Positions 1-51,457 of a stretch of 51,457 nucleotides of DNA are shown here, piece by piece. Below the pieces are notes generated by a model. It had not been told where the DNA came from. It made no database searches and worked only from the letters and a program-made list of their open reading frames with translations. The DNA is taken from contig DASVHD010000050.1 in the NCBI GenBank assembly GCA_036382775.1, forward strand, positions 1 to 51,457, read 5' to 3'. Position 1 is the stretch's first letter. The number at the start of each line of letters is the position of its first letter. Origin of the DNA: a bacterium. Lineage in GTDB: Bacteria > Hydrothermota > Tepidihabitantia > SM23-42 > JAOAFX01. The position numbers were made by a program, and so were the translations under genes.

Positions 1-2694
1 CCCGCCGTTACAGACAAAATGAACCACGCAACCCACCACCGTATCCACCGGATTGGCCGCGATCGTGATCTCGAACGGATCCGTCATATTGCCCGCGGCA
101 CCACCGGCCGCGATACGCCCAAAATCCGCCAATGAATCAACCGGCACCACGCTCGATGACGCCGTCCGGACCGTACCCGACACGCTCCCGGCCAGCGTAT
201 CCCCGCCGTTCGCTACGGTCAGCGCCACCTGCACCGTCTCGCCGGGCTCCAGTACCCCGTCACCATCACCGCCCAGTGAATCCCCGGTCATATGCCCGGT
301 TAGATGCAGCCACGGCTCATGCGCGCCCTCGACCGGCGGCTTCGTCGTCACCAATAAGGCACGGCCATCCTGAAGCACCGCTGCATGCTTATCATAGAGA
401 CCGTTAAAAACATACTGCAATCCGCGCGTCTCGGTCTCATCCTCAATGCCGACCGTGCTGCTATTCACATTGCTGACCGAATCATAAAAATAAAGGAATT
501 CGCCGTCGCCCGTCGGCGTCGGGTAATATGCCGGGTCGCGCAGGATGACCTGAAAGGTCTCCCAGGAATAAAATCCGTATCCCAAAGCCACCTGATAGTA
601 TTCCAGGATCCAACGGTGAGACGCTGCGTCATAATACTGGTAAATATCGCCGTGCCCATTGGCCACGGTGCTGGGATCAAGATCGTCCCAGAACGACGCG
701 GAAAGCCTTTTGGGTCGTCCGGGACGAGGGATGGGTCCGTTATCATCAAGCGCATAAGTGGCGGCCCCCAGTTCCACGATACCGTTGGATGATATACCGA
801 TGGAATCATAGGTTATGCCGTAGAAGTTAAAAGTAAAAGGCAACGGAATAGTCACCGTGTCTGCGTCCTCATCGGTGATCTCGGGGATAATACTGCCCGG
901 TCCCCCGGTCGGAGCCGCGATCTCGAACCAGTCATAGCCGGGCTCGTTGCCTGAGGCGCTGTCAGTATCGTCATAAATATAGTAACCATAAGGATCAGGA
1001 CCGGTTCCGCCGCCGTTTTCCTCTCCCGTCGTTATGATCGAAAAATTCCCGCCCCAGGTATCGCCGTAAGCGTCTTTCATAACAATGCTGAAATCGATCG
1101 CGTGGGAGTCGGTATGGCTTGATACGTTGCAGATGAACGGGTTCAAGCCGGAAGACAAGTTTCCTCCTGGAATAGTACCGTACATAGATACGCTATCGCC
1201 AAGAAAGACCAGCGTGTCGTTGGTCCGCAGATATGCTGCTACGCCCTCGGCGGTGATCGGGCTCATATTGTGAACGGTTGCCCATAAAAGGATCGTCTCT
1301 CCCGGATCGACCTGGCCGTCATCATCACCCAGCGAATCATTGATCGTATTATGATCGTACGCAAGGTACGCGCTGTTGCATGCTACTGGTATCTGGCCTT
1401 CGTATGGATACAGATTTCTCCCGGTCACGGTTATGTCCATGTGTCCCGTATCAGGAAGGGTAAAATAAAAACTCGCGGATCCATTAATATCGGTATAAGC
1501 CGTTTGATATAAAACCGTATCGTATATAATGCAAACATAAGCCGACTCCACGGCTGTGCCTTGCTTGAAGACCTGAACGTTCATGGTATCGTTGATATTG
1601 GGAAACAATACGGTATCGTGGACAACGACGATCGGCTTGGGGTTCGACGTCCATATGTTCATCTCCGGATCGCCGATCGTGGTAAACCCGTAAAATTCAG
1701 AATAGGATCCGTATGTCTGATATACTCGGATCCTGCCGTTTTCGCATGCCTGCCCAAAAGTGCGGCATTTATTGACAAAAATCCCGTCAAAAAATCCGCG
1801 GGCGACCGCGCTCCTCAAGTGCGCCAGATTGTACCCGCTGGTTGTGGTCGCGAAATATCCGGAAGCCCCACGAAGATTTGTCGGCGAGCCGGTAAGGAAC
1901 CAGCGCTCCGCCGTTGCCGGCGTTCCGCCGGTACCGAGCGTACCGCATGTCGCTGAAACGACTATCGGCAGTTTTTCTCCGTTGGCAAGATTATCCGGGT
2001 TTACATTGAAGGGCATGTACCAATTATTGGTCGCGTTACCGCGGTACAAGACAAAATCCCGCCCCTGGTTCGCGGCATTGATGACTGAGTTATAATCATC
2101 ACCCTGATTTCTTGAAAAAGTATCAACATATACATACCCGTTGGCGACTAAACGATTCGCCACGTACTTAGCGTCGTTCCAGTAGATGGTATCGTAGGCA
2201 TAATTACCTTCTTCATTGACGATCAGACACGCTTTCTTAAACCAAAGCGAGTCGGTGATAAGGGGTGCCCTTTCATACTTTAACATCTTAGCAACGACGG
2301 CCTGGGCTTCGGTCGTGTTGTGAACGGTCAAACGGCCGGACAGTATCTCATTATAGATATCGCCGTCCATGTTCGTGTAGTAATTGTCGGTGTAAACGCC
2401 GCCCACTTGCGGGAACGGCAGATAATTGGGGGCGCCCACGAGCAGCAGATATTCGGGTTTGACCTGCCAGTTGTTGTACGCGTTGACAATGTAGTTTTTG
2501 ATCGCGGTCGAAGTCGATCCAATCGCCGAGAGCTTGACGACCTTGGTCCTCATTCCCTTTTTATGCTTCCATTGCGCCAGCGGCAGGATCGCGTCGTAGT
2601 AATTATCATGGGTGATGATCAGGTACCTGGCACCCAAGTCTTGGCTGATCGACAGTCCGCAAAGAAAAGCGATGCTTAAAAGCAGTTTCTTCAT
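1..2694 (-). CDS. C25 (gingipain-like) family surface protein, C-terminus beyond window
   Basis: The reading frame is open from the ATG at 2694 to the window edge (898 codons, no internal stop), so the end of the protein, probably a sorting domain, is missing. Residues 1-18 are a Sec signal peptide. Residues about 19-370 resemble the gingipain catalytic domain, including the closing motif TIGDPEMNIWT. A CARDB/Ig-like module with a PGE turn lies near 455, a nidogen-like beta-sandwich at about 580-770 and a second CARDB-like module near 805. The expected catalytic Cys is present (LPIVVSATCGTLG), but the usual GHG histidine site reads YRGNA. It is first in a run of paralogues (next 2884-5949) and has its own promoter at 2736-2763. 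Proteolytic activity is therefore doubtful; a surface binding or structural role is possible. Confidence 0.85.
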   Translation of the reverse strand, partial: MKKLLLSIAFLCGLSISQDLGARYLIITHDNYYDAILPLAQWKHKKGMRTKVVKLSAIGSTSTAIKNYIVNAYNNWQVKPEYLLLVGAPNYLPFPQVGGVYTDNYYTNMDGDIYNEILSGRLTVHNTTEAQAVVAKMLKYERAPLITDSLWFKKACLIVNEEGNYAYDTIYWNDAKYVANRLVANGYVYVDTFSRNQGDDYNSVINAANQGRDFVLYRGNATNNWYMPFNVNPDNLANGEKLPIVVSATCGTLGTGGTPATAERWFLTGSPTNLRGASGYFATTTSGYNLAHLRSAVARGFFDGIFVNKCRTFGQACENGRIRVYQTYGSYSEFYGFTTIGDPEMNIWTSNPKPIVVVHDTVLFPNINDTMNVQVFKQGTAVESAYVCIIYDTVLYQTAYTDINGSASFYFTLPDTGHMDITVTGRNLYPYEGQIPVACNSAYLAYDHNTINDSLGDDDGQVDPGETILLWATVHNMSPITAEGVAAYLRTNDTLVFLGDSVSMYGTIPGGNLSSGLNPFICNVSSHTDSHAIDFSIVMKDAYGDTWGGNFSIITTGEENGGGTGPDPYGYYIYDDTDSASGNEPGYDWFEIAAPTGGPGSIIPEITDEDADTVTIPLPFTFNFYGITYDSIGISSNGIVELGAATYALDDNGPIPRPGRPKRLSASFWDDLDPSTVANGHGDIYQYYDAASHRWILEYYQVALGYGFYSWETFQVILRDPAYYPTPTGDGEFLYFYDSVSNVNSSTVGIEDETETRGLQYVFNGLYDKHAAVLQDGRALLVTTKPPVEGAHEPWLHLTGHMTGDSLGGDGDGVLEPGETVQVALTVANGGDTLAGSVSGTVRTASSSVVPVDSLADFGRIAAGGAAGNMTDPFEITIAANPVDTVVGCVVHFVCNGG

Positions 2695-2735
2695 CGATTA
2701 ATCATTAACCTTTATAGTTAATTAATATTATCAAT

Positions 2736-2763
2736 ATTTTAATCCAATTGAGACTTAAGTCAA
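2736..2763 (-). promoter_or_regulatory. Promoter of the first C25-like gene
   Basis: On the minus strand TTGACT (2758-2763) is followed after 16 nt by TAAAAT (2736-2741). The palindrome GACTTAAGTC overlaps the -35 box. The ATG lies 41 nt downstream of the -10 box. Confidence 0.55.
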
Positions 2764-2880
2764 GAGGCAATATTACAAGGAGAAAAGATAGAAGTTAGGA
2801 AGATAAGAAGTTATGAGGCTACGATTTTTTATCCTTCCATGAATTCAGCTCTTCACAACTTCATATCCTCTTAACTTCAT
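2743..2880. repeat. Intergenic repeat, copy 1 (other copy 9082-9200)
   Basis: This stretch between the 3' end of one C25-like gene and the promoter of the next is closely similar to 9082-9200. Both begin with ACTTAAGTCAAG, run through a purine-rich tract of GAAGTTA/GAAGATAAG-type words and share ATTTTTTATCCTTCCATG. The purine tract and the following CTTCACAACTTC/CTCTTAACTTC tract are imperfectly complementary, so the RNA could form a long hairpin just past the stop at 2884. Function unknown; it could serve as a 3' end or terminator. Confidence 0.7.
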
Positions 2881-2883
2881 CGT

Positions 2884-5800
2884 TCAGCGAAGCAGAACGG
2901 CCTTTTCCGTCCACTTCTCCTCGCCCGTTTCCAGTCTAACGAAATAAACGCCAGCGGGGACGTTTCTACCGATTTCATCGGTACCATCCCACTGGATGGA
3001 AGCAGGTAGTAAGTAGTCAGTAGCAGGTAGATTAAAAGACTTTATTAACCTACCAGCAGCATCATAGATCTTCAATAACATTGGAGATTGGGCATTCATT
3101 TGATCCGCCATACTGTGTGGCGGATTAGAATTTTTTATTTGGAATTTAATCAACATGTTCCCCGAAGACGGATTCGGTGCCACCGACAGCATCGTCTTAC
3201 CCACCCCTCTTATCCCCAACTCATCAATACCCGTCGATGAATGGATAAACATGGTGAAATAGACCTGCCCTTGGTAAGCGCCGCTGTTCCCTTCAAAGTT
3301 GACGGTAAAACCGATGATCGTATCGGTGGGATTGGAATCAATGATAACCCCGTAAGGTTCGATCGTGTTTGCCGCGGTGCTGTCGACAAATATGTCGCCA
3401 AAGTCGGCCAGACTGTCCGTGATCACGGCCGATGAGGAGCTGGTTCTGATCGTGCCGAGGGTCCCGAAGACATTGTCGTTCCCGTCGTTGCCCACCGATA
3501 CCGTGACCGCGAGCGTTTCACCCGGCTCGAAAATACCATTGTTATTGCCGCCCAGCGAATCATCTACTACTGCGCTGACCAGATATAACCAGGGGTTTAA
3601 CGGTTCAAAAGGCGGTTTTGTCGTTATTAGCAGCGCCCTGCTGTCGATCAATGCCGCGGCATTCTGGTCATAACTGCCGTTATATACATATTCTAAACCA
3701 CGCATCTGAGTCTCATCCTCGATGCCGACGGAATTGCTCGTTGCGTCGGCAACATGGTTATAAAGGAACAGGATTTCGCCATCGCCGGTCGGTGTCGGGT
3801 GATATACCGGATCCCGGCATATGATCTGGAATGTCTCGAGGTTATTAACTGAATCGTAATGGCTGCACTGGTAGTATTCCAGGATCCAACGATGGGCGGT
3901 CGAGTCATAGTACTGATAAATGTCGCCATTGGCTCCGGGGTTGAGGTCATCCCAGAAACCCGATAAAAACCTGGATGGTGCAGCCGGCGAGGGTATCGGC
4001 GTATTCATGCCAAAACGATGGGTCGAATACCCAAGCTCGGCAAACCCATTGGAGCACAGACCGATCGTATTGTAAGTTATGCTATAATATGGAAAATCGA
4101 AGGGCAAAGGAACAGTTACCGTGTCGGCATCCTCGTCCGTTATCTCCGAAACGATCATTCCCGGACCACCGGCAGCCGTCGCGATCTCCAACCAGTCATA
4201 CACCGGAGCGTTGCCGGTCAGTGTATCCGTATCGTCATAGATATAGTAACCGTAAAGATCGGGTCCGGTTGAACTGTTCGAACCCGTTGTCAGTACCGAA
4301 AAACTGTCGTTCCATACATGCCCGCTGTCATCGTTGATCGCCAGCGCGAACCGGATCGCGTGGGCGACCGCGTCCGGTCTGAGAGCAAAAACGAAAGGGT
4401 TTAAACCGACGGCGACCGAATCGGCCGGGACATCACCGTAATACGACACGCTGTCGCTCATTATCGTAAATGAATCGGCTGTTGACAGCGTCGCTTTTAC
4501 GCCGGTGGCGGCATCAATGCCCAGGTTCGTAATGCTCACACCGAGCATGATAATTTCCGCAGGGTCGACCAGACCATCATCGTCGCCCAAAGAATCCTCG
4601 ACCGCGCAACCATCATAGGCGAGATACGCGCTGCCGCCGCTCACCGGGATCTGTGCTTCGTACGGATTCAGATTCTTGCCGATCACAGTCAGATCAAGCA
4701 TCCCCGGATACGGTATGGCCAGCGCAAACGACACCGTCCCCATACTGTCGGTATGACCGACCTGATAGACAATCGTATCCATGACGATACAGACTGGCGC
4801 GCTTTTTAAAAAACTGTCGGCCTGCTGGACAGTGACGGTCAGGGTATCCTGGATACCGGCATAGAGGATCGAATCATGGGTCACCGTGATCAACCTGGGC
4901 ATGGCGGTCCAGACATTCATCTCAGGATCGCCGATCGTATTAAACCCGTAATATTCAGATGATGATGAATACTGCTGGTATACATATTGCCGGCCCTGCT
5001 CGCAGGCTTCACCAAAGGTGGTCTTCCGGTCGGCGAACAAGGCGTCGAAGAAACCCACGCAAACCGCACTCCGGAGATAAGCCTGATGTGAGATTACCGT
5101 CGTGGTCGCGAAATAACCCGACGCCCCCTTTGGATTCGCAGCCGTTCCCGTAAGAAACCACATCTCGGCACCGGCCGGCGTACCGCCCGTACCTAAGGTC
5201 GAGCAGGTGAACGAAAGTACGATCGGCAACCTTGCGCCGTTCGCGGTCAGTGATGGATTCACTGAGAACGGATCCCACCAGTTGTTGACGCCTTGTCCCC
5301 GGTACACTACAAAGGCACGGCCCTCGTTTACCCGGTTGATGACGTCGGTCGTATTGTTGCCACTGCGCCGGTTCAGCGTGTCAATGTTCCTGTAACCGGC
5401 TGCTCTCATCAGGCTGCGGGCATGCCTGACATCGCTCCAGTATATGGAATCGCTGTAAGTCTCGTAATCATCCCGCACGATCAGGCAAGCGTCAATGAGC
5501 CATGAAGTGTCGGTCAAGTCCGGAGTGCGTTCATAGAGCAGGATCTTGTTGACCACATTCTGTGCTTCCGCGTCGCTGTGCACGGTCAGCCTTCCGGACA
5601 GGATCTCATTATATATATCGCCATCCATGTTCGTATAATAATTATCCGAATAAGTACCGCTAACCGTTGGATAAGGCAGATAATTACCGGCACCCACCAA
5701 TAGAACATACTCGGGCGGGATCTGCCATGAACTATAGGCGTTCATGATGTAACTCCGGATCTGAGCTGCTGACGATCCCGTTTCCGAGAGTTTTACGACC

Positions 5801-5949
5801 TTGGCGCGCATGCCCTTTTTATTTTTCCACTGCGCCAGGGGCAGGACCGCGTTGTAAAAATTATCATGCGTGATGACGAGATATCGGGCTCCGATATCCT
5901 GGCTAAAAACTAAACCCATACCTATAAAAAAAATGATAAATCGTTTCAT
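2884..5949 (-). CDS. C25 (gingipain-like) family protein with T9SS sorting domain
   Basis: A 1021-residue predicted secreted protein. I chose the ATG at 5949 over one 12 codons upstream because GGGAG sits 6-7 nt before it and the signal peptide (MKRFIIFFIGMGLVFSQ) then begins the protein. Order: C25-like domain about 20-370, CARDB-like module near 453 (GDDDGLVDPAE), nidogen-like beta-sandwich about 567-760, second CARDB-like module near 800, FlgD-like sorting domain about 917-1021 ending in KAVLLR. Cys249 matches the gingipain nucleophile (LPIVLSFTC), but the catalytic-His position is Gln219 (YRGQG). In the sorting domain a palindromic DNA element (3103-3125) is translated in frame. Likely exported, and inactive or altered as a protease. 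Confidence 0.88.
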   Translation of the reverse strand: MKRFIIFFIGMGLVFSQDIGARYLVITHDNFYNAVLPLAQWKNKKGMRAKVVKLSETGSSAAQIRSYIMNAYSSWQIPPEYVLLVGAGNYLPYPTVSGTYSDNYYTNMDGDIYNEILSGRLTVHSDAEAQNVVNKILLYERTPDLTDTSWLIDACLIVRDDYETYSDSIYWSDVRHARSLMRAAGYRNIDTLNRRSGNNTTDVINRVNEGRAFVVYRGQGVNNWWDPFSVNPSLTANGARLPIVLSFTCSTLGTGGTPAGAEMWFLTGTAANPKGASGYFATTTVISHQAYLRSAVCVGFFDALFADRKTTFGEACEQGRQYVYQQYSSSSEYYGFNTIGDPEMNVWTAMPRLITVTHDSILYAGIQDTLTVTVQQADSFLKSAPVCIVMDTIVYQVGHTDSMGTVSFALAIPYPGMLDLTVIGKNLNPYEAQIPVSGGSAYLAYDGCAVEDSLGDDDGLVDPAEIIMLGVSITNLGIDAATGVKATLSTADSFTIMSDSVSYYGDVPADSVAVGLNPFVFALRPDAVAHAIRFALAINDDSGHVWNDSFSVLTTGSNSSTGPDLYGYYIYDDTDTLTGNAPVYDWLEIATAAGGPGMIVSEITDEDADTVTVPLPFDFPYYSITYNTIGLCSNGFAELGYSTHRFGMNTPIPSPAAPSRFLSGFWDDLNPGANGDIYQYYDSTAHRWILEYYQCSHYDSVNNLETFQIICRDPVYHPTPTGDGEILFLYNHVADATSNSVGIEDETQMRGLEYVYNGSYDQNAAALIDSRALLITTKPPFEPLNPWLYLVSAVVDDSLGGNNNGIFEPGETLAVTVSVGNDGNDNVFGTLGTIRTSSSSAVITDSLADFGDIFVDSTAANTIEPYGVIIDSNPTDTIIGFTVNFEGNSGAYQGQVYFTMFIHSSTGIDELGIRGVGKTMLSVAPNPSSGNMLIKFQIKNSNPPHSMADQMNAQSPMLLKIYDAAGRLIKSFNLPATDYLLPASIQWDGTDEIGRNVPAGVYFVRLETGEEKWTEKAVLLR
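3103..3125. repeat. Small palindrome inside a sorting-domain coding region
   Basis: An inverted repeat with arms ATCCGCC/GGCGGAT around a 9-nt centre. The same element, differing at two central bases, lies at 13082-13102 inside another gene but is read in a different frame. The DNA, not the peptide, is therefore what is shared. Confidence 0.75.
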
Positions 5950-5983
5950 TATATCTCCCTTCGGGAATTGTGTTGTAAATATC

Positions 5984-6011
5984 ATTATATGCCGAATCGG
6001 GTAATAGTCAA
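5984..6011 (-). promoter_or_regulatory. Promoter of the C25-like gene 2884-5949
   Basis: TTGACT (6006-6011), a 16-nt spacer and a perfect TATAAT (5984-5989) on the minus strand, 34 nt before the ATG at 5949, which has its own ribosome binding site. Confidence 0.75.
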
Positions 6012-6058
6012 GGGTAATACAAAATACTTGCCAGGCGGTCTATATGCCCGGACTAGAA

Positions 6059-9052
6059 CTAACGGACAATAATGACTTTCTGCATCCGGCTGTCGTCCCC
6101 AGTGTCAAGATGGATGAAATAAACGCCGGCTGGCGCGATTCTGCCGACTTCATCGGTACCATCCCAAGTAATCGAGTAATCGAGTAATTGGGTAATTGGT
6201 AATTGATAAAATGATTTTACCAACCTGCCTGTTGTATCGTAAATCTTGATTGAAATTTGAGATTTGGTCCCTGACTTAATCAGGGATGAAATTTGAAACT
6301 TAATCGTAAGATTTCTGGTAGACGGATTGGGGTACGCGCGGAAACCGACGATCGCGTTCGGCCCCATCCTGCCCGGCTCTTCCTGGATCCCGGTGTATAT
6401 ACCGAAAAAATGCATGATGGAATCCAACAGCGCCCCCTTTGTCGATACGCCGCTCGCGTCGATCAGGGCGCCCAGTTCAAATGACGCTCCGACCGTCCGG
6501 TAATTACCGGCATTGTACGCGACTCCGCAATTATAATAATCGTCCTGGTCGCTGAATATTAAAAATGAACCGCTCGTGGGATTGATCTGGTCCATAAATT
6601 GGTTCTCGCCGCCGTACTGAAAGATCATACCGGCTGTAAAAGCATTGTTCGCGCCGGCTACCGGGCCCATATCGCTGCTTCCGTCCCCGGCCGGCTGGAT
6701 GCCAAAATGCGGGGCAAAATTGTAGCCGTTCATCATCGGGTCATAATACCAAACGTCGCCGCCCTCCAGGTACAGCCTTCCACCGCTATTCATGAAATCA
6801 ACCAGGGCTGTGGCTTCAGGGCTGCCCGCGTAAATGATAAGGTTATTCGGATAGACCCCGACGCACACGAATACCGCCTGGTAAAGCGTAAGGTCGGCGG
6901 GCAGCGAGGTCGCGTAATCACCGGTATACCCCAGCGCGGTCAGGGTCGAATTCATGACAATACCCGGATTGGGAGTCTGATCCGGGTTCCAGATCAGATA
7001 GTTCTTTTTTCCAACGACCAGAAAGAACTCAATGGTATCGACTGACCACCCGGTGGTGATCTCAACGCTCAGGTCTACCGTGGTGCCGATCGGTGTCATG
7101 CTGTCAGCCGTGATAATGAAGGGATCTACCACGTTGTCGCGCACGCTGTCAGGAGCGATGCTTTGGTAGATACTGACGGAATCATCGATCCGTAAGTACG
7201 TACTCGCCGCGACCCGGCATACTGCATGGGGATCGGCGGCGGTCTCGGAACCGGTGTTCTCCACGGCAAGGATCAGGTTCGCGGTTTCACCCGGCTCCAG
7301 CGTGTTATTCCCATTGCCGCCCGTGACCGTCGAATGGTCATATATCAGCTTCGGGGCGCAGACATACACTGAGAACACCGAAGGAAATGTATCATCGGCG
7401 CTAATGCATGAAAGGTCGAAATCGATCCTTGCCTGGTCATCACAAAAGCTATCAACATCGAAAATAAAGGGCGGATCTGAAAGCGCAGAATCATTCGGGG
7501 CGATATCGAGAAAATCCGTTAACGAATCGATTACGGTCGCTATGCTGCCGGTGACCCTGAGCACACCTGTAACGCCCAGTGCCGTGTCGCTGCCGTAATT
7601 CTTGACCCAGACAGGCAGGGTGATGATCTCACCGGGATTGGCGCGGCCGTTGTTGTTGCCGCTGACCGTGTCGACGATCTCGTGCTTCAGGTAAGTGACA
7701 AAACTGCCTTCCGGGCTGACCAGTATATATCCCTCATAAGGCAAAAGCGTATGACCGGTCACGGTGAGATAGATCGTATCCATACCGGGAACCGTAAAAG
7801 AGATAGAAACATTACCTGAAGAATCCGTCAGACCGGTCTCGTATATTATCGTATCTGACTGCATGGCGCAGACCAGCGCGGCAGGCTCGGGCTGACCGTT
7901 GACGTTGACGTTAACAGTTATGCTATTGTAGCCCAGATGGACAACCACAGGGTGCGTGATCACCGGTCGCCGCGGGTTGGAGATCCAGATATTCATTTCC
8001 GGGTCGCCGATCGTTGTCCAGCCGCGGTATTCGTTCGTCGCCCCGTATAGGTGATAAACATTCATACGGCCTTTCTCGCACGCCTCACCAAAGGTCTTTT
8101 TCCCTTCCATGAACACAGCACTGGCAAAACCTTTGTTCACGGCGCTTCGCAGATGAGCCCCGCCGCCAATCACTGTCGTCGTCGAAAAGTAACCGGCTGC
8201 GCCTTTCGGCGTTGTCGGAGTGCCCGTCAGGAACCAGCGCTCGGCAACCGCCGGCGTTGCTCCTGTACCCATGCAGCAGCAGGTCATGGACAGCACGATC
8301 GGAAGTTTCACGCCGTTATTACTGGCATCGGGATTGCAGTTAAAAGGAGAATACCAGTTGTTAAGGCCCGATCCCCGGTACACGACAAACATGCAACCTT
8401 CGTTGACCGCGTTGATGACGTCGGTCGAGTTATCGCCGTAAATATCAGCTAAAGTGTCGATCCCTACATAACCCGCGCCATCCATAAGCTGTGCCCAATA
8501 ACGCATATTCTCCAGGTAGATCGAGTCGCTCGTCCAGCTACCGTCAGTATTGGCGATCGCCACGCCTTTCAAAAACCTCGAAGTATCGCTCGTATCCGGA
8601 TGCCTTTCATAGACAAGGATTTTATTGACCACGGTCTTGGCTTCGAGCGTATCATGGACTGTAAGCCGTCCTGACAAGATATCATTGAACACATCCCCGT
8701 TCATATCGGTATAGTAATTGTCAGTATATGTACCGGACTGGGGAAATGGTATAAAATTAGGTGCTCCGACCAGCAGTAGGAACTCAGGCTTGATCTGCCA
8801 GTTATTGTACGCGTCCAAGATGTAATTCCGGATCTGGTCCGCGGTGGACCCTACGTCCGACAGCCGGACGATCTTTGCACGCATGCCTTTCTTGTGCTTC
8901 CATGCTGCGAGCGGCAGAGCGGCGTTATAGAACTGATCGTGCGCGATAACCAGGTATTTGGCGCCGGTCTCCTGACCAAATAGGGATGCTGCAATAATAA
9001 AATACAGCGAGATAAGTAATAAAGATTTACGGCAAATCATGGATATTTGCAT
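6059..9052 (-). CDS. C25 (gingipain-like) family protein with flavodoxin-like module and T9SS sorting domain
   Basis: A 997-residue predicted secreted protein. Starts at 9052 and 9040 are both possible and neither has a clear ribosome binding site; the -10 box ends 14 nt before 9052, so the leader is very short. After the signal peptide the C25-like domain spans about 30-375. Two CARDB-like modules follow (near 458 and 585), then a region around 685-885 that looks flavodoxin/ThuA-like (GGRLYLEGGDVWY), and a sorting domain about 905-997. The Cys site is present as MTCCCMG; the His site is Ser (YRGSG). It shares the central module with 9361-12786 but not with 2884-5949, so the paralogues have exchanged internal domains. 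Confidence 0.87.
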   Translation of the reverse strand: MQISMICRKSLLLISLYFIIAASLFGQETGAKYLVIAHDQFYNAALPLAAWKHKKGMRAKIVRLSDVGSTADQIRNYILDAYNNWQIKPEFLLLVGAPNFIPFPQSGTYTDNYYTDMNGDVFNDILSGRLTVHDTLEAKTVVNKILVYERHPDTSDTSRFLKGVAIANTDGSWTSDSIYLENMRYWAQLMDGAGYVGIDTLADIYGDNSTDVINAVNEGCMFVVYRGSGLNNWYSPFNCNPDASNNGVKLPIVLSMTCCCMGTGATPAVAERWFLTGTPTTPKGAAGYFSTTTVIGGGAHLRSAVNKGFASAVFMEGKKTFGEACEKGRMNVYHLYGATNEYRGWTTIGDPEMNIWISNPRRPVITHPVVVHLGYNSITVNVNVNGQPEPAALVCAMQSDTIIYETGLTDSSGNVSISFTVPGMDTIYLTVTGHTLLPYEGYILVSPEGSFVTYLKHEIVDTVSGNNNGRANPGEIITLPVWVKNYGSDTALGVTGVLRVTGSIATVIDSLTDFLDIAPNDSALSDPPFIFDVDSFCDDQARIDFDLSCISADDTFPSVFSVYVCAPKLIYDHSTVTGGNGNNTLEPGETANLILAVENTGSETAADPHAVCRVAASTYLRIDDSVSIYQSIAPDSVRDNVVDPFIITADSMTPIGTTVDLSVEITTGWSVDTIEFFLVVGKKNYLIWNPDQTPNPGIVMNSTLTALGYTGDYATSLPADLTLYQAVFVCVGVYPNNLIIYAGSPEATALVDFMNSGGRLYLEGGDVWYYDPMMNGYNFAPHFGIQPAGDGSSDMGPVAGANNAFTAGMIFQYGGENQFMDQINPTSGSFLIFSDQDDYYNCGVAYNAGNYRTVGASFELGALIDASGVSTKGALLDSIMHFFGIYTGIQEEPGRMGPNAIVGFRAYPNPSTRNLTIKFQISSLIKSGTKSQISIKIYDTTGRLVKSFYQLPITQLLDYSITWDGTDEVGRIAPAGVYFIHLDTGDDSRMQKVIIVR
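6268..6286. repeat. Palindrome in sorting-domain coding region
   Basis: TCCCTGA-CTTAA-TCAGGGA, a near-perfect inverted repeat flanked by reiterated GAAATTTGA/GAGATTTGG words, lies in the loop after the KFQI strand of the sorting domain. It is translated in frame. Confidence 0.65.
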
Positions 9053-9066
9053 TGTATGCTTTATAT

Positions 9067-9095
9067 ATTATAAGCACCGTGAAGACTTAAGTCAA
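9067..9095 (-). promoter_or_regulatory. Promoter of the C25-like gene 6059-9052
   Basis: TTGACT (9090-9095), a 17-nt spacer and TATAAT (9067-9072). The palindrome GACTTAAGTC (9084-9093) overlaps the -35 box exactly as upstream of the gene ending at 2694. Confidence 0.75.
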
Positions 9096-9200
9096 GTGGC
9101 AATGTGACAAGCATAAAAGATGAGGTTGGGAAGATAAGAAGCTGTGAGGCTGCGATTTTTTATCCTTCCATGTATTCAGCTTTTCATAACTTCCCAAACT
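9082..9200. repeat. Intergenic repeat, copy 2 (other copy 2743-2880)
   Basis: Aligns with 2743-2880 over roughly 110 bp including ACTTAAGTCAAG, GGCAAT, the purine-rich tract and ATTTTTTATCCTTCCATG. In both places it lies between the 3' end of an upstream C25-like gene and the promoter of the next, which suggests it was duplicated together with the genes. Confidence 0.7.
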
Positions 9201-9336
9201 TAAAAAATTCGAAGTTGAGAGGATAGGAAGTTGGGAGGATATGATCCTTTCTCTCATTATTTCCGCTCTTCATAACCTCTTAACCTCGCCATTTTGGCTC
9301 AAATCCTGTTTGTGATTTGACTGCCAAAATGAGCGT

Positions 9337-9359
9337 CCCGTTTTCGAAGAAAACACGGG
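9337..9359 (-). terminator. Hairpin just past the C25-like gene 9361-12786
   Basis: CCCGTTTTC pairs with GAAAACACGGG apart from a two-base bulge (CA), starting one base after the stop codon. There is no long T-run, so its action as an intrinsic terminator is only probable. Confidence 0.45.
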
Positions 9360-9360
9360 G

Positions 9361-12300
9361 CTACCTTAAAAGAATCGCCTTCTCTGTCCACTTCTCCCCG
9401 TCCGCTTCCCCTGCGGTGCCAGTGGCCCCTACGGGACCGATGGCCAGCCGCACGAAATACACGCCGGCGGGGACACGACGACCGTTTTCATCGGCACCGG
9501 TCCAAGTGATTTGGTTAAATGGTTGAATGGTTAAATGGTTAAATGATTTCACCAGTCTGCCGGCCGCGTCATAGATTTTGATGTAGTAGGGCAAACCTTC
9601 AGGTTTGCTTGACTTAGCATGGCTAAAGCCTTGCCCTACTGAATCTTGCGGCTTACTACTTACTACATACTTTATTACGGTCCGTCCAAAGGAAGGGTTC
9701 GGCCATACCCTGAGCCCGCGGAACTCAAGATCATCCTTCATTGACAGCCCCTCGCCCACCGCCTGACCCGGCAGGATGCCAAAATAACGCATTATGGAAT
9801 CGGCCAGCGCGAGCTTTGTCGACGGCGGCGAGCCGTCCACCATGCCGCCGAATTCTACCGAGATGCCGACCGTCCGGTGATTCGCTGCCACACCGCAATT
9901 ATTACTGTTATAAACGTTCCTGAGCACGGCGATGCCGTTCCCCGTAGGGTCTATCCGGTCGATGGATGAGCTTTCGCCGGTATAGCTAAAACTCATCTGG
10001 TTCGTGAATGTCCCGGACACGCCGATCAGACCGGTGAAATAACCGATATTGCCCTGGATCGCGTCGATCGAAAACTGCGATGCAAAATCATAGCCGCCGC
10101 TAAGAGGGTCATTGTACCAGACGTCGCCGCCCTCCAGGTACATTCGCCCGCCGGCATTAAGATGGCGGACGATCTCGAATATATCGGGGTTCGAATATGA
10201 GATCGTGTACTTGTTGGGATACATGCCCAGGCTGGCGAAAAACACTTTATAAATATTCAAAAACCCGGCCGGAAAGCCCTGGGTGTAGTCACCCAGATAC
10301 CCGAGGGCTGCCAGTTTCGTATGCATGACAAAACCGCTCGTGTGGTTGGGATCCGGGTCCCAGACGACGTAATCGCGCTGACCGATATAGACCGTGAAAT
10401 CCAGCGTGTCGCGGTAAGCGCCGGATTCAAGCACGATTTTTAAGTTCACCGCGTGACCCGCCGGCGACAATGAATCACCCGATATCAGGAAGGGATCAGA
10501 ATGGTTGGACCCGATACCGTCGGGCGGGAGCAAACCGAAATAGGCTTCGCCGTCGATCACGTGAAAGAATGAATCAGCGCATACCAGCGTGCCGGTGATA
10601 CTGTCCGCGATCCCCGAACCGATATTATGGAGTTCCAGATATAGCGGCGCCGTATCCCGCGGCATGACATATTTCAGAGTATCGTTCACCCAGTGTTGAG
10701 TGATGACAAGCATTGCCGAGTGATTGATCAATTCGATATCATAGATCCACGTTGAATCCAGAGCATCCGAAAGCGTGCACCGCAGCTTGATGACATGCTG
10801 GTCAGGGCATCCGGAGTCGACCAGCACATTGAACCCGTCGGCGCCGGTCCAGGCTGTGTCCGCGGGCAGGATATTGCCAAAGCCCTTAAGCGTATCGTGA
10901 AGCGTATAATACGGATCGATCGTATCTCTCTGGATCACGCCGGTGACTGCCACGGCGATCGAATCGCCGATATTTTTTATCCACACCGGCATCTCGATGT
11001 CTTCTGCCGGATTCACAAAATAGTCACCGTTCCCAGTTCCATTGGCGGTGTCCAGGACCGCGTGTGACATATAAATAAGATACGGCCGCGCGCTGTACAC
11101 CAGCACATTAAAGAACGATATCCAGGTATGGCTGTCTGCATCGGTCATGACCAGCTTGAGCTTGACCAGGTGACTGTCCGGACAATACTGGTCGATTATA
11201 ATATTAAAACCGTCCGCCGACGTAAATGCCGAATCCAGGCTGGCAATGTCGCCGATCGCTTTGATTGTATCGGCGATCTGAAAATAGGGATCGGCCTGCG
11301 CTTTCTCAAGGATGGCGGTCACGCCGTGCGCAGTGGAATCACCGACGTTGAGCATCCAGACCGCCAGTTCTATATCCTCGCCGTTATTTGGTATGTAATT
11401 GCCGTTGCCGCCGGTAGTGTCCAGGACCAGGTGAAAATCGTACATGAGCGAGGGACCACCCTGATAACCGGCCAGGACCGTATCCGTCTGCGGCAAAAGG
11501 TTCCTGCCCGTCACCGTGACCAGAGCCGTATCCGAGATGGGGAGTGTATCAATGAACGTTACTGTGCCGCTGGCGTTGGTGCGCCGGTAGTGGTAAACCG
11601 TTGTGTCTTTTCTCGCTCTTATGCATACCAGCGCGCTTTCCACCGGCTGATAATCATGCTTCACGGTTACGATTAGTGATTCCCCGATCCATACCCTCGG
11701 CCAGTGCGTCACGTCCAGCGATCTGGGCGTGCCGGTCCAGACCGTCATTTCAGGATCGCCCAGGCATGTCCAGGAGTTGTATTCCTGGGTATTCCCGAAC
11801 GTGTGGACATAAGTCTGACGGCCCCACTCGGCCGCTTTGCCGAGTGTTGCCATGCTGTCACAGAAGATATTCCGCAGGGTACCCTTGGCAAGCGCACTCC
11901 TTTTCTCGGCCGCTTCCATCAGCATGTCGGTCGTTCCGTAAAATCCAACCGCGCCCTTAGGCTCGTCCGGTGTTCCGGCATACATCCATTCGTATCCAAT
12001 CTCTTCGATCGTCGCGCACGTGCCCGAAATAATGATCGGCATTTTGTACCCGTTGTGGCAATCCGTGAGGGGATAGATGTCGTAGAATGGATAGTCCCAG
12101 TAATACCCGCCGACCCCCCGGTACAAAATATATGTCCGCCCGTCGTTCCATGCCTGGATCACATCGTCGCTGTTATTATTACCGGCGTACTGCGAAAAGG
12201 AATCAACATGCGGGAAACTGGCGTTGTCCATTAGGCGGTGCGCATAATCGGCGTCAGCAAAATACGTGGAGTCCGAGTACGGCGGGTAATCATCTTCGTT

Positions 12301-12786
12301 GGCGATGGTAACCGCCTTTCTGAACCAGTCCGGGTCGTCCATAAAAGGTGTTTTCTCGTAACCAAGGATCTTGTTGACGATGGTCTTTACATGCACGGTG
12401 TCGAACACCCACAGCCGCGCCGGTATCAGTTCGTTGTAGAAATCCCCAACGACATTCGCATAATAATTATCGCTGTACGATAAATCGTAATTGTAAGTAA
12501 AACGCACGAATGGGATCTGCTGGGGATTGCCGACCAGCAGCAGGTATTCGGGTTTTATCTGCCAGTTATTATAGGCATTGACGATGTACGATTTTATCTG
12601 GGTTGAATCGCTGCCGGTCTCGGACAGGCGGACGATCTTTGCCTTCATGCCTTTTTGCGTTTTCCAATCGGCCAGCGGCACCAGCGCGTCATAATAACTG
12701 TCATGCGTAATGATCAGGTAACGCGCGCCGCTCTGCGCAAAAACCGATCCGAGGAACACAGCAGCGAGGATCGCGATCCTTTTCAT
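9361..12786 (-). CDS. C25 (gingipain-like) family protein with three CARDB-like modules and T9SS sorting domain
   Basis: A 1141-residue predicted secreted protein with signal peptide MKRIAILAAVFLGSVFAQ. The C25-like domain is about 20-365. CARDB-like modules lie near 463, 592 and 710 (TGGNGNYIPNNGE is the first turn), a flavodoxin/ThuA-like region at about 805-1005, and the sorting domain at 1029-1141. The Cys site is retained (ISGTCATI); the His position is Val (YRGVG). Two sorting-domain loops carry extra residues: one encoded by a folded palindromic element (9585-9640), another by tandem GGTTAAATGGTTGAAT words (about 9511-9546). A third insert near 9415-9445 adds a Gly/Ala-rich stretch before the final strand. 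No clear promoter or strong ribosome binding site is visible upstream. Confidence 0.87.
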   Translation of the reverse strand: MKRIAILAAVFLGSVFAQSGARYLIITHDSYYDALVPLADWKTQKGMKAKIVRLSETGSDSTQIKSYIVNAYNNWQIKPEYLLLVGNPQQIPFVRFTYNYDLSYSDNYYANVVGDFYNELIPARLWVFDTVHVKTIVNKILGYEKTPFMDDPDWFRKAVTIANEDDYPPYSDSTYFADADYAHRLMDNASFPHVDSFSQYAGNNNSDDVIQAWNDGRTYILYRGVGGYYWDYPFYDIYPLTDCHNGYKMPIIISGTCATIEEIGYEWMYAGTPDEPKGAVGFYGTTDMLMEAAEKRSALAKGTLRNIFCDSMATLGKAAEWGRQTYVHTFGNTQEYNSWTCLGDPEMTVWTGTPRSLDVTHWPRVWIGESLIVTVKHDYQPVESALVCIRARKDTTVYHYRRTNASGTVTFIDTLPISDTALVTVTGRNLLPQTDTVLAGYQGGPSLMYDFHLVLDTTGGNGNYIPNNGEDIELAVWMLNVGDSTAHGVTAILEKAQADPYFQIADTIKAIGDIASLDSAFTSADGFNIIIDQYCPDSHLVKLKLVMTDADSHTWISFFNVLVYSARPYLIYMSHAVLDTANGTGNGDYFVNPAEDIEMPVWIKNIGDSIAVAVTGVIQRDTIDPYYTLHDTLKGFGNILPADTAWTGADGFNVLVDSGCPDQHVIKLRCTLSDALDSTWIYDIELINHSAMLVITQHWVNDTLKYVMPRDTAPLYLELHNIGSGIADSITGTLVCADSFFHVIDGEAYFGLLPPDGIGSNHSDPFLISGDSLSPAGHAVNLKIVLESGAYRDTLDFTVYIGQRDYVVWDPDPNHTSGFVMHTKLAALGYLGDYTQGFPAGFLNIYKVFFASLGMYPNKYTISYSNPDIFEIVRHLNAGGRMYLEGGDVWYNDPLSGGYDFASQFSIDAIQGNIGYFTGLIGVSGTFTNQMSFSYTGESSSIDRIDPTGNGIAVLRNVYNSNNCGVAANHRTVGISVEFGGMVDGSPPSTKLALADSIMRYFGILPGQAVGEGLSMKDDLEFRGLRVWPNPSFGRTVIKYVVSSKPQDSVGQGFSHAKSSKPEGLPYYIKIYDAAGRLVKSFNHLTIQPFNQITWTGADENGRRVPAGVYFVRLAIGPVGATGTAGEADGEKWTEKAILLR
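9585..9640. repeat. Compound palindrome (branched fold) inside sorting-domain coding region
   Basis: Perfect 10-bp outer arms (AGTAGGGCAA / TTGCCCTACT) enclose a perfect hairpin GCAAACC-TTCA-GGTTTGC (9591-9608) and a second TTAGC-ATG-GCTAA hairpin (9614-9626). The element resembles REP-type palindromes but is translated in frame in a loop of the sorting domain. Confidence 0.75.
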
Positions 12787-12799
12787 TTTCTTACGCTTT

Positions 12800-12949
12800 T
12801 CCCTTTATCTTCAATCTTTTTTAACCTCTTATCCTCATAACTTCCCATCTTCAATCCTTTTCATATCCCCGCATCTTTTCGTCTTCTCGTCCCCGCATCC
12901 CCTCATCTCCGTGTCTTTCTATCCCCTTACCCACTGATCCCCAAATCCC
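12800..12949. repeat. Intergenic reiterated-word tract
   Basis: A pyrimidine-rich series of short related words (CTTATCCTCATAACTTCCCATC, then CCCGCATC/CCCCTCATC/CCCCTTACCC). It separates the YCF48-like gene (ends 12950) from the next C25-like gene. No ORF or clear promoter is seen. Confidence 0.5.
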
Positions 12950-14260
12950 CTATCTTTTCAATATGACCTTGGCGGTCACAGGTATGTCACATCCGCTCAG
13001 CTGGATGAAATAGACGCCGTCAGGTGCCGGACGACCGGCATCATCTGAACCATCCCAGATGATCTGGTTAAATGGTTGAATTCCGCCATACTGCATGGCG
13101 GATAAACGGCTAAATTGTTTTATGAACCTGCCTGCTGCATTAAAGATTTGTACTGAAATTTGTGATTTGGAATTTGTTTGGCATTTGGCACTGGGAATTT
13201 GGAATTTAACCGTAAGGCTTCTCGTAAACGGATTCGGATAAATTTCCAACTTCCCGTTTCCCGCTTCCCACTTATCTGCTTCCTCGACACCCGTTCCATC
13301 GTGCCAGGTCTCGCCGCCGTCATACGTGTAAAGAATGATGCTGGTGCCGCAGGCAAGACCATGGAGCGTGTCTGAAAAGTCGACGTCAAAAAGCGTCGAG
13401 GTCGCGGGGTTGGTCTGGAACGTCCAGGTCTGACCATCGTCGTGGGAATGGATTATCGTTCCAAACCTGCCCACTGCCCAGCCCTGCCCGCCCACGAAAT
13501 CAACTGCCCTCAGGTAGAACGCGTTGCCCGGCACCGTGATCTGGTTCCAGCTGACGCCGCCGTCCGTGCTCCTCAAAACCAGGGCAGCGTAATTTTGTTC
13601 GTTGCCGCCCGCAATAATGCCGTTCAGCGCATCGAAGAAGTGAATGTCAAAATAGTCGTCATAGTTCGTGCATAAAAAAAGGGAATCCCAGACCATCCCT
13701 CCGTCGGTTGAACGCGCGATGATCGCCTGGCCGATATCCACTGAATCAGGCCAGCCTGATACGATCCAGCCCCTCAGAGTATCAATGAACGACACTCCGT
13801 ACAGTTCTGGCAGGAAGGTGAATGGTGTGAAATTCACTTCCCAGTAGGCTCCACTGTTCGTGGTCCTCAAAATAACGCCGTCTCCGCCCACGGTCCAACC
13901 GTGATTAATATCAACGAATTCCACGCGCGTGGCGTATTTCGAACCACCTCCCCCAAGCTGGATCGCCCAGTTCTGACCGCCATCGCTGGTGTAACATATC
14001 TGCCCCAGGACACCGCATGTCCAGACGTTCTGGTTTCCAAAACAAGTGACATCGAAAAACCTGCGGTCGGCCGGGTTGGCCTGCTCGAACCAGTTCACAC
14101 CGCCGTCGGTGGTTTTCAGGATAATCATGGTATCCAGGGTCACGACCCAACCTGTTGCATTGTCCGGTGCCAGGGTGCATCCATGGAAATTTTGGTATGC
14201 GAAACTGGCCGATAAACTCAGGCACCACAGCAGTCCCATAAATATCTTTATATTCCTCAT
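12950..14260 (-). CDS. YCF48/BNR-repeat (Asp-box) beta-propeller protein with T9SS sorting domain
   Basis: 436 residues. A signal peptide (about 1-21) is followed by six or so repeats with Asp-box signatures (TTDGGVNW, TSDGGQNW, STDGGMVW, STDGGVSW), typical of YCF48-like/sialidase-type propellers, and a sorting domain from about 330 ending in KVILKR. AAAGGAG lies 6 nt before the ATG. It starts 28 nt after the stop of the C25-like gene 14289-17852, so it is probably the last gene of that operon. The sorting domain contains the palindrome at 13082-13102. Such propellers in secreted proteins usually bind ligands or act as scaffolds; no enzymatic residues can be assigned. Confidence 0.85.
   Translation of the reverse strand: MRNIKIFMGLLWCLSLSASFAYQNFHGCTLAPDNATGWVVTLDTMIILKTTDGGVNWFEQANPADRRFFDVTCFGNQNVWTCGVLGQICYTSDGGQNWAIQLGGGGSKYATRVEFVDINHGWTVGGDGVILRTTNSGAYWEVNFTPFTFLPELYGVSFIDTLRGWIVSGWPDSVDIGQAIIARSTDGGMVWDSLFLCTNYDDYFDIHFFDALNGIIAGGNEQNYAALVLRSTDGGVSWNQITVPGNAFYLRAVDFVGGQGWAVGRFGTIIHSHDDGQTWTFQTNPATSTLFDVDFSDTLHGLACGTSIILYTYDGGETWHDGTGVEEADKWEAGNGKLEIYPNPFTRSLTVKFQIPSAKCQTNSKSQISVQIFNAAGRFIKQFSRLSAMQYGGIQPFNQIIWDGSDDAGRPAPDGVYFIQLSGCDIPVTAKVILKR
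13082..13102. repeat. Small palindrome interrupting a tandem-word tract in coding sequence
   Basis: Arms TCCGCC/GGCGGA, same element as 3103-3125. It sits in the middle of the GGTTAAATGGTTGAAT word tract that is uninterrupted in the paralogous loops at 9511-9546 and 14402-14440, as expected for an insertion. The reading frame is kept and it encodes SAMQYGG. Confidence 0.75.
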
Positions 14261-14288
14261 CTATGCTCCTTTCGCGCTACCCATATTT

Positions 14289-17200
14289 TCACCTTGTTAT
14301 AATGACTTTTTCAATTACCTTGTTCTCCCCCGATTGTAGTTCAATGAAATAAACACCGGCAGGAAGACGACGGCCCGCATCATCTGAACCGAACCAGGCG
14401 ATTTGGTTAAATGGTTGAATGGTTAAATGGTTGAATTGTTTTGTTAACCTGCCAGTCGCATCGTAGATCCTTAATGAAATATTTGAATAATCCCCCCCTC
14501 TTTTATCCTCCCCCTCGAGGGGGGAGGGCAAGGGTGGGGGTGAATTTTGGAATTGGGAATTGGGAATTTGGAATTTAATTATAAGGTTGCTCCTGGCAGG
14601 ATTCGGGAATATCTGCAGGTCGAGTTTTCCGCCTATTCCCGCCAGCTTCCCAAGTTCTTCCACTCCGGGATATGGATCCGGCTGGTCCGTGGTAAATTTG
14701 ATCGCCCGGTTATTGATCAGGGCGGCCGCTCCCGCCGCGTACACATTGGCGTAAGTATACTCAAGACCTGACGTATGTCCGTAGTTCTCAATACCGCACG
14801 TGGCATAGTTATGCCAGTGGTCGTCATTGCTGATCTTCTTATACTGGTAGATTATTTCGCCGTCGCCGGTCTGGGTCGGATAATATGCCGGGTCATACAG
14901 GACGATCTCAAATGTCTGCAGTTCCGCCGGCACCGGCGAGGTCGGGTTGTGCAAATGCTGGATCCTCGACCACTCGGCAATGAAACGGTGGTTCGCGGCA
15001 TCGCTATAATAACATACGTTCCCGCTGGAATCGGTGGCATTGGGATCAAGGTCGTCCCAGAACGCAGCCATGAGCAGCGGAGGCCCCAGGCTCGAGAGGA
15101 TGTGCCAGTTGTACATATCCGCGATCCACGTCGAGTCCAGAGCGGCGTAACCATTGGAGCAGATCGAGATCTTGCTGTAATTCAACCCGTAATACTTGAA
15201 ACTGAAAGGCAGCGCGACCGTGCGCGTCTGATCGTTCGCCAGCGTCAGGACAGTGCCGGACCCGCCCAGCGCCGGATCGACCTCGACCCAGCTGTAGGCC
15301 GGCGTCTCCGTGTACCCGGCGTCGGTATTGTCATAAGCGTAATAACCATAATCGTCAGGTCCTGACGGTGATGCGGTTGTCACCACTCCGATGGTCGTTG
15401 AAAAATAAACCGTGTCCCGGAAAGATTGATCTCCTGACAACAGGACATACATATCGATTACATGCCCGGGCGCGAGCTGCGGTGAAGCGTACACCGCAAA
15501 ACGGTCGCTGGCGTTCTCCGCCGAATCACCAACTGGTATGGTGCCGAAAGCGCCCAGAGAATCATTGACCGAAACACCGGGGTTGCGCGACCTCAGGACC
15601 CCGGTAATATTGCCGCCGGCAAGTCGGCCTGAATTCACGATCCAGATACTGAGGTCGGAAGTTTCGCCAGGTTCCAGAACACCGTTCCCGCCGTCCACGA
15701 TGCGGCAACGCTGTGCCCGGAACTGGGGAGCTTTAACTTCCACCCAGATCACGGAATTCCAGCTGCCCTGGCCAGACGTGACGTTCAGGTTGAATTTTAT
15801 AATGCGACCATCCTTCGCGCCAGTCGATACCGAAAAAACATACGGTGAACCGGTCGCGGTCCCGCCCGGGCTGATCGCACCAAAGCTCTTTATCGAATCC
15901 GTTATGGTCACCAGGGGATCGCTGTCGGTCAGCTTCGCGGTCACGCCGGTAGCGGTTGTTGATGTGCCGTAATTCTTTAAGGTCACGGCCATCTGGATGG
16001 TCTCGCCTGGATTGGTCTCCCCATTGTTGTTGCCGCCGGGATCGCTTATCGTGTGGCTGAGATATCCGACATAGACGGCCGAATTATTGACCAGCAAGTA
16101 TCCGCAGTAAGGGGCGCAGTTATGCTTGGAAACAGTGACGAATAAGGTATCGGGGGTCGTGGTGGAGATCTGAAAATATGCCATACCGCCGGCATCGGTG
16201 AAATCGACGGATTTGACCTCGTTTTGCTTGTATAGGCTGACCAGCGCGTCCTTTACAGGCTGCGACGATCCGGTTTGCACCGAAACCGAGATAGCGTTCG
16301 TGCCGACCGGCACGGACGACGCGTGGCTGACGTTAATGGACCGGGGTGCCGCGGTCCACAATTCGAGGGATGGATCACCCAGCAGGTTATAGGCGTTGAA
16401 ATAATATTCCACGCCGCTGTCCGGCGACACTTCGAACGGGAAGTTGAAGTACACCTCCATTTTGCCCCGGTACGTCATTGGCCCAAAACTGTATATGCTG
16501 TCCTCGGTCAAACCCCAGTAGATCCCGTAATCCAGGCAGTTGTTCCACCGGCTATGGGTCGTTGGCGTCGTCGCGCCGAAGAAACCGACCGCGCCCTTCG
16601 GCGTTACGGGATTGCCGACGCGCAGCCAGGTCTCCGCGAAACACGCCGGGTAATTGAAATTGCAGGTATTGCAGACAATACTCGTTATTACGGGAAGTTT
16701 CCACCCGTTCGTGAGGGCTACGACGTCGGTGTTGGTAAAAGTGGGACGGTCCCATCCGTAGGGATCGGCAATACCGCCCCGGTAATTGATAATGCTGACA
16801 CCCTGGTTCACGGCATTCGTGATCGCGGCCTGGCCGTTGGAAACAGGCGGATCGTATATAGTATCCACCGGGCTGATAGAATGTTGGAGCAGTTTCTCTC
16901 TGACCCACCGCTTGGTCGGTATCGGCGTGGTCATCGTATCGTAGGGATAATTGGCAGCGACCATGAGCGCGTGCTTGAACCATGTCGTGTCGGTCGTATA
17001 GGGCGTTTTTTCGTAACCCACGATCTTGGCGACCAGGGTCTGCAATTCATTGGCATTCGACACTGATAAACGGCCGACCATTATTTCGGCAATAAAGTCG
17101 CCGCCATCGATCAGGCCGTACAGATAATCAGTGATGTTGACCGGGTTTGCCGGCATCGCGAAAGCCGGCAAGCTGTCCTTATCGCCGACGAGGATGACAT

Positions 17201-17852
17201 ACTCGGGCGCAGGATCCCAGTTGTAATATGCGTTGCTGATATAATTTTTTATGGATGTGCTGGTATTCCCGGTCTGCGCCAGCGTGGCGACCGTGGTCGT
17301 CCAGCCCTTTTTTTCTTTCCAGTCAGCCAGCGGCAAAACCGCGTTGTAGAACGATGCAGGCGTAATGATCAATAAACCCTGCGGCTCGACATGAGGGTCA
17401 TATTCATAATTCAGAATAAGATTTTTATAAACCGCTGCCTGGCTGGGCGCCAGCCGGACATTATCATAACCGCGGCATGCCAGGCGCAGCACTGCTTTTT
17501 TCAAGTTAATCTCCATCCCGCGCTCGACCACCCTGTTGCGGATAATGACCGGATATATCCGGTAGCCCGCCAGGATCATGGCATTTCCTATCTCCGCGAA
17601 CCCTCCCGGTCCAACATAGTTCTGATCCCCGGAGCTTTCGATGGCAGTCGTATCACAGGCCATGGAGACAATGGTCAAGGCCGGTTCGGTGCTCGAGAAT
17701 ATGAACCTTGTTATCGTACCCGGTCCGGTCTCGCTGCCAGGTGTCAGGCTGATTTCCAGTGACGACGAGTTTTTGGCGAGAATATCTATCTGCGGATCAA
17801 TACTTGCCGGTAGCAGCGCCGAAATGAGCACGTACGACAGAAGTACGGTCAT
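14289..17852 (-). CDS. C25 (gingipain-like) family protein with N-terminal prodomain-like region, in the pgs operon
   Basis: A 1187-residue predicted secreted protein. Its ATG overlaps the stop of the LVIVD lipoprotein gene by 4 bp (ATGA), indicating translational coupling. After the signal peptide there is an extra beta-rich region of about 130 residues resembling a gingipain-type propeptide, absent from the other paralogues here. Then come a C25-like domain (about 150-520), two CARDB-like modules (near 611 and 728), a nidogen-like beta-sandwich (about 840-1045) and a sorting domain (1085-1187). The nucleophile Cys is present (ITSIVCNTC) but the His position is Gly (YRGGI). The sorting-domain loop contains a CCTCCCC/GGGGAGG palindrome insertion that encodes a Pro-rich stretch. 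Confidence 0.87.
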   Translation of the reverse strand: MTVLLSYVLISALLPASIDPQIDILAKNSSSLEISLTPGSETGPGTITRFIFSSTEPALTIVSMACDTTAIESSGDQNYVGPGGFAEIGNAMILAGYRIYPVIIRNRVVERGMEINLKKAVLRLACRGYDNVRLAPSQAAVYKNLILNYEYDPHVEPQGLLIITPASFYNAVLPLADWKEKKGWTTTVATLAQTGNTSTSIKNYISNAYYNWDPAPEYVILVGDKDSLPAFAMPANPVNITDYLYGLIDGGDFIAEIMVGRLSVSNANELQTLVAKIVGYEKTPYTTDTTWFKHALMVAANYPYDTMTTPIPTKRWVREKLLQHSISPVDTIYDPPVSNGQAAITNAVNQGVSIINYRGGIADPYGWDRPTFTNTDVVALTNGWKLPVITSIVCNTCNFNYPACFAETWLRVGNPVTPKGAVGFFGATTPTTHSRWNNCLDYGIYWGLTEDSIYSFGPMTYRGKMEVYFNFPFEVSPDSGVEYYFNAYNLLGDPSLELWTAAPRSINVSHASSVPVGTNAISVSVQTGSSQPVKDALVSLYKQNEVKSVDFTDAGGMAYFQISTTTPDTLFVTVSKHNCAPYCGYLLVNNSAVYVGYLSHTISDPGGNNNGETNPGETIQMAVTLKNYGTSTTATGVTAKLTDSDPLVTITDSIKSFGAISPGGTATGSPYVFSVSTGAKDGRIIKFNLNVTSGQGSWNSVIWVEVKAPQFRAQRCRIVDGGNGVLEPGETSDLSIWIVNSGRLAGGNITGVLRSRNPGVSVNDSLGAFGTIPVGDSAENASDRFAVYASPQLAPGHVIDMYVLLSGDQSFRDTVYFSTTIGVVTTASPSGPDDYGYYAYDNTDAGYTETPAYSWVEVDPALGGSGTVLTLANDQTRTVALPFSFKYYGLNYSKISICSNGYAALDSTWIADMYNWHILSSLGPPLLMAAFWDDLDPNATDSSGNVCYYSDAANHRFIAEWSRIQHLHNPTSPVPAELQTFEIVLYDPAYYPTQTGDGEIIYQYKKISNDDHWHNYATCGIENYGHTSGLEYTYANVYAAGAAALINNRAIKFTTDQPDPYPGVEELGKLAGIGGKLDLQIFPNPARSNLIIKFQIPNSQFQNSPPPLPSPLEGEDKRGGDYSNISLRIYDATGRLTKQFNHLTIQPFNQIAWFGSDDAGRRLPAGVYFIELQSGENKVIEKVIITR
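14507..14577. repeat. GC-rich palindrome plus AATTGGG words in sorting-domain coding region
   Basis: CCTCCCCC-TCGA-GGGGGGAGG (14507-14527) is followed by reiterated GGAATTGGGAATTGGGAATT words to 14577. All of it is translated in frame between the KFQI strand and the ISLRIYD strand, adding about 20 residues compared with sorting domains that lack it. Confidence 0.7.
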
Positions 17853-18820
17853 GGTTGTGTTTCTTCCTGTATTATAACTAGCCCGAGGTCCCTGTCAACA
17901 AGACAGATCAAACCATTGTCCGTATGCACTTTGTACGCGTAGGGTGTCTTGATCTCGCCGTAAAGAACCGGCGCGGCCGGCTGCCCCACGTTAATGATCT
18001 GAAGACCGCCGCTCCCGTCAGCTACGAATGCCAGACTGTCCTGCACCGAGACTCCCTGAGCGTAGCCGGGCGTGTCATATGACCCGATGATCGCGGGGCT
18101 ATCCAGGTCGCTCAGGTCGACGATCACCAGGCCGTCATACCCGTCCGCGATATAGGCATATGGCCCGGTAATGAACAAGCTGCGCGCGTTGGACGGCGTG
18201 TCCAGCTCGCTGACCAGTGCCGTGCTGTCGGGATGCTGGAGATTGTAGACCAGGAGTCCCATCTGCTCGCATACCAGATACGCAATGGAATCGATCACGA
18301 AAAGATCATGGACATTGCCCGGTGTCGAGAACCGACGCACATAGCTCGGGTACTGCGGCCAGCTCACATCTTCCACGATGAACCAGTAACGCGCGGCCAC
18401 GTAAGCGTATTGCGTGTCCCCTTCCGGGGCCGCGATATTATAAGCGTAAAACCAGGCATCCTGACCTGCGAAAAGCGGATTGGACCGGTCACTCACGTTC
18501 AGGATCATCATACCGCCGTCGGAAGCGGCCACGGCGATGTAGGCAAAAGTGTCGCGGACTGAAACGCCCTGGAAGTTCTTCTGGGTGACATATGAACCAA
18601 CGACAAAGGTCGATTCCGGATCGGCAATGGATACGATCTGCAGACCACCCTGGTCATTGGCTATATACGCGTAGCCGCCCTGGATGTCGACATCCCGGGA
18701 ATATCCAGGCAACCGGCATTCGCTGATGATCACGAACGCGCCGGTATCATCGACCGGATGATGACAGGCGGCTAAGAAGCAGAGAATTGGGCAGAACAAA
18801 ATGTTTCGTGCTTTCAGCAT
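17849..18820 (-). CDS. LVIVD-repeat lipoprotein
   Basis: 323 residues. The N-terminus ends in a lipobox (FLAAC, Cys19), so the mature protein should be lipid-anchored. The rest is a series of about seven beta-propeller-type LVIVD repeats (AYIANDQGGLQIVSIAD, AYIADGYDGLVIVDLSD, AFVADGSGGLQIINV). GAGGAGG stands 4 nt before the ATG. It begins 9 nt after the outer-membrane barrel gene and overlaps the next C25-like gene by 4 bp, so it belongs to the pgs-type operon. LVIVD proteins are common on bacterial surfaces but have no defined biochemical role; here an envelope scaffold role is an inference from position. Confidence 0.85.
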   Translation of the reverse strand: MLKARNILFCPILCFLAACHHPVDDTGAFVIISECRLPGYSRDVDIQGGYAYIANDQGGLQIVSIADPESTFVVGSYVTQKNFQGVSVRDTFAYIAVAASDGGMMILNVSDRSNPLFAGQDAWFYAYNIAAPEGDTQYAYVAARYWFIVEDVSWPQYPSYVRRFSTPGNVHDLFVIDSIAYLVCEQMGLLVYNLQHPDSTALVSELDTPSNARSLFITGPYAYIADGYDGLVIVDLSDLDSPAIIGSYDTPGYAQGVSVQDSLAFVADGSGGLQIINVGQPAAPVLYGEIKTPYAYKVHTDNGLICLVDRDLGLVIIQEETQP

Positions 18821-18829
18821 AGGGCCTCC

Positions 18830-19798
18830 TCAGTACGTGAATTCGATCCCGACACCCGCTGTTTGCTTACGGAAATTTTTGAGCTCGCCAACCTGGAGAT
18901 AAGTGTCGGAAAAAGAATTTCTGAATTCGCATGAGTAGTTCAGAACAAGACGCAGTCCGGTCAGCACCGGGACTTCCCCGGCCAGACGGATCCGGTTCCC
19001 GAGGTCAGCCCGGCCGCTATGGGGCGAATCGATCAGCGACCCAAGGTCGGTCGTGAACAGCCGGTAAGCTATCAGGTAATCAAAAGTGACCTCAGAAAGC
19101 CGCGGCACCTTTGTCCTCATTGCCAGGATTATCCGGCCCTGGTGCTGAACATAGGAAATATCGGGCACTGGCCCCTGCGCCCTGGAATCCTTGAATTCAT
19201 AGGACAATTCAGGTTCGAAATAATTACTTGCACGCAGCACCGTCTCCAGCTCGAACCGATAGCTCTCCGAATCATAAACGTCAAAACCCTCAATGTAATT
19301 ATCAAACTCGCGTTTGAACGAAGCCGACGCGGTCATACCGGTTTTCACACGGTAGGTTCCTTTCATCGTTATCAGGTGCTCAGTGAACCGGCACCCTGCG
19401 TAATCAGTGCCCGCTGGTTCCTGGTAATAGCGGATCAGATAATCCGGCATGAACAGATAGTCGATCTTTACGGCGAAACGGCCGAACGCCTGTCTGATGC
19501 CGATATTGTAGACGGCATAGTTCTTTTCTTCGTTTATATAATAACCGCGGGTTGACAGCGCAAGGTTTGCGGTCGTGGTGCGTCCCTTTGTGGATTTATT
19601 CCTTAAAAGGAGTTCCAGACTGACGTCGTTAGTCAGATCATCGTAGGTCTCAAAAGGAAAACGTTCGGGATTCGTGTGTGCCATGAACTCGTCCAGATAT
19701 TTCCGGGAATAGGAAAAAATATTGTCATCATACGACAGGATGGCTCGGGCGGATAGCGAGTAATCAAAGAACGCGAACAATGCCAATAAGAGCGTCAT
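18830..19798 (-). CDS. Predicted outer-membrane beta-barrel protein of the pgs operon
   Basis: 322 residues. A short signal peptide (MTLLLALFAFFDYSLSA) precedes a chain of alternating amphipathic strands with aromatic girdle residues and ends in an aromatic residue (GVGIEFTY), the usual BAM-recognised C-terminal signal. GGAG is 9 nt before the ATG. It lies 19 nt after the periplasmic-protein gene and 9 nt before the LVIVD lipoprotein gene. I do not recognise a named family. Its place behind the polymer synthesis genes suggests a polymer channel or anchoring site in the outer membrane, which is an inference. Confidence 0.7.
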   Translation of the reverse strand: MTLLLALFAFFDYSLSARAILSYDDNIFSYSRKYLDEFMAHTNPERFPFETYDDLTNDVSLELLLRNKSTKGRTTTANLALSTRGYYINEEKNYAVYNIGIRQAFGRFAVKIDYLFMPDYLIRYYQEPAGTDYAGCRFTEHLITMKGTYRVKTGMTASASFKREFDNYIEGFDVYDSESYRFELETVLRASNYFEPELSYEFKDSRAQGPVPDISYVQHQGRIILAMRTKVPRLSEVTFDYLIAYRLFTTDLGSLIDSPHSGRADLGNRIRLAGEVPVLTGLRLVLNYSCEFRNSFSDTYLQVGELKNFRKQTAGVGIEFTY

Positions 19799-19817
19799 GG
19801 TGGGTTACTCCGATATT

Positions 19818-20648
19818 TCATTTCTGTTTTACCAAGCATCGCAACCCGGCGCTTTCCGTCCCGCTGCCGCCGACCGTGATCTCGAAACGGTGTTTACCTT
19901 TCTTTACATTCACGTAGAAGCTGTGGGGGTTGGACGGAACCACATCGGGGCGGTTCTGATACGAAGTGGTCTCTGACCGGTACGCGCGGAATGTGCTGTT
20001 TTTCACGATCCGGCTGTTCTCCTTGACCACAATACTGTAGACCTGTTCGTTGTTCATGTCCATGGCATAGGCCAGGCGCGATATAATCTTTAATTTCTGG
20101 GGACCCGTGATCTCCAGCATGATCGGTTTTGACCTGGTGGTTTCGTAGTAATTGATGATCTTTTCATCCTCGACGGCCTGCAGTTTCTCGCCGTACTCGG
20201 CCGGCACGATATCGGACCACTGGGCCGGTGATTCGTAGGCGAACTTGAGGAGCACGGAATCGGCCGGCGCTGTCCACAAGATGAACCGGTACATATTTTC
20301 GCCCGGCGGCACGTTGATGTAGAACGAACGCCATTTGCTCAGCCGTGTGGAGCCGAGACGAGCGACCTTTGACCGTTCGGTCTCGAACGTGACGAACTTC
20401 TCCTTCACGTCGTTCTCTTGCATGATGAGCTTATAACCCTTCACGCCCTTGTCTTCCGCGGGCCATGGTATCCTGGTATAAACACGAAGCCAGGTCGGCC
20501 CCTGCGCTGTGACCGTCAACGGCTGGGCTTTGGTCACCAGATGATATGATTCCGCCTGCGAGGTTTGGATCTTGATCGTCACCTCGCTCGCCGATTTCAC
20601 GCTGCTGATCTGCCCGCATAGTAATGCCGCCAATATTATTCCGGTCAT
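19818..20648 (-). CDS. Periplasmic protein with two homologous beta-rich halves (pgs operon)
   Basis: 276 residues with signal peptide MTGIILAALLCGQISS. The two halves (about 35-130 and 160-265) align with each other: a GP-x-L-x-hydrophobic-x-x-R strand (GPTWLRVYTRI / GPQKLKIISRL), an ENxxxxK region, an R-rich stretch, and FYINVPPGENMYRF / FYVNVKKGKHRF. The gene therefore arose by internal duplication. The perfect ribosome binding site AAGGAGGT lies within the last codons of pgsW, and ATG/TGA overlap by 4 bp. I do not recognise a named family. Its consistent placement after PgsW suggests a periplasmic partner of the polymer machinery. Confidence 0.75.
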   Translation of the reverse strand: MTGIILAALLCGQISSVKSASEVTIKIQTSQAESYHLVTKAQPLTVTAQGPTWLRVYTRIPWPAEDKGVKGYKLIMQENDVKEKFVTFETERSKVARLGSTRLSKWRSFYINVPPGENMYRFILWTAPADSVLLKFAYESPAQWSDIVPAEYGEKLQAVEDEKIINYYETTRSKPIMLEITGPQKLKIISRLAYAMDMNNEQVYSIVVKENSRIVKNSTFRAYRSETTSYQNRPDVVPSNPHSFYVNVKKGKHRFEITVGGSGTESAGLRCLVKQK

Positions 20649-21757
20649 GGGACCTCCTTTTTTCCTTTCCCGGTGATCGCGCGTTTGACATAGTGGTCAA
20701 CGTCGATGCGAAGGACAACAAAAAGAATAATGAACATGATCGCCGCAAAGAACGTTGCCCAGAATACCGAATAGCGGGCTTCATAAAAGATTCTGCCTTT
20801 ACCCGGCCGGGGCAGCGGGATCGGAGCCCTGGGTATTTCATATTCGCGCGCGAGTTGATTGACATCATCGAGGTTGATCACCGGTATCCCAGAACGCAGG
20901 AATTCGCCGACCAGACCCCTGTTGATCGAGAACTGGACCTGGTCAATGACGCCGGAAGGTACTTCAGACCCCGCCAGGGCAACGGCGCTGCCGCCGACAT
21001 TAACCAGCGCGGCCAGCGACCGCCCGGCCGCGTACTCCTGGTAAAGGGCTATCCTGTTTTTAACCGCCGCTTCCAGGTTCTCAGCTTTGATGACCCGGAC
21101 CTGGTTACGCTCCAGCGACTGGATTATCATATCCCGGCCCTCGGGGCTCAATCCCCGGCCGATATCATCAACGCCGCCGATCGAACCGGCAAGGGTACGG
21201 TCCCTGATCATTCCCTGGTCGTAAAGATAACGCTCCATGTCCAGGTAGGTGAACGCGGGATCGTTCGCGCCCCACATTGACGCGCCGCCGGAAGCGATGA
21301 TCACCGGTTTCAGTCCCAGAACCTCGCCGGCGGCGATAACCGCGATGTTGAGCACCGGGAACGAACCGGTAAACGACACGGCGACCGCATCGCCTTTTTT
21401 CACACCGCACTGCTCCAGCAGCTGCACGATCACGGCCGCGAAATTCGGGTTCAATGCGGTCAACTTCGCGGTAAGATCGCCGGGTTCGGTCGTGATCAGC
21501 GAATTTTGCAGACCGACCATGCCTGTTTCATTGGGATCGTTGATCGGGTCGATCACCAAACCGTCGCTCAGCCGCTTTTCCCTTATCGAGGACATGAGCT
21601 GCGAGGTCAATTCCGAAGCGGCTTTCTTTTCCTGATAATGGCTGGCGAACATCCTTACCCTGACATTCAGCTCGATCACCATGAAGGCGAGCGAGAGCAG
21701 GCCGATAATGACAAGAATGTACAGCGGCACTTTTTCCGTTCTTAGTTTCAGCTTCAT
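20645..21757 (-). CDS. pgsW: Poly-gamma-glutamate system protein PgsW-like
   Basis: 370 residues. A transmembrane segment near 11-28 and another near 338-358 flank a large extracytoplasmic region. The sequence matches my memory of the poly-gamma-glutamate system protein (PgsW) that accompanies PgsB and PgsC in diderms lacking PgsA/CapA, including VSFTGSFPVLNIAVIAA and the IIASGGASMWGAN segment. It starts 11 nt after pgsC and overlaps the next gene by 4 bp. Its role in polymer synthesis or transport is not biochemically defined. Confidence 0.85.
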   Translation of the reverse strand: MKLKLRTEKVPLYILVIIGLLSLAFMVIELNVRVRMFASHYQEKKAASELTSQLMSSIREKRLSDGLVIDPINDPNETGMVGLQNSLITTEPGDLTAKLTALNPNFAAVIVQLLEQCGVKKGDAVAVSFTGSFPVLNIAVIAAGEVLGLKPVIIASGGASMWGANDPAFTYLDMERYLYDQGMIRDRTLAGSIGGVDDIGRGLSPEGRDMIIQSLERNQVRVIKAENLEAAVKNRIALYQEYAAGRSLAALVNVGGSAVALAGSEVPSGVIDQVQFSINRGLVGEFLRSGIPVINLDDVNQLAREYEIPRAPIPLPRPGKGRIFYEARYSVFWATFFAAIMFIILFVVLRIDVDHYVKRAITGKGKKEVP

Positions 21758-21768
21758 GGCTTATGATG

Positions 21769-22218
21769 TCATGGCGCGATCACACCGCCGGTAAGGACGA
21801 TGATGATGAAACGCACCAGGATTGAGACGATCATCATGGCGCACATGGTTTCGGCAATGCCCTGCCTCTGTATCCAGTAGGCGACTAGACCGGGCACGAC
21901 GAAACCGATGGTGGCAATATCGATGGTCTGAGCTGAAAACGTGATCGGGGGGAATAGTTTCGTAGCATAACCAAGCAGGTACCCGATGATTATGCAGATG
22001 ATAAGCAGACGCCTTCCATACAACAGTACGTAATGGCCTATTACCTTGACGATCAAAAAGGTAATGATGCCGATCGCTATCGTGCTGATGATCTGAACGG
22101 GCTGATGCATGTACATGGCGATATAACCGGGCACGACAACGCCGCCCGCCGCGAGTCCGATCGTTTCAGTGAAAAGGAGACTTATGAACATGCCCAGGCC
22201 GATCGCGACGATCAACAT
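21769..22218 (-). CDS. pgsC: Poly-gamma-glutamate biosynthesis membrane protein PgsC/CapC
   Basis: 149 residues, almost wholly membrane-embedded (about five helices), the usual length for PgsC. Diagnostic family segments are visible: ETIGLAAGGVVVPGYIA, LLYGRRLLIICI, IGFVVPGLVAYWIQRQG. PgsC forms the membrane-bound synthetase with PgsB. GGAG is 5 nt before the ATG. It is 88 nt downstream of pgsB and 11 nt upstream of pgsW. Confidence 0.92.
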   Translation of the reverse strand: MLIVAIGLGMFISLLFTETIGLAAGGVVVPGYIAMYMHQPVQIISTIAIGIITFLIVKVIGHYVLLYGRRLLIICIIIGYLLGYATKLFPPITFSAQTIDIATIGFVVPGLVAYWIQRQGIAETMCAMMIVSILVRFIIIVLTGGVIAP

Positions 22219-22306
22219 TTTCGCTCCGCGAAAATAAGATGACAGCGATTGGATCGTTTAAAATTCGTTGCATTATCGCCGCAATCTATCTTTATCATCT
22301 CCGTAA

Positions 22307-23482
22307 TCATTTGCTCGCCTTTTGCCCGAAGCAAGCGATCAGGCTCTCGCCGTAGCCGACGATGTTTCCGATCGCGAATATCTGCGATCGGTCACGGATC
22401 CGGTCACCGACCGCATTGACGACATCCTCGACCTTCTTGCCGCCAAGGTTCAGGATCTTTTCCCGACCGATCCCTGACGCCAGGACCTTTTTCACGAAAG
22501 GCATAGTGTTGGCGCCCGTCGCGAAATACATCTCCGCCGGCATTTTTTGGCTCACCAGATCGGCCATCTGCAATGACCGGTCGATCCGGTCGCTGCGACA
22601 ATTGACCAGGATATACGTATGGACGCCCGGCTCCGATAGCTGTTCGAAGATACGATAGGTAGAATCCGGGTCGTTGGCCGCCAGCGCATTGATAAGTGTC
22701 GCGCGCTTGCCCCCCAGATCAAGGTCGTACTTCTGGAGTACTCCGGGATCCGGCCGGCAGCGGTAGAGCTCCTGCAGGACCTGATCTCTTTTCAAGCCGA
22801 GGGATGAACATACCGCCAATGCCAGGGCGACATTTTCCTGGTGTTCATAGTACGGGAATCTGGCCATTTCGCCGGCGCTGATATCGTTCGGCTGACTTTG
22901 GATGATAGTTATCCCGCGTTTTGAACATAGATCTTTCATTAAATGATAATAGTCCTGTTCTGCCGTGATCACGGTGGAGCCGCGCGGGACCGCGTTAATA
23001 AAGTGCCGGGCAATATCGGCCAGGGTCGGCCCCATGACGTCGAGATGGTCAGCGCGCACATTGGTGATCGCCACGATCTTCGGCTGGACCAACTTGGTCT
23101 CTTCTGTCCACTGTAGGTCAGGCCGCAGGGACATGTTTTCAAAAACAATGGCGTTCAGCCCGTTACTGACCGCTTTCCCTACCATCGCGATCTGTTCTTT
23201 GATATTCGCCTTTCCCAGCCGTACGATCGGTATTTCATTTAAGTTATTCAGGATCATGCGCGGTTTGGTACCGGTCGTTTTCGACATCACTTTGTGGTTT
23301 CCGGCTTTCAGGCCGGCTCCCACCAATCTGGTGACCGATGATTTGCCCCGGGTCCCGTTTACGATGATCCTCAAGGGAATGAGTTTAAGGTTTTTTTGGT
23401 GCTGGAGCCATTCTCGGCGGCCGATGATCAAAAAAACAACAAGTAATGCCATGAGAATAAATATGCCGTAGTTAGATTGCAC
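22307..23482 (-). CDS. pgsB: Poly-gamma-glutamate synthetase subunit PgsB/CapB
   Basis: 391 residues from the GTG at 23482. This Mur-ligase-like amide ligase joins glutamate (or a related amino acid) units using ATP. Residues 6-20 form the N-terminal membrane helix, GTRGKSS (43-49) is the P-loop, and ITNVRADHLDVMGPT and NCRSDRIDRS are family motifs. A TTG at 23500 and an ATG at 23452 are alternatives. The ATG would cut the membrane helix to about ten residues, while the GTG gives the normal helix length and begins 5 nt after a -10 box, implying a leaderless mRNA. First gene of a seven-gene operon that continues to 14289. Neither pgsA/capA nor a gamma-glutamyl hydrolase is present nearby. Confidence 0.9.
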   Translation of the reverse strand: MQSNYGIFILMALLVVFLIIGRREWLQHQKNLKLIPLRIIVNGTRGKSSVTRLVGAGLKAGNHKVMSKTTGTKPRMILNNLNEIPIVRLGKANIKEQIAMVGKAVSNGLNAIVFENMSLRPDLQWTEETKLVQPKIVAITNVRADHLDVMGPTLADIARHFINAVPRGSTVITAEQDYYHLMKDLCSKRGITIIQSQPNDISAGEMARFPYYEHQENVALALAVCSSLGLKRDQVLQELYRCRPDPGVLQKYDLDLGGKRATLINALAANDPDSTYRIFEQLSEPGVHTYILVNCRSDRIDRSLQMADLVSQKMPAEMYFATGANTMPFVKKVLASGIGREKILNLGGKKVEDVVNAVGDRIRDRSQIFAIGNIVGYGESLIACFGQKASK

Positions 23483-23487
23483 TATAT

Positions 23488-23515
23488 AATATATCCACAA
23501 TTAACCGAAAATCAA
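23488..23515 (-). promoter_or_regulatory. Promoter of the pgs operon (leaderless geometry)
   Basis: TTGATT (23510-23515), a 16-nt spacer and TATATT (23488-23493), then 5 nt to GTG at 23482. It lies directly after the strong terminator at 23522-23567. Confidence 0.55.
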
Positions 23516-23521
23516 GAGGAA

Positions 23522-23567
23522 TATCAATTAAGAAGGGGAGGCGAGTGCCTCCCCTTCTTAATTGATA
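23522..23567 (-). terminator. Strong hairpin terminator after the BNR-repeat gene
   Basis: A perfect 21-bp stem (inner arm AAGAAGGGGAGGC) with a 4-nt loop begins 13 nt past the stop codon at 23581. It separates that gene from the pgs operon promoter only a few bases away. The stem is symmetric in A/T-rich ends, so it may act in both directions. Confidence 0.8.
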
Positions 23568-23580
23568 CGAAAATGATCCC

Positions 23581-25800
23581 TTACTTCAACCATACGATCT
23601 TTTTCATGGATGTTTCGCCATTGATCGCCAGCCGGCAGAAATATACGCCCGCCGGTAGTCCGCGTCCTCCGGCATCTTCACCGTTCCAGCCCGCGCTGTA
23701 CGTACCTGCCGGTTTCTTTTCATTAACCAGCTGTACGACCTCTCTACCCTGGATATCGCAGATCGAGACGATCACAAACCCGGGCTTTTCGACCGTATAG
23801 TGGATGACCGCGACGCCATGCGCCGGGTTTGGCGTGGCATCGATCTTCATCCTGGTGTATCCCGCATTGTTCTCATCGGCGCCCACCAGAAGGCTCCAAC
23901 GGTACATGCCGGCCCCCTCGGTTCCGCAGAACAGCCAGTTGCCCTGGTTTATGCCCAGCGATGTGACATAGGTATTCTGCAAACCGCTGTTAATTGCCAT
24001 CCAGCTGCCGCCACCGACCGTGCTCATGTAAACGCCGGTGTAGGTCGCAGCATAGATCTCGTTCTCGTTGGCCGGGTTGATCAGAACAGCATACACGTTC
24101 GTGCACCCGCTGTTGGTCCAGCTCGCGCCGGCATTGGTCGATTTAAAGACGCCCGAAGACGAACCCGCATAGATCGTGTTGGCCTTGGTCGAACCGATCG
24201 CAATGTCGTTCACGGTTCCGCTCAAGCCGGTGCTTGATAAAAACCATGTATTGCCGGCATCCGTGCTTTTATATAAACCGGTATAGCCACCGGCATAAAC
24301 TACGCTGGAGTTCGTGTGATCGACGCGCAGCGCATTGCATGTCCCGTAGACCGTGGTGAGTGTCTCCCTCGCCCAAGTTGTTCCACCGTCCGTGGACTTG
24401 GAAACCGCCATCAGGTAGGTGGTAGTGTAAACATATCCGCCGCTGTAAATTATGTTGTTGTTGTTGGGATCGATGACCAGCGCCCCGCCATCAGCGTAAT
24501 AACTGTCCAGAGGGCTTGACCAGACGGACCCGCCGTCTGTGCTCTTGTAGAGCTCGGCGTTGCCTCAGCCAGACCCCTCTAACGCGTAAACGATATTGGG
24601 ATTGGTATTATTCACCGCGAATTCGCAGATATTGCCGCACCCCACCGGCGTTGGTACCTGCGCCCAGTCGGTTCCGTTGTTCGTGGTTTTAAAAACACCG
24701 ATCGCTTCGAACGAAGTATACATGGTTGACGGTGACGACGGAGCGGCCGCGAAACTGCAGATAGAACCGAGATTAAGATTGTTGTTGGTATTGGACCAGC
24801 TGGTACCGCCACTGGTCGTCTTGAAAACACCGTTATTATCAGCGGCATAGACCCTCGAGCTTGATGACTGGCTCACGGCCAGGCCATAGAAGCCATACCC
24901 GGCAAGTCCTGTGTTCACTGAAAACCACGATGCGCCGGCATTGGTCGTCTTGTAGATCTCATTGTAGCCGCCAGCGAATGCCTCATCGGGAGTGGCAATA
25001 CTGGTGGCCATGGAGTAATTGTAGTAGTTGGTGCTGGTTTGGGTCCAGGAACTGCCGCCATCGGTCGATCGGTAGATACCGCTCAAATAGGTCCCGGCGT
25101 AGACAATACTGGAATTCGTCGGGTGAACCGCCAGTGAATATATATAGTATGCGCCGGACGGGATCGTCCCGGTTATGTCGGTCCAGTTCGTACCGCCGTT
25201 TGTGGTCTTAAAAACTGCCGGGTAAGTGCCGAGGCTATCGCTCCAGTATCCGCCAACATATGCCGTAAGGGGATTCAAGCGGTCAACAGCGATGCAGTTG
25301 CACTGACCTTGGACCGTATTCAGCGTGGTCGTGCTCCAGGAAACACCGCTGTCCGTGCTTTTAAAAAACGCCATTACCCATTTGGCACCATCCCAACTCA
25401 TACCTGATGCATAAACAGTAGCCGGTGTACCCGGGATGTCGATGATGCCATAGATGTACTTGTTTGACATCGACGTGGACGCCCAGTTGACACCACCATC
25501 GGTCGTTCGGTAGATCACGTGCCCGCTTCCGGCATAAAGTTTATTATTGTTCGTGGGATCGATCGCAAGACAATAGGCCTGATTGGCGATCGAACCGACC
25601 GTGGTCCAGTTGATTCCGCCGTTGGTCGATTTGGCAACATTGGTCGGGCTGTTGTTCGAGGTCACGTAGACAATGTTATCGTTAATATAAGAAACAACCG
25701 CTGACCTTGCATCACCACCGTACGGTCCCACAGCTTCCCATGCGCCGAACGCGGTCATACTGACTGTGAGGACAATTAATATCGGATATCTCATGTTCAC
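23581..25800 (-). pseudogene. BNR/Asp-box repeat surface protein, interrupted by one in-frame TGA
   Basis: One continuous reading frame of 739 sense codons apart from TGA at 24565-24567. The first part (to residue 411) has a signal peptide and many Asp-box repeats (STNGGINW, TTDGGVNW, STDGGSSW). The frame continues in the same register with GNAELYKSTDGG and further repeats, ending in a canonical FlgD-like sorting domain (LPAGVYFCRLA, IVWLK). The context GSG-stop-GNAELYKSTDGG suggests a former TGG (Trp). The upstream half alone would lack the sorting domain. Start GTG at 25800 is preferred: GGAGG lies 6 nt before it (ATG at 25794 is the alternative). It may be a true nonsense mutation, a strain variant or a sequence error. 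Function is probably a secreted propeller-type binding protein. Confidence 0.75.
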
Positions 25801-25906
25801 TGATAACCTCCTTTTCTTTAATTCTAACTAAAATTTTTTTCATAAAGCTATGTTAAAAACCGCCTTCAATCTTTTATGATCCCGTATCCTCCCTTGTTTA
25901 GTCAAC

Positions 25907-25920
25907 TATACTTAAGTATA
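25907..25920. promoter_or_regulatory. 14-bp perfect palindrome in a divergent promoter region
   Basis: TATACTTAAGTATA adjoins a TTGACT box (25900-25905, minus strand) upstream of the BNR-repeat gene. It shares ACTTAAGT with the palindromes over the -35 boxes at 2752-2761 and 9084-9093. Possible regulator site. Confidence 0.45.
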
Positions 25921-26001
25921 TTAACAATTAGCAAGTTGTCAAGTACCTGTTTGACCCGGCTGTTTTTTATCAAGGGTAGAACATTCTTGTTTCTGATCCC
26001 C

Positions 26002-26029
26002 TTGATTTTAGACTGCTTTTAAGTATTAT
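26002..26029 (+). promoter_or_regulatory. Promoter of lipoprotein-glycosyltransferase operon (leaderless geometry)
   Basis: TTGATT (26002-26007), a 16-nt spacer and TATTAT (26024-26029), then 5 nt to the ATG at 26035. Transcription should start at or very near the start codon. No ribosome binding site is present. Confidence 0.6.
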
Positions 26030-26034
26030 CATTC

Positions 26035-27222
26035 ATGATCGGCCATTTAATAAGATATACCCTGGTACCTGTTTTGCTGCTGGTGATAGCCTGTGTCCAG
26101 TATGTCCGTTACACGCCCGACCCGGTGAAAGACATTGGCCAGTGGGTGGCAAATTTCAAACAGCAGCAGTCATTTGAGTATGAATACCGCATGAAAACGA
26201 ATACCATGTTCATTCAGGCAGGCGGGTCCTGCGTGGCCGGCCGCGCCGAACGCAACAAAGTCCAATGGACATCGCAAGGTTCTCCGGCATTGACATATGA
26301 ATACGTCGGGTTGGGCGATATTGAATACCAAAAAAAGGACGGAAAGTGGGAACAATCAGCCCGCGGCGAGGAATCCAACATGTTCGCGCAGGTAACACGG
26401 ATGCTGGATTTCGATAAATTTGAGTTCATAAACGACAGCCAGCCTGGCGTATATGCCTATCGATTTAAAGCGAATGTTCCGTTCCTGGCGCCAGACAAAT
26501 GGAAACAGATGGTCGGGACCCTTTTGATCTCCAGAAAGACCTGCCTTCCGGTGTTCGTATGGGCCGGATTGCCTGATTCCTCGGTATACTGGCAGGTTTC
26601 CATTACCCGGTATAACAAGGTAAAGGATATCAATTCGCCCGTTAAAACATGGGTAGACTATGTCTTACGCAGCCGCGACAGCCTGATCGACGCTAAACAA
26701 TTGAATGGATATCTGAAAAAAAGGCTGGCTTCGCTGGGCATATCATACAAACTCAACCGGAAAGATTCTCTGTTTGTACTCACGACCCAGGCACAATATA
26801 ATCAAGGGGACGTCGATGACATGTTAGGCACGATGGCACCAGTGTCGATCTACGGGCTCGCCGAAACCCAAAATAACGCCAAGAAGGTCAGCCGATTGGC
26901 TGGAACTGACCAGCCGGTATATCTGGACGGTTTGATCGCAGACCAGTCCGGCATAAAATCGGCGCTGGTCCAGTTTGACAATATTTCACGCCCATACCTT
27001 TTGATCACGCTCAAGGACAAACGGGATATCCCGCCTCGCGTATGCCTGGAAATAAACAACTCCATCGTCAGTATCATCACCATTGACAAACCAGGGAAAT
27101 TGAGTAAACTTTATTTCTATATTACCATCATGGGATATTTTCAACTTAATATTCTTAAATCATCACTTAACCAGGGATTGCCATTGATCGAGGTGAAGGA
27201 CGTACCCAAGGGGATTGATTGA
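26035..27222 (+). CDS. Predicted lipoprotein of unknown function
   Basis: 395 residues with a lipobox (LLLVIAC, Cys20), so probably an anchored periplasmic protein. Residues about 35-190 look like an outer-membrane-lipoprotein-sorting/LolA-like or DUF beta region (EYEYRMKTNTMFIQAGGSC, a repeated aromatic pattern). The C-terminal 130 residues (VYLDGLIADQSGIKSALVQF) faintly recall a SecD head subdomain; this is weak. Its stop overlaps the next gene's TTG start by 4 bp (TTGA), so it is probably made together with the glycosyltransferase and may help polymer extrusion. Confidence 0.7.
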   Translation: MIGHLIRYTLVPVLLLVIACVQYVRYTPDPVKDIGQWVANFKQQQSFEYEYRMKTNTMFIQAGGSCVAGRAERNKVQWTSQGSPALTYEYVGLGDIEYQKKDGKWEQSARGEESNMFAQVTRMLDFDKFEFINDSQPGVYAYRFKANVPFLAPDKWKQMVGTLLISRKTCLPVFVWAGLPDSSVYWQVSITRYNKVKDINSPVKTWVDYVLRSRDSLIDAKQLNGYLKKRLASLGISYKLNRKDSLFVLTTQAQYNQGDVDDMLGTMAPVSIYGLAETQNNAKKVSRLAGTDQPVYLDGLIADQSGIKSALVQFDNISRPYLLITLKDKRDIPPRVCLEINNSIVSIITIDKPGKLSKLYFYITIMGYFQLNILKSSLNQGLPLIEVKDVPKGID

Positions 27223-28706
27223 TCGGCATAACCCTTTTTATCTATACGATAATCCTGCTGGTCCTTTTTGTCTATTCCCTGCATTCTTACATCCTTATTT
27301 TTTACTACCTTAAGTTCAAGATCCTGACAAAATGGTTTGAAAAACACTTCCCCAAGCGCTTAACGCCAGCATTCTATCCTGTGGTCACGGTCCAGCTCCC
27401 TATTTATAATGAAAAATACGTGGTCCACCGGCTGGTGGACAGCGTCATGCGCCTCGATTATCCAAAAGACAAGCTGGAAGTGCAGATTCTTGACGACTCT
27501 GACGATGAAACATCGCTGATCGCCGCCAATCTCGCCAATACTTACATCGCCAAAGGTTATGACATAAAACACATCCAGCGCGGCACGCGTCATGAGTTCA
27601 AGGCAGGAGCGCTGCATTATGGCGTAAAGAGAGCGCGCGGCGACTTTCTCGCGGTCTTTGACGCCGATTTTGTCCCGCCGGTCGGATTTTTGAAAACCCT
27701 TATCGGCGAGTTCGAGAACGACGACGTCGCGGCGGTCCAGGCGCGGTGGGGCCATCTTAATCCAAACGAGTCATCGCTTACAAGGAGCCAGGCGATCAGC
27801 CTCGACAACCATTTCGTGGTCGAGCAGGAAGTCAAATCGCGGGCGAACTTTTATATTAATTTCAACGGCACCTGCGGGATCTGGCGAAAAGCGGCGATCA
27901 TGGACGCGGGTGGCTGGCAGGGCGACACGCTTGCCGAAGACCTTGACCTGTCATATCGGGTTCAACTCAACGGCTGGCGGATCGTTTATCGAGGCGACTG
28001 CGTGGTTCCGGGAGAACTGCCGGACAGCGCCGACAGCTACCGGATCCAGCAGAACCGCTGGGCAAAAGGAACGATCCAGGTTGCGGGTAAACTATTGAGC
28101 ACGATCATGAGATCGAACCTGCGACCGGTCGCGAAGTATGAGGCTTTTGTTCACCTTACCTGCCACGTCAACTTCATCGCCATGGTCTTCATCGCCTTGT
28201 TGTCGCTCCCGCTCGTATATTTCAAGGTCGAGGAGATGGTACCGGACTCCTATTTTATCCTTGCCTCATTCTTCACGATCGGCATTTTCGGTTACCCATT
28301 CCTGTATGCCCTGTCGCAGCGCGAATCATATAAGGGTTACATGAAAAAACTGCCCTACATCGCCAGCGTCATCGCCTACAGCATGGGGCTCTCGCTATCC
28401 AACGCCAAAGCTTTATGCGAGGCGCTGTTCAAGAAAAGGAACAGTTTCACCCGCACGCCCAAGAGCGGCGGTTCCAGGCAGAATTACCGCCAGGACACGA
28501 AATTCATCATCCCGTTAATGGAGATATTGTTCGGGCTTTACATGTTCATCAGCCTGATCTATGTCACGGTGAACTTTCAACTCATCCTCATTCCTTTTTT
28601 GATGTTCTATAGTTTTGGTTTTCTCAGTCTGGGTCTTTCATCGTTTAAACAGGTCAACGTCCCGGTCAAACCCCAGGAGGCATTATGCTCAAGAGAGAAC
28701 TCCTAG
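27219..28706 (+). CDS. Processive family-2 glycosyltransferase (cellulose synthase/mannan synthase-like)
   Basis: 495 residues. An N-terminal membrane helix (about 5-30), a GT-A domain and several C-terminal helices (from about 305) resemble cellulose synthase-like/CslA enzymes. The D,D,D,QxxRW set is complete: Asp92-Asp93 (DDSDDE), DAD 148-150, AEDLD 239-243 and QQNRW 277-281. Such enzymes polymerise a beta-linked sugar and thread it across the inner membrane; the sugar cannot be told from sequence. The start is TTG, overlapping the lipoprotein stop. The gene overlaps the following Trm112-like ORF by 22 bp. No BcsB or PilZ domain is seen. Confidence 0.88.
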
Positions 28707-28873
28707 ATATCCTGGTGTGCCCGAAATGCAAGGGTGAACTGGATTACCGTAAGGACCCGGAAGAACTTGTATGTCATGCCTGCCTGCTCGCTTACCCGGT
28801 AAAAGATGACATACCGATCATGCTTATCGATGAAGCGCGGGCTACAACCAAGACAGAGAAAAATAAAAAATAA
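28685..28873 (+). CDS. Trm112-family zinc-ribbon-like small protein
   Basis: 62 residues, the normal size. [14 protein letters not shown] and the later [10 protein letters not shown] segment are the family signature, with CPKC and CHAC as the metal pair, and IPIMLIDEA at the end. AGGAGG stands 4 nt before the ATG, inside the glycosyltransferase gene. Trm112-like proteins activate methyltransferases or accompany envelope and lipid-A genes; the partner here is unknown. Confidence 0.88.
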
Positions 28874-28891
28874 TAGCTGGGGGGTGTCCCT

Positions 28892-31800
28892 ATGCGGTTT
28901 TTAACCCTGATCACAATTCCTTTTTTATGCACGGCGGCCGTCATCCAAACATTTTCTGAAAACGGCCTGGAAATAACCATTAGACCGGACCTGCTCACAA
29001 AGGACGAATACCGGTTCGACGAAGCCGTCTGGCTCAGCGATTTTGGCGAGCCGGACTTGCCTTCCGTGATTCTAACGGTCGGTATTCCCCAGGGTGCGAC
29101 AGCCGATGTCCGGGTCCTGGAGAATCAGCAGTCGGTCATGGAGAACGTCATTGTCGAACCGGCGCGCCCGCTTGCCGTCTATGAAGAACCGGCGCCTAAA
29201 ACGATCAGCGTGCTGGGGCCGGTGTACCGCCGGAACGAAATATTCCCGAAAGAGGCAGTCAGCGTTTCCGCGCCATCGTACTACCGCGATCTTAACACCA
29301 TCACCATCACGGTCCATCCGGTGCGTTGCAATCCCATTAAAAAGCAGGTCTCGGTATCGAACAAGATACGCCTGTCCATTTCTTTCAAAGGAAAACCAGT
29401 GATCAGGGCCGTTCCCCCAGATCTTTTTGCGCCCGTTTACCGCACAACCGTCATCAACTATGACCAATGTAAGTCGTGGCGGCGTGAACAGGAAAGGAAT
29501 GGCGCGAACCCGTTCTCAGGCCATACCTGGTTCAAGATCGAGGTCACTGAAGAAGGTTTGTACAAAATTGGATATGATGAGCTCAGAAAAGCCGGGCTTG
29601 ATCCCAGGCAGTTTGATCCGAACACCATGAAGATCTACACCATTACCTATGATGATCTACCGGGGAACGTCCACCAGCCGTTCGCTGATTCGCTGGTCTC
29701 GGTCCCGGTATTTTTGTCAGGCGCCGATGATGGCATGTTCGACAAGGACGACTATCTGCTTTTTTATGGACTACCGGCAAGTCATTATACCACGGATTCA
29801 GCCCTGGCATGGCTGGAAAACGGTTTTACATATGCGAACGTTTACTGGTTCACGTTCGGCGGTGAAGCGGGCAAACGCATGGCCGTGACCGATGCGACCT
29901 GGGATGGCTCGGCGCCGGATTCCACGGCTAATGAGATCGTGCACCTTGAACAGGACGTCGGCAATATCCCGCGTTCCGGCACCAACTGGTACTGGAAAGA
30001 TATATCACCCGGTAGCGGACCAACCGGCGGCGCTGAGTTCAATATCCAGCATCCGCATGCGTCGGGCGCGGTGCGAGTGACCGCCGCTATCTTCCCCCTT
30101 TCATCGCCGGGTCCTTTCGGGTACGAAATGCTGCTCAATGACGAAACCATTTGCTATGATACCATCGCGGTTATAGGCCACGATCGGTGGCCGCCTACTT
30201 ACATCAGCGGGTACGGTTCGATCGATGGCGATTCGTCGCTTTTCGCTTTCAATATAATAAGGCTGTCCGGGAACACATCTAATTACAGCGTGCTTTTCAA
30301 CAGCCTGGACATCCAATACCGGCGGGTAGCGTACCTGGATTCCCCGTTCCATTCATGGCTGGCAGCGCCGGGCGCGTACACCATGAAATGCCTGGATGCT
30401 GATCCCAGGCCGTTCGTCCTGGACATCACCGATCCATTCGTACCGAAAATAGATTCGGCAACGGTTCAGGGCAGCACATTATTGCTGTCTGGAACAGCGG
30501 ATTCATTCCAGCTGCTGTATTTTTCCAAACTCTCCCTGACCAAACCGGCCGTTCTCATCGCGGCTGAACCGGGCCGGCTCAGAGAACCGGACGCGGGCGC
30601 CGAATATCTGATAATCACCCACCGCAAGTTCTACAACGCATTGATGCCCCTGGTGGAATACCATCGGCGCAAATATTCGACCAAGATCGTCATGGTGGAT
30701 GATATCTATAACGATTTCAATTACGGAAAATTCGATCCTTTTGCCATCAAGCATTTCCTCCACTACACCACGGACAACTGGACACAGTATCCGACCTACG
30801 TCCTGCTGGTCGGGGATGCGACCTACGACTACAAGAACAACCTGCAAAAGGAAAATCCACCCAATTACGTGCCGATGATCGACACGGGGACCATACTCGT
30901 GGGCAACCCCGGCATGCCGCCGAATTTTATCTACGAAGGTGAATTTGTCAATTTCGAAGGCTTTGAAGACATGATCCTCGGCCGGATCACGGTCCGGACG
31001 ACCAAGGAAGTAAGGGATTTCACCGACAAAATGATCAGCTACGAGTCCAAAGACATCGACGGCATCTGGAACAAGCGGGTCCTGTGCGCCGGTGACGATG
31101 AATGGGCCACTAACTATGGGTGGGAAGGACCCATGCACTGCCAGTGCTGCGAATCCATGTTCGTCCCGGTAGCCGAATCCATTTACAACCACGTCAAGGT
31201 TTACATGGTCAGCTATAAGCCGTTTAACTATGATGCGAATACGACAAAACCGAACGCGCAGGGTGATTTCATCAAGGAGATCAACCGGGGCGCGTTGCTT
31301 GGCGCGTACATCGGGCACGGCAACACGCATCAGCTCTCCCACCAGATCATTTTTTACCAGCAGACCGATATCCCCAAGATCAACAACGGGCGCCGCAACG
31401 GGTTGTATTATTTCGGCTCCTGCACGGTCGGTCGTTTTGACGATTCAAATTACGAGTGCATCGGCGAGGAATTCGTCCGGATACCTGACGGCGCGATCGG
31501 CACGATCGCCGCTTCCTGCGGCACCAGCAATTACGGCAACCAGGCGATCGGCATCCGCCTGTTCCAAATGGTCACCGATCCGGATACGAACTGGACCATG
31601 GGTCAGTATTTTATCGATGCGAAACGGTTCGGCGACCGTCACTACCTGCTTATCGGCGATCCCGCGACCGAACTGCGCAAGGTACAGCGCCGCATGAACC
31701 TGACCGCGACCCCGGACTCGGTGCGGCCCATGGAACTGTTGAAAGTTACGACCGGCGAACCGGCTTACTATATCTCGGCGTTCGTGCGGAACGGCGACAC

Positions 31801-32722
31801 GATCCCGTATTTTGACGAGACGACCATAAACCGGATCGCCGGGTATGTGTACCGCCTGGTCCAGAGCAGCCCCAGTACATTTGTCCCGTTTGGCTACTAT
31901 ATCGACGGCAAGGAATTTTACAAGGGCTTCTGGAACACCGATACCGCGCGGTTCCCTGCACCGCGGATCGTAACAAATGATCTCCCGGTTATCAAGCTGA
32001 GCACCTATAAAAATTTCCTGAGCGGTCATCGGGACTCGCTGCCGGTCTACGGCAGCGCCCTGCCTTCGACCGACCAGACCGGTCCGGCCGTCACGCTCTA
32101 TGACGGCGGTCGCAGGTTGAACGACGGCGACTGGGTTGACTCGGCATTCGTTCTGACCGGCACGGTCAGCGATGAAAGCGGTATCAATCTCTTGAATTCA
32201 AAGGAGGACGCCCGCGGTTTCTACCTTTACATCAACCAGGATGTCGAGGAGAAGATCGATCTGCGGAATTTCTTCCTTTACGACCAGAATTCCTACACCG
32301 AAGGCAAGTTCAGCACCAGCATCCTCCTCCCTGAATCGGTCGACACCATAACCGTCAACGTAAATGATAACAATTTCAACCAAACGACTTTGAAGGTGAT
32401 CCTTAATACCGAGCAGTTCGGCGGGATATCATTAGAGGACCTTCTCGTGTACCCGAACCCGGTCTTGGACCGTAAGGGTTTATGGTTCACGTTCCGGCTC
32501 ACCGCATCCGGCACCGTGAAGCTCCGAATCTTCAGCATCGCGGGGCGGCTGATAAAGGTCATTGATCCGCAACCCCGTGGCGCCGGGTATAATCAGATCT
32601 TCTGGGATGGTCTGGATGAATACGGTGAGGAATTGAGCAACGGGGTTTACCTCGTGCAAGTAGCGGCTGAAGCGGAAGGACATCAGGACGAAGTGACGGA
32701 AAAATTCATCATCGCGAGGTGA
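28892..32722 (+). CDS. PorU-like C25 cysteine peptidase with C-terminal sorting-type domain
   Basis: 1276 residues with a signal peptide (about 1-16). Residues about 195-330 contain the PorU-type N-terminal region (WFKIEVTEEGLYKIGYDEL) and about 565-930 the C25 domain. The catalytic dyad is intact: His809 (YIGHGN) and Cys844 (FGSCTV), 35 residues apart, close to the gingipain spacing, and the domain closes with LLIGDPATELRKV. A FlgD-like domain (about 1180-1276, LLVYPNP...NGVYLVQV) ends the protein. PorU is the sortase of type IX secretion that removes C-terminal signals and attaches cargo; such a role for the cargo-like proteins in this window is plausible but unproven. GGGGGG lies just before the ATG. 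No other T9SS component is in the window. Confidence 0.82.
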   Translation: MRFLTLITIPFLCTAAVIQTFSENGLEITIRPDLLTKDEYRFDEAVWLSDFGEPDLPSVILTVGIPQGATADVRVLENQQSVMENVIVEPARPLAVYEEPAPKTISVLGPVYRRNEIFPKEAVSVSAPSYYRDLNTITITVHPVRCNPIKKQVSVSNKIRLSISFKGKPVIRAVPPDLFAPVYRTTVINYDQCKSWRREQERNGANPFSGHTWFKIEVTEEGLYKIGYDELRKAGLDPRQFDPNTMKIYTITYDDLPGNVHQPFADSLVSVPVFLSGADDGMFDKDDYLLFYGLPASHYTTDSALAWLENGFTYANVYWFTFGGEAGKRMAVTDATWDGSAPDSTANEIVHLEQDVGNIPRSGTNWYWKDISPGSGPTGGAEFNIQHPHASGAVRVTAAIFPLSSPGPFGYEMLLNDETICYDTIAVIGHDRWPPTYISGYGSIDGDSSLFAFNIIRLSGNTSNYSVLFNSLDIQYRRVAYLDSPFHSWLAAPGAYTMKCLDADPRPFVLDITDPFVPKIDSATVQGSTLLLSGTADSFQLLYFSKLSLTKPAVLIAAEPGRLREPDAGAEYLIITHRKFYNALMPLVEYHRRKYSTKIVMVDDIYNDFNYGKFDPFAIKHFLHYTTDNWTQYPTYVLLVGDATYDYKNNLQKENPPNYVPMIDTGTILVGNPGMPPNFIYEGEFVNFEGFEDMILGRITVRTTKEVRDFTDKMISYESKDIDGIWNKRVLCAGDDEWATNYGWEGPMHCQCCESMFVPVAESIYNHVKVYMVSYKPFNYDANTTKPNAQGDFIKEINRGALLGAYIGHGNTHQLSHQIIFYQQTDIPKINNGRRNGLYYFGSCTVGRFDDSNYECIGEEFVRIPDGAIGTIAASCGTSNYGNQAIGIRLFQMVTDPDTNWTMGQYFIDAKRFGDRHYLLIGDPATELRKVQRRMNLTATPDSVRPMELLKVTTGEPAYYISAFVRNGDTIPYFDETTINRIAGYVYRLVQSSPSTFVPFGYYIDGKEFYKGFWNTDTARFPAPRIVTNDLPVIKLSTYKNFLSGHRDSLPVYGSALPSTDQTGPAVTLYDGGRRLNDGDWVDSAFVLTGTVSDESGINLLNSKEDARGFYLYINQDVEEKIDLRNFFLYDQNSYTEGKFSTSILLPESVDTITVNVNDNNFNQTTLKVILNTEQFGGISLEDLLVYPNPVLDRKGLWFTFRLTASGTVKLRIFSIAGRLIKVIDPQPRGAGYNQIFWDGLDEYGEELSNGVYLVQVAAEAEGHQDEVTEKFIIAR

Positions 32723-32762
32723 TCGGCCGTATGGATCCAAGCGGGTAACCCGGGGACGAAAA

Positions 32763-33245
32763 ATGACAGGGAGCATACTTTCCAGCATCGACACAAAATC
32801 ACAGATCGCAAAGGTCACACTGTATGGCGTTTTCGACCAGCAGGGCGTAGCCGCGCAGATCTTCAGTTCCCTGGGTCAGCAGGGGTTCAACGTTGAAGCC
32901 ATCACGACCACGCAGCGGGGCCGGAAACGCGCCGATATCTCGTTCGCGGTCCCAGAACAGGATATCCCCCGTTTAACAAGGCTGATCCATTCGATGAAAG
33001 TACGTTTTGGCGCGAGAAAGGTGAGCATTGACCGAAACCGCGCGCTCCTCATCCTTTACGGCGCGAAAGGGTTTGCCGCCCCGGGCGCAGCGGGACAGAT
33101 CTTTGCCAAGTTTTCCGAACTTGGCATAAACATTGAGATGATCAGCTCGTCATTATCCATCCTGGCGCTGGTCATCCCACGCGAAAAGGCCGGCGCTATC
33201 ACTGAAGTGCTGAAGCAGGAATTCGTCGCCGGTTCTGGAGCTTAG
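32763..33245 (+). CDS. Stand-alone tandem ACT-domain protein (aspartokinase regulatory-type)
   Basis: 160 residues comprising two ACT domains (about 15-80 and 86-155) like the regulatory end of aspartate kinase (VAAQIFSSLGQQGFNVEAI; GAAGQIFAKFSELGINIEMI). The kinase domain is absent and there is no such gene beside it. The size equals the separate beta subunits of some aspartokinases that arise by internal initiation. It may bind an amino acid and regulate an unlinked kinase. A GGGGA-type ribosome site precedes the ATG. It lies 40 nt after the PorU-like gene and faces the next gene tail to tail. Confidence 0.8.
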   Translation: MTGSILSSIDTKSQIAKVTLYGVFDQQGVAAQIFSSLGQQGFNVEAITTTQRGRKRADISFAVPEQDIPRLTRLIHSMKVRFGARKVSIDRNRALLILYGAKGFAAPGAAGQIFAKFSELGINIEMISSSLSILALVIPREKAGAITEVLKQEFVAGSGA

Positions 33246-33252
33246 TACCTGC

Positions 33253-33570
33253 CTATGGCTGCAAAGCCGCTGGCGGCTTCAAGGCCCGAGTATTCTCCTC
33301 GATCGATAGGAAAACATAGATCATATCAGACCATGCCAGTAAAGCGATAAAATAAAAGGCACCCAGAATAAGCACGGTAAAGGCCATGACCACGCCACCC
33401 ATGGCTCCATACGCGCCGTAGCTGCCGCCGTACGGACCCGCGAATCTCGGCAGGGCGGCTCCGGCCACCAGGCATACGAGGAACAGGATCACGGCCAACG
33501 CGGCATCGATCCAAGCCAGGACCTTCAAGACTACCGCAATGATCCTTAAAGCGGTGAACTTTTTTTCCAT
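33253..33570 (-). CDS. Small membrane protein, last gene of the pst cluster
   Basis: 105 residues with two long hydrophobic segments (about 10-37 and 57-85) joined by a Gly/Tyr-rich loop (PYGGSYGAYGAMGG), and a short cytoplasmic tail. GGGGG lies 6 nt before the ATG. I do not recognise the family. It follows phoU after about 110 bp of reiterated intergenic words. Confidence 0.7.
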   Translation of the reverse strand: MEKKFTALRIIAVVLKVLAWIDAALAVILFLVCLVAGAALPRFAGPYGGSYGAYGAMGGVVMAFTVLILGAFYFIALLAWSDMIYVFLSIEENTRALKPPAALQP

Positions 33571-33589
33571 ATAAGCCCCCTTTGTTGTA

Positions 33590-33681
33590 TGATTTTTTTC
33601 TTTTCTAATTACTGATCACTGGTTACTAATTACTGATTTCTAGTCACTGTTTTCAAATTACCAGTTACCAATAACCAATTA
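33590..33681. repeat. Intergenic reiterated-word tract (ATTACTGATCACTGG-type)
   Basis: Short words AATTACTGATCACTGGTTACT, AATTACTGATTTCTAGTCACTG and ATTACCAGTTACCAATAACC recur almost in tandem between phoU and the small membrane protein gene. No ORF is seen. Confidence 0.6.
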
Positions 33682-34347
33682 CTATTTCTTTTGCTCCGCG
33701 TGATGCTTGATGACCCGCGCCTGCGCAATGTAGATCGTGTCCTCGCAGATATTGGTGGAAAGGTCGGCGATCCGTTCCAGGTTCCTCGCCACAGAGATGT
33801 ACTGCAGGGCGGCGCCGATCTTATCCGGCTGCTCGAGCATATGAGTGAGCATGATCCTGGTTATGTCATTTCGCATCTCATCAACGACGCTGTCCCGTTC
33901 ACACACTTTCTGCGCCTGCGTTGCGTTATTGCTCATGAAACTATCGACGCTGTCCTTAAGCATTTCGCTGACGATCGTAACCATGGTCCAGATCGTGCTG
34001 ACGGGCTTGATCCGGGGCGCCTCGGCGAGAAAGTGCACGCAATCGGCGATATTGACGGCATGATCACCCATCCGCTCCAGATCGCTGTTCATCTTTATGA
34101 CCCCGATCAGGAATCTAAGGTCAGCACCCACGGGCTGATGGCGCGCGATGAGCTCAACGCATCTTTCCTCAATGGCGATCTCCAGCTTATCGATCTCTTT
34201 GTCGATCTCGCGGATGTGCTGCGCGTTCTTTATATCTCGCTTTTTCAGGGCTTCAAGTGACTTATGGATCGATTCCTCGACCATGGTCGCCATCTTGAAA
34301 ATATCATTTTTCAATTCTCTGAGCTGTTCGTCAAAATGGATATCCAT
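33682..34347 (-). CDS. phoU: Phosphate transport regulator PhoU
   Basis: 221 residues, the standard length, made of two similar three-helix bundles. Family segments are visible: the E-(I)-D-x-x-E pattern (REIDKEIDKLEIAIEERC), ARHQPVGADLRFLIGVIKMNSDLERMGDHAVNIAD and the second-half copy ISVARNLERIADLSTNICED. PhoU links the Pst transporter to phosphate signalling. AAGGAGG lies immediately before the ATG. It starts 16 nt after the pstB1 stop. No PhoR/PhoB pair is nearby. Confidence 0.94.
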   Translation of the reverse strand: MDIHFDEQLRELKNDIFKMATMVEESIHKSLEALKKRDIKNAQHIREIDKEIDKLEIAIEERCVELIARHQPVGADLRFLIGVIKMNSDLERMGDHAVNIADCVHFLAEAPRIKPVSTIWTMVTIVSEMLKDSVDSFMSNNATQAQKVCERDSVVDEMRNDITRIMLTHMLEQPDKIGAALQYISVARNLERIADLSTNICEDTIYIAQARVIKHHAEQKK

Positions 34348-34363
34348 ACGCCTCCTTCAAAAA

Positions 34364-35113
34364 TCAACCAAACCTTCCGCTGATGTAGTTGAAAGTCCGT
34401 TCATCAGACGGATTGGTGAACATCTTGCTGGCCGAATCGAATTCGATCAATTCACCCAGCAGCATAAAACCCACTTCGTCCGCGATGCGGGCAGCCTGCT
34501 GCATGTTGTGCGTAACGATAATGATGGTATATTTCTTTTTGAGTTCGATCATCAATTCTTCGATCCTGGTGGTAGCGATCGGGTCAAGCGCGGAACAGGG
34601 TTCATCCATGAGCAGGATCTCCGGCTCGACCGCCAGTAAACGCGCGATGCACAACCGCTGCTGTTTTTCCAGGGAAAGTTCAAGGGCGCCTTTCTTTAAT
34701 ATACCCTTGACCTCTTCGAACAGATCGACCGCTCGGAGCGAACGCTCCACGATCTCATTGAGTGTCCGCCGGTCGGACATGGACCATACCCTCGGCCCGT
34801 AGGCGATATTGTCGAATATCGACAACGGGAACGTGTTGGGCCGCTGGAAGACCATGCCCACCTTTTTCCTGAGCATGGTCAGGTCACAGAGCGGCGAGAA
34901 TATGTTCTCCCCGTCAACGATGACACTGCCGGTCACGTTAACGCCCTCGATCGAATCGTTCATCCGGTTAAATACCCTCAGCAACGTCGATTTGCCGCAC
35001 CCTGACGGACCGATGATGCCCGTGATCAGGTTCTCCCTGACCTTGAGGTTGACATTGATCAGGGCATGAAATTTTTTGTAAAAGAGATTGAGACCACTGG
35101 TCTTGATGATCAT
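34364..35113 (-). CDS. pstB: Phosphate ABC transporter ATPase PstB1 (degenerate signature motif)
   Basis: 249 residues. Walker A GPSGCGKST, Q-loop VFQRPNTFP, Walker B LLMDEPCSALDP and H-loop VTHNMQQAARIA are all canonical PstB. The ABC signature, which should read LSGGQ, reads LSLEK (codons 34664-34678) before QQRLCIAR. The gene overlaps the second ATPase gene upstream (35110-35865) by 4 bp. The partner has the opposite set of changes, so together they should form a heterodimer with one good ATP site. If this protein acted alone as a homodimer, both sites would lack a normal signature. Confidence 0.9.
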   Translation of the reverse strand: MIIKTSGLNLFYKKFHALINVNLKVRENLITGIIGPSGCGKSTLLRVFNRMNDSIEGVNVTGSVIVDGENIFSPLCDLTMLRKKVGMVFQRPNTFPLSIFDNIAYGPRVWSMSDRRTLNEIVERSLRAVDLFEEVKGILKKGALELSLEKQQRLCIARLLAVEPEILLMDEPCSALDPIATTRIEELMIELKKKYTIIIVTHNMQQAARIADEVGFMLLGELIEFDSASKMFTNPSDERTFNYISGRFG

Positions 35114-35865
35114 CCGAACCTGCCGCTGATGTAATCATTGGTGCGCTTGTCACGTGGGCTGGTGAATATCTTCTCGGTCCGGTCCATTTCTATCAGCTCC
35201 CCGGACAGGAAGAATGCTACCCGCGTGCTGACCCTCGCCGCCTGCTTGGTGTTATTGGTCACCAGGATGAACGAATACTTGCTCTTCAATGATTCCATGG
35301 TGCTTTCAACTTTGGTGGTGGATATCGGGTCAAGTCCCGAGCATGGTTCATCCATCATGATGACCTCCGGCCTCAGGGCTAGCGTGCGGGCGATGCACAG
35401 CCGCTGCTGCTGGCCACCGGACAGCGTGGACGCGGAATCAAACAACCGGTCTTTGACCTCGTCCCACAGATTGGCAGCGGTCAGCGACTCCTGCACGATA
35501 TTATCCAGCTCGCGCCGGCTGTGCCGGTTGTGCAACTTTGGGCCGTAAGTAAGGTTTTTGTATATGGAACCCGGCAGAACAATGGGGGACGCGAATATCA
35601 GGCCGATCCTTCGCCTCAGATCATTGATGGAAATGGCGTCTATATCAGTACCATCGAGCAAGATACTGCCATCATACCGTGCATTGTCCGTTTCAGGCAA
35701 ACGGTTGATGGCCCGGAGCAGGGAACTCTTACCTGAATTGGCGGGTCCAATGACCCCCAGTATTTCGTTTGAGTGGATGACGAGGTTGACATCCCGCAAT
35801 GCCTGGATCTCATTGTAGTAGACGCACAGATCCTTTATAACGATCTTGTGATCCATTTGTTGCAT
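35110..35865 (-). CDS. pstB: Phosphate ABC transporter ATPase PstB2 (altered Q- and H-loops)
   Basis: 251 residues. Walker A GPANSGKSS, signature LSGGQQQRLCIAR and Walker B MMDEPCSGLDP are canonical. The Q-loop glutamine is Ala (IFASPIVLP, codon 35590-35592) and the H-loop His is Asn (VTNNTKQAA, codon 35254-35256). These are positions that hydrolytic PstB proteins conserve. Start MQQMDHKIV: GGGAG lies 10 nt before. It shares an ATGA overlap with pstB1. Upstream to pstA is a 202-bp gap of reiterated words. Confidence 0.9.
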   Translation of the reverse strand: MQQMDHKIVIKDLCVYYNEIQALRDVNLVIHSNEILGVIGPANSGKSSLLRAINRLPETDNARYDGSILLDGTDIDAISINDLRRRIGLIFASPIVLPGSIYKNLTYGPKLHNRHSRRELDNIVQESLTAANLWDEVKDRLFDSASTLSGGQQQRLCIARTLALRPEVIMMDEPCSGLDPISTTKVESTMESLKSKYSFILVTNNTKQAARVSTRVAFFLSGELIEMDRTEKIFTSPRDKRTNDYISGRFG

Positions 35866-35879
35866 TGCCGATTTTCTCC

Positions 35880-36062
35880 CTGATATTCGGACATCCTGTT
35901 ATCCACTTCCTGATTTTCTGTTATCCTGATATCCAGCCGTATTTCTTTTCATCTCTTCATCCATTCACCTTTTCATCCCTTCTTTTTTATCATATCCCCA
36001 CTGCCCCGCATCCCCCGTATCTTCATAACATCTTAACCTCATAACCTCAAATCACCGTCTTT
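35880..36062. repeat. Intergenic reiterated-word tract between pstA and pstB2
   Basis: Word series CCTGATATTC/CCTGTTATCC, then ATCTCTTCATCC/CCTTTTCATCCC, then CATAACATCTTAACCTC-ATAACCTC. No ORF or clear promoter or terminator is seen. Confidence 0.55.
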
Positions 36063-36067
36063 TTCAT

Positions 36068-36910
36068 TTAATAGTACCGTGCCATGTACCGGTGCATCAA
36101 CCGGTAAGCGATGAAATTGATGCAGAGGATAAGGATGATCAGAACCGTGGCGGTTCCGTAAGCCTTGGGCATCGAGATTCCTTCACGCGCAAGAATATAA
36201 AAATGTACGGCAAGGGTGCGCGAAGAAGCGAAGACAGACGCCGGGATGTTCAACGACGCGCCTGCGGTAAAGATCACGGCCGCGGTCTCTCCCACGGCGC
36301 GTCCGATACCGAGCACGATCCCGGTCAGGATCCCGGGAATCGCAGTGGGCAGAACGACCTTCGCGATCGTGTCGAACTTACCGCCGCCCAGCGAATAGCT
36401 GATCTCGCGGTAGGACCTGGGAACGGCTTTGATCGCTTCTTCCGATGTCCGTATGATCGTGGGCAATATCATAAGCGCCAATGTCAACGAGCCGGAAAGG
36501 ATGCTCCATCCAAGTTTCAGAGTAATGACGAAAAAGATAAAACCGAATAATCCGAAAATTATTGAAGGCACGCCTGCCAGGCAGTCAGCGCCAAAGCTGA
36601 TAATACGCCTGAGCGATCCGGCCTTTGTATATTCCGACAGGTATATTGCGCTACCCACACCCAGCGGTGTTGCGATAAGGATGGAAAAAAACGCGATCAA
36701 CAAAGTACCGACAATCGACGGTAAGATCCCGCCTTCTTTACCCATTTCAAAGGTTTTTTCAGTCAGAAATCTCCAGTTCAGTTGAGCAAAACCGTTTTTC
36801 AGGACAAACCCGATAATAAATACCAAGATCAGCACCGTTAACACGGTCATGGTCAATAATACAGCATAGGCAATGATCTGACTGGTTCTCGGTCCGATCC
36901 TGAATACCAT
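36068..36910 (-). CDS. pstA: Phosphate ABC transporter permease PstA
   Basis: 280 residues with six predicted membrane helices. The PstA-typical GVGSAIYLSEYT segment, the EAIKAVPRSYREISYSLGGG coupling-helix (EAA) region and GIGRAVGETAAVIFTAG are present. It pairs with PstC to form the membrane channel. It starts 6 nt after the pstC stop; no strong ribosome site is visible. Confidence 0.95.
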   Translation of the reverse strand: MVFRIGPRTSQIIAYAVLLTMTVLTVLILVFIIGFVLKNGFAQLNWRFLTEKTFEMGKEGGILPSIVGTLLIAFFSILIATPLGVGSAIYLSEYTKAGSLRRIISFGADCLAGVPSIIFGLFGFIFFVITLKLGWSILSGSLTLALMILPTIIRTSEEAIKAVPRSYREISYSLGGGKFDTIAKVVLPTAIPGILTGIVLGIGRAVGETAAVIFTAGASLNIPASVFASSRTLAVHFYILAREGISMPKAYGTATVLIILILCINFIAYRLMHRYMARYY

Positions 36911-36916
36911 GTCCGT

Positions 36917-37750
36917 CTATGTCCGTTTTGTAATCCGAATGGCAACGATGTTCAAAATTATTATTATCAGAAAGAGAACTGAACCGCAGGCAAAAAGCGC
37001 CGCCCGGTGGTCTCCGGTCGAATAGCTGAGTTCCAGCGCGATCGTTGATGTAATGGTCCGTACCGAGTCAATAATGGAATGTGGAATGCGGAGGGCGTTT
37101 CCTGCGATCATAATGACGGCCATGGTCTCTCCGATCGCCCTGCCCATGCCCAATATGATCCCCGCGATGATCCCGGAACGCGATGCGGGAAGCACGACCA
37201 TTAATATCGTTTGCCAGCGTGTCGCGCCCAGCGCAAGCGAACCATCCCGATAAGTCGATGGTACGGCTTTGATGGAATCAAAGGATATACTGACGATCGT
37301 TGGCAGGATCATAATACCCAAAACAAGGCTTGCTCCGAGAACCGAAAATCCCGAACCTCCGAAAAGGGTGCGAATTACCGGGACCAGAACAACCACGCCG
37401 ATAAATCCGTAGACCACCGAAGGGATACCCGCAAGCAGCTCGATTATCGGTTTAAGGATATTCTGCACGGGTTTGGACGAGAATTCCGCAAGAAAAATGG
37501 CGCAGGATAAACCCAAGGGTATTCCCACAACCAGGGCTCCGGCCGTAACGATCAAAGACCCAATGATCATTGACAGAATACCGAATTGCCCTTGGGTCGG
37601 TGCCCAGTGCGTGGAGAAAAAATTACCCAGACCAACCTTGAATACAAGCGGCACGCCCTGCTGGAAAATGAAGAAGGATATCAAAAAAAGCGACAGGACA
37701 GCTGAAAATGCAATTACCACCAGAATCCGCTGCGCGATTCTATCCTTCAT
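36917..37750 (-). CDS. pstC: Phosphate ABC transporter permease PstC
   Basis: 277 residues with six helices and the PstC signature region DSIKAVPSTYRDGSLALGATRW followed by GMGRAIGETMAVIMIAGNA. I chose the ATG at 37750 rather than 37762. It gives an ATGA overlap with the pstS stop and has AAGGA at the right distance; the upstream ATG would place the start inside the pstS end with no better signal. Confidence 0.94.
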   Translation of the reverse strand: MKDRIAQRILVVIAFSAVLSLFLISFFIFQQGVPLVFKVGLGNFFSTHWAPTQGQFGILSMIIGSLIVTAGALVVGIPLGLSCAIFLAEFSSKPVQNILKPIIELLAGIPSVVYGFIGVVVLVPVIRTLFGGSGFSVLGASLVLGIMILPTIVSISFDSIKAVPSTYRDGSLALGATRWQTILMVVLPASRSGIIAGIILGMGRAIGETMAVIMIAGNALRIPHSIIDSVRTITSTIALELSYSTGDHRAALFACGSVLFLIIIILNIVAIRITKRT

Positions 37751-38550
37751 TTTCCTTCGCATTTCATATCATCGATCGGGATCAGACCGACCGATTTGAG
37801 CGTTTTCTGGGCTTCGGCAGAGAGAATGAAATCAATGAATTCCCTTGTCAAGCCTGACGGCTCTCCCTTGGTCAACAACAGGAACGGCCGGATGAGTTCA
37901 TAGTCACCGCAAGCGATGTTTTCAAAACTGGGATATATGCCGTCGATGCTTAAAGCCTTGATGCGGTCATCAACCAGACCGGCCGATATGTAACCTATGC
38001 CCTGCGGGGTCAGGGCGATAATCTCACGCACCGCGCCGTTCGAATCCTGCACCAGGCATGCATCGCTGATCGCTTCCTTGCGCATTATCATTTCCTCAAA
38101 AGCGCCTCTTGTTCCCGAACCCTCTTCACGTGTGACCATGATGATCTCCATATTTTCTCCACCAAGATCTTGCCAGTTTGTTATTCTACCAGTGAAGATG
38201 TCCCGGATCTGCGCCAGCGTGAGATTTCTTACCGGATTTACCCGATGCACTATCAGCGATATGCCGTCATAGCACATGGGGTATGCATTTAAACCCTTCT
38301 CGCTTGCCTTCAGATTCCTAGACGATGTCCCGATCATGCATGTCTTATTGACCACAGCCTGGATTCCGGCTGTGGATCCGCCGCCCTGTACATTAATGGT
38401 TATTCCCGGGTGCTGAGCAATATAAATATCGGCGAGTTTTTCCAGAAAAGGCTGGACCGACGTTGAGCCGGCGATGACGATGCCCTGGTCTTTTGGTATG
38501 CAGGCAACCGAAAGCATTATAAGAACAAGCGCCAGGTTCTGGGTACGCAC
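37747..38550 (-). CDS. pstS: Phosphate-binding lipoprotein PstS
   Basis: 267 residues from a GTG. Signal peptide with lipobox (MLSVAC, Cys17). PstS-family phosphate-contact segments: AGSTSVQPF, GGGSTAGIQAV, IGTSSRNLKASE, VTREEGSGTRGAFEEM. It feeds phosphate to the PstCA channel. The GTG lies 5 nt after a TATAAT box, so the mRNA is probably leaderless. First gene of pstS-C-A-B2-B1-phoU. Confidence 0.93.
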   Translation of the reverse strand: MRTQNLALVLIMLSVACIPKDQGIVIAGSTSVQPFLEKLADIYIAQHPGITINVQGGGSTAGIQAVVNKTCMIGTSSRNLKASEKGLNAYPMCYDGISLIVHRVNPVRNLTLAQIRDIFTGRITNWQDLGGENMEIIMVTREEGSGTRGAFEEMIMRKEAISDACLVQDSNGAVREIIALTPQGIGYISAGLVDDRIKALSIDGIYPSFENIACGDYELIRPFLLLTKGEPSGLTREFIDFILSAEAQKTLKSVGLIPIDDMKCEGK

Positions 38551-38555
38551 ACACC

Positions 38556-38583
38556 ATTATATCCAAAATCTGGATATCGTCAA
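38556..38583 (-). promoter_or_regulatory. Promoter of the pst operon (leaderless geometry)
   Basis: TTGACG (38578-38583), a 16-nt spacer, perfect TATAAT (38556-38561), then 5 nt to the GTG of pstS at 38550. No obvious direct-repeat Pho box was recognised. Confidence 0.75.
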
Positions 38584-38635
38584 CTGCCGGAGGAACTTGG
38601 CGAAAATTGAAGTGGCCGAGTGCCTTTACGACTGA

Positions 38636-40069
38636 TCAGTCCAGCTTATAACCCTTATCCTGTATCAGCCTCACGCAGGCGTCGACGACGATGGGATCGA
38701 ATTTGATGCCCCGGTTCTGAACGATCTCGTCAAGCGCACTGTTAATTCCCAGCGCGGGACGGTAAGGGCGGTGCGATGACATCGCCTCGATGATATCGGC
38801 GACGCACAGGATACGGGCTTCCAGCAGGATCTGATCACCTTTAAGGCTTAAAGGATATCCCGATCCATCGAGTTTCTCGTGATGCTGCAGCACGATGGTC
38901 GCGACCGGCCACGGGAATTCTATGCTGGCAAGGATATCATAACCGGCTTTGGGATGGGTCTTGATAATGCCGAATTCAGCGGTGCTTAGCTTTGTGGGTT
39001 TGCTCAGGATCTCGGACGGAACGTAGATCTTGCCGATATCATGCAGGATCGCGGCCACGCGCATCCCGGATACCTGGTTATCGGTCAATCTCATCTCCAG
39101 CGCGATAGCACAGGCAAGCTGGGTCACCCGCTGCTGGTGCGTGGACGTGTACGGGTCGCGCTTGCTCAGCGTCACGGACAGTGCCTGGATCGTCTGTTCC
39201 ATGGTGCGATGCAGTTTTTCGTAGCTCTCCTTGAGCTCGGTCTCGGCGCGTTGCCGTCCCGTGACATCCTCGGCGATCGCCAGGATGCCGTCTTGGGTAC
39301 GGTAGATCCATGTATGCACCAGTTTGTCTCCTATGCTGCCCTCAACCTCTTCGGCCTTACCGGTTTCCAGGACCCTGAGGTACGCCTGATATAACAGTGT
39401 CTTGTTGAACGCCGGGAATAGATCGATCAAGTTCTTGCCTTCCAGTTCGCTGATGGATCTGCCGACAAAGCTCCCGTATGCTTCGTTGCAGTAAAATACG
39501 GTCATATCACTTTTCAGCGCCACCACGGGCAGCTGGATGCTTTTCAACAGAACCCGGTTCTTGGCTTCGCTTTTTTTCAGTTCGTCCTCGGCATGCTTGC
39601 GCTCGGTAATATCGCGTACATACTCGATTACGCCCTTGGTCATGCCCGACGTCATGTCCACAAGGGGGAACGAATAGAGCTCAAGCCAGCCGATGATCTC
39701 GCCGCAGGCGCCGCGCTTAGCAACGATATCGAACGCCGCCCGGTTATTCTTCATGGCGCGGACCGTCGGACATACCCGGCAGGTTTGGTTGCGGCCGTGG
39801 TATGCCGCGTAGCACTTTTTACCGACCAGGGGAACGGCGTGCTTGTACCATTGCTCCATGGTCGTATTGACCCTCATGATATTAAGATCCTTGTCAAGAA
39901 TGCTGATCCCGTCCTGGACGCTCGCGAATATCTCGGAGAGAAACCTTTCTTCCTCGGTCAGCTGCTTTTGCGTCTGCTCACACGCGGCGACCTTTTCTTG
40001 CATGAGCGCCAACTTACGGCGAAGAGACTCGATTTCACTCGCTGCTGGTTCGTTGGGAATTTCTGACAT
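38636..40069 (-). CDS. PAS-PAS-HD-GYP protein, predicted cyclic-di-GMP phosphodiesterase
   Basis: 477 residues from the ATG at 40069 (AAGGA 8 nt before; a further ATG at 40075 is too close to it). An N-terminal coiled coil is followed by PAS 1 (about 40-155), PAS 2 (about 160-280) and HD-GYP (about 295-477). HDIGK, KTHPKAGYD, HHEKLDGSGYP and the CVADIIEAMSSHRPYRP segment are complete, so it should hydrolyse c-di-GMP. PAS 1 carries a Cys motif (CYAAYHGRNQTCRVCP) common in PAS sensors, of unknown ligand. No transmembrane segment, so cytoplasmic. It starts 19 nt after the preceding gene and ends the secA operon. Confidence 0.9.
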   Translation of the reverse strand: MSEIPNEPAASEIESLRRKLALMQEKVAACEQTQKQLTEEERFLSEIFASVQDGISILDKDLNIMRVNTTMEQWYKHAVPLVGKKCYAAYHGRNQTCRVCPTVRAMKNNRAAFDIVAKRGACGEIIGWLELYSFPLVDMTSGMTKGVIEYVRDITERKHAEDELKKSEAKNRVLLKSIQLPVVALKSDMTVFYCNEAYGSFVGRSISELEGKNLIDLFPAFNKTLLYQAYLRVLETGKAEEVEGSIGDKLVHTWIYRTQDGILAIAEDVTGRQRAETELKESYEKLHRTMEQTIQALSVTLSKRDPYTSTHQQRVTQLACAIALEMRLTDNQVSGMRVAAILHDIGKIYVPSEILSKPTKLSTAEFGIIKTHPKAGYDILASIEFPWPVATIVLQHHEKLDGSGYPLSLKGDQILLEARILCVADIIEAMSSHRPYRPALGINSALDEIVQNRGIKFDPIVVDACVRLIQDKGYKLD

Positions 40070-40088
40070 GGTCATTGTCCTTATTGCC

Positions 40089-41192
40089 TTACGCCAGCTT
40101 ATTAAGGAATCCGGTAGCGCGCGCGATCGACTCGAACCGGTCAAGGCAGAAGTCGAGATCGGCCTTGGCGTGCTCGACCGAAATTGACAGCCGGACGCGT
40201 TCCCTGAGCTGTTCCGTTATGATCCCTTCGTCAAACAGCCGCTTGGACAATTCCGCCGCTTCATCATTGTTGTTCATTGAGACCACGATGACAGGAGTTT
40301 CGCTTTTGGTCTTAAAGCCAATTTGTTTCAGACGGTTAATGAAATATCGGCTGTTGTTCCAAAGTTTCTGAAATACCGCCTTGTTGGTCTTCTCGTTGCG
40401 GATGAGGTCCAGGGCGGTCACGTTAACCGCCAGCAGGAACGATGGCAGCGTTTCGGAAAAAGGAGCGATATTGTCCTCGATCTGGTTCAATAGATATTTT
40501 TTGGCTGCGATATAACACCCAAACCCGCCCAGGAACTTCTTGAAGCTGCCGATCTCGAAATTGATTTCGTCGTAAAGGTTAAAGAGATCGATAAACCCCC
40601 GGCCATCGCGCCCCAGCAGGCCGAACGAATTCAGTTCGTTCGCGATGACAATGGATTCCTGTTCCCGCGCCGCCTTTATCAGATCGGCCACGGGCGCGAT
40701 GCTGCCGATCCATTCGTACAGGCCGTCAATGACGACGACCCGGTTGCTGTGCGCGCTCAATACCTTGCGCAGATGGTCTATATCCTGGTGTGAATACAAT
40801 TCGCAGTTACGGTGCTGCAGCACTGACAGGATGCCGGCTGATGTTTCATGATCGGCGAAATAAGTCACTTTGTCACCGAACAGCGAACAGATGGCGAAGA
40901 TCGCGGTTATTTCATCCGGGAACAACATCAGGGAATCGGTCTTTTTGAAATCGGTCATGCGTTTTTTGATCTCGTTGATGATCTCGGTCTCGCCATCAGC
41001 TGGTGCCAATCCCCGTTCTTCGATCGTGAGCTTCGCGGTCTCCTTCAAATGCTCGTTGTTATACAAATGCCGGCAATTGAACGTCGCGAAATTGACGTAC
41101 CGCCGGTTCTCATGGATGAACACGGGGTCGGCGGGCAGGATCCGGGGGACCTTCGCCTCATCGTTAAAAAGATGCACCTGATACGGCCTCAT
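40089..41192 (-). CDS. Alpha-oxoamine-synthase-like (BioF/Kbl fold) PLP protein with altered cofactor motif
   Basis: 367 residues. I chose the ATG at 41192, which overlaps the secA stop as ATGA and has GAAGGA 7 nt upstream. The fold type I pattern is clear: FADHETSAG (the His that stacks on PLP), Lys218/Lys219 in GSFKKFLGGFGCYIAAK (Schiff-base site), and GLLGRDGRG. The DEAHxxG-type motif that holds the PLP ring reads NELNSFG, so the Asp and His that contact the cofactor are Asn/Glu and Asn. It may use different chemistry or be a non-catalytic relative. Substrate unknown; no biotin or threonine catabolism genes are nearby. Confidence 0.8.
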   Translation of the reverse strand: MRPYQVHLFNDEAKVPRILPADPVFIHENRRYVNFATFNCRHLYNNEHLKETAKLTIEERGLAPADGETEIINEIKKRMTDFKKTDSLMLFPDEITAIFAICSLFGDKVTYFADHETSAGILSVLQHRNCELYSHQDIDHLRKVLSAHSNRVVVIDGLYEWIGSIAPVADLIKAAREQESIVIANELNSFGLLGRDGRGFIDLFNLYDEINFEIGSFKKFLGGFGCYIAAKKYLLNQIEDNIAPFSETLPSFLLAVNVTALDLIRNEKTNKAVFQKLWNNSRYFINRLKQIGFKTKSETPVIVVSMNNNDEAAELSKRLFDEGIITEQLRERVRLSISVEHAKADLDFCLDRFESIARATGFLNKLA

Positions 41193-44155
41193 GCAGCATT
41201 CCTTCCGCAGCACTTTTTGTACTTTTTACCGCTGCCGCAGGGGCAGGGATCGTTGCGGCCGACCTTCTGCTGTGCCGCAAGCGGAGCGGTGGCAGTTACC
41301 GGCCCGGGCTGCTCCGCGGAGGTTCCGGGCTTCACGTCGGCGTTCGGTTTGTACTCACGGGTCTGCACCGGTTTCCGTTTCACCGGTCCCGGTTGGGCCC
41401 TAAAAATAAGACCCGTGATATCCCGCGCAACGTCACTTAAGAGATCATCGAACATCTTGAAGGACTCCTGCTTGTATTCGATCAGGGGATCTTTCTGGGC
41501 GTAAGCCCTCAGATTAATACCCTCGCGCAAAGCGTCCAGCGCGTACAGGTGTTCGCGCCACCGGTTATCGATCGTGCCCAGAAGCACGTACTTCATGAGA
41601 TCGTTCAGCAATTCCGGCGGCAGCTCTTTTTCCCGCCAGCTGAACCGTTCCTTCGCCTTGTCCAGCAGGTAATCAAGCAGCTCTTCCTGCTTGATCCGCG
41701 ATATCATTTCCGACGGGATCGGCACTTCGGTAAGGAACAGCATGTTGAATTCACCCTTGATCGCGTCCCATTCCCATTCTTCCGGATTCACCTTGGGGTC
41801 GGAATATTTAAGGAGGCTGCTTTCGATGGCGTCCTCAAAATGTTTGAACACCATATCCTTCAAGCCCTCGCCTCGGAGGATCGTGTCCCGCAGCTTGTAG
41901 GCGACCTCGCGTTGTTTGTTCATGACGTCATCGTACTCAAGCAGGTGCTTGCGGATCTCAAAATGGTTCTCTTCAACCCTTTTCTGCGCGTTGGCAATGG
42001 CGCGGGTCACCAGCGGATGGGTCAGCGGTTTCTGGTCGCCGCCGCCGAACCGGTCCATGATGTCGGCAACCCGGTCAGAACCGAAGATTCTCATCAGGTC
42101 ATCTTCCAGGGATAGGAAAAATTTTGACGAACCCGGGTCGCCCTGCCGTCCGCTCCGGCCGCGCAGCTGGTTGTCGATCCGGCGGGCTTCGTGGCGCTCG
42201 GTGCCGATGATGTACAACCCGCATGGGAGTTCCTCAAGGCACACCTTCTCCTTCACCGGGTCGACGTTCGCGGCCTCTCCTTTGACCACGCATTTGCTCG
42301 GGCACTGAACGACGCCCGGCCCCAGCTTGATATCGGTGCCGCGACCCGCCATGTTCGTGGCGATCGTGACCGCCCCGGCCTGACCGGCCTGGGCGACGAT
42401 CACGGCCTCCCGCTGGTGGTGCTTCGCGTTGAGCACTTCATGGGGCACGCCGCGGCGCTGGAGCAGGCGGGAAAGAACCTCGGATACGTCGACGCTCGTC
42501 GTGCCGACCAGGACCGGCCGCTTCCTCTCGTACCACTTGGCGATCTCGTCGATGATCGCATTGTATTTCTCGCGCTTGGAGCGGTACACGATGTCCTCAT
42601 AGTCGATCCGGCGCACCGCTGCCTTGGTCGGGATCTCGGCTACGTCCAGTTTATAAATTGTAAAGAATTCGTTGGCTTCGGTCGCCGCCGTACCGGTCAT
42701 ACCGGCGAGCTTTGAGTACATCCGGAAATAGTTCTGGATCGTGATCGTCGCGAGCGTCTGCGTCTCTTCCTGCACCCGCACATGTTCCTTGGCCTCAAGG
42801 GCCTGGTGCAGGCCGTCCGAGAACCTCCGGCCCGGCATGAGCCGGCCCGTGAACTCGTCAACGATCAGCACCTTGCCTTCCTGCACGACATACTCGACGT
42901 CCTTCTCGAACAGTGAATAAGCCTTGAGCAGGGCGCGCAGGCTGGCGAGGATCTCACTCTTGTTACCATAGTCCTGGTATGCTTTTTCCTTGGCCGCTAT
43001 TATTTCCTTGGGCGTCAGTTTATCGTCACGGTCAACGGCGCCGATCATCATGCTCAAATCCGGAAGCACGAACTTCTCGGGATCATTCGGCGAGAGGGAC
43101 TGCAGACCCTTTTCGGTCAGGTCGATCACGTTGGATTTCTCTTCGATGACAAAAAAGAGCTCGTCGTCGATCTTGTGGTAACTCTTTTCCCTCAGCAGGG
43201 ACAGCTCGGCTTCCTCGATGAGACGCTTTATACCGGTCTCCTGCTCCAGTTTGAGGAGCTGCTTGTTCTTAGGCGAACCGCGCCGCGCCTGGAGAAGCTT
43301 TAAGCCCGCCTCCTGCTCTTTATTTTCGGCCAGGAGTTTTTTCGCCTCCTCGACGACCCGGTTCACGAACACGGTCTGCGCCGAGTTCAGCCGCTGCACG
43401 ATGGCATTGAGGTCGTCAAAACCCTTAGTCTCGTGCTCCACCGGACCGGAAATGATCAGCGGCGTCCGGGCTTCATCGATCAGGATGCTGTCCACCTCGT
43501 CCACGATCGCGTAATTATGGCCGCGCTGCACCTTGTCCTCGAGCCGCCAGACCATGTTATCCCGGAGATAATCGAAGCCGAACTCGTTATTGGTGCCGTA
43601 ACTAATATCGCAATTATAGACCGCCTTGCGCGCGACATTGTCCATGCCCTGCTGAAGCACGCCGATCGTCAGACCCAGGGACTCGTACACGGGCCCCATC
43701 CACTCACGGTCGCGGCGCGCGAGGTAGTCGTTCACCGTGATCAGGTGGGCACCCTTGCCCGATAACCCGTTCAGGCACATCGGCATCGTAGCGACTAGGG
43801 TCTTACCCTCACCGGTCTTCATTTCAGCGATCTTCCCCTCCTGCAGCACGATCCCGCCGATAAGCTGCACGTCAAAAGGCACCATGTTCCATTCCGTCTC
43901 GATATCGACCACGGTCCACTTTTTCCCGACGAGCTGCCGGCAGCATTCCTTGACCAGGGCGAACGCCTCGGGCAGGACAGCCTCAAGAGTTTCGCCCTGG
44001 CTGATCCTTTTCTTGAGATCTTCTGATGTTTTTAGGAGGTCAATGCCTTTGAATTTTTCAAAATATTCGTTAATTTCATCGACAATCGGCCACAGCCGCT
44101 TTAATTCGCGCTCGGTCTGCGTGCCGAATATCTTGCCTAAAACCTTTTGCAGCAT
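41189..44155 (-). CDS. secA: Protein translocase ATPase SecA
   Basis: 988 residues. The DEAD-type motor is complete: MKTGEGKTLVATMP (Walker A), VDEVDSILIDEAR (Walker B region), GMTGTAATEANEF, NMAGRGTDIKLG and the GRSGRQGDPGSSKF motif. It ends with the SEC-C zinc-binding motif CPCGSGKKYKKCC. It pushes preproteins through SecYEG, which the many signal peptides here need. It is longer than E. coli SecA by inserts in the first nucleotide-binding domain (about 290-380). It has its own promoter (44170-44197) and begins the secA operon. Confidence 0.97.
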   Translation of the reverse strand: MLQKVLGKIFGTQTERELKRLWPIVDEINEYFEKFKGIDLLKTSEDLKKRISQGETLEAVLPEAFALVKECCRQLVGKKWTVVDIETEWNMVPFDVQLIGGIVLQEGKIAEMKTGEGKTLVATMPMCLNGLSGKGAHLITVNDYLARRDREWMGPVYESLGLTIGVLQQGMDNVARKAVYNCDISYGTNNEFGFDYLRDNMVWRLEDKVQRGHNYAIVDEVDSILIDEARTPLIISGPVEHETKGFDDLNAIVQRLNSAQTVFVNRVVEEAKKLLAENKEQEAGLKLLQARRGSPKNKQLLKLEQETGIKRLIEEAELSLLREKSYHKIDDELFFVIEEKSNVIDLTEKGLQSLSPNDPEKFVLPDLSMMIGAVDRDDKLTPKEIIAAKEKAYQDYGNKSEILASLRALLKAYSLFEKDVEYVVQEGKVLIVDEFTGRLMPGRRFSDGLHQALEAKEHVRVQEETQTLATITIQNYFRMYSKLAGMTGTAATEANEFFTIYKLDVAEIPTKAAVRRIDYEDIVYRSKREKYNAIIDEIAKWYERKRPVLVGTTSVDVSEVLSRLLQRRGVPHEVLNAKHHQREAVIVAQAGQAGAVTIATNMAGRGTDIKLGPGVVQCPSKCVVKGEAANVDPVKEKVCLEELPCGLYIIGTERHEARRIDNQLRGRSGRQGDPGSSKFFLSLEDDLMRIFGSDRVADIMDRFGGGDQKPLTHPLVTRAIANAQKRVEENHFEIRKHLLEYDDVMNKQREVAYKLRDTILRGEGLKDMVFKHFEDAIESSLLKYSDPKVNPEEWEWDAIKGEFNMLFLTEVPIPSEMISRIKQEELLDYLLDKAKERFSWREKELPPELLNDLMKYVLLGTIDNRWREHLYALDALREGINLRAYAQKDPLIEYKQESFKMFDDLLSDVARDITGLIFRAQPGPVKRKPVQTREYKPNADVKPGTSAEQPGPVTATAPLAAQQKVGRNDPCPCGSGKKYKKCCGRNAA

Positions 44156-44169
44156 GATCTTTCGCCAAT

Positions 44170-44197
44170 ATTATATAGAATAAAATAAGCGTGTCAA
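44170..44197 (-). promoter_or_regulatory. secA promoter
   Basis: TTGACA (44192-44197), a 16-nt spacer and TATAAT (44170-44175): both boxes are perfect. The ATG is 14 nt after the -10 box, so the leader is only about 7 nt, and no ribosome site is visible. Confidence 0.85.
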
Positions 44198-44273
44198 TGT
44201 ACGCGTTGACGGAGGTCAAAATGGTTGGTTTCAAGGGAGAAAACTTTTCGGAAAGATTGCCGTGTTATCAGTA

Positions 44274-45800
44274 TTACTTCAGCAATAATACCTTATCGAT
44301 GCACGTTCTGTCTGGAGTTTCAAGCCGGCAGAAATAGACACCGCCGGACATAGGCTGCCGGGTAACATAAAAAGAGCTGTAAAGCCTGCCCGTTTTATGA
44401 ACCAGACTGCCTGAAAGATCGTAGATCGAGATTATAGTACCGTGTTCAACCCCTTCAAACGTGATTTTATCCTTACATATACGAATACCGGCATTATTTG
44501 CTTTCTCTGGACCGCTGACTTTTTCTTCTTCTATCTTCCCCTGGTATACTTCGTAACACCCGATATCATATTCCGGTCCCTGTGGCCTGGAAATACCTTC
44601 GAGATCAAAAAGAACTAGCGGAAAAACTGCCGATGTGCCGGCATCCATTGCCTGGCAGAATGTTCGCAAATGGTAATCCCCTGCCGCGTAGTTCACAAAT
44701 ATACTGTCGAGCGGGTCGGCGAGCATTGAATGCAGGTCATAACCCAATGCCTGCCACTCTGCCAGCGTGATAACGGTATTGCCCCAGTCCGTGCTGAAGC
44801 GGTCGATCACGACATTATAGTCGCTACAAAATCCGGGCATGGAGGACGAATCAATCGAAATGCTGCCGCGCCAGTCATGAAGGTTTATCAGGATATTATT
44901 GTAAAGAGTATCGCCGTATGATCCGCTGTTGATATTAACACACCAGCGCGCGTTCGACGCGTTCAGAATCGTATTGTTGTAGACTTTATTGCGATACGAA
45001 CCGGCAGAACCATCGATCATGTATAGACTTATCCCCGATGCATGGTTTGAGTACAGAAGATTGTTATAGATCCTCGACTCGGCAACGCCGTCGCAGTTTA
45101 TGCCCGACCCGCCGGCCGCTCCATTTTCATAGATGATATTGCATTCCACGGTTGCATCGGTTATCAAGCCATCGCCGCCCATTGATGCATCTCCGTTCAT
45201 GTGTATGCCGTTGGCGTTATTGTGATGCGAAACATTATGGCTGATAACCGGATGGTCTGCGCTGTTCGAGAAATAAATCCCATGTTCCTGCTGCGAATAA
45301 CAGCATTCGTTGTTTTCGATCACCGCATAGTCGGCAAATCCCGTGAATATTCCCCACCGGCCATTGGTTGAGCAGTAGTTATTTCGCACGGTCACGTGCT
45401 GTGATACCGCGACGCGTATTCCCGCCCTGGTTATGCCGATGACTTCAAAACCGTCAATGACCACCCAGTCCGCGTTCTCTATGTTGATGCCATCAGGCGT
45501 GACCGGGTTTTGGTTAACAATTTGAACCGATGAACCATTAGCCTTAAAAACAATAGGTGCTAACTGCGTGCCGCCTGATCTTAGATCAAAACCCGTATAA
45601 TCACCGTTTGCCGTAAAAACCGAATCGCCCTGGTTGACTATATCTGCTGCATGCTGCAGCGTGGCGAACGCCGAATCCCATGAAAGGCCGCTCCAGCTGT
45701 CATTACCCCATGTCGCCACGTAATAATTCGTAGCCGTCGACATAAAGCACATGCCAAAAATAAAGTAGGCTATGATGATTTTCAAAAATATTTTTACCAT
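44274..45800 (-). CDS. Right-handed parallel beta-helix protein with T9SS-like sorting domain
   Basis: 508 residues. Signal peptide about 1-24, then a short region typical of this class (YYVATWGNDSWSG) and a long series of beta-helix turns (about 110-330) rich in the pattern VIENNECCYSQQEHGIYFSN, NVSHHNNANGIHMNGD and RIYNNLLYSNHASGISL. It resembles pectate-lyase-superfamily/NosD-type surface proteins. The C-terminus (about 430-508, GGVYFCRLE ... KVLLLK) is a short sorting domain without the insertions seen in the C25-like proteins. AGGAGG lies 6 nt before the ATG. It is 29 nt after the HEAT-repeat gene, so probably co-transcribed. No catalytic residues can be assigned. Confidence 0.85.
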   Translation of the reverse strand: MVKIFLKIIIAYFIFGMCFMSTATNYYVATWGNDSWSGLSWDSAFATLQHAADIVNQGDSVFTANGDYTGFDLRSGGTQLAPIVFKANGSSVQIVNQNPVTPDGINIENADWVVIDGFEVIGITRAGIRVAVSQHVTVRNNYCSTNGRWGIFTGFADYAVIENNECCYSQQEHGIYFSNSADHPVISHNVSHHNNANGIHMNGDASMGGDGLITDATVECNIIYENGAAGGSGINCDGVAESRIYNNLLYSNHASGISLYMIDGSAGSYRNKVYNNTILNASNARWCVNINSGSYGDTLYNNILINLHDWRGSISIDSSSMPGFCSDYNVVIDRFSTDWGNTVITLAEWQALGYDLHSMLADPLDSIFVNYAAGDYHLRTFCQAMDAGTSAVFPLVLFDLEGISRPQGPEYDIGCYEVYQGKIEEEKVSGPEKANNAGIRICKDKITFEGVEHGTIISIYDLSGSLVHKTGRLYSSFYVTRQPMSGGVYFCRLETPDRTCIDKVLLLK

Positions 45801-45829
45801 TCAAGCCTCCTGTTTTTATTTACTTTTCT

Positions 45830-48583
45830 TCAATCATTTAAAAACAGCTCCGTCGGCGCCAGCATGCCTTTCCCCTCCGCTTCCCTGATGAGCGCCAGCG
45901 CATGCTTTCTCAAAGCTGCGTGCTCTGATGACACGTATGGTTTCACCGCGCTTGCCAACTGCTTTTTCACGTCCGCGGTCTTATCCCTTGCTTCGAGTTT
46001 TTGATAGGACATGACCAGGGTTTTTATCAAAAGCGCGCGATACGGATCAGTTTTCGCCCGGCCCAGTTCCTGCAATAATTGCCTTACCGACGCCATGCCC
46101 ATCTGGGACAGGCCGGCACCGGCCGCGATCCTTACCAGTAATGAACGGTCGGACAACTGATGAATCAGAGTTGGTATGGCCAGCGTATCCTTGATATCTG
46201 CAAGCGCGACCGCCACGCGCAGCCGCGTGCGTTCGAAACGGTGATCCTGAAATTTAATGATATAGGGAACAGCTTTGCGGTCCTTGATCCAACCCAGGGA
46301 TTGAACGAGCGGACCTACTAAAGTATCGTTATCGGCATCTTCCAGCATCTTGGTCAACGAGTCGCATGCTTCCTTGATCTCAAGTTTTCCAAGGAAATAG
46401 ATCGAGTTGCGCATGACCGTGTCATTTTCGGCTTTAAGGCCTTTGTACAGATAAACCGTGGCCGTATCCTTGAACTCCTTGAAAATATTTTCGATCGCCT
46501 CAAAGACCAGTCCGTCAGAGGTAGCGAACTCATAATTGAAAATGTGAGCTACTGCCCTGGAACCATAAAGCTGTTTGAGCATGCGGCGGCCAGTGCGCAC
46601 CTTGCCGATATCGGCACACACCTGCCATAATGATGCATAGTGGAACAACTGCGCCATCTTCGCTGAATCGGTCTTCATCGTATCCATTTCAGGAAAAATT
46701 GCGGTCGTGTCTTCCCATTCCTCGATTTTAGGTTCCACCGCGTCCAGGTCCATGCCCAGGGCTGTCTCTCCGTATGTCCAGACGTGATCGTTCGCTCCTT
46801 TGTTCTTTTCCGCGTACCGGTCATCGCCCTGCAAATCGACGAAAAGACCCATGCTGCCCGTGCCTCGGGCCCAGTTGACCCCGCCCTGGCTCATTGATTC
46901 GCGCGAGCCGTAGTCGTCATTGCCGCGCGTGTCCACGAAGATACCCATGCCATTGCTCAAACCTATCCCCTGGCCTCCCGAGGCGTAATAAACATCGTTC
47001 CCGTCCTTGTCCAGGAGCCAACCAATGCCAAGGTCATGCCCTTCGCCCTGCGAAGGTCCGAACCTTGAGAAATAATGATCATCGCCTTCAAGGTCGAGCA
47101 AACCGCCCACGGAAAAATGGATCCCGGCGCCCTGCGAGTACTGGGCCGCACAATATAAATCATTGCCCTGCTCGTCAAGCAGCATGCCCAACGCGAACCA
47201 ATACGATGACGCCTGGGCATAGACTTCAGCGATGTATTTATCATTGCCGCTGCGATCATACAAAAAACCGATCCCGCCCGATGCGACATCACGCCAGCCA
47301 AACCCGAAACCATGCGAGAACGAGCGGTATTGATCGGGATCAAGGGGCATGTGCAGGTAAACACCGCCCGTGTAATATGTATCATCACCGCTGTCGTCGG
47401 CAATAAGACCGTATCCCCGGGGACCGCCCACGCCCTGGGCCCAGGTGAATGCCTGAAAGCGATCGTCGCCATTGCGTTCGATCATGAACCCCGAACCAAA
47501 GTTGCCCGCGCCCTGCGTGAAGTAACCGGCGCGATAATCATCATCGCCGCTTTCATCAACCAGCATACCGCAGCCGTACAGTCCGGCTCCATGGGAAATA
47601 TGGAACGCCGTGTAGGTGTCATTTCCTTCGAGGTCCCAAACCATTCCTGCGCCGAACAACCCTGCGCCCTGATTTACCAGTTTCTTGTTGTTCCGGTACA
47701 TGTCGTCACCGGCAAGATCCAGAACAAAACTCACCGGATATCCGTAATCACCGACCGCGCCGCCGACCCTGCCTTCATACACGTCATTACCGCCCAGATC
47801 AATGATGACGGTAAAGTCATCGCGGTAGACATTATCCTCGGGGCCGCCGATGACGGCGCGGCCGCCACCAGGCAGTTCAAAGGTGCTGATGATGCCGCCT
47901 TCCACGCCCTCGATATTTATTCTCATGGGGCCGATATTTTTCTTTAATTCCTTAACCAGCGGGAGCAGTGCCTGCACACCCCGGGCCAGCATGGCGCCGG
48001 CGCCGTTGATCTCCGTTATGTCGATCTTCTTTGAAAGGCGCAGAACCTCCACCAGCTCGAGTGTAAAACCGGTATCGCGCTTTACGCCGAACTCGGACTG
48101 GACCGCGCCAGCATATCCGCGTACCTCAGAATCGGCCTCGTCGGCCCACAGCGTGGGTGCGGTGTAGATCAAGCTGTCGCGTTCAGCCGCGGTCAATCGC
48201 GCGAATGCCTTATCCAGCCGTATTTTGGTCTCCTGGCATGTCCCCGCCACGAGTTCTTCGATATCTTTTCCTTTGGGTCGGGTTACGCTGAACTGTTTGC
48301 CGGTCATTTGCAGGCAGGCAAATCCAAAATAGTATTCCATTTGTTTCATGCCCTTCAATGCCCGGCCCGACGCCAGGACATAATCAGGTACTTGCAGCGG
48401 ATGGTCCATCAGGTTGCTGACAACTTGCAGCCGGAAATCATCCTGTATCCATTGTTTATCATATTCAAGGTCAGACCGGCTCAGATTTAAAAGGCTGAGT
48501 CCTTCTACGACGTACTTATGTTCCACGCGCCACAGGCTGTCCGGCTCGGTTGAGATAAAAACACACAGGATCATGAAAATCAT
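45830..48583 (-). CDS. Exported protein with 12 acidic beta-type repeats and C-terminal HEAT repeats
   Basis: 917 residues from the ATG at 48583, chosen because AGGAGG lies 4 nt upstream and a signal-like segment (MIFMILCVFIS) then begins the protein. An alpha-helical region (about 20-215) is followed by 12 copies of a roughly 27-residue repeat (about 260-590) with the core D-x-x-G-[D/N]-D-x-[Y/F] and QGxGxxGxGx spacers (LDLAGDDMY, WDLEGNDTY, LDKDGNDVY). This suggests a solenoid with acidic turns that could bind metal. About 680-900 are HEAT-type helical repeats. No named family recognised. Confidence 0.82.
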   Translation of the reverse strand: MIFMILCVFISTEPDSLWRVEHKYVVEGLSLLNLSRSDLEYDKQWIQDDFRLQVVSNLMDHPLQVPDYVLASGRALKGMKQMEYYFGFACLQMTGKQFSVTRPKGKDIEELVAGTCQETKIRLDKAFARLTAAERDSLIYTAPTLWADEADSEVRGYAGAVQSEFGVKRDTGFTLELVEVLRLSKKIDITEINGAGAMLARGVQALLPLVKELKKNIGPMRINIEGVEGGIISTFELPGGGRAVIGGPEDNVYRDDFTVIIDLGGNDVYEGRVGGAVGDYGYPVSFVLDLAGDDMYRNNKKLVNQGAGLFGAGMVWDLEGNDTYTAFHISHGAGLYGCGMLVDESGDDDYRAGYFTQGAGNFGSGFMIERNGDDRFQAFTWAQGVGGPRGYGLIADDSGDDTYYTGGVYLHMPLDPDQYRSFSHGFGFGWRDVASGGIGFLYDRSGNDKYIAEVYAQASSYWFALGMLLDEQGNDLYCAAQYSQGAGIHFSVGGLLDLEGDDHYFSRFGPSQGEGHDLGIGWLLDKDGNDVYYASGGQGIGLSNGMGIFVDTRGNDDYGSRESMSQGGVNWARGTGSMGLFVDLQGDDRYAEKNKGANDHVWTYGETALGMDLDAVEPKIEEWEDTTAIFPEMDTMKTDSAKMAQLFHYASLWQVCADIGKVRTGRRMLKQLYGSRAVAHIFNYEFATSDGLVFEAIENIFKEFKDTATVYLYKGLKAENDTVMRNSIYFLGKLEIKEACDSLTKMLEDADNDTLVGPLVQSLGWIKDRKAVPYIIKFQDHRFERTRLRVAVALADIKDTLAIPTLIHQLSDRSLLVRIAAGAGLSQMGMASVRQLLQELGRAKTDPYRALLIKTLVMSYQKLEARDKTADVKKQLASAVKPYVSSEHAALRKHALALIREAEGKGMLAPTELFLND

Positions 48584-48613
48584 GGTTCCTCCTATTGGGA
48601 TGTCATGGACCAT

Positions 48614-48641
48614 AGCATATTCATATCCTCAGTGCTGTCAA
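48614..48641 (-). promoter_or_regulatory. Promoter of the acidic-repeat/HEAT gene
   Basis: TTGACA (48636-48641), a 16-nt spacer and TATGCT (48614-48619) on the minus strand. The ATG is 30 nt downstream with a ribosome binding site. It is divergent from the promoter at 48673-48700. Confidence 0.6.
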
Positions 48642-48672
48642 CGGCGGCAAAATACCTATTGCGGCAGCGTTA

Positions 48673-48700
48673 TTGACAACTGCTGCAAAATCATAATAAT
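48673..48700 (+). promoter_or_regulatory. Promoter of the hypE-hypD operon (leaderless geometry)
   Basis: TTGACA (48673-48678), a 16-nt spacer and AATAAT (48695-48700), then 6 nt to the GTG at 48707. No ribosome binding site is present. Confidence 0.65.
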
Positions 48701-48706
48701 AGCTTC

Positions 48707-49534
48707 GTGACGACCGGGAACCGTGCGCATGGCATTATTTTTGACCTGATCAGGTACGCGATCCATGACGGACCGGGCATCCGGACCACGGTTTTTTTCA
48801 AAGGATGCCCGTTGTCATGCAAGTGGTGCCAGAACCCTGAAAGTCTAAACCCCCGGCCCGAAAGGATCACTGATCTTTTCCGGCCCAAGTACACGCGCCT
48901 TTTCATGAGCAGTACGGCTAAGAAAAATGTGGTGGGCCATGATATAACCGTCAGCCGGCTCATGAACGAGATCATAAAGGACAAACCTTTTTTCGAGCGT
49001 TCAGGCGGCGGGGTCACGGTCTCCGGCGGCGAACCGCTGATGCAGCCGGTCTTTCTTGAAGCCCTGCTCAGGGCATGCCGGAAGGCCCGGATCCATACCG
49101 CGCTTGATACATCGGGGCACGCCCCGCGGCCGGTCCTCAATAAGATCTATCCCCTGGTCGATCTGTTTCTGTACGACTTAAAGCTCATGGATGAAAACGA
49201 ACACCGGAAATACACCGGTGTTACCAATGATCAGATCCTGGAAAACCTGCGTTGGCTGATCCGGAATAAAGCCCGGGTCTGTATCCGGTTCCCGGTCATA
49301 CCGGGCATCACTGATCGCAGTCGAAATCTCCGCGCGCTTGCGCGCTTTACCGCTTCGCTGCGGGGGATCGAGTCAGTCAGTGTTTTACCGTACAATTACC
49401 TGTGCCCGGACAAGTACCGCCGCATGCACAAAAAATTCCAGCTCGCCGGTCTGAAACCGCCGACCCCCAGACGGCTGCAATCGGTAAAAAAGGAACTGAT
49501 ATCGGGCGGGATCCCGGTGCGCATTGGCGGCTAG
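48707..49534 (+). CDS. hypE: Glycyl-radical-enzyme activating enzyme (radical SAM), HypE-like
   Basis: 275 residues from GTG. The radical-SAM cluster motif is Cys34-x3-Cys38-x2-Cys41 (CPLSCKWC) with the activase motif HDGPGIRTTVFFKGC before it and GGGVTVSGGEP at 100-110; LYDLKLMDENEHRKYTG follows. It should install the glycyl radical on the adjacent HypD, starting 9 nt downstream. The region 46-99 has no cysteine, so the two-cluster ferredoxin insert carried by many activases with the NPES motif is missing. No proC lies between the two genes, and the usual HypD-HypE order is reversed. Confidence 0.88.
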   Translation: MTTGNRAHGIIFDLIRYAIHDGPGIRTTVFFKGCPLSCKWCQNPESLNPRPERITDLFRPKYTRLFMSSTAKKNVVGHDITVSRLMNEIIKDKPFFERSGGGVTVSGGEPLMQPVFLEALLRACRKARIHTALDTSGHAPRPVLNKIYPLVDLFLYDLKLMDENEHRKYTGVTNDQILENLRWLIRNKARVCIRFPVIPGITDRSRNLRALARFTASLRGIESVSVLPYNYLCPDKYRRMHKKFQLAGLKPPTPRRLQSVKKELISGGIPVRIGG

Positions 49535-49543
49535 GACAGGACC

Positions 49544-51457
49544 ATGGTCCGTTTGAGCAAAAGGATACGCGCCTTGCGCGAAAAAAGCGTCGGCGCCAGG
49601 CCTTCGGTCTCGCCGGAACGCGCGTTATTGATCACCCGCTTCTACGAAAGCGCCATGCCTGGCCGCGTATCGATCCCGGTCGCGCGCGCGCTTGCTTTCG
49701 CACATATCCTGCGCCGCAAAAAGATTTACATCGGGGACGGTGAGCTGATCATCGGCGAAAGGGGCCCTGAACCCAAGGCAACGCCCACCTATCCCGAGAT
49801 CTGCGTCCACAGCCTCCAGGACCTCAGGATCATCAACGATCGTGAAAAAGTTTCTTTCCGCGTCGCGCCAAAAACCAGGGAGATCTATGAAAAGATGATC
49901 ATACCTTTCTGGAAAGGGCGCTCGATCAGGGAGCGGATCTTTCGGGAGGTTGATGAACCCTGGAAACGAGCTTATCACGCCGGCGTCTTCACCGAATTTA
50001 TGGAACAGCGCACGCCTGGTCACGCCGTGCTCGATAATAAAATATATTGCAACGGATTCAATGACTTAAAAATTCTGATACAACAGGCGATCGGCCGGCT
50101 CGATTTCAGACGCGACCCTGAGGCCGTAAGCAAAATGGAGGAACTTACGGCGATGGCGATCGCGGCTGACGCCCTGATACAGTTCGCGCAGCGCCACGCG
50201 CTCGCTGCCCGGCAGCTCGCCGAACGCGCACGAAACCCGGTGCGCCGGCGCGAGCTTGAGCGCTTGGCGGATATATGCCGGCGTGTGCCCGCGCACCCTC
50301 CCCGTACGTTCTGGGAAGCCCTGCAGTACTATTGGTTCGTGCACCTTGGCGTCGTGACCGAATTTAACACCTGGGATTCATTTAATCCAGGCCGCCTTGA
50401 CCAGCACCTGTACCCGTTTTACAAACGGGACCTGGACCGCGGCGTCCTCACGCGGGAACAAACGCGGGAACTGCTCCAGGCATTCTGGATCAAATTCAAC
50501 AACCAACCAGCGCCCCCGAAGGTCGGTGTGACCGCTCAGGAAAGCAACACCTACACGGATTTTTGCCTGATTAATCTCGGCGGTCTCAAGTCGGACGGCT
50601 CGGATGCCACCAACGAGCTTTCGTACATGATCCTTGACGTGATCGAGGACATGCGGATCCTCCAGCCTGGTTCCATGGTCCAGATCAGCCGCAGAAGCCC
50701 GGAAGAATTCCTGCGCCGGGCACTGAAGATCGTGCGGACCGGTTTTGGACAGCCTTCAATATTCAACACCGACATCATCATCAAGGAAATGCTCAGACAG
50801 GGGAAATCACTGATCGACGCCCGCAACGGCGGCGCGAGCGGTTGCGTCGAGACCGGCGCTTTCGGCAAGGAAAGCTATATCCTTTCCGGGTACTATAGCC
50901 TGCCCAAGATCCTTGAACTGACGTTGAACAATGGCCAGGATCCCCTGACCCGCCGCTATATCGGAAGGCGGACCGGCACGGCGGGGAAATTCAGGAATTA
51001 TGGCCAGCTGTACGCCGCTTTTGAGCACCAGCTAAAGTATTTCATTGATATCAAGATCAAAGGCAACAAGACCATCGAGCGGATCTATGCCCGGCATATG
51101 CCGGCTGTATTCATGTCCCTGCTTATCGATGATTGTATCAAGAAAGGGAAAGATTACCACGGCGGTGGAGCCCGCTATAACACGACGTATATCCAGGGCG
51201 TAGGCATCGGGACCGTGACCGATTCGCTGACCGCTGTGAAATACAATGTTTTTGACCACAAGAATTTCACGATGCAGCGACTGGCAAAAGCCCTGCGGCA
51301 GGATTTCAAGGGATACGCGCCGGTCCTTGAGCTGGTTCGGGACCGTACACCTAAGTACGGCAATGATGACGACTACGCCGACCGCGTCATGCGGCGCATC
51401 TTTGAGAGCTTTTTCAAAGTTGTCGACGGACGGCCCAACACGAAGGGCGGTCATTTC
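49544..51457 (+). CDS. hypD: Trans-4-hydroxy-L-proline dehydratase (glycyl radical enzyme), C-terminus beyond window
   Basis: 638 codons visible; the glycyl-radical loop near residue 765 is outside the window. From memory the C. difficile HypD active site uses Phe152, His160, Ser334, Asp339, Cys434, Glu436 and Tyr450. Counting from the ATG at 49544, all seven residues stand at exactly those numbers (FMEQRTPGH 152-160; ESNTYTD 333-339; GCVETG 433-438; Y450). The rest of the sequence also follows HypD closely. The enzyme dehydrates trans-4-hydroxyproline to pyrroline-5-carboxylate and needs strictly anaerobic conditions. Hydroxyproline is abundant in collagen-type protein, so this suggests use of proteinaceous material by an anaerobe. 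No proC is visible. Confidence 0.9.
   Translation, partial: MVRLSKRIRALREKSVGARPSVSPERALLITRFYESAMPGRVSIPVARALAFAHILRRKKIYIGDGELIIGERGPEPKATPTYPEICVHSLQDLRIINDREKVSFRVAPKTREIYEKMIIPFWKGRSIRERIFREVDEPWKRAYHAGVFTEFMEQRTPGHAVLDNKIYCNGFNDLKILIQQAIGRLDFRRDPEAVSKMEELTAMAIAADALIQFAQRHALAARQLAERARNPVRRRELERLADICRRVPAHPPRTFWEALQYYWFVHLGVVTEFNTWDSFNPGRLDQHLYPFYKRDLDRGVLTREQTRELLQAFWIKFNNQPAPPKVGVTAQESNTYTDFCLINLGGLKSDGSDATNELSYMILDVIEDMRILQPGSMVQISRRSPEEFLRRALKIVRTGFGQPSIFNTDIIIKEMLRQGKSLIDARNGGASGCVETGAFGKESYILSGYYSLPKILELTLNNGQDPLTRRYIGRRTGTAGKFRNYGQLYAAFEHQLKYFIDIKIKGNKTIERIYARHMPAVFMSLLIDDCIKKGKDYHGGGARYNTTYIQGVGIGTVTDSLTAVKYNVFDHKNFTMQRLAKALRQDFKGYAPVLELVRDRTPKYGNDDDYADRVMRRIFESFFKVVDGRPNTKGGHF

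Follow-up and report, generated by a model that had tools for sequence, protein, structure and literature searches.

Most known cases of protein-coding palindromes come from Rickettsia and Wolbachia, where they are spread among unrelated genes; the Rickettsia palindromic elements (RPE) were reportedly described by Ogata et al. in 2000 and 2002. In RPE and in the Wolbachia palindromes, dispersed palindromes lie between genes and are also read in frame as part of conserved proteins (PMC10969869, PMC2229807), which makes them the closest precedent for the repeats reported here. RPE are 100-150 bp long and occur in many unrelated genes, whereas the elements described here are palindromes of ~20-50 bp, short of the ~100-150 bp of RPE, and words of 7-8 nt, and they occupy two loops of one domain type. 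The phyla differ as well (here WOR-3), and the likeness is one of description.

The short palindromes with many non-coding copies, together with Y1 transposase genes in the genome, also recall REP and MITE sequences. However, a large share of the copies is coding here, and no transposase-linked copies were found at eight Y1 loci; of the MITE features inverted repeats are present, but 3 nt are replaced rather than a target duplicated. In the non-coding DNA of Beggiatoaceae, the heptanucleotide TAACTGA forms direct repeats (PMC4679880). These are tandem 7-nt words like some of ours, with a period that is not a multiple of three, yet there a single word is found, mostly in non-coding DNA, whereas here many words lie in frame in coding loops. 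With the T9SS type A sorting domains of TIGR04183/PF18962 the domains studied here have in common the fold, the D-x-x-G-R turn and the spared C-terminal hairpin; unlike those elsewhere, they have s2-s3 and s4-s5 loops filled with repeat DNA. In the literature searched, which included few subscription journals, there is no report of repeat-filled T9SS sorting-domain loops.

The window, the whole stretch of 51,457 nucleotides that was analysed, is contig 50 of a 3.06 Mb genome of WOR-3/Stahlbacteria (candidate phylum WOR-3), whose closest named relatives also belong to WOR-3/Stahlbacteria. PF18962 has 133 matches genome-wide at E <= 0.001, and a model of our own gives ~150 T9SS type A sorting domains in this genome. 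Since SprA (1.1e-20) and nine PorV-family proteins above the cut-off are encoded, a T9SS is likely present. Five neighbouring genes, all on the minus strand, encode C25 peptidases with a sorting domain, namely P0001 (2884-5985, domain ~2887-3210; PF01364 1.2e-50), P0002 (6059-9052, domain ~6062-6361), P0003 (9361-12786, domain ~9364-9732) and P0005 (14289-17852, domain 14292-14639), and a BNR/Ycf48-like repeat protein with a sorting domain, P0004 (12950-14260), as assigned by profile matches. C25 peptidases are gingipain-type enzymes. With the TIGR04183 cut-off at 23 bits, P0001 (29 bits), P0002, P0004, P0005 and the control P0006 score above it, and P0003 (20.7) and the control P0007 (22.6) just under. 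Judged from their sequences P0001-P0005 are T9SS substrates, with export predicted to proceed via the domain.

The P0005 domain was modelled with AlphaFold2 as a seven-stranded Ig-like sandwich (mean pLDDT 85.6; strands at residues 7-11, 19-24, 54-59, 65-69, 78-82, 95-103 and 106-114), and the best PDB matches to this model are T9SS CTDs (PorZ, the NucA-GldL complex, PorU and the mirolase CTD). Two loops are relevant here: loop A, domain residues 25-53, which is modelled with low confidence (pLDDT ~57-64), and loop B, residues 70-77. In the numbering of the RgpB structure they correspond to s2-s3 and s4-s5, respectively; in that system the last 22 residues, i. e. the final two strands s6-s7, suffice as export signal (PMC4804311). 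As we read the topology of the model, loops A and B appear to lie together at one end of the sandwich, with the D-x-x-G-R turn at the other. Among 149 domains of the genome, median lengths are 7 aa for loop A and 11 aa for loop B, and the longest examples have 36 and 25 aa, respectively.

All five proteins carry repeats in these loops (minus strand throughout). In P0001, loop A (KNSNPPHSMADQMNAQSPML, 3081-3140) contains the palindrome CCGCCATACTGTGTGGCGG at 3105-3123, and loop B (NLPATDYLLPAS, about 3000-3035) the 7-nt word TACTGACTACTTACTACC. Loop A of P0002 (SSLIKSGTKSQIS, 6251-6289) contains the palindrome CCCTGACTTAATCAGGG (CCCTGA-n5-TCAGGG) at 6269-6286, and its loop B (YQLPITQLLDYS, 6170-6208) the 8-nt word ATTACTCG with a score of 0.94, words being seen over about 6169-6215. 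In P0003, a compound palindrome GTAGGGCAAACCTTCAGGTTTGC...GGCTAAAGCCTTGCCCTAC with the core GCAAACCTNAAGGTTTGC is found at 9585-9640 in loop A (SSKPQDSVGQGFSHAKSSKPEGLPYY, 9582-9660), with a further word nearby at 9648-9668, and loop B (NHLTIQPFNQ, 9511-9546) is made of the 8-nt word AACCATTT. A further, third insert of P0003 (GPVGATGTAGEADG, 9405-9450) lies in the turn that joins s6 and s7, and its core CCCGTAGGGG is common to L040:7761; such inserts are rare, and of these two carriers L040 has +18 nt and P0003 a longer insert. P0004 has the word CCAAATNCCAAAC in loop A (PSAKCQTNSKSQIS, 13153-13198) and the palindrome CCGCCATACTGCATGGCGG at 13083-13101 in loop B (SRLSAMQYGGIQPFNQ, 13069-13114). 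Loop A of P0005 (PNSQFQNSPPPLPSPLEGEDKRGGDYSNIS, 14473-14577) combines AATTCC words with a ~50-bp palindromic element, CACCCCCACCC...CCCTCGAGGGGGAGG...GGGGGGGAT, the part at 14507-14577 being CCTCCCCCTCGAGGGGGGAGG plus AATTCCCAATTCCC words, and loop B of P0005 (NHLTIQPFNQ, 14402-14440) again consists of an 8-nt word; the word AACCATTTAACCATTCAACC fills loop B in both P0003 and P0005. Thus the palindromes and words that a sequence-only reading had listed in the two loops of these proteins are all present, and it had overlooked the words in loop B of P0001 and P0002, the one at 9648-9668 and the s6-s7 insert of P0003. It had also named two domains without repeats, and both are free of them: P0006 (23581-24411, minus strand) has the short ordinary loops EKPGFVI and VNEKKPAGTYS, and P0007 (44274-45800, minus strand), a beta-helix protein, has a divergent domain.

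Words were called when a 24-nt window repeated at 6-9 nt with a score >= 0.75. In the domains of the genome, the words were concentrated in loops A and B: word windows were found in loop A of 12 out of 135 domains and in loop B of 26 (38 of 270 loops together), as compared with 0/135 for the last 60 nt of the domain and 0/780 for upstream coding DNA (Fisher p ~5e-24 for loops against upstream coding). Non-coding DNA had 84 word windows in 1117, a rate that is biased because some of this DNA was fetched for its palindromes. The word sequences vary by genome (CTCCCTA, GATACAG, GGCAAAG, AATCCGA, CGGTTAA and others), and word-filled loops often have an ordinary length of 8, 10 or 12 aa. Genome-wide, exact copies of the loop B word are confined to sorting domains, with 9 matches at 6 places, one of them in a degenerate reading frame at the end of a contig; looser forms of it occur between genes.

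A similar distribution was observed in relatives, with words in 12/36 loops A and 15/36 loops B, in none of 36 domain ends and in one of 288 upstream windows. In 81 further domains, picked among the best-scoring and longest, the corresponding numbers were 41/81, 40/81, 0/81 and 5/480. CTACTCCCTACT was found in four relatives, where seven or eight genes have it in loop B and two in loop A, with about four non-coding places besides, and in a single relative both loops and non-coding DNA contain one and the same word. Since 60 non-coding windows, taken from the short flanking stretches of loci in relatives, contained no words, the case for a non-coding origin there relies on the CTACTCCCTACT search.

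Palindrome families were counted genome-wide by pattern searches, the finer loop statistics being taken from stretches around the domains; some of the counts include near-identical duplicated domains and hence represent fewer independent events. The type CCGCCAn7TGGCGG has 29 matches, ten of them in loops (2 A, 8 B) and about 11 in non-coding DNA; a reversed-pattern control gave 12 matches by chance. CCCTCGAGGGGGAG, the core of a ~50-bp element, has ~45 sites at <=1 mismatch; seven of these lie in loop A, where there is also an eighth, degenerate copy. For GCAAACCTNAAGGTTTGC, 15 sites were found at <=2 mismatches, loop A of the sorting domains accounts for six, and the control gave 0. These three families are found both outside genes and in frame inside proteins. 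For the palindrome at 6269-6286 no genuine dispersed copy was found in the DNA examined; its one further match is in an unrelated context. Exact 16-mers common with non-coding DNA, from which the reading frames of sorting domains had been masked, make up 9.0% of loop A, 0.23% of upstream coding DNA and 0% of s5-s7. The density of palindromes is higher in loops than in non-coding DNA, which is unexpected under pure tolerance; partly, this excess is due to domain duplication and amplification of paralogues.

The CCCTCGAGGGGGAG element also occurs three times at 150-bp spacing in L159-L161 (C20:40776-41089), where it belongs to a longer unit repeated in tandem. Another dispersed family, TCATTGCGAG...CTCGCAATGA, was seen in 44 distinct contexts in the loci of this genome that were examined (e. 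g. L031:12948, L050:12080) and was not noticed in sorting-domain loops. The genome has nine Y1_Tnp transposase genes (L136-L143), one of which (C34:3220) has two internal stops. That the palindromes adjoin these genes found no clear support at the eight loci examined, where one loose CCGCC/GGCGG match (L141) was present and the other two palindrome families were absent.

The same repeat DNA is read in different frames. In P0005, L031, L099 and L166 the CCCTCGAGGGGGAG element is translated as SPPPFPSPLEGEDKGGGD or something close to it, whereas in L056, L061 and L107 it gives HPHPFPPPSRGRIKEGG or something close. CCGCCAn7TGGCGG encodes PPHSMAD where it lies in loop A and, in loop B, SANQHGG or similar. 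The composite of word and palindrome seen in loop A is also present at C29:58303, without a gene. When empty and filled loops are paired, one palindrome appears at two sites as a gain of exactly 18 nt, and at both sites there are paralogues without it: in loop B AACCATTTA-ACC-ATTCAACC becomes AACCATTTA-TCCGCCAATCAGCATGGCGGA-ATTCAACC, and in loop A CCAA-ATT-CCAAAC becomes CCAA-TCCGCCACACAGTATGGCGGA-CCAAAC. In the alignment these insertions substitute 3 nt, and no target duplication is evident. L031_667 (empty) and L031_1 (filled) are close paralogues on one contig that are alike in the second half of the domain and differ in loop A. Among the 149 domains of the genome, none had its N-terminal and C-terminal halves out of frame.

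Turnover of the loops was studied with paralogues and with orthologues in relatives of other genera. In P0005 orthologues that are 87-89% identical upstream, amino-acid identity was 0-62% in loop A and 7-100% in loop B, as compared with 71-100% in s3-s4 and 62-92% in s5-s7. Thus the loops turn over much faster than the flanking protein. Between L021 and L028/L030 the change includes s1-s2, and between L027 and L029 partly so. Since a change that reaches s1-s2 points to recombination between paralogous domains, these sequences suggest that such recombination contributes to loop change. Across the domains of the genome, the types of loop A and of loop B occur in free combination; a domain tree of 73 columns is poorly resolved and shows only that loop types are mixed.

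The data are best explained, with a probability of about 0.7, by permissive loops that receive dispersed repeats in frame, combined with duplication and recombination of paralogues. Loops A and B of the Ig-like sandwich would accept nearly any in-frame peptide. Short repeats, namely palindromes of ~20-50 bp and 7-8-nt words arising or growing by slippage, would spread through the genome and be kept in coding DNA almost only in these loops, because elsewhere they would break the fold or the frame. Duplication and recombination among the ~150 paralogous domains would then copy and recombine the filled loops. We infer the neutrality of the repeats, the machinery of transposition or slippage and the relative shares of insertion and recombination. 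That s5-s7 are spared agrees with the known export signal, and as the export-critical strands s6-s7 contain no words, the repeats look like tolerated passengers. The sequence-only reading had envisaged permissive loops into which intergenic-like repeats insert while the frame is kept. This part holds, given the +18-nt pairs, the several reading frames and the 0/149 broken frames; insertion as the sole change does not seem enough, because many word loops have a normal length and orthologue changes reach s1-s2. The resemblance to intergenic repeats is borne out by the three dispersed families and not by the 6269-6286 palindrome; the loop B word is in its exact form confined to the domains, with looser forms between genes. 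A comparison of orthologues, for which it had proposed close strains and which was made here across genera, found that loops can be unrelated at 87-89% upstream identity, with the reservation that the change may include s1-s2.

Recombination could also be the only process, if loops were filled on few occasions and gene conversion and duplication then spread them, with new insertions seldom occurring. The free combination of loop types, the loop B palindrome that always sits at one site within one word and the orthologue differences that may include s1-s2 agree with this. We nevertheless consider it unlikely, as the CCCTCGAGGGGGAG element is present in at least two frames with different junctions in loop A, one palindrome lies at two unrelated sites with a net gain of 18 nt each, and the same families are present in non-coding DNA. 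An adaptive diversification, in which variation in sequence and length would be selected because the loops are accessible during transit or once at the surface, appears rather improbable from the sequences. Candidate pressures would be the choice of shuttle among PorV paralogues and the escape from proteases or phages; the nine PorV-family proteins, the fast change of the loops and their palindrome density above that of non-coding DNA speak for it. Yet elsewhere all type A domains use PorV and are recognised by shape, not sequence (PMC12618676), and the export signal maps to the spared strands s6-s7 (PMC4804311). That the loop repeats diversify the C-terminal signal functionally, as had been proposed from the sequence, is possible.

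It seems very improbable that the loops are selected amino-acid motifs in which the repetition of the DNA is incidental. The peptides NHLTIQPFNQ and RNPKSEIS do recur at the same position in several genera, so the conservation of inserts in distant relatives, which had been named as evidence against inserted repeats, is found in part; many other words, however, occur in the same loops, one word can be found in both loops and in non-coding DNA, and the reading of the same DNA in multiple frames largely refutes this explanation. The named genomes here were assembled from metagenomes, and repeats are prone to misassembly. An artefact of assembly or binning is nonetheless hardly credible, because ~20 relatives, including single-contig genomes, show the same picture, always in frame and in two loops only.

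Returning to permissive loops filled by dispersed repeats, the ~150 copies of one small domain per genome provide replicate sites for the entry of repeats in frame, and the filled loops amount to a map, drawn by nature, of where the T9SS sorting domain tolerates insertions and which of its parts are off limits. They also mean that 7-8-nt words, which are normally excluded from coding DNA, can live there. It is a long shot that the loop tracts serve as homology handles by which the ~150 domains swap halves and reshuffle secretion tags in frame; if they did, the lineage would continually renew its secretion tags without frame breakage.

Words were also observed outside intact domains. L111 (C45:56620), located where a contig ends, is a degenerate sorting domain with an apparently broken frame and carries the loop B word. 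In the window, a 72-nt non-coding repeat, 89% identical, lies at 2791-2862 and 9122-9193, downstream of two C25 peptidase genes, and is itself built of 8-nt words.

What the first reader, a model, noticed from the sequence alone, without database searches (positions are those of the whole stretch)
14289..23482. Poly-gamma-glutamate-type locus extended with outer-membrane, periplasmic and surface genes
Seen: pgsB, pgsC, pgsW, a periplasmic protein, an outer-membrane barrel, an LVIVD lipoprotein and a C25-like sorting-domain protein are co-directional with short gaps or 4-bp overlaps. Known: PgsBC(A) is the Gram-positive synthetase; PgsBC-PgsW variants occur in diderms. Inference: the extra genes provide passage across, or anchoring on, the outer membrane, and the C25-like protein is part of the same surface layer. 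Neither PgsA/CapA nor a depolymerase is present.
Basis: partly seen in the sequence, partly recalled or inferred. Interest (0 to 1): 0.75.

Follow-up and report, generated by a model that had tools for sequence, protein, structure and literature searches.

The report
Outer-membrane module of polyglutamate synthesis genes
Genes for making the slimy polymer poly-gamma-glutamate are joined, across many two-membrane bacterial phyla, to two undescribed genes for a periplasmic protein and an outer-membrane channel, which probably carry the polymer out of the cell; no dedicated outer-membrane route for this polymer was found in the papers I could search.

Summary
pgsB, pgsC and pgsW pass NCBI's cut-offs. 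The four downstream genes are real, co-directional and tightly spaced (gaps -4 to 88 bp), in a candidate division WOR-3 genome. The stated refutation test was run and failed to refute. Of 99 non-redundant pgsW loci with enough downstream sequence, 91 carry the 276-aa protein and 86 the barrel; 85 carry both. They span WOR-3, Bacteroidota, Ignavibacteria, Cloacimonadota, Zixibacteria, Neomarinimicrobiota, LCP-89 and Calditrichota. Across 147 WOR-3 genomes pgsW and P276 are present or absent together (66/4/4/73). In some lineages P276 and the barrel are fused into one protein. A deep sister clade of pgsBCW in Bacteroidota lacks both and mostly sits next to a gamma-glutamyltranspeptidase-like gene instead. 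Neither protein hits Pfam or NCBIfam. AlphaFold gives P276 as two duplicated CBM/BcsB-like jelly rolls (pLDDT 93), and the barrel as 14-stranded, CymA/OmpG-like (pLDDT 96). The WOR-3 operon extends to nine genes (9361-23482). The C25 proteins keep the gingipain Cys but lack its catalytic His; T9SS (SprA, PorU) is present. Best reading: a periplasm-to-surface export/display module for a PgsBC polymer. Transport and polymer chemistry are inferred, not shown.

The parts
22307..23482 (-). pgsB, Mur-ligase-like gamma-glutamate ligase (P-loop NGTRGKSS), one N-terminal TM; GTG start at 23482
   Evidence: TIGR04012 379 bits over cut-off 223; TM by hydropathy
21769..22218 (-). pgsC, polytopic membrane partner of PgsB
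   Evidence: TIGR04011, PF14102; five hydrophobic stretches
20645..21757 (-). pgsW, TM at both ends with a periplasmic domain between; takes the place that pgsA/capA has in Bacillus
   Evidence: TIGR04332 300 bits; hydropathy
19818..20648 (-). P276: secreted periplasmic protein of two duplicated jelly-roll domains; undescribed family
   Evidence: no Pfam/NCBIfam hit; AlphaFold pLDDT 93.3; halves align at 99.9% probability; CBM and BcsB folds
18830..19798 (-). P322: 14-stranded outer-membrane beta-barrel; undescribed family
   Evidence: AlphaFold pLDDT 96.3, pTM 0.90; CymA Z 24.1, OmpG Z 21.5
17849..18820 (-). LVIVD beta-propeller lipoprotein (lipobox LAAC)
   Evidence: PF08309 E 5e-35; conserved position
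14289..17852 (-). C25-1: gingipain-like domain without the catalytic His, Cys kept; T9SS sorting domain
   Evidence: PF01364, PF18962; alignment to gingipain R2; column counts
12950..14260 (-). YCF48-like propeller with T9SS sorting domain; 8th gene, outside the reported interval
   Evidence: PF14870; follows C25-1 in 28 of 29 WOR-3 loci
9361..12786 (-). C25-2, second His-less C25-like protein; 9th gene of the conserved WOR-3 unit
   Evidence: PF01364 E 3e-41; same position in 7 of 7 loci looked at; YRG motif
23523..23566 (-). hairpin with 20-pair stem between the upstream gene and pgsB, probably a transcription boundary
17871..17898 (-). perfect sigma-70-type promoter-like site just upstream of C25-1 (possible internal promoter)
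   Evidence: 12 of 12 consensus matches; consensus match only

Best explanation
This is a diderm variant of the poly-gamma-glutamate synthase locus with its own envelope-crossing module. PgsB (ligase) and PgsC make and push a gamma-linked glutamate chain through the inner membrane, and PgsW, with a large periplasmic domain, takes over on the periplasmic side (enzyme identity shown by family models; action inferred). P276, a tandem jelly-roll protein like the sugar-binding domains of cellulose synthase BcsB, binds and guides the chain through the periplasm (fold predicted; binding inferred). P322, a 14-stranded outer-membrane barrel, lets the chain out (fold predicted; transport inferred). P276 and P322 work as one unit, shown indirectly by their fusion into one protein in several lineages. 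The LVIVD lipoprotein, C25-like proteins and YCF48-like propeller are surface or periplasmic partners, the last two exported by T9SS; they probably help retain or organise the polymer (inference).
For: Family identity of PgsB/C/W. P276 and P322 follow pgsW in 91 and 86 of 99 non-redundant loci, found with models built from WOR-3 sequences alone in other phyla (W3 columns). Co-occurrence in 147 WOR-3 genomes 66/4/4/73, Fisher p 1e-31, not corrected for kinship. P276 was found in 4 of 247 Bacteroidota genomes, all pgsW-positive. In f17 genomes pgsW has moved next to gyrB, yet P276 and P322 stay side by side elsewhere. Fused P276-P322 ORFs in Hydrothermae-type WOR-3, and a P276-like domain on the barrel in Krumholzibacteriota-like loci. 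Where P322 is missing, in a flavobacterial group, P276 is still followed by another barrel-like ORF (by inspection). Confident all-beta models; BcsB among P276's best folds (Z 8.1), BcsC, PelBC and PgaA among P322's Foldseek hits. Sister clade without P276 has different neighbours.
Against: No experiment. Fold similarity to CymA/OmpG fits passive uptake as well as export. CBM-like folds are common, and Z near 8 is near background by the tool's own note. The barrel lining has about as many acidic as basic residues, so nothing marks it for a polyanion. Known polymer-exporting barrels have 16-18 strands and usually TPR scaffolds (own knowledge); neither is seen here. One 99%-complete WOR-3 genome (G071) has pgsBCW and neither protein, and G108 lacks P276, so neither is indispensable.
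Confidence: 0.6

Rival explanations
1. P276 and the barrel do not export the polymer but hold it: P276 binds it at the inner face of the outer membrane and the barrel is a structural anchor or a passive porin that takes up glutamate or oligomers. The polymer leaves by another route or stays in the periplasm.
For: Nearest folds of the barrel are the passive porins CymA and OmpG. P276 is a binding-type fold. A few genomes keep pgsBCW without them.
Against: Strict linkage to the synthase, with no transporter or catabolic genes alongside and no gamma-glutamyltranspeptidase in the genome; gene fusion with the jelly roll.
Confidence: 0.2
2. The product is not a poly-gamma-glutamate capsule. This PgsBC clade adds short gamma-glutamyl chains, or another amino acid, to an envelope component such as a lipid, LPS-like glycan or secreted protein, and P276/P322 handle that conjugate.
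For: The PgsB family is related to FolC, which adds short glutamyl chains. The clade is distinct from a second Bacteroidota clade next to gamma-glutamyltranspeptidase-like genes. No depolymerase at the locus. Many sorting-domain proteins alongside.
Against: PgsB, PgsC and PgsW all score well over NCBI's cut-offs for the poly-gamma-glutamate families.
Confidence: 0.17
3. The neighbours are incidental: a conserved chromosomal stretch inherited without functional link.
For: The PgsW tree largely follows taxonomy, so synteny could be partly inherited.
Against: Conserved across several phyla where surroundings differ; co-loss; fusion; pair kept when pgsW moved.
Confidence: 0.03

Closest known systems
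Bacillus PgsBCA(E)/CapBCADE poly-gamma-glutamate synthases
   Same: PgsB and PgsC over NCBI cut-offs; CapB and CapC are the mandatory pair in CapsuleFinder (PMC5542703)
   Different: No PgsA/CapA or CapD at the locus; PgsW instead; plus periplasmic and outer-membrane proteins that monoderms do not need
TIGR04332 'poly-gamma-glutamate system protein' loci (PgsBC-PgsW)
   Same: PgsW 300 bits over cut-off 100
   Different: TIGR04332 covers only PgsW; the P276-barrel pair has no model in Pfam or NCBIfam, and one TIGR04332 clade lacks the pair
Bacterial cellulose secretion (BcsB-BcsC) and other synthase-dependent exporters (PgaA, PelBC)
   Same: Synthase plus periplasmic jelly-roll plus OM barrel; P276 resembles BcsB domains (Z 8.1, rmsd 3.2 over 108)
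   Different: Mur-ligase-like synthase, not GT2; no TPR scaffold; 14-strand barrel; no sequence homology detected
14-stranded monomeric porins CymA and OmpG
   Same: P322 model: CymA Z 24.1, rmsd 3.1 over 276; OmpG Z 21.5
   Different: 8-13% identity; no match by sequence profile; linked to a polymer synthase
Gingipains and PorU (peptidase C25)
   Same: C25 domain; nucleophile Cys conserved 62/62
   Different: Catalytic His absent; R-G motif with invariant Arg instead; 67 bits against PorU cut-off 420. The true PorU is elsewhere in the window

Membership tests
Poly-gamma-glutamate synthase (PgsBC type) | PgsB/CapB ligase | tested here: met
   TIGR04012 379 bits, cut-off 222.7
Poly-gamma-glutamate synthase (PgsBC type) | PgsC/CapC membrane protein | tested here: met
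   TIGR04011 130 bits, cut-off 96
Poly-gamma-glutamate synthase (PgsBC type) | PgsA/CapA in the operon (Bacillus type; accessory in the CapsuleFinder model) | tested here: not met
   no PF09587 hit among the locus proteins scanned; one CapA-family protein elsewhere in the genome
Poly-gamma-glutamate synthase (PgsBC type) | CapD/gamma-glutamyltranspeptidase | tested here: not met
   PF01019 absent from the 95.6%-complete genome
Poly-gamma-glutamate synthase (PgsBC type) | makes gamma-linked polyglutamate | not testable with these tools
   needs chemistry
PgsW (TIGR04332) | score over the curated cut-off | tested here: met
   300 bits, cut-off 100
Synthase-dependent exopolysaccharide exporter (Bcs/Alg/Pga/Pel type) | GT2 glycosyltransferase synthase in the operon | tested here: not met
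   PgsB is Mur-ligase-like; a GT2 gene lies apart on the other strand at 27219-28706
Synthase-dependent exopolysaccharide exporter (Bcs/Alg/Pga/Pel type) | periplasmic TPR scaffold | tested here: not met
   P276 and P322 models are all-beta apart from short helices; no TPR hit
Synthase-dependent exopolysaccharide exporter (Bcs/Alg/Pga/Pel type) | outer-membrane beta-barrel pore | tested here: met
   14-strand barrel model, pLDDT 96.3; known exporters have 16-18 strands (strand numbers from own knowledge)
CymA/OmpG 14-stranded porins | 14-strand monomeric barrel fold | tested here: met
   Z 24.1 and 21.5
CymA/OmpG 14-stranded porins | sequence homology | tested here: inconclusive
   profile search of the PDB found none at E<=1
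Peptidase C25 (gingipain type), active | C25 domain | tested here: met
   PF01364 E 6e-62
Peptidase C25 (gingipain type), active | catalytic Cys (gingipain C244) | tested here: met
   Cys394, conserved in 62 of 62 aligned rows
Peptidase C25 (gingipain type), active | catalytic His (gingipain H211) | tested here: not met
   Gly360 aligned to H211; no His column within the family
PorU sortase | NF033707 over cut-off | tested here: not met
   C25-1 67 bits, cut-off 420
T9SS cargo | C-terminal sorting domain in a genome with SprA | tested here: met
   TIGR04183 27.7 bits, cut-off 23; SprA 308 bits in the own genome

The most novel reading that the evidence does not exclude
The His-less, Arg/Cys-bearing C25-like proteins are thiol transferases that attach the exported poly-gamma-glutamate chain to T9SS-delivered surface proteins, replacing the CapD-type transpeptidase that other pgs loci carry, so that the module builds a polyglutamate-protein surface layer rather than a free capsule.
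Probability: 0.07. Interest if true: 0.88.

Novelty: new variant of a known kind. Interest (0 to 1): 0.7.

Why it matters
Poly-gamma-glutamate has been studied mainly in monoderms; in the library searched, Fusobacterium nucleatum is cited as the first Gram-negative shown to make it (PMC3815933), and I found no paper describing how it crosses an outer membrane. Here two undescribed protein families, conserved over many phyla and sometimes fused, are tied to the synthase. That gives a concrete, knock-out-testable candidate for the missing export step. It also predicts polyglutamate-type surfaces in largely uncultured phyla, and offers markers that separate this clade from the clade next to gamma-glutamyltranspeptidase-like genes.

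Tried and rejected
A genome-contig scan with P276 alone found nothing; a PgsW alignment worked. The first gene caller missed overlapping ORFs, so counts were redone on six-frame HMM hits. Barrel lining charge, in the hope of a positive pore for a polyanion, was balanced and uninformative. PDB sequence-profile searches for P276, PgsW and P322 gave nothing credible. Considered and rejected: C25-1 is PorU (67 bits against 420; PorU is 28892-32722); neighbours incidental (fusion, co-loss). The His-less C25 state is not special to this operon: the window's other C25-like ORFs on the same strand, outside the nine-gene unit, share it. Paper searches for PgsW, for TIGR04332, and for WOR-3 or Bacteroidetes together with poly-gamma-glutamate terms found nothing.

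Full report
WHAT IS THERE. On the - strand, 23482 down to 14289, lie seven co-directional genes exactly as described. PgsB, PgsC and PgsW exceed NCBI's curated cut-offs (379/223, 130/96 and 300/100 bits). The LVIVD protein and the C25 protein are confirmed by Pfam. P276 and P322 hit nothing in Pfam or NCBIfam, and neither do their Bacteroidota relatives. Gaps are 88, 11, -4, 19, 9 and -4 bp. A 20-pair hairpin (23523-23566) and a promoter-like site precede pgsB. The genome is a candidate division WOR-3 assembly: its close relatives among the loci match named WOR-3/Stahlbacteria records.

THE REFUTATION TEST. TIGR04332 rings in 70 of 147 genomes of the phylum. I fetched 60 of those loci and 80 named loci from GTDB species genomes, then searched six frames with family models. 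With 2.5 kb or more downstream, P276 follows pgsW in 47 of 52 loci of the phylum and in 44 of 47 loci elsewhere (Bacteroidota 21/21, Cloacimonadota 5/5, Ignavibacteria 3/3, Zixibacteria 3/3, Neomarinimicrobiota 2/2, LCP-89 2/2, and others). P322 follows in 48/52 and 38/47, and both in 47/52 and 38/47 (named WOR-3 loci left out of these sums as likely repeats). Models built from WOR-3 sequences alone already find these relatives (W3 columns). The named loci are the best 80 hits of a WOR-3-based query and so lean towards near kin of PgsW. An even draw of 247 Bacteroidota genomes is the counterweight: 9 have pgsW and 4 have P276, all four among the nine (the P276 search scored at most 9 candidates per genome). 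The other six PgsW copies form their own deep, fully supported branch. They sit beside pgsB and mostly pgsC, have no P276 or P322, and in five of six a gamma-glutamyltranspeptidase-like ORF lies upstream (one confirmed by Pfam); the sixth has an AAT-type hydrolase. So the association is a property of one PgsBCW clade.

CO-OCCURRENCE AND FUSION. In 147 WOR-3 genomes pgsW and P276 agree in 139 (66 both, 73 neither, 4 and 4 discordant). Some discordant cases are contig ends. One is real: G071, 99% complete, has pgsBCW without P276 and P322. In family f17 pgsW sits beside gyrB while P276 and P322 remain adjacent to each other elsewhere. In Hydrothermae-type lineages P276 and P322 are a single ORF of 535-660 aa. 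In Krumholzibacteriota-like loci the barrel has an extra P276-like domain at its front. In a flavobacterial group P322 is replaced by another barrel-like ORF of 272-279 aa straight after P276 (judged by eye).

STRUCTURES. P276 models at pLDDT 93 as two all-beta domains, which are duplicates of each other (halves align at 99.9% probability). Nearest folds are carbohydrate-binding modules and the periplasmic domain of cellulose synthase BcsB (Z about 8, which the tool warns is near background). P322 models at pLDDT 96, pTM 0.90 as a 14-stranded barrel, closest to CymA (Z 24.1, rmsd 3.1 over 276) and OmpG (Z 21.5); polymer-export barrels BcsC, PelBC and PgaA appear further down the Foldseek list. 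The lining is charged but balanced.

THE SURFACE GENES. LVIVD follows the barrel in 34 of 43 WOR-3 loci and 10 of 10 Bacteroidota loci. A C25 protein follows in 29 of 40 WOR-3 loci and lies upstream of pgsB in 14 of 14 Bacteroidota loci. In WOR-3 a YCF48-like propeller comes next (28 of 29) and then a second C25 gene (7 of 7 looked at), so the conserved unit in the window is 9361-23482. Aligned to gingipain R2, C25-1 has Cys394 at the catalytic Cys and Gly360 at the catalytic His. Among 62 aligned relatives the Cys and an Arg at 358 never vary, and no His column exists. The PorU sortase encoded at 28892-32722 keeps the GHG motif and Cys, a useful contrast inside one window. With SprA in the genome, T9SS export of the sorting-domain proteins is likely.

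MECHANISM. Shown: family identities, linkage, fusion, predicted folds. Inferred: chain synthesis by PgsBC; hand-over by PgsW; guidance by P276; exit by P322; retention or organisation at the surface by the propellers and C25-like proteins. By analogy this is a cellulose-type layout built on a Mur-ligase-type synthase; it is not a member of that exporter class, since the GT2 synthase and TPR scaffold are missing.

NOVELTY. PgsBC and TIGR04332 are known. The P276-barrel module, its spread, its fusion and its clade-specific tie appear undescribed in the databases and papers searched. The paper library lacks most subscription journals, so this is not proof of absence. I file it as a new variant of a known kind.

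Noticed in passing
window 2884-17852, - strand: Four C25-like ORFs on one strand (14289-17852, 9361-12786, 6059-9052, 2884-5985), broken only by the YCF48-like gene, all with YRG in place of the gingipain GHG motif.
   Followed up: partly
window 28892-32722, + strand: Full-length PorU T9SS sortase (NF033707 436 bits, cut-off 420) with Propeptide_C25 and intact GHG...C, in the same window as the His-less C25s.
   Followed up: partly
window 27219-28706, + strand: GT2 glycosyltransferase related to cellulose and PNAG synthases, with an unannotated 395-aa ORF before it and PorU after it.
   Followed up: no
window 17871-17898, - strand: Perfect TTGACA-16-TATAAT site inside the 3' end of the LVIVD gene, just upstream of C25-1: possible internal promoter.
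   Followed up: no
L178-L183 (Bacteroidota): A second, deeply separate pgsBCW clade without P276/P322, mostly with a gamma-glutamyltranspeptidase-like ORF upstream and short T9SS-tail proteins downstream.
   Followed up: partly
L092 (Nitrospirae bacterium GWB2_47_37): pgsBCW nested within WOR-3 on the PgsW tree, without P276/P322, beside a leucyl-tRNA synthetase and an LptE-like gene: transfer or misbinning.
   Followed up: partly
L067, L068 (WOR-3 family f17): pgsW alone beside gyrB, while the P276-P322 pair sits on another contig (L189; L188 in the related genome G017); where pgsB and pgsC lie in these genomes was not looked for.
   Followed up: partly
window 33682-38550 and 41189-44155, - strand: Ordinary phosphate transport (pst) genes and a SecA with a C-terminal SEC-C type motif.
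   Followed up: no

What the first reader, a model, noticed from the sequence alone, without database searches (positions are those of the whole stretch)
28892..32722. Dyad-intact PorU-like sortase that itself carries a sorting-type C-terminus
Seen: His809 and Cys844 are intact and a FlgD-like domain follows. It is the only C25 protein here with the complete dyad, near many sorting-domain cargo genes. Known: PorU is the T9SS sortase and carries a T9SS-type signal. Inference: it may process the C-terminal signals of the neighbours. No other T9SS gene is in the window, so the whole system remains to be shown.
Basis: partly seen in the sequence, partly recalled or inferred. Interest (0 to 1): 0.52.

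Follow-up and report, generated by a model that had tools for sequence, protein, structure and literature searches.

The report
PorU sortase without known T9SS motor
The gene is a genuine relative of PorU, the enzyme that trims and anchors proteins secreted by the type IX system; its host phylum (WOR-3/Stahlbacteria) carries the export pore, carrier, sortase and many cargo tails, but the motor and ring parts we looked for were not found, so what powers export there is an open question.

Summary
Window 28892-32722 encodes a 1276-aa C25 protein with His809 and Cys844 intact, the only one of six C25 proteins in the window with both. It passes the curated PorU model (435.7 bits, cut-off 420), has full-length PorU (6za2) as Foldseek's best match, a C-terminal domain matching the PorZ signal domain (Z 11.6), and groups with Bacteroidota PorU apart from 17 genome paralogues. 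The organism is a WOR-3/Stahlbacteria relative. Its genome has SprA, PorV homologues and at least 150 sorting-tail matches. So the sortase idea is largely right. Unexpected: GldM and GldN were found in 9 of 9 Bacteroidota controls but 0 of 66 WOR-3 genomes, and GldL passed its cut-off in 0 of 133: translocon, carrier and sortase without the known motor and ring. It differs from Bacteroidota PorU by a gingipain-type propeptide and Cys876 at the proposed sortase-Arg position. In passing: a C25 family with in-frame UGA at the catalytic Cys in 4 of 4 orthologues, with selA/selB/tRNA-Sec: a probable selenocysteine protease.

The parts
28892..32722 (+). PorU-type C25 peptidase/sortase, 1276 aa
   Evidence: ORF; NF033707 435.7 bits over cut-off 420, residues 210-1274 on model 4-1094; PDB 6za2 PorU best by sequence and by Foldseek
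29015..29470 (+). gingipain-type N-terminal propeptide (aa 42-193)
   Evidence: Propeptide_C25 81.5 bits; RgpB pro-domain 4ief_A E 2.6e-7; not found in 3 of 3 Bacteroidota PorU scanned
30605..31675 (+). C25 catalytic domain (aa 572-928)
   Evidence: PF01364 217.1 bits
31316..31318 (+). catalytic His809
31421..31423 (+). catalytic Cys844
31517..31519 (+). Cys876 at the position of the proposed sortase Arg (Arg722 of P. gingivalis PorU, also 32 residues after the catalytic Cys)
   Evidence: alignment column; Arg722 from PMC4560394 passages
32423..32719 (+). C-terminal T9SS-type signal domain (aa 1178-1276), FlgD-like
   Evidence: TIGR04183 over cut-off; fold matches PorZ CTD 5m11, Z 11.6, 89 residues, rmsd 2.3
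26035..27222 (+). uncharacterised 395-aa protein with lipobox-like N-terminus, conserved upstream neighbour
   Evidence: in 22 of 26 PorU loci compared; no Pfam, NCBIfam or PDB match
27219..28706 (+). processive GT2 glycosyltransferase (CelA/PgaC-like), conserved upstream neighbour
   Evidence: in 18 of 26 loci
32763..33245 (+). ACT-domain protein, conserved downstream neighbour, probably unrelated to secretion
   Evidence: in 16 of 26 loci
14289..17852 (-). C25 paralogue with sorting tail, His lost (Gly), Cys kept
9361..12786 (-). C25 paralogue with sorting tail, His lost (Val), Cys kept
6059..9052 (-). C25 paralogue with sorting tail, His lost (Ser), Cys kept
2884..5985 (-). C25 paralogue with sorting tail, His lost (Gln), Cys kept
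1..2694 (-). C25 paralogue cut by the contig end, His lost (Asn), Cys kept
23581..24411 (-). beta-propeller-type protein with sorting tail (candidate cargo)
12950..14260 (-). YCF48/BNR-type protein with sorting tail (candidate cargo)
44274..45800 (-). 508-aa protein with a weak sorting tail (candidate cargo)
   Evidence: TIGR04183 25.0 bits

Best explanation
It is the WOR-3/Stahlbacteria orthologue of PorU, the surface C25 peptidase that removes the C-terminal signal domain from proteins exported through the SprA translocon. Proposed working: Sec export, passage through SprA using its own C-terminal domain, possibly held latent by the gingipain-type propeptide, then Cys844/His809 cleave the tails of cargo delivered by PorV-type carriers; the acyl-enzyme is resolved by water or by an amine-bearing surface glycan, perhaps one made with the adjacent GT2 enzyme. 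Shown here: orthology, dyad, architecture, partners and the failure to find GldL/M/N. Inferred: localisation, cleavage, anchoring and latency. The system it serves is T9SS-like but lacks the known motor and ring proteins, so its energy source is unknown.
For: PorU equivalog model over cut-off and covered end to end. Foldseek's best match is full-length PorU 6za2 (E 6e-53; gingipains 9e-18 or weaker) on a model with pLDDT 88.8, pTM 0.81. CTD matches the PorZ CTD. Tree: target in the WOR-3 PorU group, inside a PorU group with Bacteroidota and other FCB PorU (SH-aLRT 95), apart from 17 own paralogues (98). Dyad invariant in 16 of 16. Partners: SprA in the own genome 308.5 bits, in 132 of 133 phylum genomes; 12 PorV-family ORFs, 9 over cut-off; all 150 scored tail matches over cut-off, of 207 candidates. 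PorU-model matches in 133 of 133 phylum genomes, over cut-off in 55.
Against: The model margin is small (435.7 against 420; Bacteroidota PorU score 1144-1266), and only 55 of 133 phylum genomes have a match over cut-off, so some of the rest could be other C25 domains. The proposed sortase Arg is absent (Cys876; Arg in 11, Lys in 4, neither in 10 of 25 WOR-3 rows). VIA-align ranks gingipains (Z 35-38, catalytic domain) above PorU (Z 25.6, rmsd 14.1, domains differently arranged). Other dyad-intact C25 proteins are in the genome. GldL/M/N not found. No experiment.
Confidence: 0.75

Rival explanations
1. CTD peptidase only: orthologous to PorU but a hydrolase that releases cargo into the medium and attaches nothing.
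For: Proposed sortase Arg replaced by Cys876 and by Gly, Lys or Ala in close relatives; no anchor-glycan pathway was identified.
Against: The Arg role is itself a proposal (PMC4560394, passages); a processive GT2 gene is a conserved neighbour.
Confidence: 0.35
2. A secreted gingipain-like digestive or maturation protease that is itself T9SS cargo, not the sortase.
For: Gingipain-type propeptide; high catalytic-domain match to gingipains.
Against: PorU model covered over full length; tree apart from own paralogues and with Bacteroidota PorU; conserved gene neighbourhood in 22 of 26 loci. True gingipain sequences were not in the tree.
Confidence: 0.12
3. The secretion system is a complete T9SS whose GldL, GldM and GldN have diverged beyond the family models.
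For: Models come from Bacteroidota; even SprA scores only 308.5 bits here. Weak GldL-model matches exist in 12 of 133 genomes.
Against: The weak matches are partial, mostly C-terminal, none over cut-off, most in far longer or unlike frames. The three models find all three genes in controls. SprA neighbours in 20 genomes show no motor-like gene by eye, though not searched by profile.
Confidence: 0.4

Closest known systems
PorU of Porphyromonas gingivalis (PG0026; PDB 6za2) and Bacteroidota PorU (NF033707)
   Same: C25 His/Cys dyad, architecture along the whole PorU model, own C-terminal signal domain, co-occurrence with SprA, PorV and tail-bearing cargo.
   Different: About 200 extra N-terminal residues holding a gingipain-type propeptide; Cys876 instead of the proposed sortase Arg; 20-22% identity to Bacteroidota PorU in alignment.
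Canonical type IX secretion system (Bacteroidota)
   Same: SprA translocon, PorV-family carriers, PorU, type A sorting tails.
   Different: GldL, GldM and GldN not found in WOR-3; the same for GldM and GldN in 5 of 5 Latescibacterota, Gemmatimonadota and KSB1 genomes tried.
Gingipains RgpB and Kgp
   Same: Catalytic-domain fold (Z 35-38) and propeptide type.
   Different: Target continues through PorU-specific N-terminal and C-terminal regions and a PorU-type context.

Membership tests
PorU (T9SS sortase family, NF033707) | C25 domain with His/Cys dyad | tested here: met
PorU (T9SS sortase family, NF033707) | score over the curated equivalog cut-off, over the whole model | tested here: met
   435.7 against 420, model 4-1094 of 1095; narrow margin
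PorU (T9SS sortase family, NF033707) | own T9SS-type C-terminal domain | tested here: met
   TIGR04183 over cut-off, PorZ CTD fold; Pfam PF18962 below cut-off
PorU (T9SS sortase family, NF033707) | groups with Bacteroidota PorU rather than other C25 | tested here: met
   quick tree, SH-aLRT 95; gingipains not included, root at midpoint
PorU as transpeptidase (sortase activity) | conserved Arg 32 residues after the catalytic Cys (proposed in PMC4560394, not established as essential) | tested here: not met
   Cys876 in the target; lowers the transpeptidase claim, not orthology
PorU as transpeptidase (sortase activity) | cleaves CTD and joins cargo to a glycan | not testable with these tools
   needs biochemistry
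Canonical T9SS | SprA/Sov translocon | tested here: met
   own genome 308.5 bits; 132 of 133 phylum genomes match, 123 over cut-off
Canonical T9SS | PorV-family carrier | tested here: met
   12 ORFs, 9 over cut-off; which is PorV proper is unknown
Canonical T9SS | CTD-bearing cargo | tested here: met
   150 of 150 scored matches over cut-off, 207 candidates; the model also rings over cut-off in 1 of 14 control genomes
Canonical T9SS | GldL/PorL | tested here: not met
   0 of 133 over cut-off; model finds GldL beside a control gldM, 256.5 bits
Canonical T9SS | GldM/PorM | tested here: not met
   own genome none at E<=1; 0 of 66 WOR-3, 9 of 9 Bacteroidota
Canonical T9SS | GldN/PorN | tested here: not met
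   0 of 66 WOR-3, 9 of 9 Bacteroidota
Canonical T9SS | GldK/PorK, PorW/SprE, PorT, PorZ, PorX/Y | not tested

The most novel reading that the evidence does not exclude
WOR-3 bacteria (and perhaps Latescibacterota, Gemmatimonadota and KSB1) export very many proteins through a SprA-PorV-PorU system that has no GldLM motor and no GldN ring, either because another energiser pulls the carrier-cargo complex from the pore, or because sortase cleavage and carrier exchange suffice. The motor would then be a Bacteroidota-side addition to an older translocon-carrier-sortase core.
Probability: 0.45. Interest if true: 0.78.

Novelty: new variant of a known kind. Interest (0 to 1): 0.6.

Why it matters
In Flavobacterium, losing the motor traps cargo on the translocon, from which the authors deduce that release is the energy-requiring step (PMC10994853, abstract and passages). 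A phylum that keeps translocon, carriers, sortase and a large tail-bearing cargo set without a detectable motor would make the need for that motor, and the order in which the machine was assembled, directly testable. It also puts PorU outside the phyla named as possible T9SS carriers in PMC11285876 (passages), which do not include WOR-3. None of my listings described a WOR-3 T9SS, or one without a motor; I read listings and the starts of abstracts there, and passages only of the papers cited, in open-access PMC text only.

Tried and rejected
Weak GldL-model matches (12 of 133, E 2e-5 to 0.0095) were not accepted: none over cut-off, partial, mostly in unlike frames. A motor candidate beside SprA was sought in 20 genomes: the only frequent neighbours are a ComEA-like helix-hairpin-helix protein (11 of 20), DXS and an isoprenyl synthase (7 of 20 each), and an M28-type peptidase (4 of 20); these names are my reading of the sequences, from no family search. 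A first dyad table was discarded because loci from minus-strand matches are not turned; one search replaces it. The promoter and terminator scan and a tRNA scan of the window gave nothing I use. Separase and CHAT matches are taken as shared clan fold only. The C25 tree used 55 of the 100 extracted domains, chosen by hand for spread; the in-frame-TGA paralogue (L012) was left out, and two of its long branches met. For the SECIS-like hairpin, a per-position control was weak: 52 of 463, 28 of 467, 62 of 502 and 22 of 460 other positions of the same genes score as well.
Full report
What is there. The frame 28892-32722 (+) encodes 1276 aa. His809 and Cys844 are present. Pfam gives Propeptide_C25 (aa 42-193), Peptidase_C25 (572-928) and FlgD_ig (1205-1261). 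NCBIfam gives T9SS sortase PorU over its cut-off (435.7 against 420), covering model 4-1094 of 1095, and the type A sorting tail over cut-off. Of the six C25 proteins in the window this alone has both dyad residues; the other five keep the Cys but have G, Q, N, S or V for the His. In the genome, 8 of 19 C25 matches have both.

Who it is. Three of those Cytophagales proteins score 1144-1266 bits as PorU. A 55-row C25 tree puts the target with WOR-3 PorU, in a group with Bacteroidota and other FCB PorU (SH-aLRT 95), apart from 17 paralogues of the same genome (98). It is a quick tree without gingipains, so it separates the target from its own paralogues better than from gingipains.

Structure. 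Residues 208-1276 were predicted with 32 sequences: pLDDT 88.8, pTM 0.81. Foldseek's best chains are PorU 6za2 (E 6e-53, 1218 alignment columns) before gingipains (9e-18). VIA-align, which favours one rigid domain, puts gingipains first (Z 35-38) and PorU at 25.6 over 769 residues with rmsd 14.1. The C-terminal domain matches the CTD of PorZ (Z 11.6, 89 residues, rmsd 2.3, 22% identity). In P. gingivalis PorU sits on the surface with an intact CTD (PMC5121618, passages).

The partners. The own genome (95.6% complete) has SprA, 308.5 bits; 132 of 133 phylum genomes match SprA, 123 over cut-off. It has 12 PorV-family frames, 9 over cut-off. The sorting-tail model gave 150 matches scored, all over cut-off, of 207 candidates, so 150 is a floor set by the tool. 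The PorU model matches in 133 of 133 phylum genomes, over cut-off in 55.

What was not found. GldM: none in the own genome even at E<=1; 0 of 66 WOR-3 and 0 of 5 other FCB genomes, against 9 of 9 Bacteroidota. GldN: the same counts. GldL: 0 of 133 over cut-off, while the model gives 256.5 bits to the gene next to a control gldM. The 66 were chosen from the 133 for completeness (most 95% or more) because 80 handles is the limit. Single-contig genomes (G076, G077) are among the 66. Incompleteness of one assembly is therefore not the reason; divergence beyond the models remains possible.

How it may work. In P. gingivalis, mature cargo is joined through a peptide bond to a linker after CTD removal, and PG0026 (PorU) is the proposed sortase (PMC4560394, abstract and passages). 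By orthology the WOR-3 enzyme should cut CTDs of cargo brought by PorV-type carriers. Two differences matter. It keeps a gingipain-type propeptide, absent by Pfam from 3 of 3 Bacteroidota PorU scanned, which suggests zymogen control. And the conserved Arg that PMC4560394 proposes as a sortase feature (Arg722, 32 residues after the Cys) is Cys876 here; it is Arg in 11, Lys in 4 and neither in 10 of 25 WOR-3 rows, and Arg in all 7 Bacteroidota and other FCB rows. Cleavage is thus likelier than transpeptidation. A lipobox-bearing protein (22 of 26 loci) and a processive GT2 (18 of 26) sit just upstream; a glycan for anchoring is a guess from neighbourhood.

The open question. In Flavobacterium, cargo accumulates on the translocon when the motor is removed (PMC10994853). 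TXSScan found T9SS only in Bacteroidetes with a ten-component model (PMC4793230, passages); [quoted passage not shown] A translocon-carrier-sortase set with at least 150 tail matches and no detectable motor is therefore either a motorless system, one with another motor, or one with a motor the models cannot see. My data do not choose among these.

Found in passing. One C25 paralogue on another contig (G000:C37:26135-27577) has a single in-frame TGA at the catalytic-Cys column. Its three close orthologues in the phylum (44-48% identity) each also have exactly one, and all four align at the same residue. The own genome has selA (537 bits), selB (360 bits) and tRNA-Sec with anticodon UCA, close together on contig C48. 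A hairpin with an AGUU loop starts 24 bases after the UGA; loop, G position and spacing fit the published bacterial SECIS model (PMC13188914, passages), though not all four reach its -7.5 kcal/mol limit on my simple score (-6.4, -10.1, -6.6, -8.6). Against synonymous recodings the joint score was reached 0 of 2000 times, but the four are related and the per-position control is weak. G107 showed no strong tRNA-Sec (best 46.7 bits). A 2026 review of prokaryotic selenoproteins contains none of the words protease, peptidase, proteinase or gingipain in its main text, and a 2008 study reports predicted Sec at a conserved Cys of trypsin-like proteins, with a suggested redox role. I read this as a probable selenocysteine-containing C25 peptidase; it deserves its own study.

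Noticed in passing
G000:C37:26135-27577 (-) = L143:1501-2943(-), outside the window; orthologues L144, L145, L146: C25 peptidase family with exactly one in-frame TGA at the catalytic-Cys column in 4 of 4 orthologues; selA, selB and tRNA-Sec in the own genome; SECIS-like hairpin. Probable selenocysteine nucleophile in a gingipain-family enzyme.
   Followed up: yes
L106, L107, L108, L110, L112: PorU-type proteins of Latescibacterota and Gemmatimonadota have Ser in place of the catalytic Cys, His kept, in 5 of 5.
   Followed up: partly
window 1-2694, 2884-5985, 6059-9052, 9361-12786, 14289-17852 (-): Five clustered C25 paralogues keep the Cys but have lost the His; four more of the same kind lie elsewhere in the genome. 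Inactive binding proteins or altered chemistry are both possible.
   Followed up: partly
window 26035-28706: A lipobox-type protein of no known family and a CelA/PgaC-like glycosyltransferase stay next to PorU in 22 and 18 of 26 loci.
   Followed up: partly
window 31340-31342 (His817): A second His eight residues after the catalytic His is invariant in 16 of 16 WOR-3 PorU rows; in the three Bacteroidota rows that position is not His.
   Followed up: no
L165-L184: SprA stands without other T9SS genes beside it; its commonest neighbour is a small ComEA-like protein, 11 of 20 loci.
   Followed up: partly
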